Source of the DNA: Loxodes magnus
Lineage: Eukaryota > Ciliophora > Karyorelictea > Loxodida > Loxodidae
Length of the DNA: 64,000 nt
Reading direction: 5' to 3'
NCBI GenBank assembly: GCA_946699065.1
Contig: CAMPDV010000206.1
Coordinates: 372,001-436,000, forward strand
Shown: in pieces, positions 1-64,000 of the stretch
How positions within the stretch are numbered: position 1 is the stretch's first letter
Layout of the letters: each line of letters opens with the position of its first letter
The notes under the pieces: model-generated
Told to the model about the DNA's origin: nothing
What the model saw: only the letters and a program-made list of their open reading frames with translations
Databases searched by the model: none
Translations under genes and position numbers: made by a program

Positions 1-417
1 CCAAATTAGACTTGCTATATTTAAATTCTAAAATGAAAAATAGTAAAATGGATTCTATATAATCAAAGTTAAATTTAATATTGTGAGAGAAAAATTTTAT
101 CGTGTCTAAAGAACTTGATAAGCAATGCTAGCAATGATTATAATAGAGTTTGCAAATTAAGAAAAATTATTCAAAAAGATATGGATCAAAATGAAATCTA
201 AATAGAATATGATTTTATTTATATTAAATATAGTCTTATTAAACAGTTAAAGTAGATATACAGTAAACATTTATTAAGATAAGCTTAAATAGCAAATTTG
301 CTTAAGCATATATTTTAAGTTATGATAAACAAATTTAGTTGGCGCTTCTTAATCAGATGTTTGCACTATCACATTTAAATTAAGTTGTGTGAATAATCTT
401 GCCAATCAGATTTAGTC
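1..417. other. A+T-rich window edge, no gene seen
   Basis: No frame here reads convincingly as protein with TGA as the only stop. It lies immediately 5' of a plus-strand LINE, so it may be decayed upstream sequence of that element. Confidence 0.4.
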
Positions 418-3400
418 GATTAAAATTTAATGAAAATCCAGAAGCTTTATAACTAATTAAATTTGAGTTTTGTAAAAAGCATTAAAAGAGACAGAAAAGA
501 AAGAAAAAATTTAATGAAAAGAAAACTAAAAATTAAAAAATGATTTAATCAAGTTTCAACTAAATCCTGATTAAATGATCAATAGAGTTAGAAAGATTAA
601 ACATACAATAACAAAGAAATTAATACTTACTCTCATATTAAGAATCCATTAAAGAGAAAACGTGAAGAAGATAATAAATTTTTTCCTGCGAAAAGAACCA
701 TTAAATAGAAAAAACTATAAGAGCGTGATTTTCTAATAAGAATCATTAAGTTAAATACTCCTTAACTCTAGGAAGTTATTAAACAGGGTTCTTAAAGACA
801 TATAGAATATTAAATGAGTAATGTTGTGGTAATTATGTTACTATTCATATAGATTTAAGATAAGACTCTGTGTACGGCATTTTAAAAAAAATTGAGTTAT
901 AAAAAAAGCGACTATAAATTTATACAAAAAAGATTTACTTATTTTGATTTAACTTTTTCACTAACATTCAGAGCATAAGAAAACATATTTGCATATGGGG
1001 AATGACAAATAAGAAAATAAGAACATCTGTGCATACGAAAATGGACTTAACATAAGTTCAAATGATTTTTAAGAGGATAGAAGACAGAAAAATCAAGAAT
1101 AGTTATGTAAAAATTAATGGTATTGTTGGTAAAAAATTAATGAATGAAGAATTTATTATAGAAAACAATTTAGACATATTTTCAATAAATGAAATCTGGC
1201 AAAAAATTCGGTAAAAGGTGGAGAAGTATGTATAATTATAAGAGATTAAATTAGAAGTACTGAAGAAAATAGTGCTTATTTAGAATAATCCAAACAATTA
1301 ATCACAATTAAGATTGATAGTATGTTTTTAACATCTCGCTATATGCTAGATAATAAAAAAGTGCCTATATAAAAGACAAAGCTTATTATTATATAAAATT
1401 ACTTGCTTGATTTCCAAAAATGCTGATTGGGAATTTCAACACTTTTTTACAATATTTTAAAATAATTTTTAAAATGATTATGATAAAACTTTAAGATTTT
1501 AAGAATTCTTACAACAGAAAAATCTTGATGTAGTCAATAGAGAGAATAGAAGTATAATGATTCACAAAGGTACATGTTAAATATATTTTAATGAATATAT
1601 TGAAATAAGTAATCATTTAAATGATATAAACTAATTTTTAATTTTTAATTTTTAGGTTTATATTAGTTACTTTGTATCTGATCATATTCAGATGAAGAAG
1701 ATTTTAAATTTAATGTATATTTATATGATAAAAAAATATACCGAAGAAAGTTCAAAATTTGTAGACTATAGGATTTAATTGACAGTAAAAGTATAATTTT
1801 TTCAATCATATTTTTAGATTTTAAAAATTTAGAGGATTAATACGATTTCATAAGAATAAATACCAATAAATGAAGATTAAGAACTTGGCTATTTATGTCC
1901 TGATTCTTAAAGTTGGCAAGCGTCCTCAAAAACTAACAAGAAAATGAATTGATCCTAAAAGAGCTAATATATCTTACAAAGAAAATCATGCTTATTTTGG
2001 AAGTTTTAATTAAAAAGTAATTAATCTTTAAAATATAGAAAATAAGCATTGAAAAACTTTAATATCATCTTTGAAAATCTTAAAAATATAGCAAGAAACT
2101 AATTTCTATTTTCAACGAAAATCCGAAAATAATACTTTTATAGACTAAGAAATCATTTAATCCTAGATAAAGTAATTAAATTAGTTTCAATTAATAACTA
2201 AAAAATTTTTATTGATTAATGGAAAAATTTGATTTTAATAAATACCGAATTTGGTAAAATAGTAGATGTAATTTTTTAATAGACAAATCAATTTAATTTA
2301 TAAAATAATAATGAAATTCAAATCAATATCATATACATTAGTAACAGTTTCATAGATTTTCTCTTAAAGAAATTTAGCAAATTATATTAGAAATACCTTA
2401 TGGAAACCAGCAGGTCAAGATATCATTAAAGGTGAATTATTTAAATTTGAAGGACATTAATTATCATAATTTTTAACTTTATTATCAATAATATTCTGTG
2501 AATTTTGAGTATACACGAGAAATTAAATAATTAAATTATTATTCCTGTTTTCAAAAAAGGAAATAAAGATGTTATTTAATCTATGTGATTAAGTCTTTCT
2601 TAAGAGAATGATTAATTTATATATGAAAGAAATTTATTTCGTTAAAGTAAAATGAGATTTTTGAAAAAGAAACAAACAACTATGTAAATTTGGGTTATCT
2701 ATTAAATAATAGACATATTTTGTAAAAAAGTAATGGGGAAAGCCAAATTACTAGCAATCCTGATAGATGTGAAGAAAATTTTCCATACTTTAGAAAGAAA
2801 ATTAGTCTTTGATCATCTAAAATGGTTAAAGCTACCTCTAGACCTTATAAATGATTTATAATATTTTTATAATAACATAAATTCATTTTTTCTAATAGAA
2901 GGAAAATAATCTAGAAGACTTTAATACAATAAAGAGTAATGTAAGGTAGTTCACATAGATCAGTGTTAGCCTTGTTATGCCATGATATTGTAATTCGATA
3001 CTTAAAAAATAAAATAAATGAATTTGAATTTAAACGCAAAAACTTTGATAATATTTTGCAAGTAGAGGATAGATATAAGGCTTACTTCTAAAATCTAAAT
3101 TAGGGAGATGTATTTAGATTTTAATAAATTAAATTAATAAAGCTTTTAGAATGTTTTTACATAAATATAAATATTATTAAACATGAATCTATATAATTTC
3201 TAAAAAAAAGCCAAAATAGATTCAAAAATTAACAAGAAATCGATTCTTTAAAAATAATAAGTCATATACTAATATATTATTGCATTAAAAAGTCTCATTA
3301 ATCACTTGTTTTTAAGCAAAGTCTAAATATCTAAGCACAGTAAAGAAAGTTGCTAATTAATGATAGGATATAAAAATGTGACGTTTTTATTTTTTTTAAT

Positions 3401-4090
3401 TTTATTGGCTTTTTATTTTAACTTAAGTAGAATATGGAGAAGAATTAATACCTTGAACTATTTAAAATAATGTCACTTCAATATTAAATAAAAATATTTC
3501 AAGTATGAGTTTCATTTCTAGAAAAGCTTTCTTAATAGAATAAAGATCTTTTAATGAATCGTAGTAAGTAGAATTAAATTTACTTCCTTTTAAACACAAA
3601 TGGCTTTAATATTTTTTACATTTTTTCTACAAAATCAGAAAGGAAAGTTTGGAACAAATTAATTCGACAATAGAAAGAATTTTTGAAGATAACTGAAAAG
3701 AAGGTTACTAGTATTATAATGACATAATGAAGATATTTCAGTTTAATACTATTGGTTAATGACAAAAAATAAACAGAAATTTTAAATTATTTGATAAGCA
3801 TGTTAAAACCTCAATATAAGCTAGAATAACTGCAGTTAAAATTAAATAACTTCAAAATTTTTATGATTTCCTAGAATTAACATATTCAAAAAATAATGAG
3901 CATAGTGTAAGAGAAATTATTATCAATTTTTAAATTAGAATCGTATCTTTAAATTTTCGGAAGAATATATAATGCCAATCGTTCATTTCCTATTGACATT
4001 TCTAAATGTAAACGCGGAGAATACGACACATTTGATCATATTATGATACATAAGTTTTATAAACACTTAAGGAAATGAGTTTAATAGTAG
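418..4090 (+). pseudogene. LINE copy A: decayed ORF2 (endonuclease-RT-zinc finger)
   Basis: Remnant of a non-LTR retrotransposon polyprotein, read with TAA/TAG as Gln. An open stretch at about 565-1,005 holds a basic, NLS-like segment (PLKRKREEDNKFFPAKR). An APE-type endonuclease follows: INEIW near 1,190, KGGEVCIIIRD near 1,215 and LIGNFN near 1,425, matching the family motifs ETW, GGGxxIxxR and GDFN. RT motifs come next: IIPVFKKGNKDV near 2,540, motif A LIDVKKIFHTL near 2,760 and motif B SVLALLCHDIVIRYL near 2,955. A C-terminal finger CKRGEYDTFDHI lies near 4,005, with its second Cys changed to Arg. Several TGAs and frame changes break the frame, so it is dead. The 3' hairpin and tail follow. 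The element would have nicked DNA and reverse transcribed its own RNA at the nick. Copies B, E and F and the -33.4 kb fragment are relatives. Confidence 0.85.
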
Positions 4091-4317
4091 GTTAAGAATC
4101 ATTATATAAAGTGATTAATATTTTATAATATATATATCAACTAATTCCCTAGAAAGTAATTAGAATAGTTAGATCTTTAGATAAAAGTTTTTCATAGAAT
4201 GCTAGTTTCTTTGAGAGATTAATTTTTGGATGTATTAGACGGGAGGAAAGAGCCAGTTTCTAGTTAAATTAACTAAATAAGAGAGAATAATAACTTGACT
4301 TTTAAAGACCTATAATG

Positions 4318-4382
4318 TATTTGATTGAAAGAAGCAATTCTTGCAAATTAAAGATGTCTATAAGCTCTTAAAGTTAAAATTA
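4318..4382 (+). other. LINE A 3' hairpin and tail
   Basis: Contains the core GAAAGAAGCAATTCT shared by the LINE 3' ends at 12.75, 51.92 and 54.93 kb, followed by the tail GCTCTTAAAGTTAAAATTA (4,364-4,382). The flanking bases can form an imperfect stem. In LINEs such 3' structures are bound by the element's own RT to prime reverse transcription; that role is inferred here. Confidence 0.7.
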
Positions 4383-4389
4383 ATTGATT

Positions 4390-7300
4390 AATAAATAAAA
4401 ATTGGAAAATCTTAAATTAAAAATATTAAAAATTAGTAGAAAAGATGTTTTAATCTTATAAAGTATAAAAATAAAAAAAGCATAATTTTAATAATCATAC
4501 TAAAACAAAAAATAATTTAAATGATAATATAAAAAGCAAAATATTTAAATAGTAATAACTTTTGATATTTTTATACAAATTAGTAGAATGAAAAATTTAT
4601 AAGATAAAGCATTAGGAATAAATAAAATTTTAAATTTCTTAAATAGTAAAATTTTTAGGGAATTCAAGATTATATTTAGAATAAAGTAATAGAAAAAGAG
4701 CAATTGAATATTAAAAATAAATTTTAGTAATTGACTTTTAATGATTCAATAAAAAGGTATTTATAAAAAAGTATAATTTTAATATAATAAATGATTAAAT
4801 TATTTTCTTTCAAAACAAAAAATTAATAAAATTTTCAATATTTGCAAACTGTAAATTAATTTCACAAAATTTATTTAAAGCAATTTTTTGAATTTTTTCT
4901 AAATTTAAATACTTCTTAAGTAATAAAATTTTTACTTGATTTAAATTTTTATATAAAAATAAAGATTTTTCTATGTTTAATGCTATTTACTACACTATTT
5001 TAAAATCTAAAATATATTACATTATTTTGATATTAAACTATTGCAAGTTTTATTTATTTTAAAACTTTAACTTTTCACTATACTATAGTGTGAAATTTTA
5101 TACTCTAATAGATTCGACACGAAACTTACATAATTTATCTATTTTATTTTATTTTTAATTATATTTATATTTATATATATATATAAAAATCTATTTTTTA
5201 TCAAAAATGAGAGTATTTTAATTTACTGTTAATTGATATAATTTATTCAACTAAAAGTTGTTACTATTTAATATGATTTTTTTTAATTTTCTAGTTTTAA
5301 AAATTAATTATCTATCAAATAGTAATATAAGAAAAAGGAAATATTTTATTACTTTTTTAGAATTTACTAAATTGATATTTACGAAATCTTTTTCTCGATA
5401 CATTTTTCGTTTTTTAATAAAATTGCTTGCTTTAAATTCTTTAATATGAATTATAATTCACTTATGTTTTCGTAAATTTACTAATTATAGTATTTAAAAA
5501 AATTAAGATATTTGTCTATTCTTTTTATAGTAGTATTATCACATCATTATACTTAAAATTTATTTAAAAAAGATTTAACATTATACAAGCTTATTTTCCT
5601 CAGTTTCTTTTTAAGTTCTTGATTTTTCTAAATTAAATTTTCAATTTTAAATATATTTCTATCAATGCTTTAAAACCAATTATCGTCAATTTATTTTTTA
5701 ACTGATTTTATATTCTTTCGTGTATTATGAAACTATAAATTTAAATAGGAAAGTTTTATCACTAATTAATAAAATAACTTAAGATGTTTTAATTGTTTTC
5801 TTTAATATCATTATTTTTGTTTTTTTTAACTCTTTATTTTACCATAATAAATTGCTATGCTTGACTAGTTTCATTAGTTAAAGTCATGTTAATTTTTGTA
5901 TAAATTATTCGTTTTGTACTATTTAATTTTTAAGAAGAAATAGTTATCTTAACTTTAAATATTTTTTGATATAAAGATTCATAGTAAAATTAAGATGATT
6001 GATTTATTATCGCTTATAATGCTAGAAAATATTTTGCTAATCTCTTGATTTATTTTCCTTCCTATAATCTCCTAAATGCTTTCATATTTTTATCCTTTAA
6101 AAGTTTTTTATTATATAGAATACTTTGAAAAATGTGAAATTTCTTGCAAAAAAGTCTCTTCTTAAAAGGATGCATCTCAATCAAGTTATGATCAGTAAAA
6201 ATACTTTAAGAACTCCAAGTTATGTATTTAGAAAATTTTAAACTCCTAAGAACAGGATAAGAACTTGAAAGGAAAATTGAATCCTGATGATTAATTAATA
6301 AGAACGAAAAATTGTAAATCAAATTACTTAAGGTTTAAGACTAAAAAAATAGCACATTATAAGTCTTAGTATGAAGAGATGTAGTTTGAATATTTACTTT
6401 TAATAGACTAAAAATTATATTTTCATAATTCGTTTTTAAGTGAAGCAATCTAATACTTTATAAAAAAAATTAGAGTTTTGAAATAATAAATTTAATTCAA
6501 TCAAAAGAATATAAAATTACATCTGTGGTAATATTAAATCAAAATAACTTTAGAAATTTACCTTAAAAAGCTAAAATTATAATAGATTAATCTTTAATTA
6601 TTTTAAGTTACTCTGAGAAAAAATTTTTAGATATAAGATTGTGTATTATCGTATCATATTAGAAACATTATTTTTTAAGTGTCTTACTAAATTAAAATTT
6701 GTTTATTATATTTAAGTCAATTAATAAAAAAAGCAACATAGTTCTATCTATTATTCTTATTTAGATACTATTTACTGATCGTAAGATAATCTGCTTTTAT
6801 CTTATTTGTTTAAAAATTTTATATATAAAGCAATTTTTTAAGGAATTGTATTTAGTAGTAAGATTTTATTAATATACTGATTACCTTTTCTTTAAGAAAG
6901 GGGTAAGAAGGTTTTAAAAAGTCACTATAAATATAAATTAAAAAAATGAGAGATGACTTGTTTTACTACCTCTTAAAGTTGGAGAGAAAGCAAGAAGCGT
7001 CAAATATTCATCAATCGGCTTTTTTTATTAATTCTTTTCAATATACAATCTACTGCAGCAAACATTAAAGATATATGGAAAAAAAAACAGAAAAAAAAAC
7101 GAGCCTACAAAAAAGATGAAAACCTAGGAAATAATAGGAAATAATAGGAAACCATTATAAATGAAAAAATAATTGTCTTGATTTTGGTACAGAGTGTTTA
7201 AATATTATTCAGCTATTACTGATGTCATTCCAAGAAGATTTATAGAAACTTAAATCTTAAATTTAAATCTTATCGTAATTTTAAAAAAATAAGGATTAGT

Positions 7301-7396
7301 AAAAGCCAGAATCATACTATAAGAATTAGAAATGACAGGTTTCCGGAATATCCAAAAAGAATGAAGCTCCTTATATCTAATAGAGGATTAATGAAT
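4390..7396. other. A+T-rich non-coding stretch
   Basis: Long A and T runs with no protein motif recognised on either strand in either genetic code. A short hydrophobic frame at 5,258-5,449 looks compositional. The plus-strand string CTCTTAAAGTTGGAG near 6,977 resembles the start of the LINE tail but lacks the hairpin. A directly repeated GGAAATAATA unit lies near 7,128-7,150. Confidence 0.5.
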
Positions 7397-8806
7397 TCAA
7401 TAAAAAGTGACTGGGATTCGACCTATCGGAAAAGATTAGAAATAACAACCTAAAAATAACCAAGACTTATGATAAACAAAATCCAAACAGATTTGAAGTT
7501 GATATTTATACCTAACTTTAAACTTAAAAGTGGTTAGCCTAAAAAACGAATACCAACTATAATCAATTATTTATTTATTTATTTATTTATTTATATATAT
7601 AAATAAAAATAATATTTAATGATGAAATTCTTCAAAATGTCTAAATAAAGAAAAAAAATCAATTTGTTATATTTTTTCTATAAGAAAGATCATAAATTAA
7701 AACTTTTATTCTTTGATTACTATTCTTTACATATTTTGTAGAAGAAATATCTTAAATACAAAATTTATAAGTTTTATTAAAAAATTTTTAAGTAAAGCTC
7801 CTCCCTAATCTTTTAAAATTGATAATATAAAAAATAATACTTTGAAGTCAAATATTTTCTTATAATCTATAAGGAAAAGCATTAATTAAATTAAATTAAA
7901 GTGTTAAAGAAGGATCGTCTACTTAAAAGCTTCCTACTTCCCTATCCAACCAATAGGAACTTGATCTCTAGGTGGTCTTCTCCTCCCTTCACTGTCAAGT
8001 TTTCGGAATGGTTGTCTCTTCATATAGCTTGCTTTCTTCTTATAAATTTCTCCATTCCTGGTTGGGTAAAATTAGGTTAGGTCATTCCATATTTTCTATT
8101 AAATCTCCTTTCTCTTCCAGCATCGTCTCCATAGGTGGTCTGTTCTCCTGCAGATGTAACATTTTTTCCTAAAATATTTCTCTTTAGTTTGTTCAATTGG
8201 CTTATTATTCTCTTATTCGATCTCCATTGGGATAGATTGCATAGCCTATTATTTTACACTTGTCTCTAATTTTTCCAATTTGATATGAATATTTTCATTC
8301 GATTCGTATAATTGTTCCAGCTGCCTATCGAATTCGTCAATTCTGATATTCATTGCAGCATGGTTTAAGTTTCTAGGAGCATGGGTTTCCTCATCTTCTA
8401 AATGCTCTTGCTGTTCTTAAGCTAGTTCTTCAATCAGTTTTTCCAAATCTTTATTTTTTCCTATTAATGCTAAGATAAGCTTAGCCATTTCCTCCTTCGT
8501 CATTCCTAAGATTTGTTCTTTATTGAGATCTCTGAGGTCCATGTAGGGGTTGGATGTCCTAATCTAGGCCTGAAAGTTACTAATCTTTTGCTTCTTGGGA
8601 AGGTCCTCAGTCGATATTGTTGCATGTTAGTGTTTCTAGGGTTGTCTGGGGGGTGTTGTTTAGAGTTGCTCCTATATGGTTTAAGAAGAAGGTTTGGTTT
8701 TGGAAGATGACGTGTGGTGTTTAGAAATTTAGGTTTCCTGCTTCCTCTCTTCCTTTTTAGCTTAGAAAGAGGTGGTATAGAAGCCCTTTTTGAAACCTTC
8801 TACCAT
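7397..8806 (-). CDS. Gag-like LINE ORF1 with CCHC zinc knuckle (copy 1)
   Basis: From the ATG at 8,806 the frame is open for 469 codons to a TGA at 7,397-7,399. It opens with MVEGFKKGFYTTS, nearly identical to the ORF1s at 45.6 and 63.7 kb. A Gln/Lys/Ser-rich segment and a charged coiled-coil-like region (about residues 90-200, ending in IPMEIE) follow. Then comes a Cx2Cx4Hx4C knuckle with C216, C219, H224 and C229, and a basic tail. The protein-like part ends near residue 295 (about 7,920). The remainder is A+T rich, crosses a TTTA microsatellite and is probably read-through into non-coding DNA. ORF1 proteins of this kind coat retrotransposon RNA. No matching RT lies directly downstream on this strand, so it seems orphaned. 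It is the best preserved gag in the window. Confidence 0.75.
7566..7594. repeat. (TTTA)n microsatellite
   Basis: About seven tandem TTTA units followed by a short TA run, lying inside the non-conserved tail of gag frame 1. Confidence 0.9.
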
Positions 8807-8809
8807 ATT

Positions 8810-9338
8810 TTTTTTATAAGGAAAAGCATATTAATCAAAAAGAATTATTAAGATTAGACTCATTTGCTTACCACTAATATAGATATTATTATATAATCAA
8901 TAGCACATAAATATTTTTTAGAAAAACACTAGAAGAGGTACAAAATTTTAAACCTATTTAAAATTAATTTTGCAATTCATAAAATTTAACCTTTATAAGT
9001 CAACAAGCAAAAAAAGACTATTTTAAAGGTTATTTTAGTTTCTTATAGTAAAAATTAAATTTACCTAAAAAATATAAAATTTTGAAATAAAAGATCTACA
9101 TCACGAAGTTCATTGATAAACAATTTTTAGAATGATTTTTGCATTTTAAACTAGAATATTTAAAAAATTTAAACTTATAAGTATTATTAGAAAATAAAAA
9201 TTTAAAATATTATTAATTTTAATTTAACTCAAACATCAACAAAAATAGAAAAAAATTATAAAATAATCCAAACTATTTCCTATTATTTTAAATTAGCATC
9301 AATTTGAAAAATAATTTAAAAATGTTACAACAGTTTGA
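8810..9338. other. Intergenic A+T-rich stretch
   Basis: Separates the divergent gag frame (minus) and the 9.3-10.8 kb frame (plus), so it could hold promoters for both. No recognisable element is visible. Confidence 0.4.
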
Positions 9339-10800
9339 CCGTTTGTTTCTTAATTTTTTAATCATTCATGCTTTTTTCAACTTATAAAACTCTTTTTTAA
9401 GAAATTATTTTAAAAAATTCTGATTATCCAACTCTATATATTATGTCTGATTTAGAGCTAAATAAAAAAATAGTTAGTAATCTTACCTTTTAAAATTCAA
9501 TAATTTTTTAAATAAATTTCATAATAATATATTTAAATATTCAATTTTTCTTCATCAATATTTTTCAGACTTAATAATAGATTATTAAAATCCTTGAGTC
9601 ATAGCTTTTAGTATCAGAAAGAAAAGCTCCTTGAAAGGCAACAAAAAATAGAAATAAAATTCAAGTTTAAAAGTTATGATTAGGTACTAAACTTAATTAT
9701 AATTCAAAAGGGATTGAAATATAAAGGAAATTAAAAAAGAAGACGAGAAATATTAAGCGCTTAAGTTGATTTAAGAAATAACAGTTTTATAAAAATTGCA
9801 GGAAAAATTGTAATTCACATAAACAATGTACATATAGATTAAATGGTATCGTATTTAGTTTAAAAATATGTTATAATTTCAGATTTGACAAAGATGTAAA
9901 GAAGTAAATTAAGTTTGCAGCGTAAAACGAATCTGAAAAATTCCATAATATTTTTAATTAGGAAAAGATCTTAAATATTATTTAAATTGGGGATAATACT
10001 CAGAAGCAATCAATAATTTAAAAAAAGGTTAAATGGATATTAAATTCAACCCATAATAGCTAATTTATGTTTCCGAGTCAGAAGAAAAAATTATGATAAT
10101 TACATCTTTAATTACCCAATTGAAACCCAAAAAACAATAAGTTTTTAAATAAATTTAAAGTATAATTGAAACTGATTAAGGTAAGCATCTAAAATCATTT
10201 TAAAAGTTATCTATAGTTAGAAATTAAATATTCACTTAAAGCTAATTACAAGCAATTATTCTAATTTCTATTTCTAGTTTTTATATATCAAACTTTTAGC
10301 AAATATTTTATATTAACGTTAGTAGTAAAAACCAAAATTTCTAATTAATAATGGTTATAAAAGTAAATAATGAAACAATAGTTTTTATATAAGTTTTTTT
10401 ATTTGATATGCCTGAACTTTATTAAGTCTTTCTTATTTTATTTAAAATATACTTTTTTAGTTAATTTTAAATATCTTAAATTAATAGTTTTGCTAACATT
10501 TTTGATAAAAGTTTTAGAATTATTTTAGGATTAGAAGAAAATACAATATTAAAATAGAGAAAATTTCTGATAAGAAATCAGATTAATCTTTACATATACT
10601 TAAACAGTTTAAAATATGGTAAGCATGATAACTAAAATGTAAAAATAATATAATAGTATTATATATAATTTGAAATATGGAGTTCCCAAGTTTTAGCTTG
10701 CTTTAGCAGGTGGAGTCTCCACAGGAACTAAGGCCAAGAATCGAAGGCGAGAACCTGCCATGACTTCATTTTCAAGATGTATTTCATATAACAGTTCTGA
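9339..10800 (+). CDS. Unrecognised long ciliate-code gene candidate with one possible intron
   Basis: After a TGA at 9,336 one frame stays open to 9,921. A GT...AG segment of 40 nt (9,922-9,961, GTAAAA...TTAATTAG) holds the only TGA in the way. Removing it keeps the frame open to a TGA at 10,798-10,800, about 470 codons in all. The join reads SKLSLQ-R-KDLKYYLNWGQY, protein-like on both sides. In-frame ATGs lie at 9,843 and 10,033. The middle (YVSESEEKIMIITSL, then KPKKQQVFKQIQSIIE) looks like ordinary ciliate protein. A second possible intron is 10,181-10,216. The last 40 codons run through an oddly G+C-rich patch and may not belong. No domain recognised. Chance TGA-free frames of about 100 codons are common in this DNA, but not of this length. 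Confidence 0.45.
10678..10775. other. G+C-rich island
   Basis: A sharp compositional island in A+T-rich DNA, with complementary strings such as GGTGGAGTC/TCCAC. It could be a remnant of a structured RNA element or the end of the preceding frame. The minus strand has CTTCGATTC, weakly like a Pol III B box, but no matching stem. Confidence 0.35.
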
Positions 10801-11864
10801 ACAGTTAAAATTATGGTTAACCTAATAATGATAGAGTCACATTAATCAATTATTATTATTATAATTTTATATTTAAAATCAACTTTAGATTCTCTGTAAT
10901 TAAGCAAAATAAATAAGAAAAATGATAAAGAAGAAATAAGTAAAAAAATTGGTAGAAAAAATTAGATTTACAAATATTAATAATCATACAATAAATAAAA
11001 AAAGAAGGTCGAATCTTATAAGAAAAGTAGTATAAATATTTTATTTAAATTAAAAAAGAATATATTATAAATAAAATTTCAATAGTATACCAAAATGCTA
11101 AATAGTTTAGAATGAATGCATCAATGCTATAGTTAGCAAATTGAATGAATAAATTATAATAATTTTACTATTTTTAAGTAAAAAAAACTTAAAAAAATAA
11201 ATAAACGCACAAAAGCATAATAAGTATAAATCAATTTATATCAATTTTTAGTAAGCTATCTATTATTATTTTTAAATGATTTATAGATGTAAATATCAAT
11301 TTCATTCTTCATAAATTTTATTTTTTATTAATTTTTTTTATAAAGATGGTCTTTTTATTCTTTTTCATTTGCTTAAAGTAAACAAGCATAAGACTTATGA
11401 GAAGTTTATTTAAAATAATCTAGTTAATATAGCTTAAAAATTGATTTAATATTTATAAATTTTTTCAATTTTCTTCAATCATTTTTTAAAATAAATATAC
11501 TTATATTTTAAAATAATTTCGAAATTAAAGATTATATACCTTACATATTTATAGGGTTTTTGAGAGATAATAATAAAGAAATAAATCATTTTTTAAATAA
11601 TTCTAATTGAAGTTACTTTCAAAGTAATTGACACTAAATCTAATTATATTTCATTTTTTCTAAATAGCATTATAATATCATTTTAAATAATTTAATTATA
11701 TTTCTACCATCTGTTTTATAAACTTCCTTTATATATGAAAAATTTGAATTTTTAAATAAAAATTAACGAAAATTGCTAGCTCGGATTTCTTTTTTCATTC
11801 TAAAACATGTTTTTTCTATTTCAAGCATATCTTATATAGTGATAATTTTTTTATGAATCAAAAG
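10801..11864. other. A+T-rich non-coding stretch
   Basis: No protein-like frame or RNA gene recognised. Confidence 0.45.
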
Positions 11865-12813
11865 CAAGATATAAAAACGTGACACCTAGATATTTTAAAA
11901 ACCTATGATTCTTTACTTTACCTAAAGTGGGATATGGAGGAGAATTTATACCTTGAACTTTTTAAAAAGGTATCACTTCAATATTAATAAAACTGATCAA
12001 GTATGGATTCATATCAAGAAAAGCTTTCTAAATAGAATAAAGATCTTTCAATGGATCATACTATGTAGATTTAAATGATTTTCCTTCAAACATATTGTGT
12101 GGCTCTAAGATTTTTCAAAATTAATCTGGAAGAATATTTGAAAATAACTGAAAAGAAGGTTATTAATACTATAACGACGTGATGAAGATGACCCAGTTTT
12201 AAATATTGATTTGAGTGAAAAAATATAAGGAGAAATATAAAATATTTGCTAAACATGCTAATAACTAAATAAAAGCTAGGTTTTATAGAGATTCAATTTA
12301 AAGAATTAACAGAATGAGTACAGTTAATATATTTGCTTAATAATTCCAAAATTTGACTTAGTTTCAAGAAATAACATATTCCAAATTTAATAAATACTAC
12401 ATAAGAGAAATTTATAGCATATAAAAATGAGAACCTAATCTTACAATCTTCCGAAGGATTTATTAGATCGCAATTTTCCTATCGACATTCCAAAATGTAA
12501 ATGTGGATAATATGACATACTTAAAACATATTATTATATATATATTATTAACTCTTAAGAAAATGATTTAAATAGAAGGTTTGGAATCATGATATTGAAG
12601 ACTAATACTTTATGATAAATTTCATAGAAAATTTCTATTTTTAGAATTATTTCTTGAATACATTAGAAGATATCGGAAGAGCTAAAATCATGTCAAATAA
12701 ACTAAAGAAGAGAGATTGCTGAGCTTTGTTTTTTATAGACTTTAAAATGTCTTTGATTGAAAGAAGCAATTCTAACGTTTAAAGATGTTCATATACTCTT
12801 AAAGTTAAAATTA
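11865..12813 (+). mobile_element. LINE copy B, 5'-truncated 3' end
   Basis: Starts abruptly within the RT C-terminal region. It carries LPKVGYGGEFIP near 11,925, the thumb-like region with many TGAs, a finger remnant PKCKCGQYD near 12,490, the conserved 3' hairpin core at 12,749-12,788 and the tail ACTCTTAAAGTTAAAATTA at 12,795-12,813. 5' truncation is typical of target-primed reverse transcription. Its 3' end is about 45 bp from the outer edge of the left inverted-repeat arm. The minus-strand copy at 54.9-55.5 kb matches both this LINE and the flank beyond its tail. Confidence 0.75.
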
Positions 12814-12979
12814 GTAAAAAAATTATCAGACAATTAAACTAAATATACAAGCAATATATAAATTAAAACATTTTAATTTTCACATTTTTATCGTTCATCA
12901 GATATTTTCTAATGTAATCAACATTTAAAATCTTGATTATACAATTTAAATTTATACTAAATTGTAATTAAAAATATTG

Positions 12980-13490
12980 GATTTAAGAATAACTAACAAG
13001 GAGAAAGGAATCGACGCCTTATGGAAATACTAACGAGAGTATGTACCCAGACAAACTCCCTGTTATAGAAAATTCAAGATTAAAGTAAAAATTGAAAAAA
13101 ATTACAGAACCAGAAATAGGAAAATTAAAATCAATAGAATCTCTGGAATAACAAAATAGAAATAGAGCAGTTGGAATAAACTAACCTCAAATGGAAAAGA
13201 AAAGCAATATCCAACAAAAGCATAACTAAAAATTAAAAAATTATGCTACTTTTGCAATAGTTAAAAGTTTATTTACAATAATTTCTGATAATTTTGTAAT
13301 TTAAAAAAATAAGTATGGCTTTAGGAGAAAAAAGAGAGAGAAAAGTTCTATAATCCTGAAGGAGAAGTATACAGGAGAAAAGGAACTCAAAAATTACTAA
13401 GACTGATTTTAACAAAACTTAGAAGCAAAAGAAAACATTAATTGAAGCAAGTAGATTGGAAATAGGACTTTAAAATTTATTTAAGCAGCT
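12980..13490 (+). pseudogene. Gag-like ORF1 remnant in left arm
   Basis: Reads KGIDALWKYQ, matching EIDVLWKYQ of the gag at 45.6 kb. The degraded knuckle CYFCNSQKFIYNNF follows where that copy has CYCCKSKQHLWKNC, so the His and the last Cys are lost. Further on come NPEGE and basic residues, as in copy 2. Several TGAs; not functional. The mirror copy is at 44.33-44.83 kb. Confidence 0.7.
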
Positions 13491-13499
13491 AACATGAAC

Positions 13500-15870
13500 T
13501 AATTTACAATTTTACTAAAATAAATTAAATTAAATTAAACTAAATTAAAATTATGAAGCAATAATTCGTGATTTATAACATTTTTTATCTATCTAAATTA
13601 GGTTGAGACAATAGTATAACTAAACAAAATATAAACTATCAATTAGTTTCTTTTTTGCTAAAATTGAGTAAATTCTCATTAAAAAATTTACATTAAACTT
13701 AAATATATATCCTTTTTTCTTTTTAAGGCTCTATTTCTATTAAGTACATTTATAACTAAAATAAAGAAACGAAATTAAAAATAAATGCAGATAAACAAAC
13801 TTTAATTAATAAATTTGCAATTATATAAATTAATCAGAAAATTAATTATGTCATTAACAAAAAAATAGCTTATATAAAAGCTTAAGATATTAATCTTTAT
13901 AATATATTATATAGCAATTTGTTTAAAATTATATTGTAAATAATAATGGTTATAATGATTATAAATATATAATACATGCTAAAATATTTTGTATGGCTAA
14001 TTAATATTTGAACGTAAATAAATTAGGAACTTTAGTATTTCAATTTTTTTTAGATTTAATATAGAAAAATTAAAAAAAGATGTTTATAAATTAAAAAACG
14101 TATAGAATATTTATTATAGTATTTAATAGTATTAAAAGAAAAGTAAGAACAAATTAAAAGAAAACATTTTCAATAATAAATCTAAAAATATTTTCGAGTT
14201 AAAAAATTAGAACTTTAAATGAAATTTATAAAAATAGAATAGTTCCAATCATCATTAGGTAGCCTGTCAAACGATAAAAAGCTGATTTTTTGTAAGTATT
14301 TTAGTTAGTTTTTAAAGTAAAGATAAATAAAAATTTAAAATTTTTTTAATTCAAACAAAATAATAAAAATGTATTTAATATCATATAATTTTTTACATTT
14401 AATAATGAAAATAATTTAGATAACTAAATATTGAACTTTAAAGTTTAATTTAAAAGACTTAAACTTTTTTCTATTATTAGAAATCTAACTAACTATTTCT
14501 TGGCTTTAAGGATTTATTCTGTATCACTCCTAATGTCTGTAAATCAGCAATGCCTTAATTTAAAATAAAGGAAATAGAATGATCTTATTTAGGATCTATT
14601 TTGAGAAATGGTTGGCTAAATTTCACCACTTTCGTCAAATAGTCGAAACTATACAGAATCTTTATATTTTCTAAATTTTGCCAATTATAAAGAAACTAAA
14701 CTTCTTTTTCTCATATTTATTTCTTATTTTGTTGTCAGCTATAGCAAATATTACATCTACTAAGCTAACGAAAAAAATTTCATAATGAAAAAAGAAAAAT
14801 AAACAGTAATTCTTTATAATTTGAAAAATTATAAATTAAAAGTATATATTTAAGAAATTAATCTATTTATGAATTTAAATATTTTAACTTTAGTATTCTT
14901 TTCTAACTTTATTAAACAACTTAAATTACTATAAGAATATTTAATTTTTTAACTAGATAATACAGAAAAGTTCTTTAAAATACTAGTATCATTAAGTAAA
15001 CAAAATAAGTTGCTAGTTTATAATAGAGATTGCTTTGTCTTATGAATAAAACACATTAAAATAAATAAATAGAAATAAAGACAAAACGTTAAAATTAATT
15101 TATTAATAAGAAGAATACATAGCTGAAATTGCTTAACCTAACATATAAAGAAATAAAAAAACAGAATAATTAAAATTTAAAGATTAGATAAATATAAATA
15201 AACAAATAGAACAAAAGTATGAAAAAATTAGCAATCTTAATTAACAAAATTTAAACAAAGTACAGAAAATATTTTAAATTTTAAATAAAACTATAATATA
15301 AGAAATTAAAATATAAATAAATTGAATAATCTATAAAGAGATAATTTTTAATGTAAATGTTTAATATGAAAATATAAAATTGATATTTTTTTCGTGATAA
15401 AATCCTTTTAGTTTGTAAAAATTGAATTTAATACAAATATTAGCATGAAATTAAGATGGATGCGTGTAAAGACTATTTCTTGCATCTAATTTTTTTTCTA
15501 ATTTAATTTAATTCATATTCATCAATTATTATAAGTTTAAAATTATTTTATTTCTAATCACTATAAGATAAAACTTTAAAATGTTTAATCTTTATAATAA
15601 GAAATTTGAATTTTATCATGTATAACAGCATATTTCCAATAATTTTTAGTCTAAAAGGGAAGAGTTTTGATATAATTAATGTTAGTAATTCACTTAATAT
15701 TTATAAATATTCTAAATAAAGATTTTTTTAGTTTTTATCATTTTAACAATTTTTTTGGTTTTCATCTTTCATTTTTATTTTTTTATCTAAATTTCAACTT
15801 TATAATTATTATTTTTAAAGTAAAATGATTTTAAAAAAGTATAAAATTATCTAAGTCAAAACTAATTTAA
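13500..15870. other. A+T-rich arm interior without recognised gene
   Basis: Expected site of the RT of an element whose gag lies upstream and whose ORF2 C-terminus lies downstream, but no RT motif is visible. It was probably lost by internal deletion or drift. Confidence 0.45.
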
Positions 15871-15873
15871 ATT

Positions 15874-16206
15874 TTTTTATATTGATGAAACTGATCATAT
15901 TTTTGATTGCTAATACTATGCAGATATTATTGAGGAACTTGAAAGTCATAAAGCTTTTAAAGAAAAAGACAAGAAGAATCTAATTCTTTATGACTAAAAA
16001 TATATAAACAAACATTTTTCAAAGAATCAAATTCCTAAAATAGACAAATTAATCAAAAATTTTCATTCCAAATTACTAAAAAGCGTCTTGAAATGTTTAA
16101 ACTACAAGATGAGCTTTTAGAAGAGTTTCTAGTAGAAAAAAAAGACAAATTTCATCAAGACAATAAATAAAAATATATGATAGAGAAAGAACAAGAAGAA
16201 GCTTGA
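15874..16206 (+). pseudogene. LINE ORF2 C-terminal end, left arm (frameshifted)
   Basis: Reads DETDHIFDCQYY, then LILYDQKYINK and FHSKLL, aligning with EYETFEHIFKCVYY, LILYDQEYLN and FHNKLM of LINE E. The frame then shifts at an A run (five A ending at 16,082) and continues as RLEMFKLQDELLEEF to a proper TGA at 16,204. The right arm has six A at this point and reads straight through, so the shift is specific to this arm. The first two Cys of the zinc finger are upstream and lost. Confidence 0.7.
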
Positions 16207-17344
16207 TTGGCATTTACAAACTTTTATCTTTCAACATATTTGTAATATTTATAGTCAAATCTATATTTATTGCGACTATGTCTCGATATTCTTAAATATT
16301 GAAACTATTATATTTTAATTAATTAATTAATTTTTTTATATTTATCATGACTTAATAAAGCTTTTGAAATTTTTATATTAGCTTCTTATTATAAAAATAT
16401 GACAATATCTTTATTTCAGATTCAAGCATTTCCTTTTAGATATCAAATAAATAAATAGCCAACTTAGGTATAAATTTGATTAAATTAAAAAGTTAAAAAG
16501 AATGTAAAAACTATTTTAATATACTTTCTTTTATCTGTAGAAATTATTATTTTAAAGCATTTAACTTTTTTTAAGATGCAATAATAAAAAAATATTTTGC
16601 AGTTATTATTATGAAAGAATTATAGAATTTGCTTTATGCTTCTAAATAAGCATCATTAAATTAAATCTAATAAATGTATACTAATTTCTTTTTTTGTTTA
16701 ATATTTATAATCCTTTATTTATTTATACATTTTCATAATAATTATTAATTTATTTATATTAGCTTGAGAAAAGATCTTAAGTAGTTTACTTTTTTAATTT
16801 AAGTTTTAAAGCTTCTTTCAATAAAGAAATGGGAATAGTTTGTTATTTTGCTGCTATTTAATATATTCTTTGATTAGCTACATTGAGAATTGGAATTACC
16901 AGGATTATTAATAATTCTTTTTTTTTTGTTTTTTTAACTCTTTAGATTACTCATTTATATCATTTTTTAACTTCTATTTTGCTTTTCTAAATGGAAAAAA
17001 TGCAAATTAACTATAATTTTAGTGCTTTTTTAATCTCATTCCTGAAAGTATGAAAACTCCTATTAATATATCTACGCGCAAAAACTAAATTAATTATTAT
17101 TGCTTAAAAAATAGAGAAATAAATCAAAATGCAAGAATTTATTCTTAGCTAATCTTCTTTATTTAAAATAAAGAAGCTGCTATTTAAAAAGAAATTACCA
17201 TATGTGGGTGCTTGAATTAATTAGATTTTGATAGTTTTAACTGCGGAGAGTTAAGAAATTATTAAAATGTTAAGAAATTTATTAAGAAACAAAAACTAGT
17301 AACCAAAAAATAAATACCTTCGTATTCCTTTAAAATAGCTTTGC
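16207..17344. other. A+T-rich stretch without gene
   Basis: No LINE 3' hairpin core follows the ORF2 end here, suggesting a different subfamily or loss of the 3' end. Nothing else recognised. Confidence 0.4.
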
Positions 17345-18004
17345 AAAGACCCAAAGGTAGACATTTATTGAAGAAAGCTTTAAACGAATAGAAGTACTAC
17401 TTAAGAAAAAAAAAATTCCCAGCCTCGGTGCCATCTAAGATTTAAAATATATTAAAAAGATTTGTATGACTAAGATATAGAATCTTCCAAAGAGCTAGAT
17501 ATCTTAGAGAATATAAAGATAACTAATTATATGCTTTAAAATAATTAATAAAAATAAGTTTAAAATACTTATTAGAAATCGTAACTGATAGTTTAAACAA
17601 TGTTCAAATTTAACTTGAGCATACTTCTGGATAAAAAGTAATTAGTGAAATATACTTAAAAAAGCAATTACAAGAGAACAAATAAAGTAATAATAAGGCT
17701 AACAGTTGACAAAATATTATTAGGAATTAATAAATAATGTATAGAATTAAGCTTAAAAAAGGAAAAGAAAAGTAAATAGAATTATGATTAAAGTTTATCA
17801 TTATAATAATTAATAATTAGGATTCAATTTTCAGAATATGATGTTCTATTATCAATAGTTAAGCCCTAATTAAATTAGTAGTAGTTCATCAAATTAAGAG
17901 GAAAAAGAAAAAGAATATTGAGAATTAATTAAGATCTAAAGGGAAATTTTTTTCTTTTAAAACTAAAAAATGATTCAAAGATTAATAGAGTAAAATAAAT
18001 ATGA
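17345..18004 (+). pseudogene. Coding remnant upstream of second arm LINE
   Basis: Two consecutive protein-like frames. The first holds RARYLREYKDNQ and LKYLLEIVTDSLNNVQ and ends in a TGA at 17,707. The second holds DVLLSIVKPQLNQQQFIKLR and ends at 18,002. A TGA near 17,468 is present in both arms. It probably represents the N-terminal part of the LINE whose RT follows. No domain recognised. Confidence 0.45.
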
Positions 18005-18247
18005 CTCTAGTTTAAAAGGATATTATTATGAATTTTATATTTGACAAAGAATATAACTATTTAAAAAGAAAACAGGAAAAATAAGAATATTTATCCATCA
18101 AAAAAAGTAAAATTATACAAAAAAATGAAAAAAAGAGTGAAAATTAAATAGATTTTAATTAGTACTATTTTTTAGTCTGATATTTAGTTTTTTACTAAAT
18201 CATATTGAAAATAAGAAATTAATTTGGAAATAAGAAATTAAAGAAAA

Positions 18248-18991
18248 ATGATTTATTAAAATCAAAAAGAAAAAGAAAATTAATCAAATGTAGAAATGAT
18301 AAAAGTCAGTACCTAATTCGCAATTAATGAAGTATTTAACTAGCTAATTTAAACTAAAACAAGCTTTTATAAGAATGATTGTGGAATTATAACTGAAATT
18401 ACTAAACAGAAACTCGATCTTTCCTTTTAAGAATTATAAAATTTAAGATAAAATTAATTCAAAAAGTAAGAATCTTATAATGGTTTTAATATTAAATATT
18501 CTTAATTGAAGCAAGATTATGAGCAAGAATTTGAACATAAACTTGATATTTGGACACGAGTATATGAACTTTATAAAAAGAAGTAAAAAGATATGGCTCA
18601 GTCAATTAAAAAAATTAAAACTAAAATTAAGCTAGTTAGACTATTTAATTAAGTGAATTATATGATTAATAAAAAAAATTACAACAGATATACATCAGAT
18701 TTTATAACCAAGAGTAACTAAGCTCAACCTCTTTTTACAAATTAGATTATGCTAACACAAAGAGATAAGGGAAATTAAAAAGATACATAATTTAAGTAAA
18801 GATTTTCGAATTCATCATAGCATAATTTTTAATGTAAAATATTGATATTGAAGAATTATTAAAAAATAAAGTTTTAAAAACAATTACTTTGTTCGATATT
18901 TTTGATCAAAAAATGGTAAAAGTAGAATCTTCTCCAAACTGCAGATAATAGATTTATTATTTGTCTTTTAATTAAATAGTGTGACATCTGA
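18248..18991 (+). CDS. Open 247-codon ORF of second arm LINE (left copy)
   Basis: Opens at ATG 18,248 and runs without TGA to 18,989-18,991. It is rich in Lys/Gln/Glu with a coiled-coil-like stretch around EFEHKLDIWTRVYELYKKKQ and a basic segment KKIKTKIKLVR. It sits just upstream of the APE endonuclease and RT, so it is probably the N-terminal region of ORF2 or an ORF1. The last 50 codons may be out of frame: the next frame reads KTITLFDIFDQKMVKVESS, which looks better. The right-arm copy carries a TGA where this one has CGA, so only this copy is open. Confidence 0.5.
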
Positions 18992-18999
18992 TTGAAATT

Positions 19000-21900
19000 T
19001 AGGTCCAATTAAAATAGATAGATAATTATTTTAAGAGTAAGATTATTTAACTTTATTCATTATAATATGCTACAGAAATACAATACAATCATTCTAAACT
19101 TATTTCATACTTAAACTTAAAATGGTTAGAAAGTTCTTTGTACTTATGGCCTAGGACTTAGGGAAGAAATGAATACAAATATTTTGCAATTAGTTCGCTG
19201 AAATATGAATTCAATGTCCACTAAATAATTAAATATTTAGAAGTTTACTCTATAACATAAAATTGATTCTTTTCTATTAATGAAACATGAAAAAAGTAAA
19301 GCTTTATTTCAATAAAAATTCGTGGATATTGAACTTATTATAAAAATTGCAATTAAAGAACAAGAACTGGTGGAATATGTATCCTTGTTAGAAATGAGCT
19401 AGGCTTTGGTTAAATTGAACTTAATTTTTGGAGAACAAGATGATTGATTTCTTCTTATTAAAGTTAATAACAAATATTTTGCAGCAGCTATTTACAAATA
19501 GATGAAAAATATATATTTTTCAAAGACTAATCATATTAAAATTTAGAAAATATATTTAGAATAGTAGAAGATAAAGGATTCATACTAATAGAAGATTTTA
19601 ATGCTATCTTATATAGTTATGCTAGCAATAATGTACAGAATTAATAAGATAAGATTATAAGATTGCAATATTTTTTGAAGGGTAAGATTTATAGATAATA
19701 AATAATCCAAATTTTGATAATTTTAGAAGCTGTGCTAATTATAGAACTTATTGAAATAATTATGCTATAATCAATTATCATATTAACATCTTAAAGCATA
19801 AATAGAAACTCACCAATATTTGTCCCTAAAGTTAATTTTAAGATCTAGAAATTTTAAAATATTATAATTATGGAAGAACATAAGGCTAAATTTAATGGGG
19901 ATGCTTAGTTAATTTTCAAGCCTTTGAATAAGATAACTTAGAAGCATAATACAATTATATTCTTCAAATTCTCTATAATAATACTGAGCATGTTCTAGGA
20001 TAAGTAAGTTAAAATACTAATTTTAATGTTCTTCCTTAAAAAATAAATGATAATGTTTAATGCTAAGAATTAAGGATAAGCAGCTTGATAAAATACCTTT
20101 AATAAGAAGAGAAGAGTAAGTTAAGAAATAATATAACTAGCATAAGATAAAATAAAAAGTATATAGGTATTAACGTAATTACTGATAGTAAAAAAGGTTA
20201 ACAGAAGAGAAATTATGAATAAATTCCCTTTAAAGTGTTTAAATAAGCAAGGAAAGTTCTAGATCTGAGAAAAAGAAATTATATGTATATAGATTAAGTT
20301 GAATTTACTTAATTTGTTAATATTTGGGACAATAATGTTTCAGCAAACATAAATTTATTGAGAAATGAAATAAAAAACAGAAATTAAAAGATTGATAATA
20401 TTTTAGAAATTGTACATTTTAAAAGAGTAATAAACTTCTTATTTATAAGGAATAGATTTTATTAGTTTTAAATAAGTGTTGGGAATAATAAAGAGGCTAA
20501 ACAAGCATATGGCATAAAAGCAGAGCTTATCAAATATACTAATATAAAATTTCATCTTGTATTATAAAGGTTCATTAATAATATGTTGAGACAGTAAAAC
20601 ATCCCAGATTAACTCAAATAAGTAAGTATTCTTCCAATTTGTTGAGACAGTAAAACATCCCAGATTAGCTCAAATAAGTAAGAATTCTTCCAATTTACAA
20701 AAAAGATCTAAGAGTGATCAGAAGAATGGAATAGAACAACGAAAAATTTGCTCATGAACGTAATTCTAAAAATATATGACAAAACACTGATTTATAGGCT
20801 CTATGGCTATTCTTACTAACGTAAAATTATACACTCTCTAAATAATGATGTTAAAGAGTAAACAAGCAATATCTTATGTTAGAACTTTATAGCCAATTAT
20901 TAATTTCCATAGAATGTGGGGAAATTAAGGCGACAAAGTATATTAATTTAGTTAAGTTATATTAACTAATCCTATTTATTCTACCTACTTAAAATCCTTA
21001 TCGATGTAGAAAAGACGTTGGCATTATTAATAGAAGACCATTGTTTAATCATCTAAGCAGAATAAAATTACCTCTCGCTTTAATAAATTGCTCTGAATCC
21101 TTTTATCATAATCTAGATATTAAGTTTATTTTATATGATACACTTTTTGGAAATTTATAATGTAGTAACGAAGTATTGTAAGGAAGTTCATATTTTCCAG
21201 TTCTAGCTTTTATCTTCTATGTTATTGTTGTCAGATTTTTGGAAACTTATTAAAAACTATTTTACTTTAAATTCTTGGATGCTTTTTTGCTACTAAAGCT
21301 TGGTCAGATGATTTGTTACTGATTTATAATAAAGAACATATTAATTTATTGATTAAAGCAACGTGCAAAGTGTTTAGATTAGTAAAATTGAGCATTAATG
21401 TCAACAAATACGAATATATATGTTTTAGAACTAAAAATTAAAAGCAAAAAGACATTAATGCCAACTTAAGTCTGAATAATTAAGAAACAAAAAGATCTAA
21501 GAAGGAAATTTATTTTGGATATACTTTTCATAAAAACGAATATTTTAAATTAAATGCTAAGAAATATTTAAAAATATAAGAAATGTGCTAATGGATCCAT
21601 ATTAGAGTTGTCCAAATATCAGAAGATAACTCCTTAAAACTTTAAAAGAATTGACAAGTTTTTTTACTTCCTAAAGTTAAATATGGATCAGAAGTTATTC
21701 CATGAGCAATTTCATTAAGTATTGGAAAAATAAAGAAAAATATACAAACTAATTAAAGAAAAATAGCAAGTAGTGCACTCTATATTCCAAACTAAACATT
21801 AAACGAATCATGCTTCATAGACTTGAAATGATCATCTCTCGAATATTAAATATGTAAGAGGTACACTAAAATTAGTTTTAATATAACTAATTATATAAAG
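19000..21900 (+). pseudogene. APE endonuclease + reverse transcriptase, left arm
   Basis: Endonuclease motifs: NQRTRTGGICILVRN near 19,350, FILIEDFNAIL near 19,580 (family GDFN) and LQIINNPNFDNF near 19,695. RT: KEAKQAYGIKAELIK near 20,490 (fingers), IPDQLKQVSILPI near 20,605 interrupted by a 56-bp tandem duplication, motif A LIDVEKTL near 21,000, motif B VLQGSSYFPVLAFIFY near 21,180, and motif C KAWSDDLLLIY near 21,305 with W in place of the usual aromatic Y/F. LPKVKYGSEVIP follows near 21,675; the frame then decays and the zinc finger is missing. Frameshifts occur at motif A and at the duplication. Same LINE superfamily as copies A, B and E but a separate subfamily. Confidence 0.8.
20585..20696 (+). 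repeat. 56-bp tandem duplication inside RT, left arm only
   Basis: Two consecutive 56-bp units (20,585-20,640 and 20,641-20,696) differ at two positions. The mirror site in the right arm (about 37,149-37,204) has one unit. Because 56 is not a multiple of three it breaks the RT frame. Confidence 0.95.
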
Positions 21901-22373
21901 TAGTTGTAAAGATACTTTTAGCATTTAAAAGATTTACCAATATAATCCCTATAAAAAATGTATAATAAAAGTTATAAATAGATATAAAAATATGTTTATA
22001 ATATAGCTTCAAGCTTAAAATTAATATAATGATATATAAAATTAGAAAGATATTAATAGCTTATTAATGACTTCATTTCATCGAAATTTAAGTTTAAATA
22101 ATAGTAAGAAATGTTAATTATATGATATGCTAATATTCTAAATTATACTAATTAAATATTAAAATTGAGATTAAAAAAATAATAATTGATTGGAGCCTAA
22201 AGAAGATCAATAAGAAAGCACAAGAAACAACGGAAAAATTGGAAGATGGAAAGAACGATGCTTGAACTTTTCGAACATAATTAAAGTATAATTAAAGTGA
22301 AGTATCTGATTTATATCAGTAACTTAATTTCATTAACATTTTATTAAAATTATTTCTTCTTCTAAAAAATTAT

Positions 22374-22445
22374 ACTGACAGAGGGAATTGAATCCACAAC
22401 CTACTACGTGTTTAACTGTTGGCATAACCAGTAGACCATGTCTAC
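22374..22445 (-). tRNA. tRNA-like gene or pseudogene, closest to tRNA-Val(AAC)
   Basis: The minus strand folds as a 72-nt tRNA-like sequence. The 7-bp acceptor is GTAGACA/TGTCAGT (one mismatch, two G-T). The D-arm region TGGTCTACTGGTTAT matches eukaryotic Val/Glu A boxes, and GGATTCAATTCC is B-box-like. Aligned to a typical tRNA-Val the anticodon falls on AAC, but position 33 is A instead of T and the anticodon and T stems have mismatches. A run of six T, a Pol III terminator, lies just 3'. It may be a decayed tRNA or the head of a tRNA-derived SINE. It sits 320 bp inside the spacer from the left arm. Confidence 0.5.
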
Positions 22446-23400
22446 TTAGAAAATTCTAATTTCCGAAATATTTTACAAAATTATTAAATTTTAAATAAAT
22501 CAATAAGTTATTTTATTGTATGTGTATACAGAAAATTTCTATAAAATTTTTAGTATAAAGTCTATTATTACATTTTATTTTTAATTCTTCTGGTTGATGA
22601 ATTTTTACATTTTACTGCTGTTTGAATTAAAAATAAAATAAAATAAATAAATAGTTAAAAGATTAAACTTTAAAAAATAAACAAATTGAAATAATTTTAA
22701 ATTAGTTATTTGATATTACATATCTATTTCATTAGTTTTATTTTCTGTTATTGCAAGTAAAACAATTAATACTCTTAATGCAAACTTAGATTTATAGTAT
22801 ATTTAAGTCAGAAATGAAATGGGTAGCTAAATATCTCTTAACGATATTCATAAGTAGCTGTATTAATTTGTATGAATCATTGGAGACTTAAATTAACGAA
22901 ATTATTTTTTATTTAAAGCGTATCACTAAAAAAATGGACTTAGATACAATAACTATTTGCAAATGTGTGAAAGTGCAATAATCTTATACATAATTTGCTA
23001 AATCTTCTTTCAATATCTCACTTTCAGAATTCATTTTATCTATAAAAGCTTAGTAATTTTATGTGTTTCTACTAAATCAATTTTAGGGATTGAAATGAGT
23101 ATTATTTCTATTCTTTATATTGCATGCCAATTCGCTACCTTTTTGTAGATTCTCTTAATAAAAACTCACTCTAACGGCTTTTGTTCTTTGCAAATCTATT
23201 TTTTAATATAAATATTTTATTAATCTTTTAGTGGCGAGTTCTTTTTCTTTCTGCGTCTAAATGTGTTATGGAGATGATAGAGAGTGTGAAAATTGAAATG
23301 GAAGATGTATGATGTAAAGATAGATAATGATAAGTTAGAAGAATGTGAACTAGAGAAAGATTAAGCTTTTCATACATAGATAGGATTGTAAATATCTATT
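22446..23400. other. Spacer, no gene recognised
   Basis: A+T-rich. A slightly purine-rich stretch at 23,260-23,340 has no clear frame. Confidence 0.4.
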
Positions 23401-24330
23401 ATTGCAAATGTTTTACTTGCTTTTATGTGTTTGTAGCATTGAAAATGCTTATAACAACAGGAAATAGACTATTATGATCCTTCCAATTTCGCAGTAATAG
23501 TTAATTAAATTTAAAGCAAATTTAATTTTAATTAGATATAGCGAGGAATTCCTATAGAAAATTTAGAAGGATGGCTTTAAATGGAATAAACAACGGCTAG
23601 ATAATAAACCAGAAATCTAATTCCATTGATATCAGTATAATTAAAGGATCATTAAGTTATAATAAATCAAAACGACAAATCTAATATTACTTATTCCTAC
23701 GCAAACCAACCCTATCACCAGTCTAATGTTTTGATATTCCAGTATAATAAATACCCATATCTTAGAATTAAATAACATCTTCTAATGATAAATAAGAAGA
23801 TTACATGTTAATGAAGAAGAGACAAAAAACTAAATGAAAAATTTTAATCTAAATAACTAGAATATTTCTGACCCCTAGCAATGCATATAAATAAGTTTCT
23901 TTCTTAACTCATTTAAATAGAAAAATAATAATTTAAATTACTAGTTAAAGCTTAAATCACTATATAAATATATCACAACTGAACTTTAACTCATAGAATC
24001 TAACAATATTTCATAAGATATACGAATTAAATCTGGTGGAGTACTTAAGTTCTCTTAAAAATCAAGGAATATCCTTCTTAAAATTTTATTATAGAGATAT
24101 ATAAAAAAATATGAGAAAAAGTATAAAATAATTGGTAAGGAATCCTTCAATTATGACAACTTCTAATTAAAATTAGCAAGAATGAATAGATGTGAAGCAC
24201 TGTTTGAATCTCTTAGAGAATATAGTTTCGGCTAAAAATATAAAAATTAAAACTTTTAGTAGTTTCTTATCTAAAATTTGTTGCTAAAATCTAAATTTAA
24301 TTCAATTTTGAAAAGATCTTATCATTAAAA
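23400..24330 (+). pseudogene. Unrecognised coding remnant in spacer
   Basis: Two long TGA-free frames overlap and look like one protein with a shift near 23,800. The first reads GIPIENLEGWLQMEQTT and later SYANQPYHQSNVLIFQYNKY. The second, open for about 190 codons, includes DIRIKSGGVLKFSQKSRN, YKIIGKESFNYDNFQLKLAR and NRCEALFESLREYSFGQKY. Composition is ordinary ciliate protein, not LINE-like. No domain recognised. Confidence 0.4.
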
Positions 24331-27300
24331 AATTTATTTAATATGAAATAAAACACTTATAAATATCTCTAATTCATTTATTTCTAAAATAATCAAAGTT
24401 AATATATTTTTATTAAATTGCTTTTTCAGATAAAATATAATAATTGATACTTTTGATAGCTAAAGTTGTTTTCTTATATCATCTATATTTTAGAATGCTC
24501 TTGATTTTATCGCTTAATTATATTAAATTAAAGTTTTATCCTTCTACATTTCTTATTCTTTTTAAATAAAAAACATTTATATATCTCCATTTTGCTTATT
24601 TTAGTTTTTCAGAATAGAAATTATATACCTAACTTCTTTCTTTTTTAGAAAATCTTTTAACTTTTTATATTAAGCATTTACTTTCTTCATATTCCTGCGC
24701 TATCAAATTTTTTTCAAATAAAGTTGTAATCAATATTATTTTCATCAAATGTTCCCTTCTAGATTAATTTAGAATATTTATTTTTGTAGCGAAACCTTCA
24801 TAGTAAATACTAATATTTACATTTCTTGTATCATAAATTTTCGAAATGTTTATTCCATATAAATTAGACTTTCTATTTTTAAAATGAAATCTATCAAAGT
24901 TAGAAACAGAACTAAATTTATCTGAAACCCTTTAAATTCTAGCATGCTATTGAAATAATATACCTCTTTAAAATATCTTTTATAGAATATATTTAACTAG
25001 TTCCCTTTTCTTAATAACTAATTTAATGAAATGACAGAATTTATTATAAAGCATCTCTTTTCTTTTGTAAAAATATATCTTAATGAAGCATAAAATCCTT
25101 TATTTTTCTCTATTATTTAGTCTTTGGTTTAAGAAAGAAGTTATAATTAATCCTTTGTATAGAATATTTCTCTCAAGCATATATCTTAATTTTTTCTTTA
25201 GTAGCTTCTAGGAAAGGCTAGTTTATATTATCAATCTTTATTTTAAAATTAAAGTTATTCCTAAATTTTAAAACCAAATAAATCCTTATCTGCATTCAAA
25301 AAAGATCTAGTTAAATATAATGTGGATATTTATTTAAGCTTAGCTTAATGAAGATTAAGATAAGAGTTTTACTTGCTACAAAGGAGCTGTTATCAAAATT
25401 ACTAGTATGATAGATTATTGGGTGTACTGAGTTTAGAACTTTAATAATTAGAAAAATAAAAGAGTAGTCACTAGTAATTATTTTCTCATACCTTAAATAA
25501 TTATAAGCTTCACTTTTTAGAGATAAATATAGAAATCACTACAAGAAGCTTTTATATATAATACTTAAAGGCTGCTTTAGGAATATAAATTTTTGATTAT
25601 TTTAAACTCAATATACTTATTAGCTAACAACAACTTCACTAACTAAAATTGTCTGAATAGCTTTCAATTCTCTTTTTAAGAATGATTAATTATCAATTTC
25701 AATTGCTTTTACAACTTTTTCAGATCGAAAAAATAGATTAGAATCCTATTTAAAATAGAGGTACTAAAGTATACTCAACTAAATAACTTAAATATCTTGA
25801 CCTGAAGTTAACTCTAATAATTTATGAAAGAGCTATACTTTGAGTATAATCACATTAACTAAGGTTATAAACTCATTTATTTCTAGATTATCATAGAAAG
25901 TCTTAATCTATCGTCTTAGACCTTTCAGAATTAAGAGTCAAGATTAACTACAGAAATACGAATGATAATTGCAAGAGAAATTAATCAAGAATAAGTGTAA
26001 AAGCCTAGTTTGATATTAACTTTGGTTTAATTATTCTATGAACATTCTAAATTTATTCCTTTTTTCATTTTTTATTAAAATGTGAATATGCTTTCTAATT
26101 GAATTTTCTAAATTTTATTATATTATTTTACTTTTTTTGAAAAGAATAAGAGCTTTAAAGTGAGATTATAATCTATGATCTGAGATTGGTAGTTTAAGAA
26201 AATAATTTTTAGATTTGCTACCTCAAAAGAAATTAAAAGACTTTTAAGCTATAAGTAAAATAAGCTTCAGCTACATTAATTAAATAATTCATATTAGCTA
26301 TGTTTTCTAAATCTGGAGACGGATAATAGAAATTGAAAAAAGCAAGCTAAATTCTATTAAAAGCACATGTCTCAAGCTATGTAGCAACATTTAAAATTAA
26401 ATAGGTAGAGATTAGGGTTCAATAGTTAAAGATAAGATACTAAAAATAAGCAAAGCTATTTATTAATTAAATAAAGCATAATCCTAAAGCACTACTCTTA
26501 TTTTACTAAATAGTCATGTATATAATTAAAACTTCAAGGGGTTTTTTAAATATCTTTAGCTAATATTTTATGATATATCAAAAGTGAAAAACTTGAAAGA
26601 GAATAGAATGGATTAAAGCTTTTTTAGCCTTAGTTGTAAATTATTAAATAAGAATTTAGAAATTGATAACTATCTGTGTACCTATCTTAATCAAAGGAGA
26701 GAGAAGCTTAATTATAAAATGTTTTATTAAAGTCAACTACCAAATTTAATTGGTAATAATCCATATGATCACTACTTTTTAAGCTAATATCAGATATTAA
26801 AAAAAATTTGCTTTTAGCTAATTTGCTATTAAAGTTTGCTTAAGATATAAATAATTTAAATAGTAGGGGAGAATCTATTAATTAGGTTTGGTTTTTCTCT
26901 CTTAATTGTACATACAAAAAATAGACTAGTTAATATGAAAAAATATTTTAGTCTAATTAGAACATTCCAAAATTTAGATAAAGCATGCTTGTTGATTTAG
27001 TTAGAAGGAATTTAATAAAAATAGACTGAAAAAGAAAAAAATAAAGGTCAAAACTTTTGGTAAGTTAAAATAAAATTCTTAGATGAATTATCTTTTTGCG
27101 AATCTTGTTATTTCGAAATAAAAATCAAAGCTAATTAAAATTATCTGATTTCTAGATGAAATAAACAGCATCAATTATTATATTCTAACAAATAGAATTA
27201 TTAGATTGAAAATAAAGTGTTGAATAACTTATTCTTAAATCACTTGATAACCTTAATTTTATAAACTATATCTTGATTATATAATATGATCTATACTGAC

Positions 27301-27470
27301 TCTCTTCTTATCTTTATAAGTATAAATTTTATTATTTTTCTTTAAAATAATTACTCTTAAAGCATTTAAGTAGAATTATCTGTAGATCTATTTAATATGC
27401 TATCTAGGCTTAATCCTAAACTCAACTGCTAGAGACTTTAATTTTAAATTATTTTTTAATTTATATTAAT
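24331..27470. other. Spacer stretch with weak coding traces
   Basis: Mostly A+T-rich. Two plus-strand stretches look protein-like but carry TGAs: about 25,735-26,037 (SQSIVLDLSELRVKINYRN) and 26,290-26,587 (AMFSKSGDGQQKLKKASQ). Neither resembles a family I know. Confidence 0.3.
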
Positions 27471-27479
27471 AATATATTT

Positions 27480-29345
27480 TAATTTCCATCTTTAGTTCTT
27501 TTTTCGACAGGCACAGTAACGCTAAAAGGAATTACTCTTGCCTTGACATTTAGATTCTGGATTAATTTAACTTATATAGCAAACTTCATTCATTTTAATT
27601 GGTAAGTAGTTTTAAAATGAAATCTATTTAATTATCTTGCAATCCTTACAATTAAGTAATTTGCATTTATTAAAGGATTTCACTGCATAATCATCACACT
27701 TTGTACCTCTTTAACCACAGTACTCACTGCAGCTTTAGTTCAACTAGGCCCAACCTGCTTCATATTTTCCCCGAAATTTATTCAAAATAGTTTTACTAAT
27801 TTAACGAAATTTTTTACAAATGCAACCTTGAGGTCACACTCCCTTAATATGTGCCAATACTTCGCAAAGACCTTCATATTTATCAATTCTATTAATATTC
27901 TTTATTCAAACATCGAATTTAGTGCCATTTAATTGAGCTACAAGATGAGGTTTTCTTATTTAGTTTATTTAAAAAGTATAAGATTTAATCATTAAAATTA
28001 TCATATCAACCATTACATTTCTTTCAAATTCTATTCTTATTTAATAAAAGTGATCATGTGAGTTATTGGGATTTACAATTTCTTCATGAAATCTACTTTT
28101 TAAAAAACAAACATATCACATAACTATCTAATTGGATCTTATCTTCCTGCGTATCTTTGGTTTATTCATTCTGTAATTTATTGCATAAAAGTTTGAATAT
28201 CTGAATTATTTGCTTGCATTTTTTACTCTTTTGGGCATTAACATAAAAAAGGTGCTATCAAAGCATCAACACAAGTTCTGTTGTTTGGAATTTTTCTACC
28301 TAGAAGACTTATGTAAGCTTCAGATTTAAGTTTTTCTTCTTTCCATTATAATTTTTGATTGCTTAAATCTTCTTCAAAGGGAATTGTAATTAAATGCTGA
28401 ATTGTGGCATAGAGATCTAGCTTGGATACTATTCTCATAGTATTATGTCTTAAAATATCAAAACTATTTGGAATTTAATTTAAAAGCTTTGTATTTCCTG
28501 CCATTATCAAAAGAGGTAGATTTCTTTCATGAAAGCCTTAATCTACCCTAGCTATAGGGCCATATCTTGTTCGATGGTCACCCATTATTATTAGAATTCT
28601 GTTCTTATCTTCACTTAAAAAGTCCTCTAAAATTTTGCTAAATATTCATTTAATAGTTGAATATAAGAAGCTTATCCGTCGTGAGTAGATTGCAAATGTA
28701 CGAATGCGAATTTGTTTTATTACTAATATAAACTTTCAAACTGCAATAGAGTATCAAAAAGTCACTCATGTTGATATTTTCCGCTTAAGCACCCATTTTC
28801 TTCAAGCCCACCAATATTTTATCCACTGCAAAAAAAATTTGAAAGGAAGTGGTTTACTTTCGGCCTGCTTCCGAGAGAATTTATGATTCAATTATCACAA
28901 TAGTCAGACCCTACAACAGAAATTCATCCATACTAATTCAAGCGATTTAGAATAGAAAAATTTCCTGTTTTATCTTTCATTCTTCTTTATAATAAAGAAC
29001 GCTTATATATATTATATACCTGCCCTGAAAAGATTGGATTTATATTTTCGTTAGTTTTAATTCCAAAAGTATTATGAGAAACGAAATAAAATGTTCTATA
29101 AGATTTAAGCTAATTCAAAGATTTAATAGTGAGTTTTGCATTCCTATAGAAATGCATGCGAGACATGCAGTCCATACTAATTATAAGCACACTTAGCTTT
29201 CTTGGGCTTTCTTTAATTTTAATTTTTATAATTTCTTTTAATTTCCAAAATGCTGTTTGTCTTAAGCGTTGCATCTTGCAAACATGTAATCATTTTCATT
29301 AAGAATAAGATTGAATTTAGTATTATTTTTCTCTAAATTAAGCAT
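27480..29345 (-). pseudogene. DUF229 family protein (alkaline-phosphatase/sulfatase superfamily), decayed
   Basis: The minus strand carries the family signature in order. LIISMDCMSRMHFYR lies near 29,180 (family VLIIGxDSxSR; metal-site Asp kept), NTFGIKTNENINPIFSGQ near 29,050, LQSTHDG near 28,690, and MGDHRTRYGPIARVDQGFHE from 28,585 (family MGDHGxRxGxxRxTxQG). RNLPLLIM, MRIVSKLDLYATIQHL and IPNNRTCVDALIAPFLCQC follow. A Cys-rich tail (YCGQRGTKC, CKLLNCKDC, RYCACRKK) spans about 27,500-27,790. Conserved metal ligands (D, HD, DH) survive. In-frame TGAs lie at 28,924, 28,888, 28,762 and 28,166, with frameshifts near 29,190, at an A run near 28,636 and near 28,040. Members are predicted hydrolases of the secretory or surface pathway, substrate unknown. 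A non-transposon gene inside the inverted-repeat spacer. Confidence 0.8.
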
Positions 29346-30310
29346 CTTTTCTTAGTAATAAACTTGGAGTGTTTAATTATTTGAACAAGTATTATTTTCC
29401 AAAATTTATTATTGCTAAATTTACGGAGCTTTGGGACAAAGTTCTTTTTCTCGTTTTATGTTTAATTACTAAATTATCTAGTCAGGAATGCCAAAAGAAG
29501 TAGGAATGCATGAAACATTCTCTCCAGATTTATAAATTTCATTATAAAGCTTATCATGCAAATGCAGATTATCTGGATACGAAGCAAGGTACTAGTCATT
29601 TGAAATCAAAGTGGTTTCTTTATAACTGTAATTATTCCTATTTATCTCTTATTCCCTTACTTTTTTTTTCTTTAGAAGCTACTTTTAATAATTTTATGCT
29701 TTAGCCCGTTTAATGAGCGATCGCTGATAAAAAGAGCTTGATCAAATGATTAACGAAAAAGATACAATCAAGAGCATAGCGAAAAGTATTTTAGGCATAT
29801 ATAGAGATATTATTTTATTTTATAAGATTAATTAAACTTATATATTAAAATTGTTAAGAGATGGCTTTTAAACAAACCTTAAAGTTCAATTATTCTTCAT
29901 CTCAATTTTCTTTTACTACAAATTATCATTCAATTATAATGAAAATTAGTTAAACTCTACTTTCTCTCAAATTATCCAAAATTTAATTATTTTTCTTTTA
30001 TTTCTAAATGTATCTGTTTAAAGTGGTATCCTAGATGTTTTAAATCTGGCTTTAGGGAGTAATAATTTAGATATATTAATAAAAGACTAAAACTTAATTT
30101 TTAGCTATTTTTTAAGGAAATTAAACTAAAAGCAAGTGCTTGCTTAGTTCACTATTTTATATATTTGCTATTTGAAGTTTTCTACTTGAATATTGTAAAA
30201 TGATTATTGCAATTTTGTTGGTTTAGTTTATCATTTTTTAAGGAAAACTTTAAAAACATTTTTTATTTTTCTAAACTTGATAAATATAATCATTGCTGGT
30301 ACCTTTCTCA
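29346..30310. other. Spacer, no gene recognised
   Basis: Upstream of the DUF229 remnant on its own strand, so its 5' exons or promoter might lie here. None identified. Confidence 0.35.
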
Positions 30311-30319
30311 ATAATCAAA

Positions 30320-31000
30320 ATAGATATAGGAAATGTTCGTATATCCTTTCTAGATTATAAATCAGCTAAATCTCATGCTATATATTAAGTTAATACCTAA
30401 TGAGGACTTTGATATTATAAAGAAATACTTTTCTAAAATATAAATTTTTAAATTTATAGAAAGCTTATCTCAAAGATATAAATAACGTCTAATGAAATAT
30501 TTTAAACATGGGTCTTTTCACTATTTTTTAATTAGTTCCTTTAATTTAAAATCTACCTTCAAAATTTTCTCTAATAGCTCTAATTTTTTCAAGCTAATTA
30601 AATTAAAATTTGTGGTAATTAAATTTTCATTTAAAGCTTTTGTCAAAACTGATATATTAAAGTTTATTAATATCTATTTCTCTCTTAAACCTGTTGAAAA
30701 ATGTATGATTGTTGTTCTATTAAGGAAGAGGTTTATTTATAAATTTGATAAAACTTAAATAAAATTAATACGAAAAGAGTTTAAACAATCTCAGGTTGAA
30801 TCTTCTTTATAAGCTAACTTAATTTCTCAAAATTTGCTATTTTTATCTTATAAGCCTTTTCTTATTCTTCACTCATTCTGCCTTTTATAATCATTAAGAA
30901 ATTTATCTTAGCCAAATCTTTATCGAATCACATCCAAATTTTTGAGCAAGTTATAAATGGAAATAAAATCTATATTGTATGAAATTAATAATAATTAATA
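30320..31000 (-). pseudogene. Unrecognised minus-strand coding remnant
   Basis: Reads as basic, helical-looking protein: DVIRQRFGQDKFLNDYKRQ near 30,920, then NHTFFNRFKREIDINKLQ near 30,680, KIRAIRENFEGRFQIKGTN near 30,560 and IVKRPMFKIFHQTLFISLRQ near 30,510. About 150 codons of one frame contain one TGA; others occur upstream. No family recognised. The plus-strand frame here (30,492-30,758) is its T-rich shadow. Confidence 0.35.
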
Positions 31001-32149
31001 AAGCAAAGAGATTATATACTTTTGCTTACAAAGGGTAATCCTTCAAAAACTTAGGTAGTTTAAATACAAATAATAGCTAAATAAAATAATTAAATTTGCT
31101 ATTCTATTTTAAAACATTCTTAACAATAATTATTCGTGCTATTTACAACACATCAGTTATAGTCATTAAAGATAGAATTATAGTGAAACAGAGATAAAAA
31201 AGTTTAATATAAAAGCAAAAAAGAATATTAATTAAGATAGCTTAGATTTATCTAAAAGTTAATAAAAACTCTACAAGAAATGAAATAAAATATTATCTTA
31301 GATTCCAATAAAAGTATAAGCGTTTATAGATATATTTTAATATTAGAAGCAGCATATAAAATATTATAATTTGCTAGCTTTGAAAACATTTTTAAATACG
31401 TTTTTTTCAATTATTTTATGAGTAATTGCTACAAATGTTTATTAGCATGTATAAAACTTAATATGATAAATTTAAATTATAAGCAATATTTAGCTTAATA
31501 AGAAATATTATTAAAATAGAGAGGAAATGAAGGATTTTTAGTTAAATAAGGTTTTTAAAATAAAGAAATATAATGAAATTTATTAAGGTTTAAATTGAAA
31601 CTTACAATTAGTTTAAATTAAAAATACCAAAGATTTTATATATTTTTCATTATAAAATAAGTTTGATTTAAGAGAAAATGACGAAAATTTAAAATTTTTA
31701 AGTAAGAGTAATAATGAAAATAATAAATATTCTAAAGTTATCCAATAGATAATTTTTTCTCTCATATTGGTACACGAAAAAAAGGTTTAAGATGAAAAAT
31801 AAATAATTTCTTCATTAAATCACTTTTGAACTTGAAAAATGATTTAGAAAACATTCAGAAAAATAAAAATTAATATATTAGTGTGGAATAAAATTATCTC
31901 TATCTATTAATAATTAAAAAGCTAAATTTACTCAGGAATAAAATTGGAAATAGATCTTACAGTTACTTAATATCTAAGCAAAAATAATATAATCAAAATA
32001 TTTTTAAATAGAAATTCAAGAACTTACACTTAAGTTTTCAAGTACTATCTCAAATTTTTTTCTAGATATATAATAATGATATTAGCCTTTTTAATTTAAG
32101 AAATATAAAAAATACTTTTTTATTATTAACTTTAAATCTAATTAAAATT
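31001..32149. other. Spacer, no gene recognised
   Basis: A+T-rich; nothing supported. Confidence 0.35.
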
Positions 32150-33420
32150 AAGAATTTTAAAGCTCCTAGAAATCCTCTATCTACTTTGCTTGATGAATTT
32201 CCTATTGCGGCTTTTAAGTAAATTCCGTCTATTATTCCTATCAGCTCTTGATTATAATTTCATCTTCTAAAAAATGCAGGTTTATGTAGAAAACTGACAT
32301 CTTTTCTATAAATTACTTTTTAGTCAAATTTGTATTTGAATGTAATAGTATAAAGTTTTAATTTAATTTCAAATCAATAATAGAATTCTAATAATCAAAA
32401 TTGTAAAATTTACTATTGGAAAAAATATGACATTTTTCTAATATATAGGAAAATAAAATTGCTGAATAATTTTAAAATCTATTTAACTAAAATAAGTATG
32501 ATTTAAAGATAAATTAAAATTAATATCTTAATAATAATAATAGCATTAAAGGCTATTTTAATTTAAAATTTATAGTTAAATATAATAAAATGATAATAAT
32601 TATAAAGCTTAATCATATAATATTTCAGAAATTTATTATAAGATACATATAAAAATCTTATTATTAAAATTGAAAATTTAATTATCTTTAACTATCTTTT
32701 TTAAATTTTAATTAAAATTTAAAATTAAAATTGGCCGCTGTTAATTACTTTGTAAGAATGAGATTTTAAATTTTGGTGTCTTAAATATGATCTATACTTT
32801 TTTAGAATATCATTCCTATAGTAAATATTAAATTAAAACATATATTAATATTTTATTTTTTTATTAAACATAGTGCTATTTTTTAATTTTTAGCTTTAAA
32901 TAAATATAATTTATTTATATTTAACTTTCTAAATGTAATGGTATTGCTACCCTTAAAATTCGTAGTTAATAATAATTGATTTATTTTTTTCCTATAACAA
33001 TAAGCTACAACTATGTATGATAAGTTAGTGAAGTACTTAATTTTTACTATTTTCATAATTTTTTTATCTATTAACATTTAAAAATTTTTAAGAACTTTTA
33101 TATAAATATATCTTGTAATTTATTTAATGATAATTGAGCTGCTTAAATTTTTTGGAAATCTTCGAAAAGATTAAAAAATTTTAGTAAAGAAAGTAATTTT
33201 ATTTATATAATCAAATAAAATATATTAAATTAATATATCTTATAAAAATAGGAACTAATGTTGTAAACAGATCCTTACTTGTAATTTACTTTTTCTCATC
33301 TTTTAATTATTATGATATCGTAAATTTATAATTAATAAGTACTAGTAAATATACTGTTTTATTAAGGTAAATTATAAATAATATTATATTTTATAGGTTA
33401 TTATTATTATTTGAATTATT

Positions 33421-34600
33421 CTGTAAATAACTTTGCAGTGGGCATCCTTTTTAGCCTTTAAGTGGTTACTTTATAAAATTAATGTTGAATCTTACTTTTA
33501 ATATATTTCATAAAAGTATTAATGCTACTATTATATTCCCAACCATTAATATCTATTTCGTAATATTCAGATAGTCTTGCTACTTAATCTCTATATTAAT
33601 ACCCATTCTTATCAATTTTTCTTAAAAAGGGATCCTGTTGCTGACTAGGGAAGATTAATACTTTCTCATTGTATTTTGTAAAAAAATTTAAAAAACCTCA
33701 GATTCATTAAATACTTAAATGGTATTCAGTTAAGGTCTGTATAGCAAGACTCATTAAAAGTATTTCCAGGTGCTTAAAAGACTTTTCTTGCTATCCGTCT
33801 CATATTTTTATCAATTTATTTAATATTAAAGTAATTCCATTTTAATTGATAACTAAGATGATCAAACTGAAGTATAAGATGAAGATGAAAGCGGGAGATG
33901 ATAAACTTATTAATAATTCTAAAGCATCTTTAATTGAAGGAAGTAATTCTAACAATTAAAGATGTCACCAGACTATTTTAGTTTAAGTTTAAGTTTAAGT
34001 AATTCCCTTTTAGATAGCCCAAGGTACTAATTCACCACCATATTCTGCTTTAGGGAGTGTGAACATTCGGCACCAAGTCTTAAAATGTCAGGTTGTTACA
34101 TTTTTATACCTAGATTTTGTAAATACTGCCCTTTTCATAGCAGACAGATAATTGATGCCTATTTGCAGTGATTAATTAAGTCTTTTTTAGTGAAGAATAA
34201 CTCCTTAATATAAAATTTGTTATTTTTATGTAATATCATGATTTCCAATCTTCAAGTTTAAGTTTTAAATCTTTTCTTTTATGCTTTTTTAGAAACTGAA
34301 TTGCTTTATACTTGGAGACATTTATTTTAAGGTAAGTTCAATTAAAAACTCTGTTTGTTCCATCTATTAATGATTTAATGTTCTTTTTAGATTTTGAAAG
34401 GAGTATTAAATCATCTGCCCATCCTCTGCAAGTGAAAATGTTATTGAAGTTATTACATTTGATTCCAATACTATTTCCTTTACTTTCTATATGTCTGATA
34501 ACAATATCATAATATAGCAACGCTAATACTGCTCCATGTAAACTTTTTTACATTACTCCATTGTTGTATTTTAGCTTTTTAGAATCATTTTTTAATTTTG
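33421..34600 (-). pseudogene. LINE RT fragment (motifs B and C, thumb), interrupted
   Basis: Minus-strand RT: motif B KSLHGAVLALLYYDIVIRHI from about 34,555, motif C GWADDLILLSKSKK near 34,435, then ISQ..KYKAIQFL and, near 34,055, LPKAEYGGELVPW. A 158-bp insertion then splits the frame. It resumes with NTFNESCYTDLN near 33,755, as NESCYIDLN in LINE E, and runs out near 33,421. There is no zinc finger or 3' hairpin, so the 3' end is lost. Several TGAs. Confidence 0.75.
33829..34006 (+). mobile_element. 158-bp LINE 3'-end insertion with 10-bp target duplication
   Basis: AAGTAATTCC occurs at 33,829-33,838 and again at 33,997-34,006, flanking 158 bp that holds the plus-strand LINE 3' hairpin (perfect 12-bp stem CATCTTTAATTG/CAATTAAAGATG) and a (TTTAAG)n-like tail. 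Removing it plus one duplicate rejoins the minus-strand RT. A severely 5'-truncated LINE insertion nested in an older LINE. Confidence 0.85.
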
Positions 34601-34691
34601 TAGCTTTTGTTATTTATTTAGAACTATCTTAATAATCCTAATCCATATATATAAATAATATTTGAAATATAATCTATAATGGAATGTACCG

Positions 34692-35513
34692 ATGTAATTT
34701 TCCTTTTTATGTTTAATATTTCAATACTTGTTAAGATAGTAGCTATAATCTATAAGATTCTTTGAAATTGCCTACTTTTTATTATATTCAAAAGATATCT
34801 CCTTAAAACAACAGAACTCTCTTAGCAAATACCTTAAAATATAAGAATAATAATTGATTAAGATTGAACAAAAACCATAATAATAAGAATAGCATTAATC
34901 TTAAGAATCTTTTGCACAATCAAAGCATCAAAGACCAACAAGTCTTTAATAAAAGTTGAAATAATAAAAATAAAAACTTGAAAATTTTGAATAAATACAA
35001 GATAATATAGACAAAGAGTTTGACCTTTAGTTTCCATCAATAGAGGAGGCCTTAAATAAGATTTAAACTCAAATAGTACAAAAATTAAACAAGGTTAATA
35101 ATTCAAACATATTTCCCTCATAAATGAATTGTATTTTTCAACAATATTATATTAAAAAAGATCTGTAAGAAAAATAGAGATAATAATAGGAAATTATTTA
35201 AAGAACTTATGGATAAAAAAATTTAAACCAATGGAAATACAGCAAAACAGTACGTAATAAAACGTATGAAAAAAATTTTGTTATATTTTTTAAAAGCAAT
35301 ATAATTACAAAAGAGACTAAAAAATTCAGAATTTATTACAAACATAAATAAGCCATTTTGAATGAAGATTTTTTTAATCTGACCAACAAAAACTTAATTA
35401 ATTTCTAGAAAGAAATTCTACAATTCGAGATGCAACTAACCATAAAATAGTTTTTCAAGAGATTACATTAAATTTAATAAACTAAGGTTTAAAGGGTGAT
35501 GATGAATTATTGA
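34692..35513 (+). CDS. ORF X: intact 273-codon Gln-rich coiled-coil ORF
   Basis: ATG 34,692 to TGA 35,511-35,513, no internal TGA. Middle region: IEQKPQQQEQHQSQESFAQS, QKLKQQKQKLENFEQIQDN, then FPSIEEALNKIQTQIVQKLN, suggesting coiled coil. The C-terminal part NQWKYSKTVRNKTYEKN and EILQFEMQLT is conserved in the minus-strand partner at 47 kb despite DNA divergence, supporting this as the coding strand. The partner suggests one T was lost near 35,450 and the ORF once continued (FFQEITLNLINQGLK). It lies tail-out next to the right arm and convergent with the RT fragment. Function unknown; it could be an ORF1-type protein of another transposon. Confidence 0.5.
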
Positions 35514-35999
35514 AGTAACAAGCAACCCTTAAGTTTAGGAGAAATATATATAAGATTTGGTGGCTCTCAAGGCTTTCTTCTAAAACTATAACTAAATTTT
35601 ATCTTTACTTTTACCTTTTATAATATCTTTTAAATATTGATCTATAGTAATTTTAAAATGATTAATAATAATCTGTCAAGATTTATGTTAAATATTTAAT
35701 TCAATTAACTATATCATGTATTATCTATCTCTAATCTGATAATTTTACATTTTCTTAGTTTTGAAAAAAATGAGATTTTGCACAAAATGCTAAACGATAA
35801 AAAAGTTATAATTAATAAAAAATTATTAATATCTTTCTAATTTTATATATAATTATCTTAATTTTAAGCATGAAGCTATATTATTTATAAGCATATTTTT
35901 ATATCTATTTATAACTTTTATTATACATTTTTTATAGGGATTATATTGGTACTACTTTATATAATTAGTTATATTAAAACTAATTTTAGTGTACCTCTT

Positions 36000-38880
36000 A
36001 CATATTTAATATTCGAGAGATGATCATTTCAAGTTTATGAAGCATGATTCGTTAAATGTTTAGTTTGGAATATAGAGTGCACTACTTGCTATTTTTCTTT
36101 AATTAGTTTGTATATTTTTCTTTATTTTTCCAATACTTAATGAAATTACTCATGGAATAACTTCTGATCCATATTTAACTTTAGGAAGTAAAAAAACTTG
36201 TCAATTCTTTTAAAGTTTTAAGGAGTTATCTTCTGATATTTGGACAACTCTAATATGGATCCATTAGCACATTTCTTATATTTTTAAATATTTCTTAGCA
36301 TTTAATTTAAAATATTCGTTTTTATGAAAAGTATATCCAAAATAAATTTCCTTCTTAGATCTTTTTGTTTCTTAATTATTCAGACTTAAGTTGGCATTAA
36401 TGTCTTTTTGCTTTTAATTTTTAGTTCTAAAACATATATTTTCGTATTTGTTGACACTAATGCTCAATTTTACTAATCTAAACACTTTGCATGTTGCTTT
36501 ATTCAATAAATTAATATGCTCTTTATTATAAATCAGTAACAAATCATCTGACCAAGCTTTAGTAGCAAAAAAGCATCCAAGAATTTAAAGTAAAATAGTT
36601 TTTAATAAGTTTCCAAAAATCTGACAACAATAACATAGAAGATAAAAGCTAGAACTGGAAAATATGAACTTCCTTACAATACTTCGTTACTACATTATAA
36701 ATTTCCCAAAAGTGTATCATATAAAATAAACTTAATATCTAGATTATGATAAAAGGATTCAGAGCAATTTATTAAAGCGAGAGGTAATTTTATTCTGCAT
36801 AGATGATTAAACAATGGTCTTCTATTAATAATGCCAACGTCTTTTCTACATCATAAGGATTGTAAGTAGGTAGAATAAATAGGATTAGTTAATATAACTT
36901 AACTAAATTAATATACTTTGTCGCCTTAATTTCCCCACATTCTATGGAAATTAATAATTGGCTATAAAGTTCTAACATAAGACATTGCTTGTTTACTCTT
37001 TAACATCATTATTAAGAGAGTGTATAATTTTACGTTAGTAAGAATAGCCATAGAGCCTATAAATCAGTGTTTTGTCATATATTTTTATAATTACATTCAT
37101 GAACAAATTTTTATTCCATTCTTCTGATCACTCTTAGATCTTTTTTGTAAATTGGAAGAATACTTACTTATTTGAGCTAATCTGGGATGTTTTGCTGTCT
37201 CAACATATTATTAATGAACCTTTATAATACAAGATGAAATTTTATATTAGTATATTTGATAAGCTCTGCTTTTATGCCATATGCTCCAGATTATTTATTG
37301 TTTAGCCTCTTTATTATTCCCAACACTTATTTAAAACTAATAAAATCTATTCCTTATAAATAAGAAGTTTATTACTCTTTTAAAATGTACAATTTCTAAA
37401 ATATTATCAATCTTTTAATTACTGTTTTTTATTTCACTCCTCAATAAATTTATGCTTGTTGAAACATTATTGTCCCAAATATTAACAAATTAAGTAAATT
37501 CAACTTAATCTATATACATATAGTTTCTTTTTCTCAGATCTAGAACTTTCCTTACTTATTTAAACACTTTAAAGGGAATTTATTCATAATTTCTCTGCTG
37601 TTAACCTTTTTTACTATCAGTAATTACGTTAATACCTATATACTTTTTATTTTATCTTATGCTAGTTATATTATTTCTTAATTTACTCTTCTCTTCTTAT
37701 TAAAGGTATTTTATCAAGTTGCTTATCCTTAATTCTTAGCATTAACATTATCATTTATTTTTTAAGGAAGAACATTAAAATTAGTATTTTAACTTACTTA
37801 TCCTAGAACATGATCAGTATTATTATAGAGAATTTGAAGAATATAATTGTATTATGCTTCTAAGTTATCTTATTCAAAGGCTTGAAAATTAACTAAGCAT
37901 CCCCATTAAATTTAGCCTTATGTTCTTCCATAATTATAATATTTTAAAATTTCTAGATCTTAAAATTAACTTTAGGGACAAATATTGGTGAGTTTCTATT
38001 TATGCTTTAAGATGTTAATATGATAATTGATTATAGCATAATAATTTCAATAAGTTCTATAATTAGCACAGCTTCTAAAATTATCAAAATTTGGATTATT
38101 TATTATCTATAAATCTTACCCTTCAAAAAATATTGTAATCTTATAACCTTATCTTATTAATTATGTACATTATTGCTAGCATAACTATATAAGATAGCAT
38201 TAAAATCTGCTATTAGTATGAGTCCTTTATCTTCTACTATTCTAAATATATGTTCTAAATTTTAATATGATTAGTCTTTGAAAAATATATATTTTTCATC
38301 TGTTCGTAATCAGCTGTTGCGAAATATTTGTTATTAACTTTAATAAGAAGAAATCAATCATCTTGTTCTCCAAAAATTAAGTTCAATTTAACCAAAGCTC
38401 AGCTCATTTCTAAAAGGATGCATATTCCACCAGTTCTTGTTCTTTAATTGCAATTTTTATAATAATTTCTATATCCACGAATTTTTATTGAAATAAAGCT
38501 TTATTTTTTTCATGTTTCATTAATAGAAAAGAATCAATTTTATGTTATAGAGTAAACTTCTAAACATTTAATTATTTAGTGGACATTGAATTCATATTTC
38601 AGCGAACTAATTGCAAAATATTTGTATTCATTTCTTCCCTAAGTCCTAGGCCATAAGTACAAAGAACTTTCTAACCATTTTAAGTTTAAGTATGAAATAA
38701 GTTTAGAATGATTGTATTGTATTTCTGTAGCATATTATAATGAATAAAGTTAAATAATCTTACTCTTATAATAATTATATATCTATTTTAATTGGACCTA
38801 AATTTCAATCACATGTCACACTATTTAATCTAAAAGACAAATAATAAATCTATTATCTGCAGTTGGGAGAAGATTCTACT
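36000..38880 (-). pseudogene. APE endonuclease + reverse transcriptase, right arm
   Basis: Mirror of 19,000-21,900: WSDDLLLIY near 36,550, QGSSYFPVLAF near 36,670, and an unduplicated fingers-palm join IPDQLKQVSILPIYKKD near 37,165, which reads through intact. The endonuclease motifs lie near 38,100-38,440. Other TGAs and the motif A frameshift remain, so it is not functional. Confidence 0.75.
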
Positions 38881-39554
38881 TTTACCGTTGTTTTGATCAA
38901 AAATATCGAACAAAGTAATTGTTTTTAAAACTTTATTTTTTAATAATTCTTCAATATCAATATTTTACATTAAAAATTATGCTATGATGAATTCAAAAAT
39001 CTTTACTTAAATTATGTATCTTTTTAATTTCCCTTATCTCTTTGTGTTAGCATAATCTAATTTGTAAAAAGAGGTTGAGCTTAGTTACTCTTGGTTATAA
39101 AATCTGATGTATATCTGTTGTAATTTTTTTTATTAATCATATAATTCACTTAATTAAATAGTCTAACTAGCTTAATTTTATATTTTATTTTTTTAATTGA
39201 CTGAGCCATATCTTTTTACTTCTTTTTATAAAGTTCATATACTCATGTCCAAATATCAAGTTTATGTTCAAATTCTTGCTCATAATCTTGCTTCAATTAA
39301 GAATATTTAATATTAAAACCATTATAAGATTCTTACTTTTTGAATTAATTTTATCTTAAATTTTATAATTCTTAAAAGGAAAGATCGAGTTTCCGTTTAG
39401 TAATTTCAGTTATAATTCCACAATCATTCTTATAAAATCTTGTTTTAGTTTAAATTAGCTAGTTAAATACTTCATTAATTGCAAATTAGGTACTGACTTT
39501 TATCATTTCTACATTTGATTAATTTTCTTTTTCTTTTTAATTTTAATAAATCAT
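38815..39554 (-). pseudogene. Right-arm copy of 247-codon ORF, with nonsense
   Basis: Starts at ATG 39,554 like its left-arm twin. It has TGA at 39,243-39,245 where the twin has CGA (Arg), a C-to-T change in CACGAG. Otherwise the same Lys/Gln-rich protein. Confidence 0.55.
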
Positions 39555-41587
39555 TTTTCTTTAATTTCTTATTTCCAAATTAATTTATTATTTTCAATAT
39601 GATTTAGTAAAAAACTAAATATCAAACTAAAAAATAGTACTAATTAAAATCTATTTAATTTTCACTCTTTTTTTCTTTTTTTTTATAATTTTACTTTTTT
39701 TCGATGGATAAATATTCTTATTTTCCCTGTTTTCTTTTTAAATAGTTAAATTCTTTGTCAAATATAAAATTCATAATAATATCCTTTTAAACTAGAGTCA
39801 TATTTATTTTACTCTATTAATCTTTGAATCATTTTTTAGTTTTAAAAGAAAAAAATTTCCCTTTAGATCTTAATTAATTCTCAATATTCTTTTTCTTTTT
39901 CCTCTTAATTTGATGAACTACTACTAATTTAATTAGGGCTTAACTATTGATAATAGAACATCATATTCTGAAAATTGAATCCTAATTATTAATTATTATA
40001 ATGATAAACTTTAATCATAATTCTATTTACTTTTCTTTTCCTTTTTTAAGCTTAATTCTATACATTATTTATTAATTCCTAATAATATTTTGTCAACTGT
40101 TAGCCTTATTATTACTTTATTTGTTCTCTTGTAATTGCTTTTTTAAGTATATTTCACTAATTACTTTTTATCCAGAAGTATGCTCAAGTTAAATTTGAAC
40201 ATTGTTTAAACTATCAGTTACGATTTCTAATAAGTATTTTAAACTTATTTGTATTAATTATTTTAAAGCATATATTTAGTTATCTTTATATTCTCTAAGA
40301 TATCTAGCTCTTTGGAAGATTCTATATCTTAGTCATACAAATCTTTTTAATATATTTTAAATCTTAGATGGCAGGCTGGGAAATTTTTTGTCTTAAATAG
40401 TACTTCTATTCTTTTATAGCTTTCTTCAATAAATGTCTAATTTTGGATCTTTACAAAGCTATTTTAAAGGAATACGAAGGTATTTTTTTTTTGTTACTAG
40501 TTTTTGTTTCTTAATAAATTTCCTAACATTTTAATAATTTCTTAACTCTCCGCAGTTAAAACTATCAAAATCTAATTAATTCAAGCACCCACATATGGTA
40601 ATTTCTTTTTAAATAGCAGCTTATTTATTTTAAATAAAGAAGATTAGCTAAGAATAAATTCTTGCATTTTGATTTATTTCTCTATTTTTTAAGCAATAAT
40701 AATTAATTTAGTTTTAGCGCGTAGATATATTAATAGGAGTTTTCATACTTTCAGGAATGAGATTAAAAAAGCACTATAATTATTGTTAATTTGCATTTTT
40801 TCCATTTAGAAAAGCAAAATAGAAGTTAAAAAATGATATAAATTAGTAATCTAAAGAGTTAAAAAAACAAAAAAAAAAGAATTATTAATAATCCTGGTAA
40901 TTCCAATTCTCAATGTAGCTAATCAAAGAATATATTAAATAGCAGCAAAATAACAAACTATTCCCATTTCTTTATTGAAAGAAGCTTTAAAACTTAAATT
41001 AAAAAAGTAAACAACTTAAGATCTTTTCTCAAGCTAATATAAATAAATTAATAATTATTATGGAAATGTATAAATAAATAAAGGATTATAAATATTAAAC
41101 AAAAAAAGAAATTAGTATACATTTATTAGATTTAATTTAATGATGCTTATTTAGAAGCATAAAGCAAATTCTATAATTCTTTCATAATAATAACTGCAAA
41201 ATATTTTTTTATTATTGCATCTTAAAAAAGTTAAATGCTTTAAAATAATAATTTCTACAGATAAAAGAAAGTATATTAAAATAGTTTTTACATTCTTTTT
41301 AACTTTTAATTTAATCAAATTTATACCTAAGTTGGCTATTTATTTATTTGATATCTAAAAGGAAATACTTGAATCTGAAATAAAGATATTGTCATATTTT
41401 TATAATAAGAAGCTAATATAAAAATTTCAAAAGCTTTATTAAGTCATGATAAATATAAAAAAATTAATTAATTAATTAAAATATAATAGTTTCAATATTT
41501 AAGAATATCGAGACATAGTTGCAATAAATATAGATTTGACTATAAATATTACAAATATGTTGAAAGATAAAAGTTTGTAAATGCCAA

Positions 41588-41925
41588 TCAAGCTTCTTCT
41601 TGTTCTTTCTCTATCATATATTTTTATTTATTGTCTTGATGAAATTTGTCTTTTTTTTCTACTAGAAACTCTTCTAAAAGCTCATCTTGTAGTTTAAACA
41701 TTTCAAGACGCTTTTTTAGTAATTTGGATTGAAAATTTTTGATTAATTTGTCTATTTTAGGAATTTGATTCTTTGAAAAATGTTTGTTTATATATTTTTA
41801 GTCATAAAGAATTAGATTCTTCTTGTCTTTTTCTTTAAAAGCTTTATGACTTTCAAGTTCCTCAATAATATCTGCATAATATTAGCAATCAAAAATATGA
41901 TCAGTTTCATCAATATAAAAAAATT
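41588..41925 (-). pseudogene. LINE ORF2 C-terminus, right arm (frame intact)
   Basis: Reads DETDHIFDC...LILYDQKYINK...KLLKKRLEMFKLQDELL through to TGA at 41,588-41,590 without the frameshift seen in the left arm. Only the C-terminal piece is present; the finger's first Cys pair is missing. Confidence 0.65.
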
Positions 41926-44329
41926 GTAAATTAGTTTTGACTTAGATAATTTTATACTTTTTTAAAATCATTATACTTTAAAAATAATAATTATAAAGTT
42001 GAAATTGAGATAAAAAAATAAAAAATGAAAGATGAAAACCAAAAAAATTGTTAAAATGATAAAAACTAAAAAAATCTTTATTTAGAATATTTATAAATAT
42101 TAAGTGAATTACTAACATTAATTATATCAAAAATATTCCCTTTTAGACTAAAAATTATTGGAAATATGCAGTTATACATGATAAAATTCAAATTTCTTAT
42201 TATAAAGATTAAACATTTTAAAGTTTTATCTTATAGTGATTAGAAATAAAATAATTTTAAACTTATAATAATTGATGAATATGAATTAAATTAAATTAGA
42301 AAAAAAATTAGATGCAAGAAATAGTCTTTACACGCATCCATCTTAATTTCATGCTAATATTTGTATTAAATTAAATTTTTACAAACTAAAAGGATTTTAT
42401 CATGAAAAAAATATAAATTTTATATTTTCATATTAAACATTTACATTAAAAATTATCTCTTTATAACTTATTCTATTTATTTATATTTTAATTTCTTATA
42501 TTATAGTTATATTTAAAATTTAAAATATTTTCTGTACTTTGTTTAAATTTTGTAAATTAAGATTGCTAATTTTTTCATACTTTTGTTCTATTTGTTTATT
42601 TATATTTATCTAATCTTTAAATTTTAATTATTCTGTTTTTTTATTTTTTTTATTTCTTTATATGTTAGGTTAAGCAATTTCAGTTATGTATTCTTCTTAT
42701 TAATAAATTAATTTTAACGTTTTGGTTTTATTTCTATTTATTTATTTTAATGTGTTTTATTCATAAGACAAAACAATCTCTATTATAAACTAGCAACTTA
42801 TTTTGTTTACTTAATGATACTAGTATTTTAAAGAACTTTTCTGTATTATCTAGTTAAAAAATTAAATATTCTTATAGTAATTTAAGTTGTTTAATAAAGT
42901 TAGAAAAGAATACTAAAGTTAAAATATTTAAATTCATAAATAGATTAATTTCTTAAATATATGCTTTTAATTTATAATTTTTCAAATTATAAAGAATTAC
43001 TGTTTATTTTTCTTTTTTCATTATGAAATTTTTTTCGTTAGTTTAGTAGATGTAATATTTGCTATAGCTGACAACAAAATAAGAAATAAATATGAGAAAA
43101 AGAAGTTTAGTTTCTTTATAATTGGCGAAATTTAGAAAATATAAAGATTCTGTATACTTTCGACTATTTGACGAAAGTGGTGAAATTTAGCCAACCATTT
43201 CTCAAAATAGATCCTAAATAAGATCATTCTATTTCCTTTATTTTAAATTAAGGCATTGCTGATTTACAGACATTAGGAGTGATACAGAATAAATCCTTAA
43301 AGCCAAGAAATAGTTAGTTAGATTTCTAATAATAGAAAAAAGTTTAAGTCTTTTAAATTAAACTTTAAAGTTCAATATTTAGTTATCTTAATTATTTTCA
43401 TTATTAAATGTAAAAAATTATATGATATTAAATACATTTTTATTATCTTATTTGAATTAAAAAAATTTTAAATTTTTATTTATCTTTACTTTAAAAACTA
43501 ATTAAAATACTTACAAAAAATCAGCTTTTTATCGTTTGACAGGCTACCTAATGATGATTGGAACTATTCTATTTTTATAAATTTCATATAAAGTTCTAAT
43601 TTTTTAACTTGAAAATATTTTTAAATGTATTATTGAAAATGTTTTCTTTTAATTTGTCCTACTTTTCTTTTAATACTTTTAATACTATAATAAATATTCT
43701 ATACATTTTTTAATTTATAAACATCTTTTTAATTTTTCTATATTAAATCTAAAAAATAATTGAAATACTAAAATCCTAATTTATTTACGTTCAAATATTA
43801 ATTAGCCATACAAAATATTTTAGCAGCTATTATATATTTATAATCATTATAACCATTATCATTTACAAAACAATTTTAAACAAATTGCTATATAATATAT
43901 TATAAAGATTAATATCTTAAGCTTTTATATAAGCTATTTTTTTGTTAATGACATAATTAATTTTCTGATTAATTTATATAATTGCAAATTTATTAATTAA
44001 AGTTTGTTTATCTGCATTTATTTTTAATTTCGTTTCTTTATTTTAGTTATAAATGTACTTAATAGAAATAGAACCTTAAAAAGAAAAAAAGATAATAAAT
44101 TTAAGTTTAATGTAAATTTTTTAATGAGAATTTACTCAATTTTAGCAAAAAAGAAACTAATTGATCCTTTATATTTTGTTTAGTTATACTATTGTCTCAA
44201 CCTAATTTAGATAGATAAAAAATGTTATAAATCACGAATTATTGCTTCATAATTTTAATTTAGTTTAATTTAATTTATTTTAGTAAAATTGTAAATTAGT
44301 TCATGTTAGCTGCTTAAATAAATTTTAAA

Positions 44330-44830
44330 GTCCTATTTCCAATCTACTTGCTTCAATTGATGTTTTCTTTTGCTTCTAAGTTTTGTTAAAATCAGTCTTA
44401 GTAATTTTTGAGTTCCTTTTCTCCTGTATACTTCTCCTTCAGGATTATAGAACTTTTCTCTCTCTTTTTTCTCCTAAAGCCATACTTATTTTTTTAAATT
44501 ACAAAATTATCAGAAATTATTGTAAATAAACTTTTAACTATTGCAAAAGTAGCATAATTTTTTAATTTTTAGTTATGCTTTTGTTGGATATTGCTTTTCT
44601 TTTCCATTTGAGGTTAGTTTATTCCAACTGCTCTATTTCTATTTTGTTATTCCAGAGATTCTATTGATTTTAATTTTCCTATTTCTGGTTCTGTAATTTT
44701 TTTCAATTTTTACTTTAATCTTGAATTTTCTATAACAGGTATAAGAGAGAGTTTGTCTGGGTACATACTCTCGTTAGTATTTTTATAAGGCGTCGATTCC
44801 TTTCTCCTTGTTAGTCATTCTTAAATCCAA
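44330..44830 (-). pseudogene. Gag-like ORF1 remnant in right arm
   Basis: Mirror of 12,980-13,490, with the same degraded knuckle (CYFC...) and NPEGE segment. It points toward the spacer and is back to back with the gag at 45.6 kb. Confidence 0.65.
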
Positions 44831-44950
44831 TATTTTTAATTACAATTTAGTATAAATTTAAATTGTATAATCAAGATTTTAAATGTTGATTACATTAGAA
44901 AATATCTGATGAACGATAAAAATGTGAAAATTAAAATGTTTTAATTTATA

Positions 44951-45616
44951 ATATTTTATGAAAGTTACAATTTTTATTTTCAAAACTATTACCTTCAAAT
45001 TTTATCTTTTCTTTTCTTTCTGATTTTCTTTTCTATTTTCTTTAATATTTAGATGAATGAATCTTTAAAAAATTTTATTTTCACGATTTTTTAAAATTAA
45101 TTAATTAATTAACATTTCTTTTCTTTAATTTTTATGTTTTTAATATAATCATTTCATTAAATTTTATAAGAAAACATTCTATTAATCTTTAAAAATTCTA
45201 TTCATTTTAATATATATTAATTTTTCTTTCTTATTTTCATTATTATTTTTGCTTTTAACGTTTTAGCTAATTCATTCTCCTATAAAAGATAGTTCTTTGA
45301 TTTCATTTATTCTAAAATTTAAAAAATTTGGATTCTCTAAATAAATTAATTTTTTGTAATTTGTTAAAATTAAAATTAAAATTAAAAATAATGAAAGCTA
45401 ACATAATTTCATATAAAATAAATTGGATTGTATTAATAATTTTTAATATAATATTAAAAAATTAATTAGAAAAGTAGGATAGGAAAATGGAAAAATATGA
45501 TACTAGTTTAATATTTTACAAAAGATAACTTTTTTTATTATTGCTAAAATTTTAATTTTTATCTCATTTTTATCTCATTTTTTTAACATTTAATTTAGCT
45601 TTGCATTCAAAAAAAA
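44951..45616. other. A+T-rich flank of right arm
   Basis: Long T and A runs; likely includes the 5' region of the following gag. No motif recognised. Confidence 0.4.
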
Positions 45617-46500
45617 ATGGTTGAAGGTTTCAAAAAGAGATTTTATACCACATCCACAAAAAAGGAGAGAAATCCAAAACCATTTCTCATCAGATTTCTT
45701 ACACCTAAACCTAATCTTTTTCTTCTTAATAACCTGAAGCATAACAAGAGGAACGGAAACAGCCTAAGAAAGCGACACATACTGAAACGCCAACGTCGGA
45801 GGAGTAACCAAGGAAGCAGATGAAGTCTGACCTTCACCAAGAGGTCTCTGTTTTCAATCCTTCTGACTAGATGAGCATGGAGCAGCTCATCAAAGTGGTC
45901 CTAAATCTCTATGAAGAGGTCAGGAAACTCAGGAAGGAGAACGAGAAGCTATCACAGCAGATCCAGCATGGATTGCAGGATACTTTAGATATCAGAATGG
46001 CTAACACTGAAAGGGAGATTGATGTCCTATGGAAGTATCAACAGGAGCAGTTTAACCAGACTAACTCTTAAGTGCAAAGGATACAAGATTAGAGTCAGCA
46101 GATTGAAAGCATCTTGCAAAGTCAGAGAAGTTAGCAGATCCCATTAGAATAGGTAAATTCCGATAAGATGGAGATTGAGAAGAATCATCATCAAGAATAA
46201 ATAACTGAACCAAAACTGAAGATTTAGAAATTATGCTACTGCTGCAAAAGTAAATAACACCTTTGGAAGAATTGTAACAACTTTAGAAAACTAAAGGAGA
46301 AATCTTGGAAGAGATAATTATAATAGTAAATACGAGAAAAAAAAATTAGATCTGGTGCAACGAAAAATGGTTAGTTTATAGAATTAAGAAACCTTCTAAT
46401 TAAAAAGAACCAGAAGAATTAATTTGAATTAATACCAGAAGGAGAAAGATAATCTAGAATACATGACTCGCGAGCGCTAGAGCTCGTAAAAAACTAGAAC
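45617..46500 (+). CDS. Gag-like LINE ORF1 with CCHC knuckle (copy 2), one frameshift
   Basis: Starts MVEGFKKRFYTTSTKK, then changes frame in an A run near 45,657-45,663. It continues as SHQISYTQTQSFSSQQPEAQ, a coiled-coil region (YEEVRKLRKENEKLSQQ), TEREIDVLWKYQQEQ, DKMEIEK and the knuckle CYCCKSKQHLWKNC (Cx2Cx4Hx4C, first Cys at 46,234). A basic tail with PEGE ends the conserved part; the frame stays open to 46,768. Its base composition is much less A+T rich than the surroundings, suggesting a younger insertion. Sequencing error or a real deletion could explain the single shift. Expected role: RNA-binding ORF1p. Confidence 0.75.
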
Positions 46501-46989
46501 TAGATTTAAACTCAAAAACCTTAATTAAGTGGTGATCAGTTAGACACTACAGACATTTTTTAATAATATTAGTTTAGCTTTACATTCTAATTTAAAAATA
46601 TAAAATATGCTATATAAAATAGCCATTAATTTATAAATTTTAAATTAAGAAACTAAAAAATAAAAATTTAAATTATTTTATTATATACTATCAGCTAATT
46701 TTTATTAAGTTAAATATAGTTTACAAAATAAATCTCTATATAAATTTAAATTCAAAACGCAACAGATTGAGTCTTTTTATTAAATATTTTATTTATAATT
46801 TTTAATCATTTAGCATAATGCTAAACTTTATTTTTCAAAACTAAGAAAATCCAAAATTATTAGATTAGAGAGAGATAATATATAATATAGTTAATACAAT
46901 AAATGTTTTTCATAAATCTTATTAGATTATTATTATTGGTAATATTAAAATTACTATATTAAATAATATCTATATGAGATTATTAAAGG

Positions 46990-48060
46990 TAAAGATATTA
47001 TTAAGTTGCAGTTTAAGAAGAGAGTCTTGAGAACCACCGAATCTTGTATGTTTATTCTCCTAAACTTTAGGTTTGCTTAGGACTTCATAAATCCATAATC
47101 CTTTTTTTAAACCTTAGTTTATTAATTTTAATGCAGTCTCTTGAAAAAACTATTTTTTGGTTAGTTGCATTTCGAATTGTAGAATTTCTTCCTATAAATT
47201 AGTCAAGTATTCGCTGGTCTGATTTTAAAAAATCATTCAAAATAATTTATTTATTTTCGTAATAGAATCTGAGTATTTTTAGCCTTTTTTTATGACATTG
47301 CTTTTAGCATAGATAATAACATATTTTTCTTCATATGTCTTATTACATGTTGCTTTGCTGTAATTTCAAAGGTTTAAATTCTTATTATCCATAAGTCCTT
47401 CAAATAATTTCATATTATTATGTCTGTTTTTTCTACAGCTCTTTTATTTAATATTAGATCTTCAAAAACTAAAATAGATATTTGGGAAATATGCTTAAAT
47501 TATTAATTTTGTTTAGTTTTTGTACCATTTTAATTAAATCTTATTTAAGGCCTCCTCTATTGATGAATTTAAAGTTCAAACTCATCGTCTATTTCATCTA
47601 CTATTTATTCAAAATTTTCAAGTTTTTTGTTTTTTTAATTTCAATTTTTATTAAAAGTTTGTTGGTCTTTGATGCTTTGATTGTGCAAAAGATTCTTAAG
47701 ATTAATGTTATTCTTATTATTATGGTTTTTGTTTAATCTCAATGAATTATTATTCTTAAATTTAAGGTATTCGCTAAGAGAGTTCTGTTGCTTTTAGGAG
47801 ATATCTTTTGAATATAATAAAATTGAAATGAATTATTAAGCTTTAGACAAATTTATACTAATTGCTAGATAAAAAACTATTTAAAAGCAATATCTCAATT
47901 GCTAAATAAAAAGTAAGCAATTTCAAGCATACTATCTTAACAAGTATTGAAATATTAAACATAAAATGGAAAATTACATTAGTACATAGTACTATAGATT
48001 ATATTTAAAATATTATTTATATATATGGATTAATATTATCAAGATAGTTCTAAATAAATA
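46990..48060 (-). pseudogene. ORF X copy, decayed
   Basis: The minus strand matches ORF X at 34.7-35.5 kb: EIKQKPQQQEQHQSQESFAQ near 47,730, SIEEALNKI near 47,565, NKTYEEKYVIIYAKSN near 47,330, LTNLQEEILQFEMQLT near 47,185, then FFQETALKLINQGLKKGLW. Contains TGAs and a frameshift. The plus-strand frame at 47,482-47,736 is its shadow. Confidence 0.5.
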
Positions 48061-48119
48061 ACAAAAACTACAAAATTTTATAAAGTGAAGCATATGCTTG
48101 CTATATATGTTATCAGACA

Positions 48120-49160
48120 TACATTTTAAGGGTTTACTAATAATATAAAAGAGAAAAATATCTATAATATTGAGATATTATATTTTTATCAATATAAATC
48201 TAATATAAATACTAAAAATATTATAAACTAAAATTCTAAAATATTTAGTTATTCAAATATCTAACCACTTTAGTTAATAATTTGCAATTAATATTTAAAT
48301 AATGCTTTATAAAAATATTTAAGTATTACGATTATGTAGTATATCATTCATTTAAAAATAAATAGTTAAGATAACTTAAATTTTAATTTAGGTATTTTGG
48401 ATTTAAATGAAAACATTTTTATTAAGCAGGAAATGAATATAATATTATTTATTTTAAGATATATATTTTCTCATGTTTTCTATTTGGTTATTTAGGGATA
48501 ATCTTTTTTATTTACTATCGAAAATATTTAGAGTTAAATTATAGATTATTATGTAAGAAATTAATAATTAATAATTTAATTTAATTTCAAAAATATTAAA
48601 ATTAAATAATAATCACTCTTATCTTTAAAATTTAGTTTAGCATTTTACATTCTTAGTGCATATATCATACTTCTTTAATGTATATGTTGCTTATTTATGC
48701 GAATTAAATAACTATTTAAATCTTAACTCATTGGTTCTATTAATTATACTTTCATCGTAATTAAGACATATTTCCTACTGAGAAGCAAAAATAGTTTTAA
48801 AAAGCTTGATATATTAATGATTAGATCTAAATAAATCAGGCTTAATTTATAAGATAAATCAAACAACTTTAAACTATTTAGAATATAAATTTATAGAATA
48901 AAAGGATGATCATTCTTAATTAATTTTGCATTCTTAGAGATATTATATAATATGAGATTAAATTATTTATTTCTTAATTAAATTTCTGAATTACACTTAG
49001 AATATTTGCATATATGCAAATCTATCTAAAAGTTTGATGTCTTTTATATATATGCTATAGTTATAGTTTTTACTATACGTATCTACTTTAGATCTGCTCA
49101 CTTTTTATTATTATATAATTCATTTAGGATCTTTAATTTGTCAATTTATTAATTTGAAAT
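48120..49160. other. Unpaired A+T-rich stretch in S'
   Basis: No counterpart in S and no recognisable gene; replaces the RT fragment seen in S. Confidence 0.4.
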
Positions 49161-49346
49161 TCTGCTTCAATTTTAAAATTAAACTTTTTATCCTTTATTA
49201 CTAAAAATATCCAAAGCAATAAAGATAGTGATATCAACTTTTAATTATATTTTATATAAATAACAATTATTTTAGATTTTAGTATAACCTATAAAATATA
49301 ATATTACTTGTAATTTTCCTTGATAAAACAGTATATTTACTAGTTC

Positions 49347-49688
49347 TAATTAATTAAAAATGGATAATTAAAAAGATGGTGGGAGCTGAGATTGACCTTC
49401 TGAATCATACTTTCTGGTTTTATGGCTAGGAACAAGTTCCTTTCCTGTCGCTGAGAAAGTCCCTGGTCAAAGTCAACCTTTGCAAGGGAACGCCTTCCTC
49501 TTGATTATCCACTCCTGATAGGGGCTTGAAGCCTGGCTGCCCATAGCGATGGAGCTCCCTGGCAGCTGCTTTTCGAAAGCAACAGGATATCCCCGTTATC
49601 CCATGAAGGGAGTGTTGGGGTCGTTAAACTGCAAGAAGTTGCAGTCCAAAAACTCTTTAAGTTAAAATTAATTAATTAATTAAAAATG
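49347..49688 (+). mobile_element. SINE-like structured RNA element with 16-bp target duplication
   Basis: A 300-bp insert far richer in G+C than its surroundings, flanked by perfect copies of TAATTAATTAAAAATG (49,347-49,362 and 49,673-49,688). The partner S lacks it at about 33,325. Potential stems: AGGAAC/GTTCCT, GCTGCC/GGCAGC, GCTTT-TCG-AAAGC, and ACTGCAA-GAAG-TTGCAGT near the 3' end. It ends ACTCTTTAAGTTAAAATTA (49,652-49,670), 18 of 19 bases identical to the tail of LINE B. Non-autonomous elements often borrow the 3' end of the LINE that moves them. I cannot assign the 5' body to tRNA, 5S or 7SL; a weak A-box-like TGGCTAGGAAC lies near 49,423 and no good B box is visible. Confidence 0.75.
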
Positions 49689-50494
49689 TGCGATATCTTA
49701 ATAATTAAGAGATGGTAAAAGTTATATTATAAGTGATTATCTACTAACATCCTTAGTTCCTATTTTTATAAGTTATAATAATATAAAATATTTTATTTGG
49801 TTATATAAATAAAATTACTTTCTTTACTAAATCTCATCTTTTTTTCTTTCGAAGAATTCTAAAAAATTTAATTAGTTAAATATTTATTAACTGAATAGAA
49901 ATATATATTTATAAAAGATTCTTAAAGATTTTAAAATATCGATAGAAGAAATTTAGCTAAAAAAAGTAAAAAATAATTACTTTAATAGCCTGAAATAACA
50001 TAGTTATAAGCTATTTTTATATGAAAAAAGCATTAATTATTATTAATTGCAAATTCAAGGTGAGTAATACCATTAAATCTTGAAAGATAAATATAAAAAA
50101 TTATAATTATTTTAAAGGGATAAATAAAAAAAATAACAAGATATTTAATAAATATCTAAAGAATTATAAAGTATACAGTTCAATTTAATGCTTAAACTAT
50201 GAAAATGTTATATCTAAAAAAATATAAATAATATTTAAGACACCAAAATTAAAAAACTCTTACTTAAATAGTAATTAACAATTATCAATTTTTATTTGAA
50301 CATTTAATGAAAATTCAAAAAAGATAGTTTAAGATAATTAAATTTCAATTTTAATAAGATTTTTTATATATACCTAATAATAAATTCTATAACACTATAT
50401 GATTAAACTTTATAATTATTATCATTTTTATTATTTTTAATTAATTATTTTTAATTAAATAGCCTTTAATGCTATTATTAAGATATATAGTTTT

Positions 50495-52000
50495 AATTTA
50501 TCTTTAAATAATTAGATATCTGGAAAGTAAAAGTAACTAATTGGGATTTAAATGCCAGGATTCAAGTATTAGCTTCGCTTGTAGAGGATGGGCAGATGAT
50601 CTTATTCTTCTTTCCAAATCTACAAAGTAAATGTAGAATTTAATAAATGAAGCAAATAAAGTTTTTGCATGAACACATTTAAAGATCAATGTTACCAAAT
50701 CTGAATGCATCTAATTTCTAAAGAAGAATCAGAAATAATAAATTTTAAATTTATGATTAGGAAATTAACCAATTGCTTAAAAAGAACAAGTAACATATTT
50801 AGGAGTTATTCTACATTAGAAGAAGAACTTAAATCCCCATTGCAAAGAAGCTGCATTCAAATATATAGCTGCAATGAAGAAAGCTGTTTTTTAACTGATG
50901 AGATATAAGAATGTAACTCCTTGACATTTTAAAACTTTATGTAGACTTTTTACATTACCTAAAGTTAATATGGAGGAGACTTAGTACCATGAAGTATTCA
51001 AAAAGGAGTAACTGGAGTTCTGAACAGAATAGAATCAAGCATGAGATTAATTTCAAGAAAAGCTTTTTAAGTAGCAACTTCAACATTTAATGAATCATGT
51101 TATATAGACCTGAATTGATTACCCTTTAAGCACATTATGGCTATAAAATTCTTCAGATTCTACTATAAAATGAAATAAGAAAGTATTGATTTTCCAAGAT
51201 CAGCAATAGTCTCTCTTTTCATTAATATATGGAAAAAAGGATTTCAATACTACGATTAAGTGTAGCAATTATCAGACCTTTATAATATCGATCTGTAGAA
51301 TTAATAGAATAATACCAATCTTAAAACTTTTACTAATCATATAAGAGAAAAAGACAACAATATTTCCACAAAGTAGCTACTAAAAAATTTATGAGAATGA
51401 AAACAGCTAAAATAAATACTGAATAATTTGGTAATCTTTAACAGTTTCCATAAATTACTTATACTAAATTAAACAAATAGTATAGACGAGAAATTATCAG
51501 TATATATAAACTTAGAACCTAAACTTATAATTTCCGTAAGGATCTTTAAGATCATCATTACCCCATTGATAATCCCTATTGTATTTGTGGAGAGTATGAA
51601 ACTTTCGAGCATATCTTTAAATGTGTTTACTATTCTAATATAATGAAATGATTATCGGAAAAGACCGGAAATTATGACTTAAGGTGCCTTATTCTATACG
51701 ATCAAGAATATCTAAACTCATTTTCAAGGTCTAAATTGGAGTACTTAGACTTATAAATCAAAATATTTCACAATAAGCTAATGGCAAGGAGACTTGAGAT
51801 TCTAGAAATGGAGAAAGCAAAAAAGGAAGAAGCTAAAGATGAATAGAAAGAAGAACTAATTAAAGAAAAATGATGAGATGTAAACAAGATTAAAAAACAA
51901 TTTAAAAACATTTAATAGCGTCTATAATTGAAAGAAGCAATTCTTGCAATTAAAGACGTCAAAAAACTCTTTTAGTTTAAATTTAAATTTATCTTTAAAT
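50495..52000 (+). mobile_element. LINE copy E, 5'-truncated, with 15-bp target duplication
   Basis: AATTTATCTTTAAAT flanks the insert (50,495-50,509 and 51,986-52,000); S shows the uninterrupted site near 32,510. Content: RT motif C RGWADDLILLSKSTK near 50,585, KINVTKSECI, the thumb-like region from 50,950, the zinc finger CICGEYETFEHIFKC near 51,582, LILYDQEYLN, and a Lys/Glu-rich C-terminus ending in TGA at 51,871. The 3' hairpin (51,919-51,958) and tail follow. TGAs and frameshifts in the RT region make it inactive. It gives the fullest view of the family's C-terminus. Confidence 0.9.
51919..51958 (+). other. LINE E 3' hairpin
   Basis: CGTCTATAATTG pairs with CAATTAAAGACG (11 of 12). Inside, AAGAA-GCAA-TTCTT forms a second stem capped by GCAA, a GNRA-type loop. 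Probable RT recognition structure by analogy with other LINEs. Confidence 0.7.
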
Positions 52001-52345
52001 CATATTTATTTTTGTTAATAGAATATATTTAAACATTATCAAGCAATTTTTGTTTTTTACAGAACTAGAAAAATGTCATTTAATTTTCCATTCATAAGTT
52101 TAAAATTTTTTCTATTAGATATCTATATACGAAATACAATTAAAATTTTAAATTAGAATATTTAAATATAAAAGCAAATTAAAAGTAATTTATAGAAAGG
52201 CAGTCAGTTTTCTACATAATTTGGGATTTTTTAGAAGATGAAACTATAATCAAGACCTGATAGGATTATTAGACGGAAAATTTACTGAAAAAACCGCAAT
52301 AGGAAATTCTTGAAGCAAAGTAGATAGAGAATGTATAAGAACTTA

Positions 52346-54911
52346 AAAGCTTTTATCTTTAGCTTCTGTAGCAATCTGAAAGCCAGAGAGAAAAAGGCTG
52401 AAATATTTCAAGAATCCCGAGCATTTAATATTCTTAAAATAAAAAACATATCTTACATTTTGTTCTATATCTTTTAATAAGTAATTACCAGAAATTTGTT
52501 TAACATATCTAGATTACTTAGAACTTTTAGTTAATCTTTAATCTATTGCTAAATTTTTGTTTTCTAAATTGAAAAAAATTTTAATTTAACTTAAAGCATT
52601 AAGCCTAATTAAATATAATGTAATAACTCAAATTCCGTTATGATTTTAATAGAGTATAAATTAGATAAATTTAAAGAAAGTAACAGTTATAAATTATAGA
52701 TAAATGAGGATTATAAATCAATTTAAAACTTTGATCAATTTTAAGATTAACAAGTATATTACTATACTAAATAATAAAAAATTAAATAATCTCAATATTA
52801 AAAAAAATTATCGTAGTACTAATTTTTATTTGAATAGCATAATGATCTCTATTTATTTTAAAATATATCACATTAAATTTTACTTTTTACAACATAAAAT
52901 TTCCATTTATTTATGTCGAAACATTTTTTATCTTCATTTACTATTGGAATAACGATGAGCAATAGAGAAAGTTTTAGGATTTTTAGTTTATTATTATTAA
53001 TTTTTTTAGATATACTTATTTACAAATCCATGAAATATAAATTTGCATTATGATCTTTAAGATAAAGAATGATTAGTCAATATCTTAAATTTAATTTAAT
53101 TTATAATAATATAATTATTTATCTATTTTCAATAGTTTTTATGATTTAAATATAAAATAAATTACTTATCCAATATTTTTTTAGCAAAATTAATATATAA
53201 TCTAAATTATAAGAAAATATTGCAAAAAATAATCAATTTTTGTCTAGAATATAGAAATGAATGATTAAGCCAGACAAGTTAAAATATTACTTACAGTACT
53301 AAAAAGGAATCCTAAAATTAAAACTTAGGATTATTTTGGCATTAATTAAAAATAACCTAAAATAATTTTGCTCTTTAAAAATAAAGTTCAACAGAAGTGA
53401 AATAATTGGCATTAAAATATTGATTAAGATAAATTATAAATGGAAAAAGTAAATGAAAAATAAAAAGTATATTTTTTTAATTATTTATCATGCCAAGAAA
53501 TATCTCATTATTCATCAATAGTGAAAATTCAAGTTTAAAAATTATTATAATAATTATTTTTTTATACTAATCTATAAAAATAATTTACTTTATAACTATC
53601 AATCAATTTTATAACATTTACCTTAAATAATCATTTTATTCTCCTAAATTAGTTCCAAATTTTTTTAATACCTTTCAAGAGTTGCTATAATTAATAATTC
53701 TATTAATTAGAATAAATATAATTATAAATATAACATAGCCAGTAAAAGTGTTTAGCAATAAAAATTATTCTAAACATAAAATCTTTCAAAAGCTTTATTT
53801 TTATCTTTATGCTAATTTTTTAAATATAAAGTTATTAAACCATATTTTATTTACTTTTTATAATATAATGTAAATATTTATTTTATAAATTAAATTAAAG
53901 CTATTTATTTTAAAATATTTATCAAATCTTTCTTTTCTTTAGTTTAATTTTAAGTTGCATGATTATCTATATTTTACTTTGATTCTATATGCAAAATTTT
54001 TATGATGTTATTTGACTAATATTTTTATCTTGTTTATTAAAACATTTTGGAAATGAAAAAATAATTTATTTCCTAATTTTTTAAAAGTTTTTTTATCAAT
54101 TTACAATATTAAATTGATTTAACAATGTTATGCTATTTCTTATTATGCATCTAATTTTTGTTGAATATTATAAACTATTTTTTTATAAACCATTTATGCA
54201 GTATGATAAACACCTTTATTAAAATTCAATAATAAACTATATCCCATAAAACCTTATCTTTCAAATTTATAAATCTACCGATCTTTAATAATTAATAAAT
54301 GGAAATAGCTTACTTACTATCTACATGAATATATAATTTATCCATTAATTTCGCTTTTTTTATTTTTCTGTTGTTTATTATCTTTAATCTTTTAAAATAA
54401 TTTTAAACCTGTCGAATTTTATAGCTTAACAAATCCTATTATCTTTAGAAAAATTTAAACATTTTTCCTTTTAAATCTTAAATTAGATTTGTATTTAGAA
54501 ATATTTTTACTAATTTGCTTACTAATAACAAGTTTTTTATTTAAAAACAATAATTTTATAGCTAAAGAGAATTTAAATTTCTTTATAATTTTAATATTTT
54601 TTTATTTCATTTAATTCTTTCTATGCTCATTATAAATATGATAACAGAGGTAGAAAAGGAATTAACATTATCTCATTAATCTGGTTATAATAAAAATTAC
54701 TAAAAACATTAAATTTTACTTTTATATCCCCATTTTCCATTTTCCGTTTTCCATTTTCATTGTAATTAAATTAAATTTATAAATTTAATTATATTTTTCA
54801 CCTAAATATCATTTAGAAAATAGCTTTTAACTTCTAAATATCTTAATTTATATTATTGTTTGTATATTTAGTTTAATATATCTTCATTGTTTTTTAATTA
54901 ATTTTAACTTG
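52346..54911. other. A+T-rich stretch, no gene recognised
   Basis: No protein motif. A short (ATTTTCC)-type repeat lies at 54,731-54,759. Immediately 3' (54,780-54,910) is sequence similar to the flank of LINE B at 12.81-12.86 kb. Confidence 0.4.
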
Positions 54912-55490
54912 TAGAGTATATGAACATCTCTAAATGTTAGAATTGCTTCTTTCTAACAAAGACATTTTAAAATCTATAAAAAACACAGCTCATCAATCTC
55001 TCTTCTTTAGTTTATTTGACTTGATTTTAACTCTTCCAATATCTTCTAATGAATTCAAGAATTAAATTCTAAAAGATAGAAACTTTCTATTAATTTTTTT
55101 TTCTAAAGATCAAATATTCTAATAATTTTCTAGGGAATTGATTGATATATATCTTATAATAAAGTATTAATCTTGAACATCATGATTCCAAACCTTCTAT
55201 TAAAATCATTTCCTTAAGAGTTCATAATACATATATATAATATCATGTTTCATGTTAGTCATATTCTCCACATTTACATTTTGGAATGTCGATAGAGAAA
55301 TGGAGATCTTATAAATACTTCGGAAGATTGTAAGATTAGGCTCTCATTATATGCTATTAATTTCTCTTATGTAGTGTTTATAGAAATTTGAATATGTTAA
55401 TTCTTGATAGTAAGTCAAATTATGAAAATTATAAAGCAAAAATATTAGCTGTACTCATTCTGTTAATTCTTTAAATTGAATCTCTTCAAA
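54912..55490 (-). mobile_element. LINE copy F, 3' end on minus strand
   Basis: Matches the last 600 bp of LINE B in reverse complement, including the finger PKCKCGEYD near 55,270, the region RRFGIMM, the 3' hairpin core (54,923-54,964) and the tail. Similarity continues past the tail into flanking DNA (TTAAACTAAATATACAA), so B and F are copies of one duplicated segment rather than independent insertions. Confidence 0.7.
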
Positions 55491-55888
55491 CTTCAAATAT
55501 ATTCGTTTACTCAACCTTAAAATCAGAAATTCTAAATCTAAAAAATCTAAATAAAAATGAATACAGATTTAAACTATTTTAAATTTAAGATGCTTACATT
55601 TAAGATCATTTCTTTTTAAAGTTTTTATGAATTATTAAAAACTTATTGAGCAAATAATAGAGTTTAACATTAAGAATCTTTATAATTTTTCGCTCTTAGT
55701 TGAAATAATTGAAGTATTTTACAAAATATTCTTAAATCAATATTTTTTTAAAATTATAAGTTCAGCTATTAGCTTCAATATTTTTATTTAACCTATATTT
55801 TTTAATTAAGAATACTCATATATCAGTAAAGAATATTAAATTAAAGAAAAAATATATCATAGTTGTGTTAAATAAATAAATAAATTTG

Positions 55889-55930
55889 ATTATAGAGCGC
55901 GTAGCACCTCGTTGGTGCGCAGCTCTTTAA
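55889..55930 (+). other. Short conserved hairpin motif, copy 1
   Basis: ATTATRGAGCGCRTAGCACC..GGTGCGCAGYTCTTT is shared with 60,671-60,711. Stems AGAGC/GCTCT and GCACC/GGTGC are separated by an asymmetric internal loop GCGTA/GCA. It is a sharp G+C-rich island in A+T-rich DNA. Function unknown. Confidence 0.7.
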
Positions 55931-57120
55931 TTAATAACTTTTTAACATAAATAATTTTTTAAACTCAAAATTTCATTGGCTTACTTCATTTTTAATATAC
56001 ATTTTCTGTTTTGTATTGCCTTTATTACCCTACATGTATTTTTCTTATAAATTAGAATATTAATCAAAAGAGCTTATAGAGGACTTTAAACTGATAATTT
56101 TTGAAGAAAAACATAATAATTTACAACTAAAAAAAAGAATGTAGCTGAAAAACATATAAAAGCACTTGAAATTCTTTAGACTAATAATGAAAATTTATTT
56201 TTTAAATAATATATTCTAAGCTATTATTCGTTAAATTTAATAATAGACTGTATAATTGCAAATCTTTAATTTTTGTCTTTATTCTTTCCTGAAAATATTT
56301 TATTAGTTTGTATTGAGAATTTTTGCATAAAATGTAAACTTCTTTTACTCTATTTCATTTGGTCTAAGCAATTATTAATGTTCATAATCTACATCATTCA
56401 TTTAAAATATTATCTCTTTTTCTATCTTTTCTTCTTCACTTTTCTTAGAAATCTTATCATCCCACTTCTCGTATTATATAACTTTCTATTACCTAACTGA
56501 TCGCAAAACTCTTTCTTTTCTTCTTCACTTTTCTTAGAATTCTTAGCCTTTTTTTTAAATATCTAGATATTATTTTTTAAACTTTCATTTCTGAAAATTT
56601 TACTTTTTTTCTTTTTAATTTTCATTATTATTTAGGAATCTTTTTTTTTATTTGTTTTTTACATTTTACAATTTTTTTTACGATTTTTTTTCTTTATTAC
56701 TATTTATTTAAATAGAAAGTTTCAATTTTTATAGTTTTTTTTAAATTTCTTTTATTTCTTTATTGTATTTTTCAGCTATTATATAATAACTGTACATAAT
56801 TAAAAAAGATTTTGTACATGTTTTTTCTTTTTCTACGATTTTTTTGCTAATTATCCTTTTTCATTTAAGAGAGATCGATCACGTTTTTTAGTTTTAATGG
56901 ATTGATTTTATATGTAAATTTTTTTTTTTTTAATTTTCTGATATTCATACTTTTTTTTTAATATTCGTTTTTAAGAGAAACTAGTTATAAAAAGATTTTT
57001 CTTTTTTTTTATTTTTTATTTTCCATTTCATTGTTAGAATTTTTTTATTCTGAGAATTTTTCAAGTTTAGTATCGTCCCACAGTTATCTTGTAGTGTAAA
57101 ACTCAATCAATAAAGGATTT
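55931..57120. other. T-rich tract
   Basis: Very long T runs on the plus strand. The frame at 56,273-56,500 is hydrophobic low complexity and not supported. CTTTTCTTCTTCACTTTTC occurs twice (near 56,428 and 56,515). Confidence 0.45.
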
Positions 57121-57164
57121 TAGTATTTCCATTTTTAGCGGCCTAAAGAATGATTGTTTTTTAA

Positions 57165-57617
57165 TCAACTATTTGTAAACATATTAAACAATTTTTCACC
57201 TCTATAAGTTTAAATTCCTTTTTTTTTAATTTATTACATCTCGAAAGTCTTCTGTTATGTAAAAATCAAAGCATAAAGTTGCCTTTACTTTTGTAATTTT
57301 GAATACATCTTTATACTTTCAATTTTCCAAAATGCATTATTAAAAAAAGAGTTCTTTGTCAATATTTCTTTAGTTTATTCCGTCCGAAAAAAGTCTTGTA
57401 GTGCAAAAAATGGGCAAAAAACAAAATTAAATTTTTCAACATTTAGAGCTTTACATGTTCTTATCCTCCTTTCTTTTAGCTCTGAAATTAAAAAAAAATT
57501 ATCAAAACCCAATTCTTCAAATTTTTTCTCAAACCAATTAAAAAAAATCATCAAAGCAAAATCCAAAATTTTTAAGCTAGGGTCAAAAAAAATAGACACA
57601 ATTTTTTTTATTCCCAT
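57165..57617 (-). CDS. Unrecognised 150-codon minus-strand ORF
   Basis: ATG 57,617 to TGA 57,165 in the ciliate code; the frame is open further upstream too. It contains FNWFEKKFEELGFDNFFLIS, LKERRIRTCKALNVEKFNF and AFWKIESIKMYSKLQKQRQL. No domain recognised. Three diverged strings like CTTGTAGTGTAAAA (57,089, 57,394 and about 57,724) suggest it overlaps an old repeat with a period near 305-330 bp, which lowers confidence that it is a gene. Confidence 0.3.
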
Positions 57618-58139
57618 TTTTTTAAAAACTCTTTTATAGTTTGAAACTTTTTCTTATAATTTTATCCCATTCTGACCTTTTTCTATCCCGATTTTCCTCA
57701 GTTTTTTCCGTCCCAGCTCCTCCCTATAATATAAAACGTTGAGCAAATTGGCTTATTTTATTTCGCAAATTTCATGCTTTTAATCGCATGAATTAAAAAT
57801 ATTCTTAATTTCTTACTATTGTAAAAAAAAGTTCTTGCAAAAAAGCATATAATGTAAATTGAAAAATAATATTGAAAATGAGACAAAAAACAAACTTTAA
57901 TAACAAAAGAACTTAAAATTAAAATAACTCCTTAAAAAATCAAAAAAATTGCATTAGAACATACTTCGAAAAAATCCAAAATCACAATTTTTTTACTTTA
58001 CTTATAATAATGATAATAAGAAGAAGAACATACTCAATTAGAATAAAAAACTTAAAAAATTAAATTCTTTAAATATAAAAAAATTAAATAGCTAAACTCC
58101 GTAAAAATCACTTGATGTATCTCTAACTGTCCTCAACAT

Positions 58140-60452
58140 TCATAATAACGTTAGCCATTGTACAATTCTAAAATTATAGCCCATAGTCACTGTATACTTT
58201 ATTCCAATCAATCTAAAATAATTATATGCTAAATTCAAACTTACATATTATTAGTTAACATTCTCTACACCATTCAATAACCTTCCAATATTCCATCTTC
58301 GGAAATTGTAATCTTTCGATTAGTTATCCCAACGAACTCCATTACTTTATACCAACCAATTATTGTCCCTCGATAATGATAAACTACCCACAGAATCTGT
58401 ATGTCCCAATAGTACACATATACATTATCCAGTTTAGGTACTCCATATTCTTATTGTCTTATCATGAGATCCAGATAAAATATATTTACTATCACCCGAG
58501 AATATTACCGATAACACAAAATAAGAATGTCCCGAAAATACTCTTATACATTATTATGTCCTAGAACTCCATAACCGAAGAGTTTCGTCACCTGATCCAG
58601 ATACTATGTAGTTAGAATCACTAGATATAGCCACAGATAATATAGATTATGTGTGACCCCTCATGATCTTACAGTTACCTGTCTTGACGTCCCATAGTCT
58701 CACCGTCTTATCAACACTTCCCGATACGATGAACTCTGAATCACTAGATATAGCCACAGCATATACAGATTCTGTGTGACCACTCATGGTCTTACAGCTA
58801 CCTGTCTTGACGTCCCATAGTCTCACCGTCTTATCTCAACTCCCAGATACGATAAACTCTGAATCACTGGATATAGCCACAGCATAAACATCATTAGTGT
58901 GACCACTCAAGGTCTTACAGGTATCTGTCTTGATATTGTAAAGTCTAAGAGTACTGTCATAACTTCCCGATACGATAAACTCTGAATCACTGGATATAGC
59001 CACAGAGAATACATAATGTGTGTGACCTCTCAAGGTCTTACAAGTACCTTCAGCTATGTTGTAGAGTCTTAAAGTGCAGTCCAGACTACCTGATACTATT
59101 AAGTTGCCATCAGAAGAGATGGACACGGAAGTAACTGAGTTTGTGTGTCCAGTGAAAACGTGAGGGTATTCAGTGATTATTTAAGATAGATTGACGTTAG
59201 AGAGGTCGCAATTAATGAACTTAGTGTTACGGAGGTTGGTTGATGTTAAGTTGGATTCGGAGAAATTGCAGGAGGTGAATGTGGTGTCGGAGAGATCTGA
59301 GTTAGTTAAGTCGATGTTTTAGAAGTTTTATTAAGTGAAATTATAGTTCATGTAGTTTAAAATAGTTAATCCGTTTGAAGCTACTTAAGATACTCCTTGT
59401 TGAGACCTACATAACTAGATTATTTAATTTAATTTTGAATGAATTAGTTAGTCAGTTACTTATGGTAATTGCAACAAAATTTATCCTTATTCAATTAATC
59501 CTGGCTTACTTAAAGGACTTTACTTCAACGTTATTATATTTACATTCTCTTGCTTTAACTGATTTAAAAACCTATTTAGTTTGTCAAACGATAAACTCGC
59601 GAAATTCTAGATTACATACTTGCTCATATTTTATTAATCTTGATTTTAAACTTAAATCTAAACTTCTGGCTATACTACAATGCTTGCTACTTAACATAAT
59701 TCATTCACTACATTGACTTGCTTGAAATAATTTTGAATTATTTACTATGCCTCATTCAAAGTTAATTGCTTACCATTAGAAGTCTAACTTAAATAGCAGA
59801 AAACTTTGAACATACTTGACTAGATAATATTTCTTAGATTTTGGATATTCATTTGCTAGTTCTAACTTCTTCTTAACTCGTCAATCTCACGCTAGATTAA
59901 ATCAAATTATTATTAACTATTCTGTCTTAGATTTTATTATTATTAACCCATACTTTAAAATGATTATTATTAAAATTCATTTGATATTTGAAGCTTAGAC
60001 AGACGCTAAAGTAAATTTTTTACTCTAATATTAGTACCAGAAATCTAGTCTGTTAAAGATTTTAATATAAACTGAACCGATAGGGCTTAGATACTCTGCA
60101 TAAGCTAAGAACAGTCCTATATAACTTCTTTTATCGTATTATGGTAATTTTATTTTTGAATCTAATATCCCTGTAACCATTGGTACTATTATTTGATCTT
60201 TACTTACTCACCAATTTACTCTTAAATATGTGGTACTTCTTACTGAACTCGAAGTTAATCAACTTATCCTTATAACTATTCAGGCTGTATATAGTAAACT
60301 TGCTGATGAAATTTGCATTTGATTTCTTAAGTAAATTAATAAACGTTTTTAAGACACTTCAAACATGAACAACATCCACAAGGTAACAATTTATATACTC
60401 GCTTGTCTTAATTGTATTGTTTTTTACAATTTGGACACTGATTGCTATCCAT
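58140..60452 (-). CDS. RING-like / pentapeptide-repeat / WD40 protein with one in-frame TGA
   Basis: 770 codons from ATG 60,452 to TGA 58,140, with one internal TGA at codon 539 (58,836-58,838). N-terminus: Cys-rich RING-like finger (C6, C9, C25, C27/28, C30, C33, C46, H49; QCPNCKKQY..LLPCGCCSCLKC). Middle: Gln-rich coiled coil. About residues 376-424: pentapeptide repeats (DLTNSDLSDTTF, CNFSESNLTSTNL). About 431 to 720: six clear WD repeats plus a degenerate seventh, enough for one propeller, each 41 residues (123 bp) with near-identical DNA between some blades. Blade 3 reads SGS-TGA-DKTVRLWD. Likely a scaffold or ubiquitin-related protein by family; target unknown. The rest of the frame is clean, so this is either a very recent pseudogene, a base error or readthrough. 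It is the best evidence for TAA/TAG = Gln. Confidence 0.85.
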
Positions 60453-60670
60453 TTATAAAGATTAAAAAAAATTAGTATATAGAAACTAATTATAATGAAA
60501 TAAAAATTGATAAAATATTTTTATTATTAAAAAATAATAAAAAATGATGACAAAATAAACTTATTTTTATTTAGCTCATAAAAAAATAAGAATAAGCATG
60601 AAATCTCTATAATTACATCCATGTAGTCTTTTAAAAATAATTTTTTTTCATAAATAATAAATAAAAATTA
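60453..60670. other. Upstream region of WD40 gene
   Basis: A+T-rich, presumably promoter and 5' UTR. No defined element except the adjacent hairpin motif. Confidence 0.35.
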
Positions 60671-60711
60671 TTATGGAGCGCATAGCACCTCAAAGGTGCG
60701 CAGTTCTTTCC
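60671..60711 (+). other. Short conserved hairpin motif, copy 2
   Basis: Same motif as 55,889-55,930. The outer stem is GGAGC/GTTCT, keeping pairing through two G-U pairs where copy 1 has A-U/G-C pairs. The inner stem and internal loop are conserved; the loop is TCAAA instead of TCGTT. Confidence 0.7.
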
Positions 60712-61264
60712 ATATCTCAAAATATGTCCTTTTCTTCAAGTAAGCCTTCAGGTAATAGAAATTGATCTCTTATTAGTTACATATCTTCATCTCCTCTATA
60801 TTATCTCCTATTCTTCTGTCTTCTATCTATCTACGCTTTGTTAGATCTTTATTATAAGCTTAATTTATTTTTTCTTACATATCTTACTAATTTTCATTTC
60901 TAATTATTTTCTTCATGATCAAGCTTTTATAAATTTATAAAAATTATCCTTTTTCTGCTCTATATTATTTTCCTATTTTCTTTTTTTCTTCATTTATAAA
61001 TATTATGCACACAGTAAAAAATAAAATATGAATCCTTCAAATTTTATATAAAGGATAGAGTAATAAAATGATAATTAATCAGATTTCTATAACTAGAAAT
61101 ATTATAAAGGTAATCATTTAGAACATTGATACTTCTAAAGATATTAAAGAGTAGAAAGATTAATCTACTTTTATTAGGATAAGTAGAGATTAAATTTTTA
61201 TAAATAGAGATAAGATAAATTTATTTAAATTACTATATAAAAAGATCAATTTGAGTTGAACTGA
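60712..61264. other. Intergenic, possible coding trace on minus strand
   Basis: A minus-strand frame at about 60,655-60,895 reads YNKDLTKRRQIEDRR and YLKAYLKKRTYFEIWKEL but crosses the hairpin motif and has no clear start. Otherwise A+T-rich. Confidence 0.25.
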
Positions 61265-62055
61265 GTGGTTATTATTGATTATCTTTTGATGTAACCTAAT
61301 TTAATTATAAGTGAACATATTCAGGGACAGTTAATTTTAATAATCTAAAATGAACTTTATAATCAAAAGGGCTTTATAAAAGATTTAGGGATTTTAAACT
61401 TTCTCAAAGTAAATTGCTTGAAAAATATTAACGGCTCATCTATTAACCGAAATATCATATTCTATACTTTTTTCTGTACAATATAAACTAAAATAATTAC
61501 AGCAACTACAAAAGCTATCACATCTGTTACTTAACAATACATTTACTTAGTTTCCTTCATTGATGATTCAACGAGTAACAGTATCATCAAGAATTATAAT
61601 TTATTTACCTAAATCAAATTATTATTGCAAGAACCTTAATACATAACTTAAAAATTAACCTTTTTCAAATATTTGAAGACATATCTAAAAAATATCAAGA
61701 ACTTCAGTTAAGACTTCTTTTAATTCAAAATATTTTTGGATCTCAGAAATGCATTAATAAAAAAAATAATCAACACATAGTCGCTAAGTAAATGAATTAG
61801 AAAACGAAAAACTAAAAGGATTCAACAAAAAAATATAGAAAAAGAACTAGTAAATCAAATCTAGATTTTATTCTTGATTCCAATTAATCTATTGAATAAA
61901 ATGAAGATATTGAAAAATAGATTGACTCTCTTAAAATAATCTGTACACAACTGTATATTTTCATTTAGTAATAGAGTGAAACTATTTCAAATTAAGACCT
62001 TAGTGAGGATGATCTCAAAACTACTTAGAATAAAATAGTAAATTTCTAAATCTGA
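61265..62055 (+). pseudogene. Possible RPB7/RPC25-like RNA polymerase subunit remnant
   Basis: One frame is open at 61,265-61,792 (TGA 61,793), with ATG at 61,289 (MQPNLIISEHIQ). It includes NELYNQKGFIKDLGILNFLK, FYTFFCTIQTKIIT and SVTQQYIYLVSFIDDSTSNS. The order resembles RPB7/RPC25 proteins (lGixxxlxxixxl, vxFxxxvFxPf, then GixvSlxFfDDixiP), though the Gly and the final IP are changed. An overlapping frame stays open to TGA 62,053 and reads FEDISKKYQELQLRLLLIQN and SNLDFILDSNQSIEQNEDIE, suggesting a frameshift near 61,700. The family link is my inference from pattern only. The next-best reading is an unknown ciliate protein. Confidence 0.35.
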
Positions 62056-62997
62056 AGATTATAGCTCTGTAATAATAAATATTAATTGGAAGTTCTTTTG
62101 CATTTAAAAAAGTTATTTTTTATATTTGATTTAAAATCTTAATTTATCTTAGTTAATCAAGTTGTCTATCCAACTTAAGTTAGAACTATTTTATCTGGTC
62201 TTTAAATATTATAACAATAAACTGAGAAGAAAAGGAAGATTTTATATCTGAATCTTTTGTTCTAACTCTCATTTACTCATTATCATTCCTTTATCACTAG
62301 AGATAAATATAACTGTAGGAATATATACTCTTTATTTTATCTCTTATCATGCGAAAATCACTATTTTAAGTAATTTCATCTAAAACCTTCAAACTTAAAG
62401 TTTTCTTATTAAGATCTTATTTTATATTAATTCACGTTGAAATTAGTATTTAATTTACAAAATTAAATAGATAACAAAATAATTAAAGTTAAAAAAACAT
62501 AAAGAGAGTATAATTAAATATAGAAATTTAAAATAAAAAGGTTCAGATATAAGAATCTAATTTACTAAATTATCTTCCTAACTCTAGTTACATAACAGTG
62601 AAGTAAATCCAGACTCTAAGAAGTGAAATTTTAGAACTTAAAATAATAAATATACAAGTAGAATGGAGTTATAAAGCACACATTAAATTTTCAGATAACA
62701 AAATAAACATAAAGAAAGTAATGATTTTATTTTTGAATATTTTCAACTACAAATAAATGATTAATTAGTAGCTAATAGAACTGGAAATGATTTTATAATT
62801 TGATAACTGAGTATCCTAAATGGTAAATATATGATATAAAGAAGCTATTTAAACTATTATTTAAAGATATGAAAGATAAATCAAAAAAATAAAAATCCAA
62901 AATAAATAAATAAGTAAATAGATAATTTAAATAATAAATTAAAAATTAAAAAATTAAAAAATAAATAAATTAATTAATTAATATACAAATAAATAAA
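62056..62997. other. A+T-rich stretch ending in A/T tetranucleotide repeats
   Basis: No gene recognised. 62,885-62,995 is mostly AAAT/TAAT-type short repeats. Confidence 0.45.
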
Positions 62998-63724
62998 TTA
63001 ATATCTTTTCTTGTTTCTCTATTTCCATTGGAATTCCTTAAGAAGGCTTCTACAGGTTTTCTTCTATTAATTTGAGTCTGGAATCTAATTTTACTCAGTT
63101 TTTCTCGTCTTGCTCTTGCATTACTCAAATATAATTCTTTAAATTTTAAATTGACTCATAGACTCCGACTTTAGCTCTTCGGTCTACCATATGGACTTCG
63201 TCATCATCTTCATAGTTTATCAGATCCTGACTTATTGTAAACATCTCTTCCTTCTGGGAGTTTAATTCCTCTTATGTTTATAATAAGCAGATGAATCAGC
63301 TGTTTCATCTATTCAGAGTTCATTTGTTCTATTTCAATGTTGTCTAAATCAAAGGTAATAGGATCTATATTAAATTATCGTACTTTACCTTCTTTGTTTA
63401 TTTTTTATTTCTTCGTTATTGTTTTTATCGATTCATCTGAGTGGTCTCTTCTTTCAGTTTTCAATGGAGGCGTTGAGAGCTGTGTCAACTTTTCTGTTCT
63501 GAATCTTTTCTCAGTTCCTACTTTTTCTTTGATGGAAGAAGTCCGCTTTATTTTAATTTGTAGGATTTAGTATTTTTTATTAGTTCTTCTAATTTATTTT
63601 GTTGTTCTGGTTATTTTTATTAAGAAGAGCGTTAAGTTGAAGAAGACGTGGTGAGAATATTTGCTTCTGGTTTTCTCTCCTATTCTGAGGAGGTGGTAAA
63701 AAAACCCTTCTTGAAGCCAGCCAT
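62998..63724 (-). pseudogene. Gag-like LINE ORF1 remnant (copy 3)
   Basis: ATG 63,724: MAGFKKGFFTTSS, homologous to MVEGFKKGFYTTS of copy 1. A TGA at 63,485 stops the first frame after 79 codons. The protein continues in another frame (IDPITFDLDNIEIEQMNSEQ; IRGIKLPEGRDVYNK), then with further TGAs to VKLDSRLKLIEENLQKPSQG and IPMEIEKQEK, which matches IPMEIE just before the knuckle in copy 1. The sequence breaks off there at the tetranucleotide repeat, so the zinc knuckle is missing. The plus-strand frame at 63,337-63,570 is its shadow. Confidence 0.65.
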
Positions 63725-64000
63725 TTATATTATGATGAATTTTCTATAAATAGAATTTATATGCATACTTTATTTTAGTTCATAATTTAAGTTATTACTT
63801 AATTGCTTTAATACTTATAATATAATTACTTAATATTTGCCCATTAGAGAGAATCATCTTACTCACTCATACTCAATTGCATCGAAGTCCACTCTCTAGA
63901 CTTTAAAGAACTAATTGCTTTTATATAGTAAGAGCACATCACGTTGGCCTATGCTTCATAATCACTACATCACGTTCATAACCTATTATTTGCATATATA
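63725..64000. other. Window edge, no gene recognised
   Basis: A+T-rich. ACATCACGTT occurs twice near 63,937 and 63,967. Confidence 0.4.

Follow-up and report, generated by a model that had tools for sequence, protein, structure and literature searches.

The G+C-rich insert at positions 49347–49688 of the window (the whole 64,000-nucleotide stretch of Loxodes magnus DNA that was analysed) is very probably a copy of a Loxodes SINE family, which would stem from a composite, structured RNA that includes a piece of U2 snRNA and would be moved by a helper of the LINE-D type. The family consists of dispersed copies with a shared 5′ end, a variable tail, target-site duplications (TSDs), subfamilies, paired base changes, and a U2-like segment.

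The insert and its empty target site

The 16-bp sequence TAATTAATTAAAAATG is repeated exactly at 49347–49362 and 49673–49688 and is the TSD of the insert, as a first-pass annotation of the window had stated; the TSD-to-TSD extent, 49347–49688, is exact and encloses 310 bp. The G+C fraction is 0.50 in the body (49374–49645) versus 0.18 and 0.16 in the flanks, in line with the earlier description of the element as G+C-rich. The insert is absent from the homologous minus-strand site near 33324–33336, in the opposite arm of a long inverted repeat. In particular, the flanks align to this site at 91% (49284–49361) and 77% (49675–50300) and, once joined, align straight across it, confirming the empty site that had been placed near 33,325. 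The features of the insert and of its target are as follows (window coordinates, strand, feature):

49347–49362, +, left TSD TAATTAATTAAAAATG, exact 16-bp repeat (family control, 86 of 99 versus 5 of 392; see below)
49363, +, extra G between the TSD and the element 5′ end, seen in other copies too
49364–49664, +, SINE body, subfamily SF1, with genome copies; 0.7% from the SF1 majority sequence
49378–49444, +, predicted P1 stem of the 5′ domain; 49378–49387 pairs with 49435–49444, pairable in all compared subfamilies
49407–49437, +, U2 snRNA-like segment (U2 nt 1–32), 36.7 bits; holds hairpin P2
49412–49419 with 49424–49431, +, predicted hairpin P2, inside the U2-like segment
49628–49645, +, predicted 3′ terminal hairpin, 7 bp with a 4-nt loop; helix 10, covaries between subfamilies
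49646–49672, +, 3′ linker and TTAA-type tail; length differs among copies
49673–49688, +, right TSD, exact 16-bp repeat
33321–33336 (ends approximate), −, homologous site without the insert, in the opposite arm of the inverted repeat; from flank alignment

The window contains a 7.8-kb inverted repeat, 97.6% identical, between 12853–20640 and 37149–44955, with LINE-D fragments in its arms and with weaker matches between 32.2–35.8 kb and 46.8–52.3 kb.

A family of dispersed copies in the Loxodes genome

We searched an assembly of 705,730,643 bp in 7,843 contigs, in which the window is G000:C206:372001-436000. In all likelihood the assembly is macronuclear and not, as the check proposed in the first-pass annotation presumed, germline; a macronuclear L. 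magnus assembly of 706 Mbp, with NCBI code 27 and abundant LINEs, has been described (PMC11441545). In the genome searched, reading of the reverse transcriptase (RT) domains passes through TAA, TAG, and TGA.

A first look returned 1,833 candidates, and the 40 scored among them covered nearly the whole query at 99–100%. Genome-wide pattern searches allowing up to three mismatches gave 4,714 matches to a 30-nt 5′ core (2363 + 2351 on the two strands) and 4,318 matches to a 33-nt 3′ core (2209 + 2109), spread over many contigs and near-equal on both strands, while the reversed patterns gave 0 for both; the further genome copies that the annotation had proposed to look for are thus abundant. An exact SF1 tail pattern gave 131 + 119 matches, with full-length copies in 20 of 20 fetched. 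Searches for the element in phage and plasmid DNA, and for an exact 25-mer of it in viral and genome contigs, returned no match.

The family is made up of two young subfamilies, SF1 and SF2, and an older lineage, SF3/SF4. SF1 and SF2 are 81% identical; the third lineage is 65–67% identical. Twenty copies taken in order from the exact 5′-core list comprised 3 of SF1, 16 of SF2, and 1 older copy (L135). Mean divergence from the subfamily's own majority sequence is 1.1% for SF1 (63 copies, mostly top-scoring; 2.9% in 3 core-picked copies) and 3.8% for SF2 (24 copies), the latter being an underestimate because the copies were selected by an exact core motif.

The fetched SF3/SF4 copies have flanks in common, as part of a segmental repeat, and therefore probably go back to a single old insertion that the repeated segment carries. 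Specifically, L178 compared with L170 has identities of 0.93–0.94 in the body and 0.89–0.99 in other windows, and L189–L194 compared with L170 have identities of 0.90–0.94 in the body and 0.985–1.0 over 65 nt at and beyond the 3′ end; the lower body identity perhaps reflects faster decay of G+C-rich DNA in an A+T-rich genome. Because the fetched copies share one flank set and the body is conserved no better than the flanks, we ruled out SF3 as a living parent gene. The segmental repeat that holds the old SINE (L169–L180 and L189–L194) has hundreds of first-look candidates. Old copies also recur at ~22-kb spacing in G000 C1694, C1760, and C533, which suggests large tandem repeats or misassembly.

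We take the element to be probably non-coding: Pfam finds no family over its six frames (TAA/TAG read as Q, TGA as W), and the SF1 and SF2 majority rows differ by three indels, of 1, 1, and 2 nt, which counts against coding. Under code 6, one of the antisense frames stays open.

TSDs, variable tails, and a fixed 5′ end

TSDs were scored after leaving out one copy cut by the locus end (L013-) and one with an altered 3′ part (L154-); of the 120 copies then left, 21 were removed because their left flanks resembled those of other copies. The flank-similarity rule is loose (at most 6 mismatches in 25), and therefore some of the removed copies may be independent. TSDs are present in 86 of the 99 copies with dissimilar flanks and are not recognised in 13, versus 5 of 392 mismatched left/right pairings at the same score. 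Their length is 11 to 29 bp (14 to 20 bp in 74 of 86), and their first two bases are A or T in 86 of 86, a soft boundary because the tail is A/T-rich too.

All 122 located copies begin within nt 1–5 of the element. Among them are 28 that were selected on 3′ features alone, 20 through the tail and 8 through the 3′ core, and every one of these has the shared 5′ end; 5′ truncation is therefore rare or absent. The 3′ end carries TTAA, TTAAA, or AAAATT repeats whose length varies among copies. The first-pass annotation had expected copies to vary in 5′ length and to share the 3′ tail: the former is contradicted by the fixed start, and the latter is borne out, with a TTAA-type tail common to the copies. 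TSDs, a variable tail, and a shared 5′ end are the features expected if a short RNA with a fixed start is copied by target-primed reverse transcription. Together with the thousands of copies, they agree with the annotation's proposal of a non-autonomous element moved by LINE machinery and support classification as a SINE-type, non-autonomous, LINE-type retroposon family.

Paired base changes and the RNA fold

Single copies in the sense orientation fold only slightly better than shuffles (z of −1.8, −1.5, and −1.5), and the antisense of the window copy folds better relative to shuffles than the sense does (z of −2.9). Single-copy folding is not decisive for the strong short hairpins noted in the first-pass annotation; what supports the predicted sense fold is that paired bases have changed together between subfamilies. 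We analysed an alignment of 28 sequences, chosen by hand from all subfamilies, from which the structures were also derived and in which kinship of the sequences inflates the covariation comparisons. The RNAalifold structure (46 pairs) has 96.9% of cells paired, a value that partner sliding cuts to 37–57%; both-side changes occur in 15 of 46 pairs (10.3 in shuffles, reached in 1 of 500) and in 92 cells (28.9 in shuffles, reached in 0 of 500). Five hand-chosen helices have 95.8% of cells paired, with both-side changes in 11 pairs (7.9 in shuffles, reached in 19 of 500) and 74 cells (24.8 in shuffles). An unguided scan for stems returned 9 with at least two paired changes versus 0–7 in 20 column shuffles, which lends moderate support to the predicted fold.

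The P1 stem (helix 1) has 99.6% of cells paired, with 5 of 9 pairs invariant and 0 with both-side changes; P1 hardly varies, and covariation therefore gives no test of it. Some of the supported helices are mutually exclusive, namely 46–52/91–97 versus P1/P2. A pseudoknot between nt 28–33 and a loop near nt 110 was seen by eye only and was not counted.

Paired changes between subfamilies are also what would be expected of functional RNA genes, and the copies could in principle be retropseudogenes of conserved host structural RNA genes, copied by a LINE now and then and not themselves sources. The 5′ ends common to the copies and the old SF3/SF4 copies with shared flanks would fit such an origin, but SF1 and SF2, 81% alike, coexist and are both young, the core matches number ~4,700, the SF3/SF4 body is conserved no better than its flanks, and no Rfam family fits the copies tested. 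We consider a retropseudogene origin unlikely and retain the SINE family as the preferred reading.

A U2 snRNA-like segment in the head

Alignment of Loxodes U2 snRNA with the SINE subfamily profile places U2 nt 1–32, at the 5′ end of U2 and starting at U2 nt 1, on element nt 44–74 (window 49407–49437). The match scores 36.7 bits; the best of 4688 column permutations reaches 27.2 bits, the best of 2453 shuffled U2 sequences 27.7 bits, reversed U2 16.4 bits, and the reverse complement 14.0 bits. The corresponding Gumbel p of 2e-7 needs perhaps a 10–100-fold correction because U2 was picked among several RNAs considered. Over the 31 aligned sites, identity to U2 is 25 in SF1, 24 in SF2, 24 in L135, 24 in SF3, and 26 in SF4, and all 31 sites agree with U2 in at least one subfamily. 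In pairwise tests, the number of shuffles as good per 1000 is 0 for SF1, 16 for SF2, 3 for SF3, and 0 for SF4, so that SF2 and SF3 taken singly make a weaker case than SF1 and SF4. Hairpin P2 occupies the place of stem-loop I of U2. Comparison of the element with the remainder of U2 gives 16.2 bits, equalled by 254 of 2163 permutations, and a further U2 likeness in the same order (UAUCCACUC-UG) is for that reason not claimed. The region upstream of U2 has no significant match to the element leader.

The Loxodes U2 gene (L195) was located with RF00004 at 146.7 bits and serves as a positive control for Rfam models in this genome. Rfam gave no match to the window copy at E values up to 10 and only chance-level matches elsewhere: three in L130, L135, L128, and L120 (in L128, U4 at 16.3 bits and E 0.86 on the sense strand, spanning its 3′ end and flank; in L130, SmY at 15.2 bits and psRNA6 at 14.7 bits, both antisense), and two in five SF3/SF4 loci. 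Rfam's own U2 model gave no score on any SINE copy tested. ARAGORN (bacterial setting) found no tRNA in the window, and Rfam found no tRNA in the copies tested, nor 7SL or 5S to E 10. The annotation's view that the 5′ body is not tRNA, 5S, or 7SL accordingly stands, and the covariance-model search that it had called for yielded nothing beyond chance in the copies tested. Its suggestion that the RNA parent is new holds in part: one segment of 31 nt resembles U2 from U2 nt 1 onward, so the parent cannot be called new throughout, while the ~270 nt besides this piece appear to have no recognised parent in Rfam, in the copies tested.

The Loxodes genome has many inverted pairs of U2 snRNA genes, ~0.7–1.7 kb apart (G000 C120, C515, and C2784), along with seven shorter U2-like copies of 161–162 nt scoring 56–74 bits.

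The likeness to U2 might instead be convergence or chance, with an entirely new parent for the head, as the first-pass annotation suggested. It is true that the segment is internal and only 31 nt long, that any single subfamily matches at just 24–26 of 31 sites, and that the Rfam U2 model scores no copy tested. However, none of the 4688 permutations or 2453 shuffles reaches 36.7 bits, the match starts at U2 nt 1, every site agrees with U2 in at least one subfamily, and human U1, U4, U5, U6, and 7SL score 10.5–15.2 bits, about the same as when reversed (7SL, 14.1 bits versus 16.2 bits reversed). A chance origin is, in our estimate, distinctly unlikely, and we continue to treat the segment as a U2-derived piece of the SINE.

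Transcription signals

Consensus A and B boxes match the element no better than they match shuffled sequence. Of the 59 copies assigned to SF2, 48 have a T6 run immediately ahead of the tail and all 59 have an internal T4, which is also present in 60 of the 63 copies assigned to SF1. Pol III would tend to stop at such runs, and a Pol III transcript that extends into the tail is therefore unlikely, unless the Loxodes enzyme requires longer ones. It is unlikely that the element RNA is a standard Pol III type 2 transcript. Fourteen copies have exactly one extra base between the TSD and ATAATT: G in 7, A in 5, T in 1, and C in 1, compared with 8% G in the flanks. In this small sample (7 of 14), the extra G would fit a capped RNA, and the extra G at 49363 is possibly non-templated and cap-like.

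LINE-D as a candidate helper

An RT locus (C910) leads to LINE-D, with the RT match ~1 kb upstream on the same strand, so that the two are linked by position. Inspection by eye of the frames upstream in LINE-D shows YLGY, as at an RT end, and a CCHC finger; Pfam finds nothing in the last 1.4 kb. LINE-D is young, the 40 scored copies being 97–100% identical to the query. Its 3′ end consists of CAATATT-CTTA-AATATTG, then AAACTATTATATT, then a TTAA-type tail. In eight further LINE-D 3′ ends, with six different right flanks, the hairpin, AAACT, and TTTTAATTA are present in 8 of 8, and 5 of 8 continue as TTAATTAATTAA. In the SINE, whose 3′ tail the first-pass annotation had called LINE-like, the 3′ end has a comparable build: a hairpin (7 bp, 4-nt loop), then a linker that includes AAACT, then TTAA repeats. 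Comparison by blastn of the SINE with the fetched LINE 3′ parts (including L069 and L070, which enter these comparisons only) gave tail-level matches only, except for an old SINE beside LINE-D. From the 3′ architecture, with little sequence shared, we favor LINE-D as the helper of the SINE, with moderate confidence. LINE-A, LINE-B, and LINE-C, found via RT matches, were rejected as helpers because they end in (TTTA)n or poly-T behind a different hairpin. The window holds two mirror LINE-D fragments of 437–451 bp:

15882–16332, +, 5′-truncated LINE-D copy with TTAA-type tail, 94–95% identical to the LINE-D 3′ end
41462–41913, −, mirror copy of the same LINE-D fragment, matching the LINE-D 3′ end

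Other LINE-related sequences in the window include G+C-rich ORF1-like frames (code 6) at 45625–46490 (+) and ~8830–7900 (−), both with a zinc knuckle recognised by eye (CYCCKSKQHLWKNC and CYICRRTDHLWRRC) and with sub-threshold Pfam matches only (best E 0.2), and LINE-A 3′ fragments at 55869–55935 (97% identical) and 60642–60995 (83%). Elsewhere, LINE RT domains lie in tandem at 2,532-bp spacing (G000 C5131 and C20), and part of a LINE has therefore become a tandem repeat. The window also contains a WD40-repeat gene at 58143–60575 (−), with Pfam WD40 matches in two pieces (E 1.5e-27 and 1.2e-39), the upstream piece of which carries pentapeptide repeats.

The TTAA-type tail shared with LINE-D, and the lack of Pol III boxes beyond chance, would also suit an internal-deletion derivative of a LINE, of the RIME/SIDER kind, with the ends of the autonomous element. 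Against this, the body has no sequence match to the fetched LINE 3′ parts, is 47% G+C, and has the U2 piece inside it, and we regard a deletion derivative as very improbable. A DNA transposon (MITE) or an assembly artefact would account for a short dispersed repeat with TSDs, but is already contradicted by the varying TSD length, the tail that varies at one end only, and the near-equal strand numbers on many contigs, and can be dismissed for practical purposes.

Proposed origin and mobilization

We propose that the insert is a copy of a SINE whose RNA, of ~300 nt, would be composite. It would begin with a 43-nt leader, followed by a 31-nt piece from the U2 5′ end, which would correspond to the first stem-loop and the following CAAGU; behind this would come a long structured body and a LINE-like 3′ end, consisting of a hairpin, an A-rich linker, and UUAA repeats. 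A full-length transcript with a fixed start would be bound by a LINE-D-like reverse transcriptase recognising the terminal hairpin and the TTAA tail. The enzyme would nick an A/T-rich target, prime there, and copy the RNA to its 5′ end, and staggered second-strand nicking would yield TSDs of mostly 14–20 bp. In the weakest step of the proposal, template switching onto U2 may have brought in the U2 piece, or the piece may still aid transcription or RNP assembly.

A more speculative extension, which we regard as less likely than not, is that the retroposon RNA is capped and non-Pol III (snRNA-like), with a piece of the U2 5′ domain grafted into an otherwise unknown fold, that selection has preserved its folding through several subfamilies, and that it has multiplied to thousands of copies in a ciliate soma without being excised. 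Mobile elements reportedly do not undergo extensive removal from the Loxodes soma. The family is young, abundant, and 5′-intact, and its transcription and mobility could therefore be studied there; the paired base changes yield a testable RNA fold. If the proposal is true, a U2 piece in a structured RNA with no recognisable Pol III promoter would widen the range of possible SINE founders.

Comparison with known systems

Literature searched for SINE and Loxodes together describes no SINE in Loxodes, and the listings returned for SINEs in ciliates hold nothing on the Loxodes family. The word SINE is absent from the main text of the L. magnus genome report (PMC11441545), and the family may be among the unclassified repeat families of that report. 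The autonomous 5–6 kb LINEs that it describes are candidates for having supplied the machinery within this genome.

The Loxodes family has the general features of SINEs: it is short, dispersed, and of high copy number, with variable TSDs, a variable 3′ simple-repeat tail, and a small-RNA sequence in its head (U2 nt 1–32 at nt 44–74). The internal Pol III promoter of SINEs in the strict sense is not seen with consensus A and B boxes. The family resembles SINE1/7SL, SINE2/tRNA, and SINE3/5S elements in size, TSDs, 3′ tail, copy number, and probable LINE dependence, but differs from them in that the copies tested have no 7SL, tRNA, or 5S similarity and the element has no A and B boxes beyond chance. 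Deletion derivatives of LINEs, such as RIME/SIDER (for example, TSIDER1), have 5′ and 3′ ends identical to those of a LINE. The Loxodes element is like them in having no visible Pol III promoter and in sharing a TTAA-type tail with an autonomous LINE, and unlike them in its body without recognised LINE sequence, its apparently conserved RNA structure, and its U2 piece.

SINEU elements have a 3′ tail and TSDs. SINEU is a Repbase class of SINEs with U1- or U2-derived heads (PMC5753468, PMC8010984, PMC8143547), reported from crocodilian and/or avian genomes (PMC8010984, PMC8143547). Both SINEU, as described there, and the Loxodes family are short retroposons with a U2 snRNA piece, LINE-dependent in SINEU and probably so in Loxodes. 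In SINEU, to judge from the class name, the snRNA forms the very 5′ head, whereas in Loxodes U2 nt 1 lies at element nt 44, so that 43 nt precede the piece, which is internal and recognisable over only 31 nt; most of the Loxodes element, moreover, is predicted structured RNA with no known parent, and the host is a ciliate. In its workings the Loxodes family is a SINE, and its nearest known class is SINEU, from which it differs in the position and length of the U2 piece, in its body, and in its host.
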